Positions 1 through 26,861 of a stretch of DNA of 26,861 bases are shown in pieces. Both the position numbers and the translations under genes were made by a program. Positions within the stretch are counted from its first letter, which is position 1. Every line of letters starts with the position of its first letter. Below the pieces are notes generated by a model. It did no database searches and was not told where the DNA came from. It worked only from the letters and a program-made list of their open reading frames with translations. This DNA is from a virus, in IMG/VR virus record IMGVR_UViG_3300022693_000457, positions 1 through 26,861 of that record; one strand, written 5' to 3'.

Positions 1-1
1 C

Positions 2-1444
2 ATGAGTCTTAATTTTGAATGGTCGCATGAACAGAGCGACATTATTGCAGAAGGCGAAGAGGGCGAAGGCCATTTAATCGTCAATGCAACAGCTGGTAGT
101 GGTAAAACTTCTGTTATCGTATATGGTTTAGCTCCGGTTATGCCTATGGGTACAGTTGTTACTTCCTTCTCTAAGAAGATTGCAGAAGAATTAGCTAGCA
201 AATTACCAGGACATGTAATAAGCAAAACCTTTAACGCTTTTTGGCTGCACTTTCTTAAACAACGTCTGTCTAGTAGTATGAAAATAGATGGCTGGAAGGT
301 TAAGAAGATAGTTGAAAGCCGTTGTAAAAGTGTTGCAGATGCTAGTTGGGAAATTGCTCAATTAGTTAGCCTTGCTAAGGGAGAAGGTATTGGCATTACA
401 GTTGCAGATGAAGAGTCTGAATGGGCGGAACTGCTTGATAAGCATAGCATTGAAGTTGAAGGCTTTACTGATGCTCAGCTTATTAAAGGTGCTCGTAAGG
501 CTTTAGCTCTTAGTAGTAAAGATTATTCTACTATAGACTTTGATGATATGATGTATCTGAGCTTAAAGCTTATCTTGGAAAAAGGCTGGAAGTGTGATGT
601 AGCGCCTGTGGTTATGGTGGATGAAATGCAGGATTTGAATCCATTGCAGGAAGAGTTACTGCCTTATATGGGCGAGCGCATTATTGGCGTTGGTGACAAG
701 CATCAGGCGGTATATGGATTTCGCGGGGCTGGTGTTGATTCAATGTCTCGTATCGCAGAAAGATTTGATATGATGGAATTGCCCATGCATACAACTAGGC
801 GCGTACCTATAAGCGGAGTCAAATATGCTCAAAACTTTTGTTCAACCATTACAGCGGCTGAAAATGCTATTGAAGGTTCTGTTGAGCCGATGGACTTCGA
901 GACTATGGTTTCTGGCCTGCAGTATGGCTGTCTGGTTATGTGTCGTAATAATGCACCACTATTCACTGTAGCCCTACAACTTCTGCGTGAGAACAGAAAG
1001 TTTGAAATGTCAGGTAAGCTACCTAAACAACTAATTAAGTGGATTAATAAATTTAAAGCTCATGATAGTTTTGATTTAAAGTTTAAAATAGTTCGTTGGT
1101 GGCAGGTCGAAGCAACTCGTTTGCAGAAAGCTGGGAAGTATAGAACTATTGCGCGCGAGCAAGATAAGGTAGATACTTTAATGATACTCTGTGATAGGTA
1201 TGTTAGTGTTGCAGATATGTTGAAAGCTTTAGCTCTTATTAGCGAATCTCACGGGGGCACTAAGCTCACCACAATTCACGGGGCAAAAGGATTAGAGGCT
1301 GAAGATACTTTCTGGCTTGAGCCTAGCTTGTGTGACCCCTCGAAGTGTGAGCAGAAGTGGGAAGAGCAGCAGGAAATCAACCTCCAATTCGTGGCGTCTA
1401 CTCGTCATAAACGCAGCCTATATTTAGTAAGCAAGGCTGACTAA
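2..1444 (+). CDS. Superfamily 1 (UvrD/Dda-like) DNA helicase
   Basis: Probable ATP-driven ssDNA translocase/helicase for phage replication or recombination. In order I see a Q-motif-like Gln11, Walker A ATAGSGKT at residues 29-36, Walker B/motif II DEMQD at 207-211, motif III GDKHQAVYGFRGA near 230-245, motif V TTIHGAKGLEAED near 423-435, and motif VI VASTRHKRSLYLV close to the C-terminus. This is the SF1A order. At 480 residues it is much shorter than bacterial UvrD (about 720), closer to phage Dda-type enzymes, so the 2B region is probably reduced. The ATG is at base 2, so the SD site and any longer N-terminus fall outside the window; the Q motif only 11 residues in suggests the start is about right. 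It heads the + strand module that also holds a RecB-like nuclease and a Sak4-like ATPase. Family call is firm; the exact role is inferred. Confidence 0.9.
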   Translation: MSLNFEWSHEQSDIIAEGEEGEGHLIVNATAGSGKTSVIVYGLAPVMPMGTVVTSFSKKIAEELASKLPGHVISKTFNAFWLHFLKQRLSSSMKIDGWKVKKIVESRCKSVADASWEIAQLVSLAKGEGIGITVADEESEWAELLDKHSIEVEGFTDAQLIKGARKALALSSKDYSTIDFDDMMYLSLKLILEKGWKCDVAPVVMVDEMQDLNPLQEELLPYMGERIIGVGDKHQAVYGFRGAGVDSMSRIAERFDMMELPMHTTRRVPISGVKYAQNFCSTITAAENAIEGSVEPMDFETMVSGLQYGCLVMCRNNAPLFTVALQLLRENRKFEMSGKLPKQLIKWINKFKAHDSFDLKFKIVRWWQVEATRLQKAGKYRTIAREQDKVDTLMILCDRYVSVADMLKALALISESHGGTKLTTIHGAKGLEAEDTFWLEPSLCDPSKCEQKWEEQQEINLQFVASTRHKRSLYLVSKAD

Positions 1445-1456
1445 TTCAAACTAACC

Positions 1457-1472
1457 GCGCCTTAACCGGCGC
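1457..1472 (+). other. Short GC-rich hairpin in the leader of the next gene
   Basis: GCGCC (1457-1461) and GGCGC (1468-1472) form a perfect 5-bp stem with a 6-base loop, in the 41-base gap between the helicase gene and the next start. It is followed by AATAGGA, whose AGGA (1476-1479) is the likely ribosome-binding site. There is no T run, so it is not a terminator. It could be an RNA-processing or translation-control element, or chance. Confidence 0.35.
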
Positions 1473-1485
1473 AATAGGACAACTT

Positions 1486-2031
1486 ATGAAACTGATTAGA
1501 GCAAAAGTTAAAACCCCTTATAATTATGACGGGGATAAAGGGTTAGAAAAACACAAGGCCAGGATTTTAGCAATGGTCGCTTTATTAGGAAAATGGGGAA
1601 TTACTTTAAACCAAGAAAGGTTTGACGAAGGCAGTAACTATAGTTTATTCTCGTCCGATGAAGTTTTATTGTCTCCTGAGGAATATACAGATTTAGTAGT
1701 AGAGCACAAAATTGAATTTGAATCTTTCTCTTATCTTAAAACTTCAAGCAGTAAAGATGGAAATCCTTTTGAAGCTCTTATGGCTAAAATGGAAGAAGTT
1801 CTGAAAATGAACCCAACTCAAGGAGATGTTAATTATAACTCTAAGTGTGAGGTGCATACACCAGGCCAAGCATTGAGTATTTATAATGACACTCTGTTAA
1901 TGGAAGATGCCTGCACTGATGAATTACAGGGAAAACTTACGGAAGGGTGGCGAATCATTGCTGCTTGTCCACAACCAGACCAACGTAGACCTGATTACAT
2001 ACTTGGTCGCTACACACCGGAGAATAAATAA
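1486..2031 (+). CDS. Unknown phage protein, 181 aa
   Basis: I do not recognise a firm family. The protein is soluble, with no signal peptide or membrane segment. The N-terminus is basic (MKLIRAKVK) and the C-terminus, with DELQGKLTEGWRIIAACPQP followed by DYILGRY, resembles a small compact domain I associate with phage accessory proteins that end in a 'GWRI-AxCPQ...R-DYILGR' pattern. That resemblance is from memory and not verified. The start has AGGA (1476-1479), 6 bases upstream. The stop overlaps the next ATG by one base (TAATG at 2029-2033), so the two genes are probably translationally coupled. Confidence 0.75.
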   Translation: MKLIRAKVKTPYNYDGDKGLEKHKARILAMVALLGKWGITLNQERFDEGSNYSLFSSDEVLLSPEEYTDLVVEHKIEFESFSYLKTSSSKDGNPFEALMAKMEEVLKMNPTQGDVNYNSKCEVHTPGQALSIYNDTLLMEDACTDELQGKLTEGWRIIAACPQPDQRRPDYILGRYTPENK

Positions 2032-2381
2032 TGAACAACGGAACTGAACAAATGAAGTCACTTAGACCTGAGCTTAATCAACAATGCGCTGGCCAAGCAA
2101 TAGGCGCACCACTTCAAGCTCCAAACATTACGGGATTGAGTAATATGGCGAATTGCTTAGACACTTTAGCTATGAATGTTGATATATTGGAGAAATCCAT
2201 GTATACCTTAATGGAATTATTACTTATATCATTTCCAGAAGAAGTGCAAAAGTCTGATGATATGCCAGCCTTAAATGCCAGCAATAGGATTGATGAATTT
2301 TCCCGAAACATAATGGAGAATTCGGAGAATATTCTGGCAATAAGAAATCGTATTGCAGATATAACTAAATGCATCACTTAG
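2031..2381 (+). CDS. Unknown small protein, 116 aa
   Basis: No recognisable family. The N-terminal third is polar and Gln/Pro/Gly-containing. From about residue 35 it becomes a run of amphipathic helices (NMANCLDTLAMNVDILEKS, then IDEFSRNIMENSENILAIR) that look like a short coiled coil, so a small oligomeric or adaptor protein is possible. The start is supported by GGAG at 2019-2022, 8 bases before the ATG, and by the TAATG overlap with the gene before. The open frame on the other strand across 2114-2377 has no such support. The gene is followed by the structured RNA at 2397-2549. Confidence 0.7.
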   Translation: MNNGTEQMKSLRPELNQQCAGQAIGAPLQAPNITGLSNMANCLDTLAMNVDILEKSMYTLMELLLISFPEEVQKSDDMPALNASNRIDEFSRNIMENSENILAIRNRIADITKCIT

Positions 2382-2396
2382 GCTAGGGAAAGAAAA

Positions 2397-2549
2397 AATG
2401 GCTTGACAGGAAAGGGCGTGTGATAGCCTCGAATTGGCGACTTCGACATAGAACTCGCCGTCTTTTTGGCGGGGTTCGTATGGGGATGACGGCAAGCGAA
2501 GCGCAGGACGAAGTCCCACACTAGCCCAAAGGTTCCTGTCATAGCTATT
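2397..2549 (+). ncRNA. Structured RNA, class unknown (about 150 nt)
   Basis: No gene fits in 2382-2571, and the sequence folds by inspection into a closed multi-stem RNA. P1: 2397-2412 pairs with 2533-2549, 16 pairs (one G-U) with one bulged U (2542). P2: 2414-2422 pairs with 2517-2527, 9 pairs with a two-base bulge (UA 2522-2523). P3: GACUUCG (2439-2445) pairs with CGAAGUC (2509-2515). P4: 2451-2459 pairs with 2468-2477, 9 pairs with one bulged G and a GUCUUUUU loop. A possible P5 is GCG/CGC at 2496-2504. GCCGUC (2457-2462) can also pair with GACGGC (2488-2493), an alternative fold or pseudoknot. GC is 79/140 (56%) over 2401-2540, in clearly AT-rich flanks. It ends 11 bases before the SD site of the next gene, so it could be a cis-regulatory leader or a free small RNA. 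Strand is assumed from the flanking genes. Confidence 0.75.
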
Positions 2550-2571
2550 ATTTATAACCGAGGAGAAAAAC

Positions 2572-2796
2572 ATGAGTCTCATAGAGACTACAATCCATAG
2601 AGTATATCGGTTTAAAGGAAGATATAAAACAAGAGTATATTTACATTGCAACTATTGGAATTCAGATGTAGCTAAAACCTTAAGATTATATCATTTATTA
2701 AAAAAGTCTGGTAGGTATTCTAAGGTTACTCTTCATAAGAATTGTGTTTATGCTACTCAAAATTGCATGACCCAAAAGGAGATTAGTTGGGGCTAG
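2572..2796 (+). CDS. Unknown small basic protein, 74 aa
   Basis: A short, strongly basic protein (many Lys/Arg/Tyr) with four cysteines or more spread along it, but no clear zinc-finger spacing. No family recognised. The start is well supported by AGGAG (2561-2565), 6 bases before the ATG. It sits directly after the structured RNA, whose 3' stem ends at 2549, so that RNA forms its 5' leader if the two are co-transcribed. A nucleic-acid-binding role is possible from charge alone but not shown. It is followed by an 84-base gap carrying the promoter and operator of the next gene. Confidence 0.7.
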   Translation: MSLIETTIHRVYRFKGRYKTRVYLHCNYWNSDVAKTLRLYHLLKKSGRYSKVTLHKNCVYATQNCMTQKEISWG

Positions 2797-2816
2797 TTTA
2801 GAGGATAGTTAGGTTG

Positions 2817-2850
2817 TTTACAGTTGTTTAGATACATGTAATTATATATT
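2817..2850 (+). promoter_or_regulatory. Probable sigma70-type promoter
   Basis: TTTACA (2817-2822) is a 5/6 match to the -35 consensus. After a 17-base spacer comes AATTATATAT (2840-2849) as the -10 region. The same arrangement with a near-identical -10 block occurs at 5810-5842, which raises confidence in both. Transcription would start near 2852, about 30 bases before the regulator gene at 2881. Direct repeats GTTGTTTA at 2813-2820 and 2823-2830 overlap the -35 area. Confidence 0.55.
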
Positions 2851-2868
2851 TGTAGTTGCATGTATCTA
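2829..2868 (+). promoter_or_regulatory. Inverted repeat, probable operator of the RHH regulator
   Basis: TAGATACATG (2829-2838) and CATGTATCTA (2859-2868) form a perfect 10-bp inverted repeat with a 20-base spacer. The arms straddle the predicted -10 box and start point of the promoter at 2817-2850, and the next gene encodes a ribbon-helix-helix protein. That is the usual layout for autorepression. The repeat could instead act in RNA as a hairpin that ends two bases before the AGGAGG ribosome-binding site. Confidence 0.55.
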
Positions 2869-2880
2869 TTAGGAGGAAAC

Positions 2881-3114
2881 ATGGGAAGACAAAAGCAAAA
2901 TACAGTACCATTCAATACTCGTATTGATGCTAAGCTTAAAGAGAAAGTGGATGCTCTATTAGAAGACCCACTTAAACCAGGGAAGGTAAAGTATGGAGGC
3001 ATGATAGCCTACATTAATAAATTGGTAGCTGAGGATTTACGTAAAAGAGAGGCTATCGGAAGTGAATTATTAGAGGAGATGCAAAATGAGTTCACCAACT
3101 GTGTTGGAGAGTAA
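2881..3114 (+). CDS. Ribbon-helix-helix (Arc/MetJ-like) DNA-binding regulator, 77 aa
   Basis: Probable small dimeric transcription factor. The N-terminal QNTVPFNTRIDAKLKEKVDAL fits the RHH plan: a short beta strand of alternating polar residues (VPFNTRI) followed by an amphipathic helix, then a second helix (MIAYINKLVAEDLRKRE). The C-terminal 20 residues are acidic. I chose ATG 2881 rather than the in-frame ATG at 2860 because AGGAGG (2871-2876) lies 4 bases upstream of 2881 and inside the longer reading. Promoter and inverted repeat lie directly upstream. The end overlaps the next gene by 29 bases, so it is the first gene of a coupled run leading into the nuclease and the Sak4-like ATPase, which it may control. 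Confidence 0.72.
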   Translation: MGRQKQNTVPFNTRIDAKLKEKVDALLEDPLKPGKVKYGGMIAYINKLVAEDLRKREAIGSELLEEMQNEFTNCVGE

Positions 3115-3343
3115 ACTGCTTAGTGAAAATATTGACCGCAAAAACTTTGTAGATACTATGCGCCTGGACATAGTAAATGGTCGTGAAGTATCAGAAGAAC
3201 AAGTAAAGGAGGCTATCAAGTATCTACAGGAGGATAGTAAAGCTCGTGGTGATAAGCAAGTTAAAAGCCCAGCTGCTAAAAAGCCAGCTGCCAAAAAAGT
3301 TTCTGATGTTGATGTGGATGATTTGCTTGGGAGTATGTTCTAA
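3086..3343 (+). CDS. Unknown small protein with Lys/Ala-rich linker, 85 aa
   Basis: No family recognised. Residues 1-55 are charged and helical. Residues 60-72 carry a Pro-Ala-Lys repeat (SPAAKKPAAKK), a flexible basic linker like those in nucleic-acid-associated proteins, followed by an acidic, then hydrophobic tail (DVDVDDLLGSMF). A tail of this type often docks on a partner protein, and SSB-type acidic tips are one comparison, but that is inference. GAGGAG (3073-3078) lies 7 bases upstream of the ATG. The gene starts 29 bases inside the RHH gene and its stop overlaps the next start (TAATG at 3341-3345). Confidence 0.72.
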   Translation: MSSPTVLESKLLSENIDRKNFVDTMRLDIVNGREVSEEQVKEAIKYLQEDSKARGDKQVKSPAAKKPAAKKVSDVDVDDLLGSMF

Positions 3344-4347
3344 TGATTTATGAGCCTACTATTGAGAACTTAAAACGTTTGGATAAAAGTTATTTAGAAG
3401 AAGGAGCAAAAGATACTTTTGATTTTCCTTATCTTGTGGATAATACTATGCGCTGTAACTTTCGTAGTTGTCCTCAGAAGTTTTTTAAACGAGATATTCT
3501 TCGCAGAACTGGTAGTGCGGAAAGTATCCATTTAGTTGCTGGTAAAGCACTTGCGGAGGGGTTAGATGTCGTACGAAAGGAAAGGTTTGGTGCTTCCAAG
3601 ACGAAACTCGAAGACGCGGTTGCTAGAGGCTTTATTGCATTTACAAAAACGTACGGATATGATAATGCTAGAGATAACGATGAAGCATGGGCAGATAGCC
3701 CTAAAGCATATATCCGAATGGCGGAAGCCTTTCTCGCCTACTGGCAAAAATACTCAGGTAACAGTTCACCAGGCGGTACGCAACATATTATGGAGGATGG
3801 AACCGTTGCCAGTGAACAAGCACTTACAATCGAGCTTGATGTGCTTCACCCAGTTACTGGGAAGCCACTGCTCTACCATGTCCGCTGCGATGCAATGGAA
3901 GACTTTAATGGTGGACTGTGGTTGGTCGACGAAAAAACAACAGGAAGCCTTGGACCTTCTTGGCTTAAACAGTGGAACACTAGAAGCCAGTTTATGGGGT
4001 ACACATACGTCTTCCGAAAAGCAGGATACCCTGTCATTGGAGTCATTACTAGAGGTATTGGAATCCTTAAAACTAAAATCACCCATATGCAAGAGCCAGT
4101 ATCCTTTTCAGATTCAGTCCTTGAAAAATGGTGGCGTCAAGTAAACAGGGATTTTAGTCAGATGGTAGCTGCTTGGAAACTTAGACAGTATGATTATGAT
4201 TTCGCTGATGCCTGTAATACTTATGGCAAGTGTGATTATGCTACAAGCTGTATAGCTAAGTTTGAACATAAGGAACTTCAGATGATGCCTATTAGAATCT
4301 GGCGGCCTGATGCCCCTGAACTTTCCATAACACACGAGGTGATATGA
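3343..4347 (+). CDS. PD-(D/E)XK nuclease, RecB/Cas4-like, probable Fe-S cluster
   Basis: Probable DNA exonuclease for recombination or end processing. The RecB-family core is visible: a GKALAEGLD helix at 67-75 (place of the usual GxxxH motif), catalytic Asp183 in HVRCDAMED, then Asp196-x-Lys198 in LVDEKTT, and QFMGYTY just after (the usual Q-x3-Y). Cysteines 38 and 43 near the N-terminus and Cys291-x5-Cys297-x5-Cys303 near the C-terminus could form a 4Fe-4S cluster clasping the two ends, as in Cas4 and AddB, although the spacing differs from the Cas4 pattern. It is 334 residues, in the normal range. Bases about 3560-4130 use more GC-rich codons than the rest. It lies between small coupled genes and is followed by a Sak4-like ATPase, which suggests a joint recombination role. 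Confidence 0.82.
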   Translation: MIYEPTIENLKRLDKSYLEEGAKDTFDFPYLVDNTMRCNFRSCPQKFFKRDILRRTGSAESIHLVAGKALAEGLDVVRKERFGASKTKLEDAVARGFIAFTKTYGYDNARDNDEAWADSPKAYIRMAEAFLAYWQKYSGNSSPGGTQHIMEDGTVASEQALTIELDVLHPVTGKPLLYHVRCDAMEDFNGGLWLVDEKTTGSLGPSWLKQWNTRSQFMGYTYVFRKAGYPVIGVITRGIGILKTKITHMQEPVSFSDSVLEKWWRQVNRDFSQMVAAWKLRQYDYDFADACNTYGKCDYATSCIAKFEHKELQMMPIRIWRPDAPELSITHEVI

Positions 4348-4499
4348 TGGGACTTACTTATTTTAAGCGGTGGGGGTTCTCCATAAATGAAGGAGGAAAA
4401 TATGCTAACATACATATGAATTGGGCAAAGCGGGGAGTTTTTTTATATGTATGTGTAGGGTTTGTACGTGTAACAATTGGCGTAGGAGATAGATTCTGA
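4347..4499 (+). CDS. Unknown 50-aa protein coupled at both ends
   Basis: A short open frame fills the 151-base gap between two genes exactly. Its ATG (4347) overlaps the preceding TGA by one base, and its TGA (4497-4499) overlaps the next ATG at 4499 by one base. GAGG (4336-4339) lies 7 bases upstream; an in-frame ATG at 4344 is an alternative. The product starts MGLTYFKRWGFS and has a Val/Phe/Gly-rich C-terminal half (VFLYVCVGFVRVTIGVG) that might form a beta sheet or a weak membrane segment. No family recognised. The double overlap is the main evidence that it is real. Confidence 0.6.
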   Translation: MGLTYFKRWGFSINEGGKYANIHMNWAKRGVFLYVCVGFVRVTIGVGDRF

Positions 4500-4873
4500 T
4501 GAGTATGCCTATCGTTAGAAACTTTACCATTGAAATGCTGCGTTATGGTGATATGGAGGTAATGGCTAAAGCTAAATACTTTGCACCTCGATCTAACTTT
4601 AGAGCATATCCTAACATTGCTTTTGCTAGCCCAGACACGGGTATGACTTGGATGAGGTTAACTCAAAACATAAAGCCACAATGGAGTCATACTTATATGG
4701 TTTATATGCTTAAGCCAGAAAATCTAGACTTAGAATTACGGATTCATAACTTTTGGAAATGTAACTCTATTGAAGGTGATTTAAATTACTACAAACTATT
4801 ATTCCTTTCTCTTGAATTTAAGGGAATTGAATCATTTGAAACAGACTATTATAAGGTGAGAGAACATGACTAA
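4499..4873 (+). CDS. Unknown protein, 124 aa
   Basis: No family recognised. A globular, aromatic-rich protein with no signal peptide or membrane helix. It opens MSMPIVRNFTIEMLRYGDME and carries W/Y/N-rich stretches in the second half. AGGAG (4484-4488) lies 10 bases before the ATG. The first base overlaps the preceding stop, and the last 8 bases overlap the start of the Sak4-like ATPase gene, so it is translated as part of that run. Its place between a nuclease and an annealase-type ATPase suggests a DNA-metabolism role, by context only. Confidence 0.68.
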   Translation: MSMPIVRNFTIEMLRYGDMEVMAKAKYFAPRSNFRAYPNIAFASPDTGMTWMRLTQNIKPQWSHTYMVYMLKPENLDLELRIHNFWKCNSIEGDLNYYKLLFLSLEFKGIESFETDYYKVREHD

Positions 4874-5792
4874 AAAAATACATATAGAAGGTAGTGTATT
4901 AGAGCAAGCTGATTTACCATACAACATAATTGCAGGGCACAAGGTTCCAAAAGGCGAAGAAGCTCCCAAGATTTTACTACTTGGATTGCCTGGGGCTGGT
5001 AAAACTAGTTCCATTGCAACAGCAATTCAAGCGGGGTTAGAAGTATTTGTAATCTTCACAGAGCAAGGGAAAGATTCTTTATTAGAGCGAGTCTTAGCTT
5101 TAGACCTTACAAAAGAAGAACGTGGCAGGTTGCATTGGAACTATGTCGGGGCGAGTACTCCAGGTTGGAAAGGGCTGATGGTCTTTGCTAAAGAGCTTAA
5201 TTTGAAGGACCAGAAAGAATTACAAGTTGGTAAAGGTGCAGTTCCTAAAGAGCATCAGCAATTGATTGACTTGATTAGAGTTTGTTCTAATTTTATAGAC
5301 CAACATGGAGTTGAGTTTGGGGACATCTCTAGATTTGATAACGATAAAATGGTGGTGATAGATGGCCTATCCGGTATCAACGATATGTGCATGGATATTG
5401 TTGTTGGAGCTAAGGTTATTAAAACTATAGCTGACTGGGGTATGGCTATGGATGCTGAGATAAAATTTATCAAACAGCTTTGTAATGATTTAACCTGTGC
5501 CATGACTTTGATAGGACACCTTGAGCTAGATAAGGATGAAATGGATGGTCGAATTTATAAGTTTCCTAAGCTCTTAGGTAAAGCTAACACAGCATCTTTT
5601 GGTAAATACTTTAGTGATGTTATACTGGCTAAGGATTTAGGGGAGGAGTATGTATGGTCTACTCAGGAAAAAGAAATGCAGCTCAAAACCCGCAACCTTA
5701 GTAAATCTAAAAAACACGAACCCAGTTTTGTCCCTTTATTTAAAACTTGGGCGAAGCGATATGAAATTATGGCAGGATTTGATAAAATATAA
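4866..5792 (+). CDS. Sak4-like RecA-fold ATPase (probable ssDNA annealing/recombination)
   Basis: P-loop ATPase of the AAA_24/Sak4 type. Walker A is GLPGAGKT at residues 40-47 and Walker B is MVVIDGLS with Asp166. GHLELDKDE downstream fits the sensor/L1 region, and a conserved-looking FPKLLGKANTASFGKYFSDV block follows. The family has a RecA core and, in phages, promotes single-strand annealing together with an SSB. The next gene here encodes an SSB-like protein, which is the expected partner. Length 308 is normal. It starts within the gene before (8-base overlap) with a GGTGAG-type site just upstream. It is the last gene of its run, since a 113-base gap with a promoter follows. Confidence 0.82.
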   Translation: MTKKIHIEGSVLEQADLPYNIIAGHKVPKGEEAPKILLLGLPGAGKTSSIATAIQAGLEVFVIFTEQGKDSLLERVLALDLTKEERGRLHWNYVGASTPGWKGLMVFAKELNLKDQKELQVGKGAVPKEHQQLIDLIRVCSNFIDQHGVEFGDISRFDNDKMVVIDGLSGINDMCMDIVVGAKVIKTIADWGMAMDAEIKFIKQLCNDLTCAMTLIGHLELDKDEMDGRIYKFPKLLGKANTASFGKYFSDVILAKDLGEEYVWSTQEKEMQLKTRNLSKSKKHEPSFVPLFKTWAKRYEIMAGFDKI

Positions 5793-5809
5793 ACAGTAAT
5801 TATTAAAAC

Positions 5810-5842
5810 TTTACAGGATATTAGCCACACGTTATTATATAC
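5810..5842 (+). promoter_or_regulatory. Sigma70-type promoter for the SSB-like gene
   Basis: TTTACA (5810-5815), a 17-base spacer, then TATTAT (5833-5838): each box is 5/6 to consensus at ideal spacing. Transcription would begin near 5845, giving a leader of about 60 bases with a weak hairpin (GTTAG 5846-5850 with CTAAC 5865-5869). The -10 block shares 8 of 10 bases with the promoter at 2817-2850. The only downstream gene before the terminator at 6458-6490 is the SSB-like gene, so this would be a one-gene, high-output unit. Confidence 0.65.
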
Positions 5843-5905
5843 ATCGTTAGTCAGCGTAGTGCGTCTAACATAATTTAATTAAGGCCGAGCGCCATAGGAA
5901 ACAAA

Positions 5906-6424
5906 ATGAAAACTTTTAAAAAATCTACTATTACAGTTTTAACTTCTTCAATTGCATTAGGCGGATTTAATGCAGAATCTTTCTTGTCTACTGTAACAGA
6001 AGCAGTAACACAGGATACTGTTATACCTCATCCAGAAGGAGATTTCGAAGGTAATATCGATGACTTTAAATTGAAAGATGGTACGAGTAAATCAGATGGT
6101 AAAGTGTGGGTTCGTGCTACAGCCAAGATTCGTTGTTTAGATAAAAATGCAGTTGCCGATTCTGGTCTTGATGATTTATTTGTCTATGATGAATTTTTCT
6201 TAGACCTTACAGACGAAGGTGGTCTGGATATGGGTGGTAATAAAAATGTAAGCTTGGGTCGTATGCGTACAGCTACTGGTCTTAATGTTGAAGGTGAAGA
6301 ATTTAGTTTGAACATGCTTAAGAATACCCAAGTTGGTTACACAGTTAAGCATAGACTAAATGACCAAGGTGAGCCTCGTGCTTATGTATCTTCTGTATAT
6401 GCCCCAGATGGTGATGACGAATAA
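5906..6424 (+). CDS. SSB-like single-stranded DNA-binding protein
   Basis: Probable ssDNA-binding protein, 172 aa. Evidence is indirect: beta-rich, OB-fold-compatible composition; KVWVRATAKIRCLD and DDLFVYDEFFLDLTDEGGLD stretches with alternating hydrophobics; a short acidic tip (PDGDDE) of the type SSBs use to recruit partners; and position directly after a Sak4-like ATPase, which usually pairs with an SSB. The basic N-terminus (MKTFKKSTITVLTSSIALGG) is not a convincing signal peptide because it lacks a clear hydrophobic core and cleavage site. AGGA (5895-5898) lies 7 bases before the ATG. It is flanked by its own promoter and terminator, fitting a protein needed in large amounts. Confidence 0.62.
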   Translation: MKTFKKSTITVLTSSIALGGFNAESFLSTVTEAVTQDTVIPHPEGDFEGNIDDFKLKDGTSKSDGKVWVRATAKIRCLDKNAVADSGLDDLFVYDEFFLDLTDEGGLDMGGNKNVSLGRMRTATGLNVEGEEFSLNMLKNTQVGYTVKHRLNDQGEPRAYVSSVYAPDGDDE

Positions 6425-6438
6425 TATTATTTTTTAAA

Positions 6439-6460
6439 TTTTAATTAGGTTTTAATTAGG
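6439..6460 (+). repeat. Tandem 11-bp direct repeat
   Basis: TTTTAATTAGG occurs twice back to back (6439-6449 and 6450-6460), in the gap between the SSB-like gene and the methyltransferase gene. The second copy runs into the 5' arm of the terminator hairpin. It may be a slippage product or a binding site; nothing else supports a function. Confidence 0.6.
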
Positions 6461-6490
6461 GAGTTGATGAAAATCTTCTCCCTTTTTTTT
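6458..6490 (+). terminator. Rho-independent terminator
   Basis: AGGGAG (6458-6463) pairs with CTCCCT (6478-6483), with a further GA/TC pair possible inside, and is followed by eight T residues (6483-6490). It closes the SSB-like transcription unit 34 bases after its stop. The methyltransferase start at 6510 follows at once, so downstream genes need read-through or another promoter; I see none with good boxes in between. Confidence 0.85.
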
Positions 6491-6509
6491 AATAAATTTG
6501 GAGTATAAT

Positions 6510-7811
6510 ATGCCAGTATCAATAGTAGAGATTTCAACTATAGTCATAGGTAATAATAGAAAAAGAAAAGAGTTTCCTGTTGCAGCTATGGAAGAATTAT
6601 CTGATGGTATTCAAGATGTTGGGCTTATCAATCCTATAGTCATAGAGATGAAGGAAGGTATTAGATATTTAGTAGCGGGTGAGCGTAGACTTAAAACCAT
6701 AACGGCCTTTACAGATGCTTATATGTTTGGGTCTCTCAAGGTAGCTGCAGGGTTCATACCTTGTTTGGACCAGGGAAATATTGAACTTCTTAAAGCCCGT
6801 AAGATTGAACTGTTTGAGAATACACAACGGTTAGATTTTACTTGGCAGGAAAAAGATGCAGCTATGGCAGCTGTGCAGGAACTCATGGAGGAAATAGAAG
6901 AAGAACCTATAACCTTAGACAACCTTACTAGAACTTTGTTGAAGAAAGAATCTGTAAGTTATAATGATAAAGTTAAAGTTGAAAAAGCTTTACGCAGACA
7001 AGAGTATGCTGAGGACCCTTTAGTTTCTAAGGCCAAATCATCTAAGGATGCTGATAAAATAATTGAAAGTAAATTACTGGAAACTCATAAAGAAAAAATG
7101 GCAGGTATGTTTAAGGAAATAGAGAGTCCACATAATATAATCTTTGCAGATAGCATAGAACATTGTAAAGGGTATAAAGATAATACGTTTGACGTGGTTG
7201 TTTCAGACCCTATCTATGGAATAGACATGGACAAACAAAATGCCTTTCAAAGAGTCAAAATGCAAGAGGGGAAACTTCATGGGTACGATGATAGCTACAT
7301 TAATTGGAAGCGTATGTTTGATGTTATGCCTGAAATACTTTATAAAATCACAAAAGAGGAAGCTGCATGTTACTTATTTTGTGACATTTCCAGATTCGAT
7401 GAACTGTCACAGCGCATGGAGGCAGCAGGCTGGTCTGTATGGAATCGTCCTATCATCTGGTATAAAGGAAACATTGGGTCTTTGCCGAGACCTAAGCATG
7501 GCCCTCGATACACCTATGAGTGCATCTTATTTGCCACCAAAGGGGATAGAGAAACAACGGGAGTCTATCACGATGTTATTACTATCCCACAAACAACTGG
7601 ACATTCTCACGGGGCGGGCAAACCTATTGCTCTTTACGAGGAGTTACTTTCAAGGTGTGCCCATCCTGGAGATAGAGTTCTTGACTTTTGCGCTGGCTCT
7701 TTTCCCATTCTCACGGCATGTAATAAACTAAGCTTGCAATGTGATGCCATAGAGTTGGATGAGAAATGGAGAAATGAATCTGAAATTAGAAAAGTAGATT
7801 CCCTTAACTAG
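6510..7811 (+). CDS. ParB-like domain fused to a class beta DNA methyltransferase
   Basis: Residues 1-75 match the ParB/Srx N-terminal fold: INPIVIEM then YLVAGERRLKTI, the GERR box typical of the family. Residues about 205-430 are a methyltransferase with motif IV first (SDPIYGID, Asp233-Pro-Ile-Tyr236) and motif I late (LDFCAGSFPI at about 391-400), the class beta order for N6-adenine or N4-cytosine enzymes. Two key positions differ: DPIY replaces DPPY, and the SAM-binding loop reads CAGSF rather than FAGSG. Such ParB-MTase fusions are common in phages and probably protect DNA against host restriction. I chose ATG 6510 over an upstream in-frame TTG because GGAG (6500-6503) lies 6 bases before it. 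Bases about 7240-7700 use GC-richer codons. 433 aa. Confidence 0.85.
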   Translation: MPVSIVEISTIVIGNNRKRKEFPVAAMEELSDGIQDVGLINPIVIEMKEGIRYLVAGERRLKTITAFTDAYMFGSLKVAAGFIPCLDQGNIELLKARKIELFENTQRLDFTWQEKDAAMAAVQELMEEIEEEPITLDNLTRTLLKKESVSYNDKVKVEKALRRQEYAEDPLVSKAKSSKDADKIIESKLLETHKEKMAGMFKEIESPHNIIFADSIEHCKGYKDNTFDVVVSDPIYGIDMDKQNAFQRVKMQEGKLHGYDDSYINWKRMFDVMPEILYKITKEEAACYLFCDISRFDELSQRMEAAGWSVWNRPIIWYKGNIGSLPRPKHGPRYTYECILFATKGDRETTGVYHDVITIPQTTGHSHGAGKPIALYEELLSRCAHPGDRVLDFCAGSFPILTACNKLSLQCDAIELDEKWRNESEIRKVDSLN

Positions 7812-7821
7812 GAGAGTTATT

Positions 7822-8235
7822 ATGAATAAAATTATACTACAAAAACAACCAACACCACAGACTTGTACCCATGCTAGTCTAGCTATGGTAGCTGGTGTAA
7901 CAGTTGAAGATGTTATAGAGAAGGTAGGACCACAGCCTCTGGGTCATGAGCTATTGGAAGAGTTATTTAACTTCTATCATTTAAAGCATGAGTATATTCA
8001 TGGGTACTCGATTGATGTTGGGTCTGTCTATATAGTAGACGTTCCGAGTTTACAGACAAAGGCTACCTTACATAAAATAGTTCTAGACTTAAGAGGTACA
8101 GATGCTCCCGTCTTGGTATACGACCCGATGCTTTCTCAAGGAGAAGCTTATACTATTGAGATGTTAACTAATGGTGTGTTGCCTTTTGGTAATGCCATAA
8201 AAGTCTGGAAGGAGTTACCTAAGTATGTTAACTAA
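7822..8235 (+). CDS. C39-like (papain-fold) cysteine peptidase homologue
   Basis: Residues 9-22 (Gln9 ... QTCTHASLAM) match the peptidase C39 start: Gln six residues before the catalytic Cys15, then a helix. His84 in LHKIVLD and Asp101 in VYDPM complete a Cys-His-Asp triad at the family spacing. At 137 aa it is a bare single domain, with no transporter or signal peptide, so it would act inside the cell. Targets are unknown; cleaving a host protein, or a non-proteolytic papain-fold role, are both possible. AGGAG (7810-7814) is 7 bases before the ATG and overlaps the preceding stop. The gene ends 11 bases inside the polymerase gene, so it is coupled to it. Confidence 0.68.
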   Translation: MNKIILQKQPTPQTCTHASLAMVAGVTVEDVIEKVGPQPLGHELLEELFNFYHLKHEYIHGYSIDVGSVYIVDVPSLQTKATLHKIVLDLRGTDAPVLVYDPMLSQGEAYTIEMLTNGVLPFGNAIKVWKELPKYVN

Positions 8236-9958
8236 TTATTGTTATATCCCAGAGGATTGGAATGGTATCTTATTGGTTGGGGATTATCCTTATAAAGAAG
8301 ATAAGAAATCTGGTATTGCTTTTAGAAGTTCACAAGGTCTTCAGTTAAGAAAGCTTTTAACAGAAGCTGGTATTCAATTTAAAAAATGTGGAGTTTGCCA
8401 TGCGCTTAGCTATACCCCAGTACGGGGACAGGTTGACAATGAAATCCTTAAGAAGACAGCAGCAAAATCAGATGAATCATCTCGCGAATGGGGAGGGAAA
8501 TTTGTTACCGGAAAGCTCTTTGATTCATTTGAGGAACTTAGAAATCTCATTGAAGAAATATGCCCCTCATTTATCTACAGTTTCGGAAAGATGGGTTTGC
8601 TTGCGTTGCATGAAGAGACTAACGTTGACGGGTATCGTGGGTCCCAGCTTGAGTACGCGGGCATCCCTTATATCCCAACACACTCAATGGCCAGGCTGTC
8701 CAAGCAGTGGAAGCTCAGGCATCTCATTGTACACGATATCCGGAGGGCGTCTGAGTGCGGCTTCAAATGGGACGTGCCAGATTATTCATTCATAACTAAC
8801 CCAGACTTTGAAACTGTATTGTACAACTTAGGATTGTTACAGGCAATGGCTTGTAATGGAGCTCATCTTTCTGTAGATATAGAGACTAGATGGGCGAGAC
8901 ATATATCCTACGTAGGCATAGCTTGGAGTAAACATAATGCTATCTGTATACCAATTATTAAGCCTCTCAATGGCGGTAACTATTGGAGCGATGATGAGTT
9001 GTTTACTATTGTTATGGCTCTTAAGTCATTACTTGAGATGCCGCAGGTTAGAATCTCAGGACAGAACTACCACTATGACGCTAGTTTTTTCGCCCGTAAT
9101 TGGGGAATACGAAGTCATATCTGGTGTGATACAATGGTCGGATTTCACTCCTACTTCGCAGCAGATATTGACAAAGGCCTGCATGTTTTGTCCTCTTTGT
9201 TTTGTGATTACCACGTCTATTGGAAAGATGAGAGTGAAAATCACGAGCCGACAGTGGCAGGAGAACTCAAGTATCAAGAATATAACTGTAAGGATTGCTG
9301 CCATACCTTCGAGATAGCTGAGAGTATGATGTCACCAGATGGTTTACTTGCAGGGAATTCTCGGGCTTGGCAGTTCCAATATGATATGTGGAATCCTTTA
9401 TTTAATATTATGCTCAGAGGAACTAATGTTGATATGGAAGAGCGTAAAAATATCTATAATTCTACTAGGGAGAAGATAGGCGAGGTAACTTATCTTATAA
9501 CTAAATTTACTAAAGATGTTTTTAATCCAGAGCCTAAACATTTCCCAGCGAATACTACTAGTATAAAAGTAATTGCAGATAAGAAAAGATATAGAGAAAA
9601 GTTTGGTGGTTGGTGGGGTAGTCCTGGAAAGTGTAATGAATTTTTCTATGATGTTATGGGAGTTGAACCTGTAACAAAACGTAATAGACTAACAGGTAAA
9701 TGGGGGAAGACAACAGATGATAATGCTTTGGGAATCATTCAAGACAGGGAACCTATTCTATCGGTTGTCGCTGAGCTTATTAGTCTTTATAGAAGTCTTT
9801 GCAAGTTCCTTGACGCTGTTAACAGTACTGTATCTAGTGACGGGCGCTACCGTTCTGGATACAAACTTGCCGGAACTTCAACCTATAGATTGGCGAGTGG
9901 TTCTGACCCATTTGACGAAGGGCTTAACCTTCAGAACATAAGTAAAGGAGACGGATAA
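8225..9958 (+). CDS. Split family A DNA polymerase, N-terminal part (UDG-like + 3'-5' exonuclease + thumb)
   Basis: First of two polymerase polypeptides, 577 aa. Residues 1-190 resemble a family 4/5 uracil-DNA glycosylase (VGDYPYKED, GIAFRSSQG, then THSMARLSKQW), a domain known in front of some phage PolA enzymes. Residues about 200-400 are a DEDD proofreading exonuclease with all acids present: Asp218/Glu220 (VDIET), Asn281/Asp285 (QNYHYD) and Tyr353/Asp357 (YNCKD). The thumb and first palm part follow, ending in GTSTYRLASGSDP and NLQNI (Asn571), the template-binding signature before motif A. The frame then stops after SKGDG; motifs A, B and C are in the gene at 10277-11212. AAGGAG (8209-8214) serves the ATG. 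GC-rich patches (for example 8641-8760, 68/120 GC) alternate with AT-rich ones. Confidence 0.9.
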   Translation: MLTNYCYIPEDWNGILLVGDYPYKEDKKSGIAFRSSQGLQLRKLLTEAGIQFKKCGVCHALSYTPVRGQVDNEILKKTAAKSDESSREWGGKFVTGKLFDSFEELRNLIEEICPSFIYSFGKMGLLALHEETNVDGYRGSQLEYAGIPYIPTHSMARLSKQWKLRHLIVHDIRRASECGFKWDVPDYSFITNPDFETVLYNLGLLQAMACNGAHLSVDIETRWARHISYVGIAWSKHNAICIPIIKPLNGGNYWSDDELFTIVMALKSLLEMPQVRISGQNYHYDASFFARNWGIRSHIWCDTMVGFHSYFAADIDKGLHVLSSLFCDYHVYWKDESENHEPTVAGELKYQEYNCKDCCHTFEIAESMMSPDGLLAGNSRAWQFQYDMWNPLFNIMLRGTNVDMEERKNIYNSTREKIGEVTYLITKFTKDVFNPEPKHFPANTTSIKVIADKKRYREKFGGWWGSPGKCNEFFYDVMGVEPVTKRNRLTGKWGKTTDDNALGIIQDREPILSVVAELISLYRSLCKFLDAVNSTVSSDGRYRSGYKLAGTSTYRLASGSDPFDEGLNLQNISKGDG

Positions 9959-10284
9959 TGAAGATACTTAAAGCAGAAATAAAAGAGGGTAGCAGGGCAA
10001 CAGGACGTACCTTTAGAAAACTCCTTAGGGCTTTAGCTGATGCTTCCGAGGGTGCTGATGTTTTATACTGGGTTAGTAATTACTCTATGGTGAAGGGGAC
10101 TTATAAAGATGCTCGTTATATATGCGAGGGTTACGGTTTAAACTCAGAAGACGATAGCCGTAAATTTGAGATTGACTTTCCTAGTGGAGGTTCTTTAACG
10201 TTTACATATGCATCTAAACGTGAGGTAGAGATAATACGTATGAAGCATCGTGTAAAATTAGTTGAGGATTTATACCATGAGTAG
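9958..10284 (+). CDS. 108-aa protein between the polymerase halves, possible degenerate P-loop fold
   Basis: It sits exactly in the break of the polymerase. Its ATG overlaps the N-part stop by one base (TAATG, 9956-9960), its AAAGGAG site (9944-9950) lies within the last codons of the N-part, and its end overlaps the C-part start by 8 bases. No GIY-YIG, HNH or LAGLIDADG motif is visible, so it does not look like a homing endonuclease, and no intein motifs are present. EGSRATGRTFRKLL followed by ADVLYWVSNYSM resembles a P-loop NTPase start in which the usual GK[ST] is GRT, then a beta strand; FPSGGSLTFTYAS and VKLVEDLYHE fit later strands. This resembles small phage NTPase-like proteins, but without the Walker lysine it may only bind, not hydrolyse. 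Function unknown. Confidence 0.72.
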   Translation: MKILKAEIKEGSRATGRTFRKLLRALADASEGADVLYWVSNYSMVKGTYKDARYICEGYGLNSEDDSRKFEIDFPSGGSLTFTYASKREVEIIRMKHRVKLVEDLYHE

Positions 10285-11212
10285 GGCAGCGGATATGTTA
10301 ACTAGGTGGGGATATAGTTTCTCTAAGCCTAATATTAAAACAGTGTTTATACCGGACCCAGGTTATGTTGTCATTGATGTTGACTTGGAGCAAGCTGATG
10401 CACAGGTAGTTGCTTGGGAGTCTGATTGTGAAAGGCTTAAGCAAATATTCAAAGACCCGACTAAGGATTTGCATGATGAAAACACCAATCTCATTTATGG
10501 ATTTTGTAGAGATGATATTCAATCTGGAACCATATCAGATAGAAATTTTACACGGCTTCGAAAGAATACAAAAGGGGGAGTTCATGGGACGAACTATCGT
10601 GGTAAGGCGCCGACGATTGCAAAAACTCTGGGAATTACAATCCCCGAGGCCCAAGCCTTCCAAGATACTTGGTTTGAGAAGAACCCAGAAATCTTGGATT
10701 GGCATAAGGCAACAGAAGCCGCGATTATTGAGAAAGGATATATCGAAAATAAATTTGGCTTCCGGAGAATATTCCTCGAAAGGCTTTCGCAAGATGTACT
10801 CAACGAGGCGCAAGCGTGGATTCCCCAGTCAACGGTTGGTAACGTAATCAATAAAGGGTGGATGAATATAGAGGAGCGTATCAATGGGAGGAAGTGTGGG
10901 GGTCATGGCTTCTTTTCTAAGGATTACAAGAATGCTGCTAGCCAAGAATTGATTGGTAAAGAATTATCTAAAAGATTTGTTAGAAATCTTTCTCGTATTG
11001 AGCATGTGAAAGTTCTTATGCAGGTTCATGATAGTCTGGTGATGATGGTTAGGAAGAGTGACCTTAAACACTTGCTACCTGACATCCGTGAATGTATGCT
11101 TGTACCTATTCCCTATGATGAGCCGTTAACAATTGGTGTAGGGAATCCGGAGATTAGCGATAGAAGTTATGGGGAAGTTAAACCTCATACGTGGGACGGA
11201 GATAAAATATGA
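10277..11212 (+). CDS. Split family A DNA polymerase, C-terminal catalytic part
   Basis: Carries the palm and fingers, 311 aa. Motif A is FIPDPGYVVIDVDLEQADAQ with catalytic Asp36 and an Asp (41) where E. coli Pol I has Glu710. Motif B is RKNTKGGVHGTNY, with His at the position equal to Phe762 of E. coli Pol I. Motif C is MQVHDSL, with Ser in place of the second acid. Residues before motif A (KPNIKTVF) match the linker that normally follows NLQNIP, so no conserved segment seems lost at the split. I use ATG 10277, with GAGG at 10264-10267, rather than an in-frame TTG at 10262. Both parts are needed for a complete active site, so they must associate. GC-rich codons dominate about 10560-10830. 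Confidence 0.9.
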   Translation: MSRAADMLTRWGYSFSKPNIKTVFIPDPGYVVIDVDLEQADAQVVAWESDCERLKQIFKDPTKDLHDENTNLIYGFCRDDIQSGTISDRNFTRLRKNTKGGVHGTNYRGKAPTIAKTLGITIPEAQAFQDTWFEKNPEILDWHKATEAAIIEKGYIENKFGFRRIFLERLSQDVLNEAQAWIPQSTVGNVINKGWMNIEERINGRKCGGHGFFSKDYKNAASQELIGKELSKRFVRNLSRIEHVKVLMQVHDSLVMMVRKSDLKHLLPDIRECMLVPIPYDEPLTIGVGNPEISDRSYGEVKPHTWDGDKI

Positions 11213-11221
11213 AGAATAATT

Positions 11222-12445
11222 ATGCCTGAGATTGGGCGCAACTTCGATAACTTTATTAACAAATACATCGAGTATACAGATAATACTGAGTCGCCAAAAC
11301 AGATGCATTTTTGGACTGCAATCAGTATAATAGCTGGGGCTTTAAGTGGTAAGTGTAAGTTTAAGCATGAACGCTTAGAGGCTAAACCTAATTTTTATAT
11401 AGTATTTGTGGGGCCTCCTGGTGTAGTTAAGAAGTCAACTACTCTGGGTTACGGTATGAAGCTTTTAAAGAAAGTGGAGGGTATTAACATTGGACCTGAC
11501 AGCGGAACTTGGCAGGCAATCTTTCAGTATATGTCTGAGATAACTGATACATATAAAATACATGGACGTTCAGTTCTACAGAGTAATTTAATGCTACCCG
11601 TATCTGAGTTAGGTACGTTGCTTGACCTTAAGGATGATGCTATGGTAGATAGCTTTACAGATTTGTGGGATGCCGTAGAGGGAACTAAGACTAGGAAGAC
11701 TATGGGCGGTGGGACTATTACTGTTGAGAGTCCTTTTGTAAACATGATAGGCTGTACTACACCCGAGTGGATTAAACGGAGTTTTGATAGCTATACTATT
11801 GGAGGTGGTTTGGCAAGTAGGATTATTTTTGTAATAGGTAAGAAGTCAAAAACCTTTATTGCTTATCCGAAGGAGGATAAGGCTTTAATTGCATTAGGTA
11901 AAAGACTTGAAGATGATTTGAAAATTATATCTAAGATGAGTGGTACATTCAGGTTTTCTGAAAGAGCTGCAGAGTATGCTGAGAAGTGGTATATGCAGCA
12001 TAGACAGAAACCAGCTCCTCATTTAAAATCAAAGCAGATGCAGGGTTACTCAAGCAGGAAGCAAACTCATATTCATAAACTGTGTGTTTGTCTTAGTGCA
12101 GCAGAGACTAGTGATAGGGTTATACATAAGAGACATTTTGTTATGGCTTTAAAACTCTTAGAGGGAACTGAGAAAACTATGCATGAAGTTTATGAAGGAG
12201 TCACGGAAGATAGAAACGCAGAAAAAATCATGAAGGTTAAAGAATACTTAGTAGACTATCGAATAGAGGGTATACGAAAAAAAGAATTGTTTAAACCTAT
12301 GATGCTTTTAATGGGCTGGGATGATTACGAACGAGCAATTAATGCCCTGCAATTGGCGGGCTATGTTAAGCTAGTTGATACAGGTTCAGGTATCTTAATC
12401 AAACCAGACCGTAAACTTTTAAATACTTATGACGAGGAAGTATAA
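11222..12445 (+). CDS. DUF3987-like replicative helicase/primase-helicase
   Basis: P-loop protein, 407 aa. The loop reads FVGPPGVVKKSTT (Gly64 to Thr73), with Val and Lys where GK[ST] would be; from memory this GPPGVVxKST form recurs in phage DUF3987-type replication proteins. LMLPVSELGTLLDLKD and TDLWDAVEG fit the acidic Walker B region, and PFVNMIGCTTPEWIKRSF then GGGLASRIIFV fit the sensor and arginine-finger region. Residues about 330-400 look like a winged helix (KELFKPMMLLMGWDDYERAINALQLAGYVKL). Directly after the polymerase, it is the best candidate for the replicative helicase. SD support is weak (GAAG about 7 bases upstream of ATG 11222), so translation may depend on coupling. Stop and next start overlap as TAATG. 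Confidence 0.8.
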   Translation: MPEIGRNFDNFINKYIEYTDNTESPKQMHFWTAISIIAGALSGKCKFKHERLEAKPNFYIVFVGPPGVVKKSTTLGYGMKLLKKVEGINIGPDSGTWQAIFQYMSEITDTYKIHGRSVLQSNLMLPVSELGTLLDLKDDAMVDSFTDLWDAVEGTKTRKTMGGGTITVESPFVNMIGCTTPEWIKRSFDSYTIGGGLASRIIFVIGKKSKTFIAYPKEDKALIALGKRLEDDLKIISKMSGTFRFSERAAEYAEKWYMQHRQKPAPHLKSKQMQGYSSRKQTHIHKLCVCLSAAETSDRVIHKRHFVMALKLLEGTEKTMHEVYEGVTEDRNAEKIMKVKEYLVDYRIEGIRKKELFKPMMLLMGWDDYERAINALQLAGYVKLVDTGSGILIKPDRKLLNTYDEEV

Positions 12446-13044
12446 TGATATTAACATTAAAAAGTAATACCTTTATAATACCGTGGCACTCCATTGTTAC
12501 GATGCACGTTGCTGGGAGTTATGCAGTCTTAACTCTAACCCGTGGTGTAGAGGAAGTGCAAATGGATACTCCTGAGAGGGCAATGCAATTTCTTAAAGCG
12601 CTAACAATTAGATACATGGAGGGAGAAAAACGTGTAGACCTCCAACAATTAAAAATAGATATAATGGAGTACCACGCTTATGCTAAAGATAATAATGAAT
12701 CGACCATCGTACCAGGAACTGATAGAGACATATCTGGAACTATTGCAGAGGAATTGGGAGAGGACACTGCAAGACTCCTCGCCGATGGACCTGCTGATGA
12801 TGGTGTCGAAGGGACAGCTTCAACTGTGGGAAGTGATATCGGAACAGAAGAGGAATGGATATCCCTCGGATTCTCAGGTACTTGGCCTGGGCAAGACGAT
12901 ACCGAAGATGCACCAGATGCGGGATATGAACTTCCGTCCGGAGTTGGTGGGGATGGGACTGACAAGGATATTGAATTACCAGAATCGACGGGTGATACGG
13001 ATAGTATACTTTTCGAGGGAGTTCCACCAAAACTTTTTGACTGA
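12445..13044 (+). CDS. Unknown acidic protein, 199 aa, possibly longer through a +1 frameshift
   Basis: Residues 1-75 form a small mixed fold (MILTLKSNTFIIPWHSIVTM... RAMQFLKALTIRYME). Residues about 85-195 are acidic, Gly/Asp/Glu/Ser/Thr-rich and probably disordered. No family recognised. AGGA (12435-12438) lies 6 bases before the ATG, which overlaps the preceding stop. The +1 frame is also open from 12680 to 13180, but its product before 13037 looks like shadow sequence, while its last 47 residues look like a real domain. So this gene may be read through into it, or the domain may be a separate gene. Codons from about 12690 to 13020 are GC-rich (65/120 at 12841-12960). Confidence 0.7.
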   Translation: MILTLKSNTFIIPWHSIVTMHVAGSYAVLTLTRGVEEVQMDTPERAMQFLKALTIRYMEGEKRVDLQQLKIDIMEYHAYAKDNNESTIVPGTDRDISGTIAEELGEDTARLLADGPADDGVEGTASTVGSDIGTEEEWISLGFSGTWPGQDDTEDAPDAGYELPSGVGGDGTDKDIELPESTGDTDSILFEGVPPKLFD

Positions 13045-13180
13045 TTTAGATTACTTTAAAGTATGGTGTAATAAAAATGGGATTGACGAGATTGAGTTTT
13101 GGGGTAGACCTGGGTTTGAGAAAACCTTAAAGCCCGAAGGCTTCAAGACTAACAGGATTGTAATGTCACTTACTCTCTAG
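13037..13180 (+). CDS. C-terminal domain in the +1 frame (frameshift product, broken gene or TTG-start gene)
   Basis: The frame reads LDYFKVWCNKNG, IDEIEFWGRPGFEKTLKPEG and a hydrophobic end. This pattern (acidic strand, W-GR-GW/F, K-L-x-P-x-GF) matches a C-terminal block I know from small phage proteins, so it is probably coding. It has no good start of its own: the only candidate close by is TTG 13037, with GAGGGAG (13015-13021) too far upstream at 15 bases. The upstream gene passes through CCAAAACTTTTTGACTGA just before its stop; a +1 shift there, or a one-base homopolymer error in the assembly, would join the two. Coordinates use the TTG. The stop lies 11 bases inside the convergent gene. 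Confidence 0.5.
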   Translation: MTDLDYFKVWCNKNGIDEIEFWGRPGFEKTLKPEGFKTNRIVMSLTL

Positions 13181-16100
13181 ATTGTGCAACCCCATCATAA
13201 TATAGACGGTCTCTTTTACTTGTAGGGAGACCTTCTGATTTCTTCTTAATACTACGCATCTTAGATTTAAATGAAGCTGATAATTCCTTACCAGTAATTC
13301 TATAATTTCTAGTCTCTTTAGAGACGTGTGTTTCATTCCATTTTCTAATATCCAATAGAGCTTCTGATATAGCCTTAGTATCCTCATGATATCTTGCGTA
13401 GTTATGTCTCTCCATTAAACCTTGTCTACGTGTATTTAAGTAAGCAGTACCAGCCGCTTGCTCCCCATACAGTGACCAAATTTCTGAGGTCCTTGAGGCC
13501 GTGAAGCCTAGACCCTCAAACATTATTTCAGCCCATGCCTCTGGAGACTCCCTGTCATAGAGTAAGAACTCGGGATTTGTTCTAGTAGTCTCTGCCCCGC
13601 GTACTGCATGTCTCGCTGCTTTACTTAGATTCTTAGCAGCCACAGGTAATAGTTTCTCGATACGCTTCCAAGTATCAGGGTCGTCAGATGTAATACCTGT
13701 ATATACACTGTTAGCAATACTAGTCAAAGCGCCACCAGCTTGTAATACATAATCAGCTAGACCCGCATCTCCAGGAATTTCCCTGACGCCTGGGATTGGG
13801 GAACCCATAGATAAGGAGCCTTGTATGTTCATGTTTGGCACAGGCGCACCGAATAATTCTGCTAAGTGCAGTGGACCTAGCCCATACTGAGAGGCTGTAC
13901 CATTGATAACTAAGTCAGGATTAAACCATGTTTGTTGTAAGCCTTCTCTAATTTCACGCTCTACGTTTAATTCAGGGTCTTCCATTCCCAGTAGACCCGC
14001 TAAGGCAGTTCCTCCTAAATTTATTATTTTAAATATATAATCCATTCCAGGCAATCCTTGCAAGCCACCAGCTACTAGAGCTAGTAATAACATTCCTTTT
14101 GCGGTTGAGCGTCCAGTCTTAGTACGGGAGCCATTAGATACTAGGAATAAAAATTGCTGCACATATGATACGAATACCAAAGCTGCACCTGCAATTTTAT
14201 TTCTTTGAAAGATTGGTCTGTTCCATTTAGCATATTCAAACTGCGTTCTTTGGATAGAATTAACAGCCGCTTTGTAAGACTCTTCAAAGTTATTAGTTTG
14301 TTGCATATGCAGTTCGAACGTAGCTATAGCCATAGCTCGTCTATTATATTTCTCAGTAACTCGAAACAAAAACGAAGACGCCTCAGACAGTTTAGATATT
14401 CCCCTATTAATTTTGTTGTTTCTCATTCCTGCATATGACTCAGCCATAGCCGCTAGGTCGGATGCTGCGGACTCGTCAATGATTCCAGCCTGAGCCATTC
14501 GGTCTAATAATCGTTGTTGTGCGGACGTCATAGGGGTCTTTTTAACTAAGTGATTAGTTACTATAGCATAGGATTTTGCCATCATTTTGGTGGTGTTGGT
14601 TGTCCCGTAACGTGCCGATAAGTATGGCAAGGTGACTAAAATAGGTTGTGTTAGATTCACTACCGCTGATTTCACATTGAAGCCGAGGAACCAATGAAAC
14701 GCAGTAGAACGTAACATAGCAAAATCATTTGAAGCATTAAAGATATATTTAAAATGCTCTTGGTAATAAGAATGCATTAAGCTTAGGTCAGATATATCCC
14801 CAGTAAAAGTTTTGCGTAGTCTATCTAGCTTAGCTAACCCATCAACTAATTCCTTACTGTGCTCTATGCGAGCTAAGTGGTTAGAAGCAGAACCCATGTA
14901 AGCAGAGAAAGTTCTTTGTGCATCTCTACTAAATCCTGGAGTATTTTTTCTCTTCCGCAATTGACGTAAGAAAGCTTTGCCTGGGGATAGGTCAGACTCC
15001 GCCATAGCCAATGCTCTTTCCTGTTCCTCAGTAAGACCACCTTCAGATGCTCGAAGTTTATCTCCTATAGATTTAACTACGACCTGCGGCATACCATACA
15101 TAGCTTTAGCAGTATCAGTCATTCGGTCTAACTCAGGTATGTCATAATTATCTAGGTGACCATACTGAGCATTGTATATTTTCTGCGCTTCAAGGGCATC
15201 TGATTTAGATTCATATACTTCAAATATTTCTACAGTAGTTCTTATATTACCAGCTTCGTTTACTCCCCTACTGCGTACGGTTACTGCCCATTCCCCAAAA
15301 CGCATTCTAGGGAAATAGTCTCGTTGCTCAAGAGAATCAAATTGTTTGCGTACACTAGATAGTTCAGACCAAGCTTCTTGTTCCCTGCCCACTGCATACA
15401 ACTCTAATATTTCTGCTCTGCCTTCTTCACCTACTCGGTCAAGTTCAGATATCATTTCACGAGGGCTACCCGTAAACTCGGATAGAATTTCTACTTCAGT
15501 AGCTATGCGTAATCTAGATAAAACATCTTTGAAGGATGCTTGTATCTCGTTATATAAACCTACATACTTTTCAGATAAACCATTCTCCTTAAGAATTTTC
15601 AAAACTTCACTAGGGTATAATACCCTGCCAATCTCATCTGAAATTTCTGAAGTTTCATATAGAGTTTTGCCTAAAGCATCTGCTTGATCATCTGGCAGGT
15701 GTAACCATTCCTTAGAGACTTTATCAGCCCTAACTATACCACGCATTTTAGTAGCACTCCATGATTGAACACTCTCCATATAAGCCTGTGCCTCTGGAAT
15801 CTTGTAGCGTTCAGCAATCTGCAGTGGAGTTAGTCCAACGAATCCTAACTTTGTAAACCCAGTATGTAAATGTTCATTACGCTTCATAGCCTTAATCATA
15901 TCCCTAGTTAGCTTATCACCAGCTTCCGGAACTATACGTCCAGTTGGTGTGCTAAGGTCAGGTTCAATCATAGGTAGATGAGCTCCCTCTTTCAAATCAA
16001 TTACTTGTTTAAGTTCATCTGGGACCTTGTTAGTTATATAAGGAACACTCATAGCTAATTCGCGTACTCTATTTCTATACCCAATATTTTCTAACCAAGC

Positions 16101-18281
16101 AGAGAATTTTGGTTTAACCCTAAATAGTGCAGTGAAGTCCTTGTATAGTTCTTTAAGTTGTCTAGCTACTCCATCCCAGAAACTTGTAGACTGCTCAGGC
16201 TTTTTGTTGGCGGCAAGAGACTTAGCTACTTGCTCAGCCGCATACTCGTCAAAAGAAAGAATGTAAGTTAACTCTTTACGAGACATGTATTTATCAGCAA
16301 CTTCACTGAAAGGCATATCAAGAATAGTTTGTCCATAGTCAAGAATCATATACTCAGTGGGACTTCCTAATTCACTTAATACTTCTCCATAAGTCTTGTC
16401 TTTTAATCCCGCCAACATTTCACGGTGTTCAGATTTTAATTGGGAAAGCTCTTCTGTAGGAGTTTTATTAATATTATCTGCTATAATAGCATGGCCTACT
16501 TCGTGAGATAACGTAGACATTACAACTGAGAAAACGTCAGTATTCGTAATAGGTTTACTCCTATTCCCGTCTTCATTCATCTCAAACATTCTATTTTGAA
16601 TAACCTCTGGACGAACAGCTATATAGGACAACGGATTCTGTACTATCCCAGTAGCAGCAAGTTCTGAATTAAAGTCTACGTCATAGAGCATAGCGGAGTG
16701 ATAACCACCTGCACTTTGTTCTGCAGCTATTACGTCATTAGAATGCTCACCTAAAACTATAGAACGGTCGGGCAGATACTTTTTACGCCATGCTTCGACT
16801 GTATCATAGATTTGTGCTACTTGTTCCGGCTTTTGGTATGTACCAAATAAACTAGTTCCATTGCCTTGTATATAAGTTTTAGGTGCATTGGATTGTATTT
16901 GAGACATGGATATAGAAGAACTATTTAATACCCCATTCTCGAAAGAAGATACAGGAACAGTTAATAAAGCTTCCGGCATTTTGTTTGCAACTAATGCACC
17001 ATCAACAGTTTCAAAATTAGACCTATCTATTCTAGAGGTACCACTTGGTTTAGCAATAGGCATCTGCCCAGTACCCGTTACGAAAGCTTGGTCTCCAGTC
17101 ATAGAGGACACTTCGCCAATATTTATAGTACGCAGATTAGTAGATATGGCCTGACTAAGTGTACTCATCTCGTCATCTGGTGCTAAACTTTCCTGAGTAT
17201 TATCATCTTGTTTATCAGCTTCTTCTCGCGTATCAAGAACATCTTCTACTGGAGCCACATCGTCAGGCTTTCTAACGGGGGTTGTGTCCGTTGGAGTTCC
17301 TGGGATAATTTCGGTATCCTGCACAGGCGCCGCATTAGACTTAGATTGCTTAGCTTTTATACCAGCTTTAATAGTACCTGTAACAGCCTTGACACCTGCG
17401 GTTGTTACAGCAGCTCCGAAACCACCAGCCATGAAAGCATTAATAAGTTCATGCTGTTCTTTTGGTAAAAGTGCGATTGCTTTTTTAAGTGATACGTCAT
17501 TAGCTAACTCAGCATTAACTTGATTTATATACGTTTGTGCTGCTTCTGTCGTAGCTTCAACTACAAAGGAAGAGCCTGTTTCTACCGCAGCCCTTTTAAG
17601 TATAGCTCCAAAACCTGTAACTTCGGCAGACTTTTCGACAGCATCAAACAAGAAGTTTGACAATCCAGCATTCTTGAATATCTTTAAAGCAGAAAAAGTT
17701 TCTAAGGCTGTGTTCATTACAGTAGCTGGGACCATATTAAGTACTGTTCTTTCTGCGCCTGATGTATCAATAGTCTGTGCAGTTTCGCCAGCAGCTAATA
17801 GACCAGCACCTGCCGTAGTGCCTACAACAGCTGGAACTCCAAGAGCAGGAGCCGCTATAGTTGCACCTGCTACAATAAGGGCATTAACTGCATTCTCTAA
17901 ACTTTTCTCTATTGCAAAAGTACCTAAGTCGCCCCAGTCCTTAATGTCCTGAAACTCAGGAACTTCCGGTGGGAGCCTCGCACCTATTCTATCGGCAGCC
18001 AATTTCCAGTCTTCAGCTCCAATCAAATTTAAAATACTTCCAGCAGTAGCAAACGCTCCTCTCGCAATAGAAGCTGCAGGACCCGTTGATACTTCGCCTG
18101 GTCTATCTCTTTCAAAGAGACCTTGTTGCTGGCGAGCAAACTCAACAGCAGACATTTCTTCCTGAGGTTGGAACCCTTGCTGCTGCATAGCTTGGTTTTG
18201 TGAGACAGGAGGAGCGACCGAAGCCGCCCCTGGTAAATCAGACCCATCAATCGCAGGCTGTTTTAAATACTCATTAGGCAT
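13170..18281 (-). CDS. Giant internal/ejection protein with zincin motif (LPD38-type polyvalent protein)
   Basis: 1703 aa, probably packed in the capsid and injected with the DNA. Residues 1-60 are Gln/Pro-rich. About 127-168 is a long Ala/Gly/Val-rich hydrophobic stretch, and about 317-373 an acidic Pro/Thr linker. Residues 593-597 are HEVGH within STLSHEVGHAII, the HExxH zinc-peptidase motif, with a possible third ligand in FDEYAAEQ near residue 678. About 1195-1390 (FRVTEKYNRRAMAIATFELH and onward) resembles the large polyvalent protein-associated domain 38 of phage ejected proteins, followed by hydrophobic segments near 1365-1425. I chose the start at 18281 over an in-frame ATG at 18299 because GGAGG sits 5 bases before it and the preceding gene ends at 18283. 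It is the last gene of the - strand arm. Confidence 0.82.
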   Translation of the reverse strand: MPNEYLKQPAIDGSDLPGAASVAPPVSQNQAMQQQGFQPQEEMSAVEFARQQQGLFERDRPGEVSTGPAASIARGAFATAGSILNLIGAEDWKLAADRIGARLPPEVPEFQDIKDWGDLGTFAIEKSLENAVNALIVAGATIAAPALGVPAVVGTTAGAGLLAAGETAQTIDTSGAERTVLNMVPATVMNTALETFSALKIFKNAGLSNFLFDAVEKSAEVTGFGAILKRAAVETGSSFVVEATTEAAQTYINQVNAELANDVSLKKAIALLPKEQHELINAFMAGGFGAAVTTAGVKAVTGTIKAGIKAKQSKSNAAPVQDTEIIPGTPTDTTPVRKPDDVAPVEDVLDTREEADKQDDNTQESLAPDDEMSTLSQAISTNLRTINIGEVSSMTGDQAFVTGTGQMPIAKPSGTSRIDRSNFETVDGALVANKMPEALLTVPVSSFENGVLNSSSISMSQIQSNAPKTYIQGNGTSLFGTYQKPEQVAQIYDTVEAWRKKYLPDRSIVLGEHSNDVIAAEQSAGGYHSAMLYDVDFNSELAATGIVQNPLSYIAVRPEVIQNRMFEMNEDGNRSKPITNTDVFSVVMSTLSHEVGHAIIADNINKTPTEELSQLKSEHREMLAGLKDKTYGEVLSELGSPTEYMILDYGQTILDMPFSEVADKYMSRKELTYILSFDEYAAEQVAKSLAANKKPEQSTSFWDGVARQLKELYKDFTALFRVKPKFSAWLENIGYRNRVRELAMSVPYITNKVPDELKQVIDLKEGAHLPMIEPDLSTPTGRIVPEAGDKLTRDMIKAMKRNEHLHTGFTKLGFVGLTPLQIAERYKIPEAQAYMESVQSWSATKMRGIVRADKVSKEWLHLPDDQADALGKTLYETSEISDEIGRVLYPSEVLKILKENGLSEKYVGLYNEIQASFKDVLSRLRIATEVEILSEFTGSPREMISELDRVGEEGRAEILELYAVGREQEAWSELSSVRKQFDSLEQRDYFPRMRFGEWAVTVRSRGVNEAGNIRTTVEIFEVYESKSDALEAQKIYNAQYGHLDNYDIPELDRMTDTAKAMYGMPQVVVKSIGDKLRASEGGLTEEQERALAMAESDLSPGKAFLRQLRKRKNTPGFSRDAQRTFSAYMGSASNHLARIEHSKELVDGLAKLDRLRKTFTGDISDLSLMHSYYQEHFKYIFNASNDFAMLRSTAFHWFLGFNVKSAVVNLTQPILVTLPYLSARYGTTNTTKMMAKSYAIVTNHLVKKTPMTSAQQRLLDRMAQAGIIDESAASDLAAMAESYAGMRNNKINRGISKLSEASSFLFRVTEKYNRRAMAIATFELHMQQTNNFEESYKAAVNSIQRTQFEYAKWNRPIFQRNKIAGAALVFVSYVQQFLFLVSNGSRTKTGRSTAKGMLLLALVAGGLQGLPGMDYIFKIINLGGTALAGLLGMEDPELNVEREIREGLQQTWFNPDLVINGTASQYGLGPLHLAELFGAPVPNMNIQGSLSMGSPIPGVREIPGDAGLADYVLQAGGALTSIANSVYTGITSDDPDTWKRIEKLLPVAAKNLSKAARHAVRGAETTRTNPEFLLYDRESPEAWAEIMFEGLGFTASRTSEIWSLYGEQAAGTAYLNTRRQGLMERHNYARYHEDTKAISEALLDIRKWNETHVSKETRNYRITGKELSASFKSKMRSIKKKSEGLPTSKRDRLYYDGVAQSRE

Positions 18282-18282
18282 A

Positions 18283-19215
18283 TTATCCTCCGAAAACACT
18301 TTCCATTATAGAAACTTCTCTGGGTTTTGCAGTAGTCTTAGCTTTCCTAGCGGCCGCTGCTGCAAATCGTTTAGCAGCTTTTGGTCCATAGGTATCTTCT
18401 ATCTCTGCAGTTTTTTCTTCTAAAGCATTAGGGTTTATCTGCATATCAGAGGCAGTAGTTTCAACTAAATCTTTTAAGGTAGCCGAGTCTAAACTCAGAT
18501 GAATTGGTTTACCAGATAAATCATTATAAACCTTAAGCACATCACTCACTGGGACTTCCATAGACTCACCAAACTGATTGGTAGGTGCTGAGGCTTTTGC
18601 AGTTTTAAGTGCCGAGTCCCACAACTTTGCATTTACTCTTGGTGGTATATTTGTTTCAGCATTAAGCTTAGCAGTCTCCGCATCTAGCTTTTTCATTATG
18701 GTGAAGTCCTTCATTATGTCAGCAGAACTTCTCGTACTTAAACGTGTCTCAGCTTCTCGAAGAATATCGGTACGTACCTTTTTATCTTCCAAAGTTTCCT
18801 CAGCCATATCGCGCGCATGCTTACCTGATACAATGGTTTCGCCTGCAATAAGTTCTTTACGTTTAATGTCTCTTTCCGTATAAGCATTTTCTTTGGATTG
18901 CTGCAGAGCTAGGAGTCTTTTTTGAGTTTCATGCTGCTCCTTCAAAGTCTCCTTGTCACTAGCTTTTGTCAAAGCTCCAACCATCTGCATTCCAGCATCT
19001 GCTATATTTCCTCCGCCCATTAAAACGGAGCCAAACGCAAGCATACCTTCTGTGAATCCAGGTTTATCCATGAAATCAGTAAAGTGTCCTGCAAAAGAAG
19101 TATCCACTTCTGGAGCCTGCATTTGAGGAACTGCTACTGCTGGTGTACTTATCTCTGGTAAATCCAAAGAAGGCTGTCCACCTATACCCATATTTCCAAA
19201 CATACCATTAGCCAT
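18283..19215 (-). CDS. Probable internal/ejection virion protein, coiled coil, 310 aa
   Basis: No firm family. The N-terminal 50 residues are Pro/Gly/Met-rich, a short hydrophobic part follows (FGSVLMGGGNIADAGMQMVG, about 61-80), and residues about 85-190 are a long charged helix likely to form a coiled coil (KEQHETQKRLLALQQSKEN and onward). The C-terminal third is Ala/Lys-rich. This plan matches the middle ejection proteins of podoviruses (compare T7 gp15, P22 gp20), by architecture rather than sequence. GAGG lies 6 bases before the start. The stop is one base from the ATG of the 1703-aa protein, so the two are co-translated. Confidence 0.68.
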   Translation of the reverse strand: MANGMFGNMGIGGQPSLDLPEISTPAVAVPQMQAPEVDTSFAGHFTDFMDKPGFTEGMLAFGSVLMGGGNIADAGMQMVGALTKASDKETLKEQHETQKRLLALQQSKENAYTERDIKRKELIAGETIVSGKHARDMAEETLEDKKVRTDILREAETRLSTRSSADIMKDFTIMKKLDAETAKLNAETNIPPRVNAKLWDSALKTAKASAPTNQFGESMEVPVSDVLKVYNDLSGKPIHLSLDSATLKDLVETTASDMQINPNALEEKTAEIEDTYGPKAAKRFAAAAARKAKTTAKPREVSIMESVFGG

Positions 19216-19224
19216 AATAACCTC

Positions 19225-20715
19225 TTATCCAAATGCCCCAACTAAACCACCAATCCCTGCCCCGATACCCGTACCCATTCCAGGCATTATCTGCGTACCT
19301 AAAGCAGCACCGGCAGCAGCCCCGCCCAAGGCACTACCTGCAGTGGAAGTTGCAGGTCCGGTAGTAGTAGTCTGTCCACCAGCCATAGGGGACATAATCC
19401 CTAAGTTAGCAAGAAGCTGTTGTAACTGTGCACTATCAGCTCCTTGTGTTTGATAGAATCTTTGCAGTGCTTCGTCAATAAGTTGTTGTTGGTACTGCTG
19501 TTGAGCATCCCCAACTGCACCTGTTAATCTACTAGGTGCCATACCAAAGTCTCCAGTTTGTGGAGCCAATCCTAATGCCTGTAACTGCGCTTGTATTTGA
19601 GTATTGAAAGCACCTCCGCCTAACGAACCTGCTGTAGCGCCTTGTGTGATATTGGCTTGCTGTTGTCCAGCTAAAGCACTACCAGCTGCACCAAGACCAG
19701 TACCAAAAGCACTACTTAGTATATTACCAGACTGTAAACTTTGCTGTCCTGATAAGCCTAATAACTGATTCATTACTTGTTGCTGCTGTACTTGTTGTTG
19801 CTGTGCTGCTTCCATAGTAGTACGTGCAGTTGCATCAGCTATAGTCTCCTGAGCACCACGGCGTGCAATACCTTCAGCAATACCCTGCCTTGAACTGCCC
19901 ATTTGACCAGCGCCTATAGCGGCATCTTGTATACCAGGCATTGTTTGCTCTTCCAACTGCCTATTCACCATACGAGATATAGCATCAAGACTTCCCTGCA
20001 TTCCAGGCTGACTCATAACGTCACCTTGGAATAGGTTCGTTAAATAGTCCTGTGAAAATGGAGTTCCCGTGGGACTTACATTTGTAGCCTCTAACGCTTG
20101 CAGGATAGTCTCATTACCGCCTGTATTAAATGCCTGACTAAACAATTGATTCTGCAACATCGCAGATGCAGGGTCCAACTGGTTCATACCGCCAACGCCA
20201 CCCATAGCCATCTGTACAAATGGGTTAGCTACACCACCGCCTGGGTTTGTAAGTAAATCACTTTGGGCTTGCATTGCATCTGCAACTTGTGCGGGCAAAG
20301 AACCAGGAACCGGTGTAGTTATTTGAGGAGGAACCGGCGCAGGCGCTGCTGGTGCAGGAGCTGCAGCGATTGGCGCAGGAATATTTGATTCCGGAGTTAT
20401 AGCCGGAACTCCAAGTCCACCCGCAGGTGGTAAATTAATATCCCCTGTTCGTATAGGTGTCAATTCTGGAGAAGGCATACTCACAGGCGCTCCCATTATT
20501 GGGGGTGTTGTCCCAGGCATCTTAGGCACCCCATCTGGGGTACCTGTTGGTGTTCCTCCAGCAATAAGATTTTGAGTACTTGGAAAACCTGTGGGTTTGG
20601 GTGCTTTAACTGCCCTTTTAATGCTAGTATTTCCGATTATGCCGGGAGTATTACCTGACCCCATACTCTGGAAAATACCTAGAGCTACAGCAGTAGTAAA
20701 TTTATTTACCTTCAT
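19225..20715 (-). CDS. Low-complexity internal virion protein with glycine-zipper C-terminus, 496 aa
   Basis: Residues about 25-150 are Pro/Gly/Thr/Ala-rich and probably disordered. About 150-330 is helical and Gln/Met/Ala-rich, with poly-Gln-like runs (QQQQVQQQQ). The last 60 residues change from a Thr-rich linker to an Ala/Gly stretch (GGAAAGAALG, GTGIGAGIGGLVGAFG), a glycine-zipper-like segment able to insert in or pack at a membrane. This composition is typical of small podovirus internal or ejection proteins that open the cell envelope. AAGGA lies 8 bases before the start, and it is followed closely by the 310-aa gene. Structural role is inferred from place and composition. Confidence 0.68.
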   Translation of the reverse strand: MKVNKFTTAVALGIFQSMGSGNTPGIIGNTSIKRAVKAPKPTGFPSTQNLIAGGTPTGTPDGVPKMPGTTPPIMGAPVSMPSPELTPIRTGDINLPPAGGLGVPAITPESNIPAPIAAAPAPAAPAPVPPQITTPVPGSLPAQVADAMQAQSDLLTNPGGGVANPFVQMAMGGVGGMNQLDPASAMLQNQLFSQAFNTGGNETILQALEATNVSPTGTPFSQDYLTNLFQGDVMSQPGMQGSLDAISRMVNRQLEEQTMPGIQDAAIGAGQMGSSRQGIAEGIARRGAQETIADATARTTMEAAQQQQVQQQQVMNQLLGLSGQQSLQSGNILSSAFGTGLGAAGSALAGQQQANITQGATAGSLGGGAFNTQIQAQLQALGLAPQTGDFGMAPSRLTGAVGDAQQQYQQQLIDEALQRFYQTQGADSAQLQQLLANLGIMSPMAGGQTTTTGPATSTAGSALGGAAAGAALGTQIMPGMGTGIGAGIGGLVGAFG

Positions 20716-20726
20716 ATCTGTAATCC

Positions 20727-21101
20727 TTAATTTCCAAGAGGCGCAAGTTTTGCCTGTCTAGTTTTGTCGCTTGCAGAAAGCCCAGGAGTTGGAAGACCTG
20801 CGGGAGCTCCAGGAGCAGCGCCCATAGCAGTAAAAACAGGAGCTTGATATTGTGGCATATTCACGGGCTGACCACCACTGGCATATGATAAAGCCATTTC
20901 TTGTGCAGCTAACTGATTTGCATTCAAAGGCGCTATACCACTCTGCTCAGGCGGCAAGTTAATATTGGGGCCTTGGAATTGTCTTTGTGCCTCAGCAGCT
21001 GCCATAGTTAAATATGGCTTTAGAAAGTCAGGCGGCTCTTGGGTTGTTGTAGTAGAATCACTACCGCCCCCAAGAGCTATTTTCGTATATAATTTTTTCA
21101 T
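20727..21101 (-). CDS. Small virion/internal protein, 124 aa
   Basis: Begins MKKLYTKIALGGGSDSTTTTQEPPDFLKPYL. The Ser/Thr block followed by EPPDFLKPY is a pattern I have seen at the start of small proteins in front of podovirus internal virion genes. The rest is Gln/Pro/Ala-rich without a clear fold. AGGAG (complement of 21107-21111) lies 5 bases before the ATG. It is the first gene after a probable promoter on this strand, and leads into the 496-, 310- and 1703-aa internal proteins, so it probably belongs to the ejection set. Function not known. Confidence 0.7.
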   Translation of the reverse strand: MKKLYTKIALGGGSDSTTTTQEPPDFLKPYLTMAAAEAQRQFQGPNINLPPEQSGIAPLNANQLAAQEMALSYASGGQPVNMPQYQAPVFTAMGAAPGAPAGLPTPGLSASDKTRQAKLAPLGN

Positions 21102-21109
21102 AAATACTC

Positions 21110-21125
21110 CTAGTAATACTACTAG
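21110..21125. repeat. Palindrome at the start of the ejection-protein operon
   Basis: CTAGTA (21110-21115) and TACTAG (21120-21125) form a perfect 6-bp inverted repeat with a 4-base spacer. It spans the predicted transcription start on the - strand and its last bases overlap the AGGAG site of the 124-aa gene. It could be an operator, or an RNA hairpin that would cover the ribosome-binding site if transcription starts further upstream. Confidence 0.45.
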
Positions 21126-21151
21126 TATATAGGATAAACCTCAGTTTGCAA
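21124..21151 (-). promoter_or_regulatory. Candidate promoter for the internal-protein genes
   Basis: On the - strand TTGCAA (21151-21146) is followed after 16 bases by TATACT (21129-21124). The -10 box is 5/6 to consensus and the -35 box 4/6. It lies in the only sizeable gap of the - strand arm (21102-21166), directly before the 124-aa gene. It does not resemble the two TTTACA promoters of the + strand. Confidence 0.4.
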
Positions 21152-21166
21152 TAAGTAGATTAAGGG

Positions 21167-21319
21167 TTAGGGCGGCGCCTCTACGATTTCATATACCCGT
21201 TGAAATACTACTGCTATTTTTTGAAGTTCCTCAGCTATAAATGTTTTAAGAATTTGAGGGTCATCCGTATCTGGTACATTAGCTGGTATGTACATTACCT
21301 CTTGTTTAGCCAAAGCCAT
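21167..21319 (-). CDS. Unknown 50-aa protein between tail and internal-protein genes
   Basis: A short gene starting 14 bases inside the end of the 527-aa tail gene. AAGGAG lies 6 bases before its ATG (21319), a strong site, so I consider it real. The product begins MALAKQEVMYIPANVPDTDD and continues with a helix (PQILKTFIAEELQKIAVVFQ), then ends VEAPP. Short helices of this type (LxxFIAEELxxIA) occur at the N-termini of phage tail-fibre proteins, so it may be a remnant or a minimal tail accessory protein. No function can be given. Confidence 0.65.
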   Translation of the reverse strand: MALAKQEVMYIPANVPDTDDPQILKTFIAEELQKIAVVFQRVYEIVEAPP

Positions 21320-22889
21320 AAAGTTCTCCTTCCATTGCGAATCTAAATTCTATTTTATTGAGAGAGAATTTTGAAGCCTCAGTAATTATACGCATAGATA
21401 TAAATACTGCACTAAACATATAATCAAGTTTGCGACTGGTCTTAGGGTCAAACGTGACAACTTCTCCCCAAACAACTTCCTCAGATAAGGTATCTTGCCC
21501 ACCTAACTGCACATCAAAAGGACCATCTGTTGAGCCATAAAACCAAATCTCTCCAACCTGTTTTACTTGTTTGAAATCAGACCTAATAACACCATCCCTA
21601 GATAGAGGTCCAAGTGGTAGGGCTATTCTCTCTAATACCGTTTTCTGCGGTAATCCTAATTCTAAACCATCAGAAGATTCTCCAACTATATTATCATTAT
21701 CTTTAGTTAAGAATATCATCTGTGATTCAAGTTCCCTAAAGGCAGTATCACTCCAGTTACCTACCCTATCCCACGTACCTGAAATATCATTCCATGTGCG
21801 AATAGTATCTGCAGTTCTTTCTGCAAAATCCCCAGAAGAAAAGTTCTTAGGTAAATCTTTTATACCCCATGAGTTTCTTTTCCAATTCCATATAATAGCT
21901 CTGTTAGGAGTAGTATTACCTATGGTTGGATAGCATATCCAAATCTGTGCTTTTATAATATTAGTAGTTACAAATGTTCTAGCAAAATTTGCTTTATCTA
22001 ACGTATCGAAAAAGTAATCTCGAATAGTGTCTGTTCCTATTGGGTCAGATTTAAAACCATCGTGTGTTCTGAAATCTTCCTCTGTTATAACGAAGTGACG
22101 ATTATCGTAAGCAACCACACAATTATTAGACAGTATGCCAAAATCAGCAAACCGTTTCTTAAACGTAAAGACAAAGGAACCTCCAGTAAAATCAACTGCA
22201 TAAGTTGAATCGCCATTATAGAGAAATAATGTTTCACCTAAAACCAGACCATCGCGTAACCCTAACTTAGAAGGAATAATATTATCCCCAGATGTAGTAG
22301 CAGGGTCACCTATCTCCCATCCAGGTGGAACTTTTCCAGGCTCAGCTGGGTCTCCCCAAACGATACGATTATTATCCCACGTAGCACCAGAATCTTCAGA
22401 CGTGCCTAATCCAAACAAAAAGTTTTTATAAGCAACTACCTGTTTAAACTGCATACCAGCTGGCATATTAGGGGCATCTTCCAGTAAACCACTTACGGCT
22501 GAATATTGTAGAATATCACCAGCATTGTTAAGAAATACTACTCCATTTAAATCTGTTATAGACCATGGAGCTGTCTTAGCATCAGCTGAATAATCTCCGG
22601 ATACACGAGTAACGTCCACCTTAGAGGTCCCATCAAATAGTATAATCTTAGAATCTCCGGCTACTATTATCTTAGAATCTGCAGCACTAATTTGCTGATA
22701 GAAGATAGCATGTGGATTGTTATCTGGTACCAAATTAAGTTCACTAAATACAGGTGTTTTTTCAATACCCCTAGCACCTACAGTATAATTAGACCCACCT
22801 GAAAAAGTACCCGCAGGTAAATCCTCTGGGGGTAGGTCTGGCACAAAGCCAGCGCTAGCTCTCAATTGATGTATATTTGTAAGTTCCAT
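21306..22889 (-). CDS. Tail nozzle/DNA-stabilisation-type protein (P22 gp10-like), 527 aa
   Basis: A beta-rich protein with repeated short blade-like units: DSKIIVAGDSKIILFDGTS, GVVFLNNAGDILQYS, YKNFLFGLGTSED and similar. The start (HQLRASAGFVPDLPPEDLPAGTFSGGSNYTV) and the AYDNRHFVITEEDF and IIWNWKRNSWGIKDL stretches resemble the beta-propeller-like nozzle or packaged-DNA-stabilising proteins of short-tailed phages. This is a family resemblance from memory. It follows the adaptor gene region, where a tail nozzle gene is expected. The SD is weak (GAG only), and the ATG lies one base after the preceding stop, so coupled translation is likely. Confidence 0.68.
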   Translation of the reverse strand: MELTNIHQLRASAGFVPDLPPEDLPAGTFSGGSNYTVGARGIEKTPVFSELNLVPDNNPHAIFYQQISAADSKIIVAGDSKIILFDGTSKVDVTRVSGDYSADAKTAPWSITDLNGVVFLNNAGDILQYSAVSGLLEDAPNMPAGMQFKQVVAYKNFLFGLGTSEDSGATWDNNRIVWGDPAEPGKVPPGWEIGDPATTSGDNIIPSKLGLRDGLVLGETLFLYNGDSTYAVDFTGGSFVFTFKKRFADFGILSNNCVVAYDNRHFVITEEDFRTHDGFKSDPIGTDTIRDYFFDTLDKANFARTFVTTNIIKAQIWICYPTIGNTTPNRAIIWNWKRNSWGIKDLPKNFSSGDFAERTADTIRTWNDISGTWDRVGNWSDTAFRELESQMIFLTKDNDNIVGESSDGLELGLPQKTVLERIALPLGPLSRDGVIRSDFKQVKQVGEIWFYGSTDGPFDVQLGGQDTLSEEVVWGEVVTFDPKTSRKLDYMFSAVFISMRIITEASKFSLNKIEFRFAMEGELYGFG

Positions 22890-22890
22890 A

Positions 22891-23292
22891 TTATAAACTC
22901 AACTCGTAATAATAAACTCTCCAAGGCCCACCCGTTCCTACTTGCTCTGCCCTAGAGACTAAGGAACCTGCAGATAGAGAACCCATAGCTTCCTCAAGAG
23001 AAGTAAAAGTAGCTGTTTGTTTTACCACACCAAATACAGCACGAACAGCACTCGGGAGTACATACACACTTTCAGAAGCGGCCTTAATTACAGTCGTAGT
23101 TCCATAGTTAGCTACATTTGCTAGGCCAACATCGGACTTACTAAGAGCTTCAAATTCCACATAAAACCTAAGGAGTAATGTTTTAATTAATCTTATATGG
23201 TTATCTCCTTCAGACATTGGGTCTGAAATTAAAGGCCAAAGGTCATTAAGCAATGTTATATTCGAATCGACTGATATAGTTTCTACTGCCAT
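22891..23292 (-). CDS. Tail-fibre-type protein, 133 aa
   Basis: Residues about 18-45 (WPLISDPMSEGDNHIRLIKT and on) contain SEGDxHIRLIK, the block found near the start of many phage tail fibres before the first beta-helical or coiled part. LSKSDVGLANVANYGT follows, another fibre-type turn (compare the 'VGLGNVdN' element). The remainder is short and beta-like, so this is probably a short fibre or fibre adaptor instead of a full receptor-binding protein. GGGGAG lies 7 bases before the ATG, which overlaps the preceding stop (TAATG). Confidence 0.68.
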   Translation of the reverse strand: MAVETISVDSNITLLNDLWPLISDPMSEGDNHIRLIKTLLLRFYVEFEALSKSDVGLANVANYGTTTVIKAASESVYVLPSAVRAVFGVVKQTATFTSLEEAMGSLSAGSLVSRAEQVGTGGPWRVYYYELSL

Positions 23293-23897
23293 TATATACT
23301 CCCCATATTCATCTCAAGATTTACGTTCTCACGTTCAGTTGTTTTGGCTTCTAAAGTTAACCGAGCATTAGTAGCTCTACCTTCAAAGGTTGTCCAGTTT
23401 TTATCCCTACCACTTTGAGCCAGCAAAGCTACAGTAGCCCATATCAACCAAGTGGCTCCATCAGTTAGCCAAGGATTGCTTGTATTGGTTAGCAAATCTG
23501 TACCTACGTAATTAAAAGTTCTAATTAGATAAGCCTTATCAGGAGTAGGAAATAATCTAAAGTACTCACCCATTTGCGCATAATGAGTAGGAACCCCTGC
23601 GCTTCTATCTGCCCAAAGGTCTGGTGTAGTTTTAAGGAGTTGTTTAAATACACCTTCTACCTCAATCCACAAAGCACCATTCTCGTATTCAGCAAGAAAC
23701 TTTTCGGGTACAGGGATTCGAGCCTCATCGATTACACAGTCAAAATATTGATTCTCACTAAGTAGAAAGTATGGATGAAAAATATCTTCCTCCAACTCCA
23801 CTTTAACAATCTCAACAGTCTCTTCTGCTATCTTCTTGAGACCCATTCGATTGCCCATTCGGACCAGAATTTGATTTATAAGTTTATCGTATGTCAT
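23292..23897 (-). CDS. Head-tail adaptor protein (SU10/gp4-like), 201 aa
   Basis: The pattern matches phage adaptor proteins that sit below the portal ring: an N-terminal helix (LINQILVRMGNRMG), a central VPTHYAQMGEYFRLFPTPDK block (the usual 'G-P-x-Y ... hxLxPxPD' signature), YLIRTFNYVGTDLL, then LTDGATWLIWATVALLAQS as the 'nW-L ... h-Y-A-L' helix. Length is normal. AGGGG lies about 10 bases before the ATG, which directly abuts the stop of the Ig-like gene. Its neighbours, a fibre-type and a nozzle-type protein, agree with a place at the neck of the virion. Confidence 0.75.
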   Translation of the reverse strand: MTYDKLINQILVRMGNRMGLKKIAEETVEIVKVELEEDIFHPYFLLSENQYFDCVIDEARIPVPEKFLAEYENGALWIEVEGVFKQLLKTTPDLWADRSAGVPTHYAQMGEYFRLFPTPDKAYLIRTFNYVGTDLLTNTSNPWLTDGATWLIWATVALLAQSGRDKNWTTFEGRATNARLTLEAKTTERENVNLEMNMGSI

Positions 23898-24362
23898 TTA
23901 TATAATCCCCTGATAAACGCGCAACCACACTAGATTCCCAAGCTTTAATTTACGAGGGATTCTCCCTTTGTGGAAATTTATCGCTTCTTCGGTTACAGTA
24001 AAATCACCTGCCCTATCCATGATAAAAGTACCCGAGGCAACGCCAGCTCGAATCTCAGTACCAATATTAGTTACATGCATACCATTCCTATCTGAAACAC
24101 TAATAGGAACTATACCAGGAACTGTAATAGGCTCACTAAACTCTATGGTATAGTTAACGGGCTCCCCAACTTGAGCTATATCCTTACCCAAAGTTACTGT
24201 AAGTATTATAGCATCTTCCTCAACTGCAGGAGTCGGTTCTTGGTATTCATACTCTCTTCGAGACTTGCCATTAGTAACCCTAATCCAGTCCCCACTAACC
24301 GGCTCCCGTGATGGGTTTACTGGTCTGCCATCTTCAATGACCTCAATTGTAAGTTTTGACAT
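23898..24362 (-). CDS. Ig-like virion protein, 154 aa
   Basis: The first 45 residues look like a small attachment segment (LTIEVIEDGRPVNPSREPVS...). Residues about 50-125 form an Ig-like beta sandwich: AIILTVTLGKDIAQVGEPVN, then YTIEFSEPI, and GTFIMDRAGDFTVTEE as late strands. Such domains decorate phage capsids and tails and may bind host surfaces. AGGAG lies 6 bases before the start, within the end of the previous gene (20-base overlap). The basic C-terminus (KGRIPRKLKLGNLVWLRVYQGII) carries the ribosome site of the adaptor gene. Confidence 0.66.
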   Translation of the reverse strand: MSKLTIEVIEDGRPVNPSREPVSGDWIRVTNGKSRREYEYQEPTPAVEEDAIILTVTLGKDIAQVGEPVNYTIEFSEPITVPGIVPISVSDRNGMHVTNIGTEIRAGVASGTFIMDRAGDFTVTEEAINFHKGRIPRKLKLGNLVWLRVYQGII

Positions 24363-24972
24363 AACACACTCCTGCTCTATTTCCGTTACTTGTCTGCATA
24401 ATACTATCTTGTTTAATTATAACTTTCAGACTATCCTTGAAAGGTATTCCAATACCCTCAAAAATAGCTTGTTGTGGGGTAATAGTTGTAACGTGATTCG
24501 TATTCCAACCGTAATCCTTATAACTCCCGATACCTACTTGTTGTGTATTGACTGTTGTAATAGGGTCGCCTGTCGCTATGAACCCTCCTAATAATAATCT
24601 GTAGTTAAGGTCTATAAATCTCGCAGAGTACGTCCGAAGTTCTCCATCAATATAAACATAAATCGCACCTCCCTTCGTAGCAAGATTAGACTTTGGTCCT
24701 ATTACGTGAGTGAGTATACCAGACTCTCCTTGAACATCTATAATAATAGTTGCTACAGAATCAACAGTACCAGCCATAGCTTTTTCAGCACTAACTTGAG
24801 AAACTCTTCCCGTGTTAGAGAAGCGTGACCAAAAGGTAGCATCCTCATCATTGTATATATTTACATTATCTCCCTTTAAATAAGCACGACTGGTAGTCAT
24901 CATTGGGAATCTTATATCAGTTATAATATCCGGCTCTCTTAAAGGTATACTTTCTTTTACTATATCTACCAT
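24343..24972 (-). CDS. Virion appendage protein, paralogue B, 209 aa
   Basis: Paralogue of the next gene upstream (24966-25640). Shared blocks in the same order are F(P/R)M near the N-terminus, (A/S)xFWSxF, D(V/I)QGESGI(L/I)TH, a central GGxI/ILGG strand pair, GSYxDxGW, and EGIGIP(F/Y) followed by (D/N)S at the end. The fold appears to be all-beta with an N-terminal extension. I cannot name the family. Position among small tail genes suggests a tail or fibre component. GGGAG lies 9 bases before the ATG, and the start overlaps the paralogue's end by 7 bases. Confidence 0.66.
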   Translation of the reverse strand: MVDIVKESIPLREPDIITDIRFPMMTTSRAYLKGDNVNIYNDEDATFWSRFSNTGRVSQVSAEKAMAGTVDSVATIIIDVQGESGILTHVIGPKSNLATKGGAIYVYIDGELRTYSARFIDLNYRLLLGGFIATGDPITTVNTQQVGIGSYKDYGWNTNHVTTITPQQAIFEGIGIPFKDSLKVIIKQDSIMQTSNGNRAGVCYVKTYN

Positions 24973-25640
24973 GCTGGTGTACTCCCAACGTAAGCTACTA
25001 CAGCTCTATTACTGTAAGTATTTCCTGGTTCTACTGCTACAGTTTTTGTTATATATATCTCTATACTATTTTCATATGGTATTCCAATACCCTCACTTAA
25101 ACACTGCCAAGGGGTTAGTACAACTCCAATTGAATTATAAGTATCAGTAGAAAGAGCTAACCACCCTTCATCCAGATAACTACCATACTCCGTATTATCT
25201 TTTGCAGTAGAACCTATTATGGAATTTACTCCAGGTTTTATGCCACCTAAAATTGCACGAGATAATTTAGGTATGTCGTTAAATTTATAATTAGTAGATA
25301 CTCCATCAGCTATTACTAGTATCTCCATACTACCTAGCGTAGCATTGGAACTAGTCTCTGGGCTTATTATATGTGTGATTATCCCAGACTCTCCTTGTAT
25401 ATCTAAAAGTTTATCTAGGACAGCTCCATTAACTACATTAGTAAGTTGTGCTCCTTCACGAAAACCCTGTGCTGTAGTAGCAAAGGTTGACCAAAAAGAA
25501 CTTTCTGTAGCAAAGACTCGGGTATTTAAACCAGTCTTCATGTTAATACCATCTGAGCGTAACTCTAAACGAGGCATTCTAAAGCGTTCTCTAAAACCTT
25601 GCTTAGGAACAGGGGTTGCTTGAATTACTGTTATAGCCAT
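24966..25640 (-). CDS. Virion appendage protein, paralogue A, 224 aa
   Basis: Paralogue of the 209-aa protein encoded next; see the blocks DIQGESGIITHII, NYKFNDIPKLSRAILGG, GSYLDEGW and LSEGIGIPYENSIEI. Predominantly beta, no signal peptide, no membrane segment. The DIQGESGI and EGIGIP blocks occur in beta-sandwich proteins I would expect on a phage tail, but I cannot assign a family. GAGGA lies 9 bases before the ATG and is part of the codons for the conserved VYVRI end of the beta-propeller protein. Start and preceding stop overlap (TAATG). Confidence 0.66.
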   Translation of the reverse strand: MAITVIQATPVPKQGFRERFRMPRLELRSDGINMKTGLNTRVFATESSFWSTFATTAQGFREGAQLTNVVNGAVLDKLLDIQGESGIITHIISPETSSNATLGSMEILVIADGVSTNYKFNDIPKLSRAILGGIKPGVNSIIGSTAKDNTEYGSYLDEGWLALSTDTYNSIGVVLTPWQCLSEGIGIPYENSIEIYITKTVAVEPGNTYSNRAVVAYVGSTPAW

Positions 25641-26533
25641 TATTTAATCCTCACATAAACAATAAAACCATTTTCTTCCAAAGCTTCAGATATACCTACT
25701 TTATAAACTGGATTTAATAATCTAAGCTGGTCACTGTCATCAGATAAAACTACTATATTATCTCCACTTTTTGTAAGGTCTATAAGAGTACCTATACCCG
25801 CTACAGGGTAGATATTTAATAATCTACCTTGTTTATTATACCTGTAAATTTCCACAGGAGAAGTCTTGTCAACCATTAGTAATGTATCTGAATCAGAATC
25901 ATACTCTATTCCATAAGGTTGCCCAGCTTTATGAGAGGGAAATCCTACTGTAACATCTTGTGAGGTTGCATACATATCTGCTATAAATCTATTAGTCCCC
26001 ACCATCCAGAATTTTTGCTCAAGAGAATCCCAACACACAGAAGTAAGGTCAATTATAACCTCATTATTTATCGTATACTCAGTTTGATATACCCAAGCTG
26101 AATTATAAGAGTACATCTTGTTAAAGGTTCTAGTACAAATCCAAGCCTCAGTACCATCCCAGCCTAAGCCAGTTCCAAAACCTCCCATCTTAGCACTAAC
26201 GTCTATCTCAACGCCAGTTGGTATAAGATTAGTATCTAATTCAACTACATTCTTGGTTGATAGATTCAGTGTCCAATAAGATGTTTCATCATAAATAACA
26301 CCTACCCAACTCCCAGCTGGTAGTGTAACCTCAGTTCCGCTCCAAACATATGAGTCTACAAACTTAGGCGCATCAGGATAACTTGCTAAGTCATCCTCAC
26401 CAGTACCTGTCTTTAACCAAACCGAACCATCAGCTTGTGTTATTTTATTATCTGTTTCATTAAAAGTATACAATGCCCCAACATAACTTTTATCAGCAGC
26501 CCCACTTAAAAAATAATCTAAACCTTTACTCAT
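25640..26533 (-). CDS. Beta-propeller-like tail protein inserted in a small tail module, 297 aa
   Basis: Residues about 33-55 (GSVWLKTGTGEDDLASYPDA) and the last residues (GFIVYVRIK) match the 84-aa protein upstream, while residues about 60-280 form repeated blade-like units: WTLNLSTKNVVEL, GLGWDGTEAWICTRTFNKMYSY, GIEYDSDSDTLLMVDK and GDNIVVLSDDSDQLRLL. So the propeller looks inserted into a copy of the small module. A tail-spike or fibre role in host or glycan binding is plausible. The ATG overlaps the stop of the 84-aa gene (TAATG), and AGGA lies within that gene's last codons. Confidence 0.66.
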   Translation of the reverse strand: MSKGLDYFLSGAADKSYVGALYTFNETDNKITQADGSVWLKTGTGEDDLASYPDAPKFVDSYVWSGTEVTLPAGSWVGVIYDETSYWTLNLSTKNVVELDTNLIPTGVEIDVSAKMGGFGTGLGWDGTEAWICTRTFNKMYSYNSAWVYQTEYTINNEVIIDLTSVCWDSLEQKFWMVGTNRFIADMYATSQDVTVGFPSHKAGQPYGIEYDSDSDTLLMVDKTSPVEIYRYNKQGRLLNIYPVAGIGTLIDLTKSGDNIVVLSDDSDQLRLLNPVYKVGISEALEENGFIVYVRIK

Positions 26534-26787
26534 TAGCCAATCCTCACATAAACAGGAAATCCTTTAAAGGTTAAAGCTATTGGTGTTCCTATCATAGTTC
26601 CCAACCCATCAGCATCTATATGTGTTGTAGCGTCTGGAAAGCCAGCTACATCGTCACTCACTACGCCAGTTCTTAACCATACACTGGTATCAGCTAGAGT
26701 TAGTCTATCTTTTTTACTAACTATAACCATACGTGTATTTATAGCTGGGCCTTTAACAGCTCCAATGAAATCAGAATCAGTTGACAT
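26533..26787 (-). CDS. Small tail module protein, 84 aa
   Basis: Contains SVWLRTGVVSDDVAGFPDA in its middle and ends GFPVYVRIG. The same two blocks frame the propeller of the 297-aa protein encoded next, so this is the module without the insert. I place the start at 26787, where ATG overlaps the preceding stop (TAATG) and GGAGG lies 8 bases upstream; the longer reading from 26844 has no such support. No family known. Probably a tail-tip or fibre-base protein. Confidence 0.7.
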   Translation of the reverse strand: MSTDSDFIGAVKGPAINTRMVIVSKKDRLTLADTSVWLRTGVVSDDVAGFPDATTHIDADGLGTMIGTPIALTFKGFPVYVRIG

Positions 26788-26861
26788 TACATAATCCTCC
26801 AACCAACAGTAGCATCCACATAATAGAATTCTCTGACAGACCATTTAGTCTCAAGAGTCAT
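26787..26861 (-). CDS. Partial gene, C-terminal end of a virion protein
   Basis: Only the last 24 codons and the stop are in the window (the frame enters at the edge). The product ends WSVREFYYVDATVGWRIM. The VGWRI end resembles the VYVRI ends of the next two proteins, and its AGG-ATT codons form part of the GGAGG site for the 84-aa gene. An ATG happens to lie at 26861, but the gene most likely continues beyond the window. Confidence 0.6.
   Translation of the reverse strand: MTLETKWSVREFYYVDATVGWRIM

Follow-up and report, generated by a model that had tools for sequence, protein, structure and literature searches.

A long closed RNA rod between two early-operon genes of a phage contig, probably a functional RNA, with comparable rods in related phages

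Here we describe a structured RNA element at positions 2397-2549 of a single 26,861-base IMG/VR virus record (IMGVR_UViG_3300022693_000457), the whole of which was analysed and is called the window below. This stretch is predicted to fold into one closed rod, long and irregular, that fills the space separating two genes of the same strand. The structure is real, and we put the probability that it is a functional RNA at about 0.8. Comparable hairpins are found in related phages, where those of two relatives demonstrably co-evolve, so the window element is probably a real RNA element that controls or processes the messages of the phage. As to its role, we tentatively favour, by analogy and at somewhat less than even odds, a cis-acting intercistronic RNA of the early or replication mRNA, most likely a processing or stabilising hairpin of the RNase III type. 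To our knowledge, few structured noncoding RNAs have been catalogued from lytic marine phages. By itself, the window element is one more orphan; following it exposed a multi-copy RNA element without an Rfam entry in the cultured Vibrio phage VS-ABTNL-3, which provides an experimentally reachable system for the possible roles of such rods in processing, antitermination and protein binding.

The window is a partial contig with a GC content of 40.1%. Its plus-strand genes span 2-13044 and encode a UvrD-like helicase, a PD-(D/E)XK nuclease, a Sak4-like ATPase, a DNA methylase, a DNA polymerase and a primase/helicase; the minus-strand genes, presumably those of the virion, start at 13170. At least three same-strand genes precede the element, and 10 nt separate its 3′ end from the ribosome-binding site that serves the next gene (Table 1). 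Protein searches and PHROG/Pfam scans gave no relatives for the genes on either side (116 and 74 aa), so both are orphans, and protein searches with the neighbouring genes found no close relative. The closest relatives of the phage as a whole are Vibrio phage VS-ABTNL-3 (MF497422), with 46% identity in the nuclease and 55% in the Sak4-like protein, and two metagenomic phages, G006 (IMGVR_UViG_3300039008_000027) and G004 (IMGVR_UViG_3300036546_000107), which are about equally close (47%). In all three of them the helicase directly adjoins the homologue of the window's 76-aa gene, so the block formed by the 181-aa gene, the 116-aa gene, the RNA and the 74-aa gene is an insertion or rearrangement relative to them. 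The window's 76-aa gene (at 2881) has, just 5′ of its ribosome-binding site, an AT-rich inverted repeat at 2829-2868 with 16-nt arms, TAGATACATG...CATGTATCTA. Further along, two separate genes (8225-9958 and 10262-11212) encode DNA polymerase A, with a 108-aa ORF between them, and the ORF that lies between the polymerase pieces of VS-ABTNL-3 has the C-terminal domain found in the 181-aa protein of the window. The N terminus of the polymerase/exonuclease protein encoded at 8225-9958 also matches a uracil-DNA-glycosylase domain (Pfam E 1.7e-5).

Table 1. Features of the element and its surroundings (window positions), and of the comparable elements in VS-ABTNL-3 (positions in its record)
Feature	Position	Strand	Remarks
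181-aa gene	1486..2031	+	phrog_8380
116-aa gene	2031..2381	+	orphan, upstream of element; stop codon 15 nt 5′ of element
Structured RNA element, whole closed rod	2397..2549	+	MFE -63.9 to -64.9 kcal/mol; 16 closing pairs
Closing stem, 5′ arm	2397..2412	+	pairs with 2533-2549
TGACAG, terminal motif, 5′ half	2404..2409	+	common to both G004 hairpins
Second stem, 5′ arm	2414..2422	+	pairs with 2517-2527
Inner irregular arm	2426..2502	+	alternative folds within 3 kcal/mol
Competing pairing 2454-2462 / 2488-2496	2454..2496 (span)	+	8/9 complementary
Small inner hairpin GGACGAAGUCC	2506..2516	+	
Second stem, 3′ arm	2517..2527	+	bulged U2522-A2523
AAAGG, long side of 1x5 asymmetric internal loop	2528..2532	+	opposite A2413, between closing and second stems
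Closing stem, 3′ arm	2533..2549	+	bulged A2542; part of inverted repeat
CTGTCA, terminal motif, 3′ half	2536..2541	+	common to both G004 hairpins
Ribosome-binding site GAGGAG of downstream gene	2560..2565	+	beyond the fold
74-aa gene	2572..2796	+	orphan, basic product, downstream of element
VS-ABTNL-3 early-operon element	38770-38931		rod 38830-38931, small hairpin after
VS-ABTNL-3 late-operon start element	45-212		before PVS_01
VS-ABTNL-3 late 3′ element	about 23244-23384		3′ of last late gene PVS_24

The predicted fold contains the closing stem of 16 pairs, the second stem of 9 pairs and the inner stems that a sequence-only reading had described. The closing stem (7+9 pairs, with one G-U at 2400-2546) has pair probabilities of 0.86-1.0 except for its outermost pair, and the second stem is built of 4+5 pairs. 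Probabilities are near 1 for the outer pairs and the inner arm is less certain: in a constrained fold, an alternative pairing of 2436-2440 with 2455-2459 reaches -61.2 kcal/mol vs -63.9 kcal/mol, a cost of 2.7 kcal/mol, and keeps the closing stems intact. The competing pairing of 2457-2462 with 2488-2493 noticed earlier is present and forms part of a longer one. For the RNA of 2390-2560 the minimum free energy is -64.9 kcal/mol, vs -46.8 ± 4.0 kcal/mol in dinucleotide shuffles (z -4.55; 0/200 shuffles), and the antisense of the element folds at -57.3 kcal/mol (z -4.28). When both strands of the whole phage were scanned in stretches of 160 nt, only a GC-rich coding stretch at 19241 proved more stable. 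The GC content of 2397-2549 is 53.6%, for which the earlier figure of 56% was slightly high. That no protein gene fits the element was borne out: on the plus strand no reading frame is open across it, and PHROG and tblastn searches gave no relatives for the two minus-strand frames that are (54 aa and 126 aa).

The searches for known families and for further copies agree with the sequence-only reading, which had matched the RNA to no family. Rfam 15 gave no match at the gathering threshold and none that is credible at E<=10, a tRNA/tmRNA search found none, and blastn against phage and plasmid collections returned short chance matches only. The 16-mer of the stem has 13 exact matches in viral contigs, all without the element, as chance predicts, and a genome collection searched with one exact 21-mer gave no copy. 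A single-sequence covariance model (R1), run on 60 loci and 29 records, matched only the window element itself; no second copy was found in the window, the relatives, or the phage and plasmid collections, and the gaps before the nuclease in MW202489 and PP438425 are unstructured. Among the main genes of the first 12.4 kb, PHROGs and Pfam revealed no reverse transcriptase gene, as would accompany a retron msr-msd. On these comparisons the window element is a singleton in the collections searched.

The relatives nevertheless carry comparable rod hairpins of ~100 nt between their genes, two to three per genome. They are found in the early operon, next to lysis genes and at the 3′ end of the late operon, and most of them follow closely on a stop codon. 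VS-ABTNL-3 has three elements (Table 1), in each of which a small hairpin with an invariant UU bulge comes after a long rod. The small hairpin occurs in three forms, AAUUU-CAAUCGC-GACA-GCGAUUG-UU-AAAUU, AAAGU-CAAUCGA-CGAG-UCGAUUG-UU-ACUUU and AUUUU-CAAUCGG-CGAG-CCGAUUG-UU-AAAAU, the first of which recurs in G006, with 39/40 bases identical, after a diverged rod. Within the alignment of these four copies, 94% of cells pair and 7 pairs change on both sides, a compensatory signal that is reached by 1/500 shuffles, and slid structures drop to 21-53%. Covariation extends to the apex of the rod (RUUU-GGC ... GCU-CUU-AAY), and compensatory changes occur between copies within the same VS-ABTNL-3 genome. 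Rfam has no such family when searched with the relatives' elements. As far as these few sequences from two phages go, the multi-copy two-hairpin element (loci L075 and L076 of MF497422, and L038:1648-1800) is a genuine, undescribed RNA element. Besides the known phage, a search with a degenerate pattern of the small hairpin gave apparent chance matches only, and scans of genome contigs gave nothing; a first version of the small-hairpin pattern had matched a DNA-polymerase gene by chance.

These phages contain many unrelated long hairpins, several of which lie within coding sequence or fold equally well on either strand. The idea that every relative has a rod 3′ of the 172-aa gene was considered and rejected, because the hairpins at that place are heterogeneous and some do not differ in stability between the strands. 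Giant hairpins of ~190-200 nt, with repeated CCCCGATATTACCCCG / GGGACGCACTAGGGACGC units, lie near the boundary of minus- and plus-strand genes in G004 (oriented 25702-25900; L019:3218-3396) and G006 (oriented 2345-2531; L021:2349-2528), and resemble origins of replication or divergent regulatory regions. Another candidate structured RNA, seen in two sequences from two phages (L036:1035-1110 and L043:610-680), is a common hairpin CGAARCGCCG-[stem]-GGATTAGTCTCC-[stem]-CGGCGTTAGTACTTKGGSCGG, whose stems differ yet are complementary. Small proteins encoded 3′ of the early rod in three relatives (L035:3623-4259, L038:1987-2214 and L040:1041-1399) have in common a motif like SLEEIVxxSxxxxG, and one of them looks fused to an AP2-like DNA-binding domain.

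How the window element relates to these rods can be judged from both its place and its sequence. Like the VS-ABTNL-3/G006 element, it is a long intergenic sense-strand rod of the early operon, soon after a stop codon; it differs in having neither the CAAUCG...CGAUUG-UU hairpin nor the UUUGGC/GCUCUUAA internal-loop motif. The small hairpin, searched as TCAAUCG-N6-CGAUUGUUA, is absent from the window with up to 3 mismatches allowed, and covariance models of the whole element (R2) and of the apex (R3), run on the window with filters off, gave no match at 2397-2549; the window element is thus not a detectable member of that family, and covariation was found for the VS-ABTNL-3/G006 element only. 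Suggestive, though post hoc, are the rod ends common to the window and G004. Both G004 rods, at 29727-29824 (early) and 22526-22627 (beside the M15 peptidase gene), have the form TTGACAG...CTGTCA, as does the window at 2403-2541, and of the four places in the searched loci where the hexamer pair stands at such spacing, three are the window rod and the two G004 rods. The inner GGGCGG apex is not common to them, the G004 rods measure ~100 nt vs 138 between the motif ends in the window, and no formal homology test between them was passed. The 181-aa gene lies 0.4 kb 5′ of the element in the window, and in both G004 and G006 its homologue is found ~2 kb 5′ of the early rod. Homology of the window element to the relatives' elements is unproven.

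A property common to all these rods is the strand on which they fold better. In eight of eight elements from four phages, chosen partly by their sense-strand stability, the gene-sense strand is the more stable (sign test, 1 in 256), with sense/antisense energies of -63.9/-57.2 kcal/mol in the window, -45.4/-35.7, -49.4/-44.9 and -41.2/-39.3 in VS-ABTNL-3, -56.7/-43.6 and -54.7/-51.0 in G006, and -61.2/-47.3 and -70.1/-63.1 in G004. The third VS-ABTNL-3 copy sits at a convergent junction, and its sense was assigned from its small hairpin. As a DNA palindrome should have no preferred strand, we lean towards a role at the RNA level. Of the sequence-only reading, then, the core claim of an undescribed structured RNA is supported by the stability, the intergenic position, the sense-strand preference, the lack of an Rfam family and the analogues in relatives; the roles that it suggested are not supported.

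Among the other explanations, an accidental fold of a GC-rich spacer would suit a singleton, and strong hairpins always turn up in genome-wide scans. We consider it very improbable in view of the shuffling and scanning results, the boundaries that match the gap exactly and the analogous elements in relatives. A mobile palindrome (a MITE- or REP-like insertion) or a DNA-level inverted repeat, transcribed incidentally, would account for a GC-rich block with a terminal inverted repeat in AT-rich surroundings, for the block that is missing between the same neighbours in three relatives and for an antisense strand that folds well too. Such an insertion might be expected in further copies, yet the searches found none (in genomes, with one exact 21-mer), target duplication is not evident, and the strand bias points the other way, so that this origin seems rather improbable. 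The sequence-only reading had also proposed a leader that controls the 74-aa gene, which could be a switch (riboswitch or attenuator). The element lies directly 5′ of that gene, and both the competing pairing and the small cost of the alternative inner fold favour a switch. However, that alternative spares the closing stems, and the ribosome-binding site, which is beyond the rod, has no pairing partner in the MFE fold of 2340-2640, which leaves a switch that hides it unsupported; there is no visible expression platform (terminator or anti-RBS) and no Rfam riboswitch. The 2-3 elements of the relatives, at several places in their operons, are also more in keeping with the processing or stability of messages than with one regulatory leader, and we consider the switch to be as improbable as an accidental fold.

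A processed or independently transcribed noncoding RNA that acts in trans, by binding a host or phage protein or by serving as a decoy, would fit the 153-nt size, the closed ends and the elaborate inner arms, and the relatives' elements are multi-copy and have conserved internal-loop and bulge motifs that resemble protein-binding sites. We think it unlikely, if well worth keeping in mind: no promoter-like site above chance adjoins the element, it has no terminator, a conserved single-stranded seed is not identifiable because homologues are absent, and no sequence match was found in phage and plasmid collections or, with one exact 21-mer, in genomes. The sponge or decoy role suggested earlier found no positive evidence. 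A broader possibility, to which we give similarly modest credence, is that this phage group has, in several copies in its early and late operons, a rapidly evolving class of long structured RNAs that would bind some factor of the host or the phage and govern the transcription programme or the fate of messages in a manner not described so far; its variants would be the two-hairpin elements of the VS-ABTNL-3 branch and the TTGACAG-ended rods of the window's branch. Less probable than these is a cis-acting antitermination or anti-pausing RNA like put of phage HK022, which has two such RNAs of ~70 nt with two stem-loops, one per early operon (PMC9378689). Both put and the window element are phage-encoded structured RNAs, and VS-ABTNL-3 has one two-hairpin element in the early operon and another where the late operon begins. 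However, its third copy closes the late operon, and antitermination there would make little sense, which speaks against this role. The window element, moreover, is one closed rod, twice as long and with no second hairpin beside it, and lies inside an operon, whereas put lies near the operon start, 3′ of an early promoter. On the plus strand, a terminator scan found none at the element, and no intrinsic terminator is predicted from there to 6 kb.

Processing of the message by RNase III is the reading that we prefer. The element would be transcribed within the operon (cotranscription is inferred from gene order), and the rod would fold once the ribosome has left the upstream 116-aa gene. Host RNase III could then recognise the ~25 stacked pairs broken by the asymmetric internal loop, as at the early-region sites of phage T7, and its cut would separate or trim the two messages, so that a stable 3′ end and a ribosome-binding site free of structure remain. 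Three points weigh against this reading, namely that a processing site would need nothing like so elaborate an inner arm, that the window element is without a detectable homologue and outside the covarying family, and that unrelated long hairpins are numerous in these phages. The R1.1 site of T7, located between genes 1.0 and 1.1, forms a 60-nt hairpin whose asymmetric internal loop is 4/5 (PMC6121014). The T7 sites and the window element are alike long irregular hairpins, intercistronic and with an asymmetric internal loop. At 153 nt vs ~60 the window element is the larger and has elaborate inner arms, and common descent is not claimed. The position of the rod on the sense strand between phage genes that are probably cotranscribed, its closeness to a stop codon, the lack of a terminator, the several elements per relative, including one at the late 3′ end, and a helix of about two turns with an asymmetric loop (16 pairs, the 1x5 loop and 9 pairs) together make the T7 type the best fit. 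T7, too, has several such sites per genome, as the relatives have two to three analogous rods, and the window's partial contig has one.

Follow-up and report, generated by a model that had tools for sequence, protein, structure and literature searches.

A phage family A DNA polymerase gene recurrently divided between NLQN and motif A, with exchangeable genes in the gap

The family A DNA polymerase encoded in the stretch of viral DNA analysed here (IMGVR_UViG_3300022693_000457:1-26861; 26,861 nucleotides, hereafter the window) is divided into two genes between the NLQN element and motif A, and a third gene occupies the gap. The same break recurs in numerous related loci, where the gap holds other genes or none. 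Very probably, the polymerase gene underwent recurrent fission after NLQN, its products form a translationally coupled, two-chain Klenow-like enzyme and the gap takes up neighbouring genes as cargo.

The N-half (8225..9958, plus strand, as are all genes of this locus; 577 aa) comprises a UDG-like domain, a 3'-5' exonuclease, the thumb and the start of the palm up to NLQN, whose codons (9926..9937) are the final conserved element ahead of the break; its C-terminus reads ...GLNLQNISKGDG before the stop. The S-K-G-D codons of this half (AGT AAA GGA GAC) include a Shine-Dalgarno-like AAAGGAG (9944..9950, within the K-G-D codons; duplex energy -8.7), with the next ATG 7 nt downstream. The N-half stop and the start of the gap gene at 9958 overlap in a TAATG (9956..9960). 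The gap gene itself (9958..10284; 108 aa) belongs to phrog_3167, of unknown function, and is not a conserved feature of the relatives that share the split. It overlaps by 8 nt the start of the C-half (10277..11212; 311 aa), which carries motifs A, B and C and most likely starts at ATG 10277, the in-frame TTG 10262 being a longer alternative. A DUF3987 / primase-helicase-like gene (11222..12445; 407 aa) comes next after the polymerase, as it also lies downstream of it in two relatives, L001 and L003. Upstream, at 6498-7811, a ParB_N domain is fused to an N6/N4 DNA methyltransferase. On the minus strand, 13170-18299 is a 1709-aa ORF, and the gene at the matching place in Vibrio phage VS-ABTNL-3 is annotated as a putative DNA methylase.

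The N-half matched UDG PF03167 (E 1.7e-5) and the C-half DNA_pol_A PF00476 (E 1.1e-21) in Pfam, while the N-half match to DNA_pol_A_exo1 (E 0.0074) fell under the Pfam cut-off. On the PHROG profile phrog_17 the two halves cover consecutive stretches, positions 476-989 and 994-1233 respectively, so that almost nothing is missing between them. The exonuclease residues D218, E220, D285, Y353 and D357 were invariant in a 41-row alignment, and the motif A Asp, motif B R/K and motif C HDS are conserved in the C-half. NLQN is retained in split and whole genes and, together with the thumb, sits in the N-half. The N-terminal UDG domain that marks the fused UDG-PolA subfamily (phrog_17) is present in the window; the single polypeptide usual for family A, but not strictly defining it, is replaced by two ORFs in the window and in 65 relatives. 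The two halves of the window are one family A polymerase, from which only a variable linker is missing. This agrees with a first-pass annotation, made from the sequence alone, which had placed the break between NLQN and motif A and seen no conserved segment missing. In motif B (RKNTKGGVHGTNY) of the window C-half, a histidine stands at the position of E. coli Phe762, and it is invariant in 59 relatives (A1, H86). A polymerase survey lists only Phe, Tyr and Leu types at this position (PMC6302109); a His-type polymerase may have a distinct nucleotide selectivity.

The place of the break was mapped on the predicted structure of a whole relative, L103 (pLDDT 97, pTM 0.93), as the first-pass annotation had proposed for a Pol I-type structure; all structure predictions were of single chains. 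Klenow and Bst polymerases were the top matches of this model (TMt about 0.8), the best being Klenow 8oo6 (TMt 0.80, E 1e-29), and it also matched UDG TM0511 (E 2e-19). L103 is thus confidently predicted to fold as a Klenow-like enzyme. A sequence search of the PDB with the window N-half alone returned nothing at E 0.001. In the L103 model, the break falls in a coil that follows strand 512-514 and precedes the motif A strand (558-564), equivalent on Taq to the loop NLQNIP-VRTPLGQR-IRRAF. Another family A enzyme, DNA polymerase theta, probably tolerates a large insertion (insert 2) in the corresponding loop. Polymerase theta is one chain, with an insertion rather than a break.

Relatives were collected by tblastn against phage records and by scans of IMG/VR and GTDB contigs. 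Of the related loci, 115 distinct ones had both halves, 66 of them split and 49 whole; the break is thus common within this polymerase family and no singular oddity. In all split loci the N-half ended 2-19 residues after NLQN, mostly 3-8 (typically ...IPKGEEDE before the stop), and in most of them the C-half restarted near (L)PN(I/V)RK, its exact start being ambiguous in some cases in which the open frame ahead of it continues through an overlapping gene. Gap length ranged from 5 to 2908 bp. One isolate with the identical split was found among the phage records, Vibrio phage VS-ABTNL-3, while whole relatives included Mel-JY34 and MW202489. In this nearest isolated phage, the N-half ends in NLQNLPKGDG and the polymerase is deposited as two genes, 40% and 50% identical to the window halves. 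Unlike in the window, its gap gene has 184 aa and is assigned to phrog_8380, the window homologue of which lies outside the gap (1486..2031, plus strand). The polymerase is not discussed in the literature we found naming VS-ABTNL-3.

Breaks at other places were also seen. A second recurrent one, after YWKD between exo motifs II and III, was present in L037/L038, L145, L148 and L150, with restarts overlapping or nearly so, and Caulobacter phage Kuura (L162) is also broken between these motifs, with two small genes in the gap. In L018 the UDG part is separate from the exonuclease-thumb part and the gene is split after NLQN as well, apparently giving a three-gene polymerase. In L161 (Nostoc plasmid pNe_3), a polA-like gene is divided into two CDS by its annotation and has an in-frame stop within the thumb region; this site differs from that of the phage split and the gene is possibly a pseudogene. 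The two polymerase ORFs of Enterococcus phage GiddyUp, considered as a case of the same split, overlap out of frame and look like a frameshift.

What the gaps contain differed widely: their 122 ORFs fell into 92 unrelated clusters, and some split loci had no gap gene at all. Pfam was run on named cluster representatives only, the remaining members being assigned by BLAST. By this procedure we found dUTPase (a cluster of 15 loci, representative E 4e-16), a ribonucleotide reductase barrel (5 loci, E 2e-104), the Lon-like protease domain Lon_C (4 loci) and Thy1/ThyX (E 6e-48), and among further representatives a YfbR-like nucleotidase, a methyltransferase, an SNase and an RNase_T exonuclease. In other phages some of the same families adjoin the polymerase, with dUTPase upstream of it and not inside in L081, L082, L099, L078, L079 and L142, and ThyX likewise in L069 and L111; the gap thus receives genes of the same early region. 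Within the well supported clade of the window (with L001, L078, L079 and L080) every gap is different and holds from zero to two genes: none in L078, the phrog_8380 gene in L001, two in L079, those of L079 and L080 being other small genes. The window gap gene had no homologue in any other gap. Since gap contents vary or are absent among relatives, the third gene of the window is exchangeable cargo and not a part of the polymerase.

Two other readings of the gap have to be weighed against these contents. The first-pass annotation had set the inserted, coupled gene apart as something special, and the window gene is indeed translationally coupled to both halves, as might suit a third subunit that helps them assemble. 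Its replacement or loss in the closest relatives, and the turnover of gap genes at large, contradict such a role as a general rule and leave it scarcely credible for the window. Alternatively, the gap could be the scar of a mobile element, a group I intron, an intein or a free-standing homing endonuclease once inserted at the break. The region is a known homing target: in Bacillus phage phiNIT1 a family A polymerase is likewise interrupted in this stretch near NLQN, just upstream of our break (after ...RLSSRDPK), and group I introns interrupt the polymerase genes of SPO1-type phages (Goodrich-Blair and Shub 1994, as cited in PMC10580990). Inteins moreover occur at other sites of the present family, at exo motif III (YN^C) of the L089 N-half (Pfam Intein_splicing, E 1e-9) and, recognised by their ends by eye and not by Pfam, apparently at AW(I/V)PQ^ST in the C-halves of L142 and L046; one gap, that of L093, holds an HNH_3 gene (E 1.7e-7). 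The phiNIT1 gap, however, contains genes for an endonuclease and a 'putative RNA maturase', which is what an intron would lead one to expect, whereas the window has neither an RNA-family match nor such a maturase. Rfam searches, group I introns included, were blank for the window and for 11 relatives with mostly large gaps. The window gap (318 bp) is coding throughout, and its gene overlaps both the N-half stop and the C-half start, leaving no room for an intron. N-halves stop ahead of any possible intein start, gaps of 5-52 bp are too small for a mobile element, endonuclease-like genes were found in about 1-2 of the 66 gaps, and most cargo genes are ordinary ones of replication or have no known function. 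The earlier view that neither intron nor intein lies at the break therefore holds, and a mobile-element scar is improbable, if less so than a third subunit.

Two further readings concern the polymerase itself. The two ORFs might be one gene, apparently broken by pseudogenization, a sequencing frameshift or a programmed frameshift, and in a few loci without cargo an indel error could, case by case, account for the break. Most gaps, however, are occupied over hundreds of bases by intact foreign genes that have starts of their own, as is the coding gap that contradicts this reading in the window. The break recurs in 65 loci besides the window, one of them in an isolated and annotated phage, and so is not a sequencing error, a possibility that had been raised for the window. 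Selection argues likewise: dN/dS was 0.04-0.22 in both halves where dS was measurable, most pairs being near dS saturation. We give next to no weight to this explanation. The halves might instead act separately, the N-half as a free UDG-exonuclease, the C-half being unused or another polymerase complementing. The N-half was modelled confidently alone (pLDDT 90.5), and Kuura too has a separate UDG-exonuclease part, but its cut lies between exo motifs II and III and so leaves that part an incomplete exonuclease. The thumb and palm segments of the N-half would be useless without the C-half, which for its part keeps motifs A, B and C and a low dN/dS, yet lacks thumb and NLQN. Neither a second family A polymerase nor Pol III alpha (for which the control worked) was found in ten relatives with 42-49 kb records, nine of them metagenomic records of unknown completeness and the tenth the isolated Vibrio phage; the window's own record, a 26.9 kb fragment, had no further C-half match. 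The apparent inteins of the two C-halves sit in the polymerase domain and thus would have to be removed by splicing for the protein to work. Separate action is accordingly very unlikely.

Distances of N- and C-halves were correlated across split loci (r 0.68, 0 of 2000 permutations), somewhat less than in whole genes (r 0.83). Purifying selection thus acts on both halves, which are also inherited together, and we strongly infer that the two chains assemble into one active site.

The next ORF started at -7 to +6 of the N-half stop in 58 of the 66 split loci, mostly in ATGA or TAATG/TGATG overlaps. In eight loci the very next start was that of the C-half itself, and cargo-free loci with a restart at an overlapping ATG include L081 and L078. 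Over the seven codons after NLQN, the median anti-Shine-Dalgarno pairing was -8.4 in split and -7.2 in whole genes, compared with -3.5 in windows drawn at random (P 1e-26 and 4e-13), the difference between split and whole genes being only modest (P 0.02). Along whole genes the K-G-D-E position ranked 6th of 778 for such pairing, the top peak being the natural gene end SWGE; several other conserved core positions have equally strong SD-like codons, yet are not break sites. Most phage genes carry SD sites, and for this reason the argument is partly circular. A latent ribosome site ahead of a loop of free length would nonetheless make the stretch downstream of NLQN a cheap place to break.

A tree with all splits as one clade was rejected (AU test, p 0.0003), and with it a single origin of the split. 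Parsimony gave at least 14 changes of state, of which the starred branches force at least 5; the trees are quick maximum-likelihood ones (LG+G4) with deep branches, too coarse to count fissions apart from fusions. The whole genes of L063 and L160 fell inside a split clade (p 0.00014, on a smaller tree), most simply read as re-fusion, repeated fission being possible. Thus fission recurred and re-fusion probably did too.

A simple model of this history would start from a replicative family A polymerase (UDG, proofreading exonuclease and polymerase) whose gene split at the surface loop linking NLQN to motif A. The site would be favoured because the conserved codons for (I/L)(P/S)-K-G-(D/E) happen to read as a Shine-Dalgarno sequence immediately ahead of a loop of free length. 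With a stop just downstream of these codons, ribosomes would restart at the overlapping ATG, and both products would be made from one coupled operon; the two chains, though not covalently joined, would come together again as one Klenow-like enzyme. Early genes from the neighbourhood (dUTPase, RNR, ThyX and others) would then enter the opened gap, as cargo that turns over. More broadly, and tentatively, at a little short of an even chance, fission may be repeated and reversible at loops following conserved codons that double as ribosome sites, giving an obligate multi-chain enzyme whose break is a standing slot for genes of dNTP metabolism. The break between exo motifs II and III, Kuura included, and the separate UDG gene of L018 fit such a reading.

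Split polymerase genes are already known. The closest published case we found is that of the OM43 phages MEP401 and MEP402 (Zobellviridae), with a family A polymerase in two ORFs and a small gene between; the accessible text of that report finds the split in most group I relatives there, suggests an intron, and does not describe cargo exchange, whole relatives or repeated splitting (PMC10580990). This break resembles that of the window in lying between NLQN and motif A and in enclosing a small ORF unrelated to the polymerase (77 aa in MEP401, by sequence inspection), but that of MEP401 comes about a dozen residues later (...NLQNFDGEIKTLFLSRYGE, stop / MILNADAKALEW) and its polymerase has no UDG domain. 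Polymerase genes of other families are also found in parts in phages: polymerase B of MIJ3, with a split intein and HNH (PMC6892783), and Pol III alpha in some jumbo phages (PMC7824862). The MIJ3 pieces are rejoined by an intein, whereas nothing rejoins the chains of the window. We found no publication describing a split of the UDG-bearing family in the open-access literature; what sets this gene-fission polymerase apart is its cargo slot, together with repeated switches between the split and the whole form.

When an essential enzyme is divided between two genes, this is usually viewed as having happened once and then become fixed. Here split genes coexist with whole ones, and cargo-bearing gaps with empty ones, in one family, making the start of fission, its reversal and its effect on polymerase function directly testable. 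In metagenomes, polA marker surveys demanding full-length genes will miss or truncate such phages, and a naturally two-part polymerase could serve as an engineered switchable enzyme. These observations suggest that, over evolution, the gene of a replicative polymerase can come apart, perhaps fuse again, and offer other genes a place to insert.
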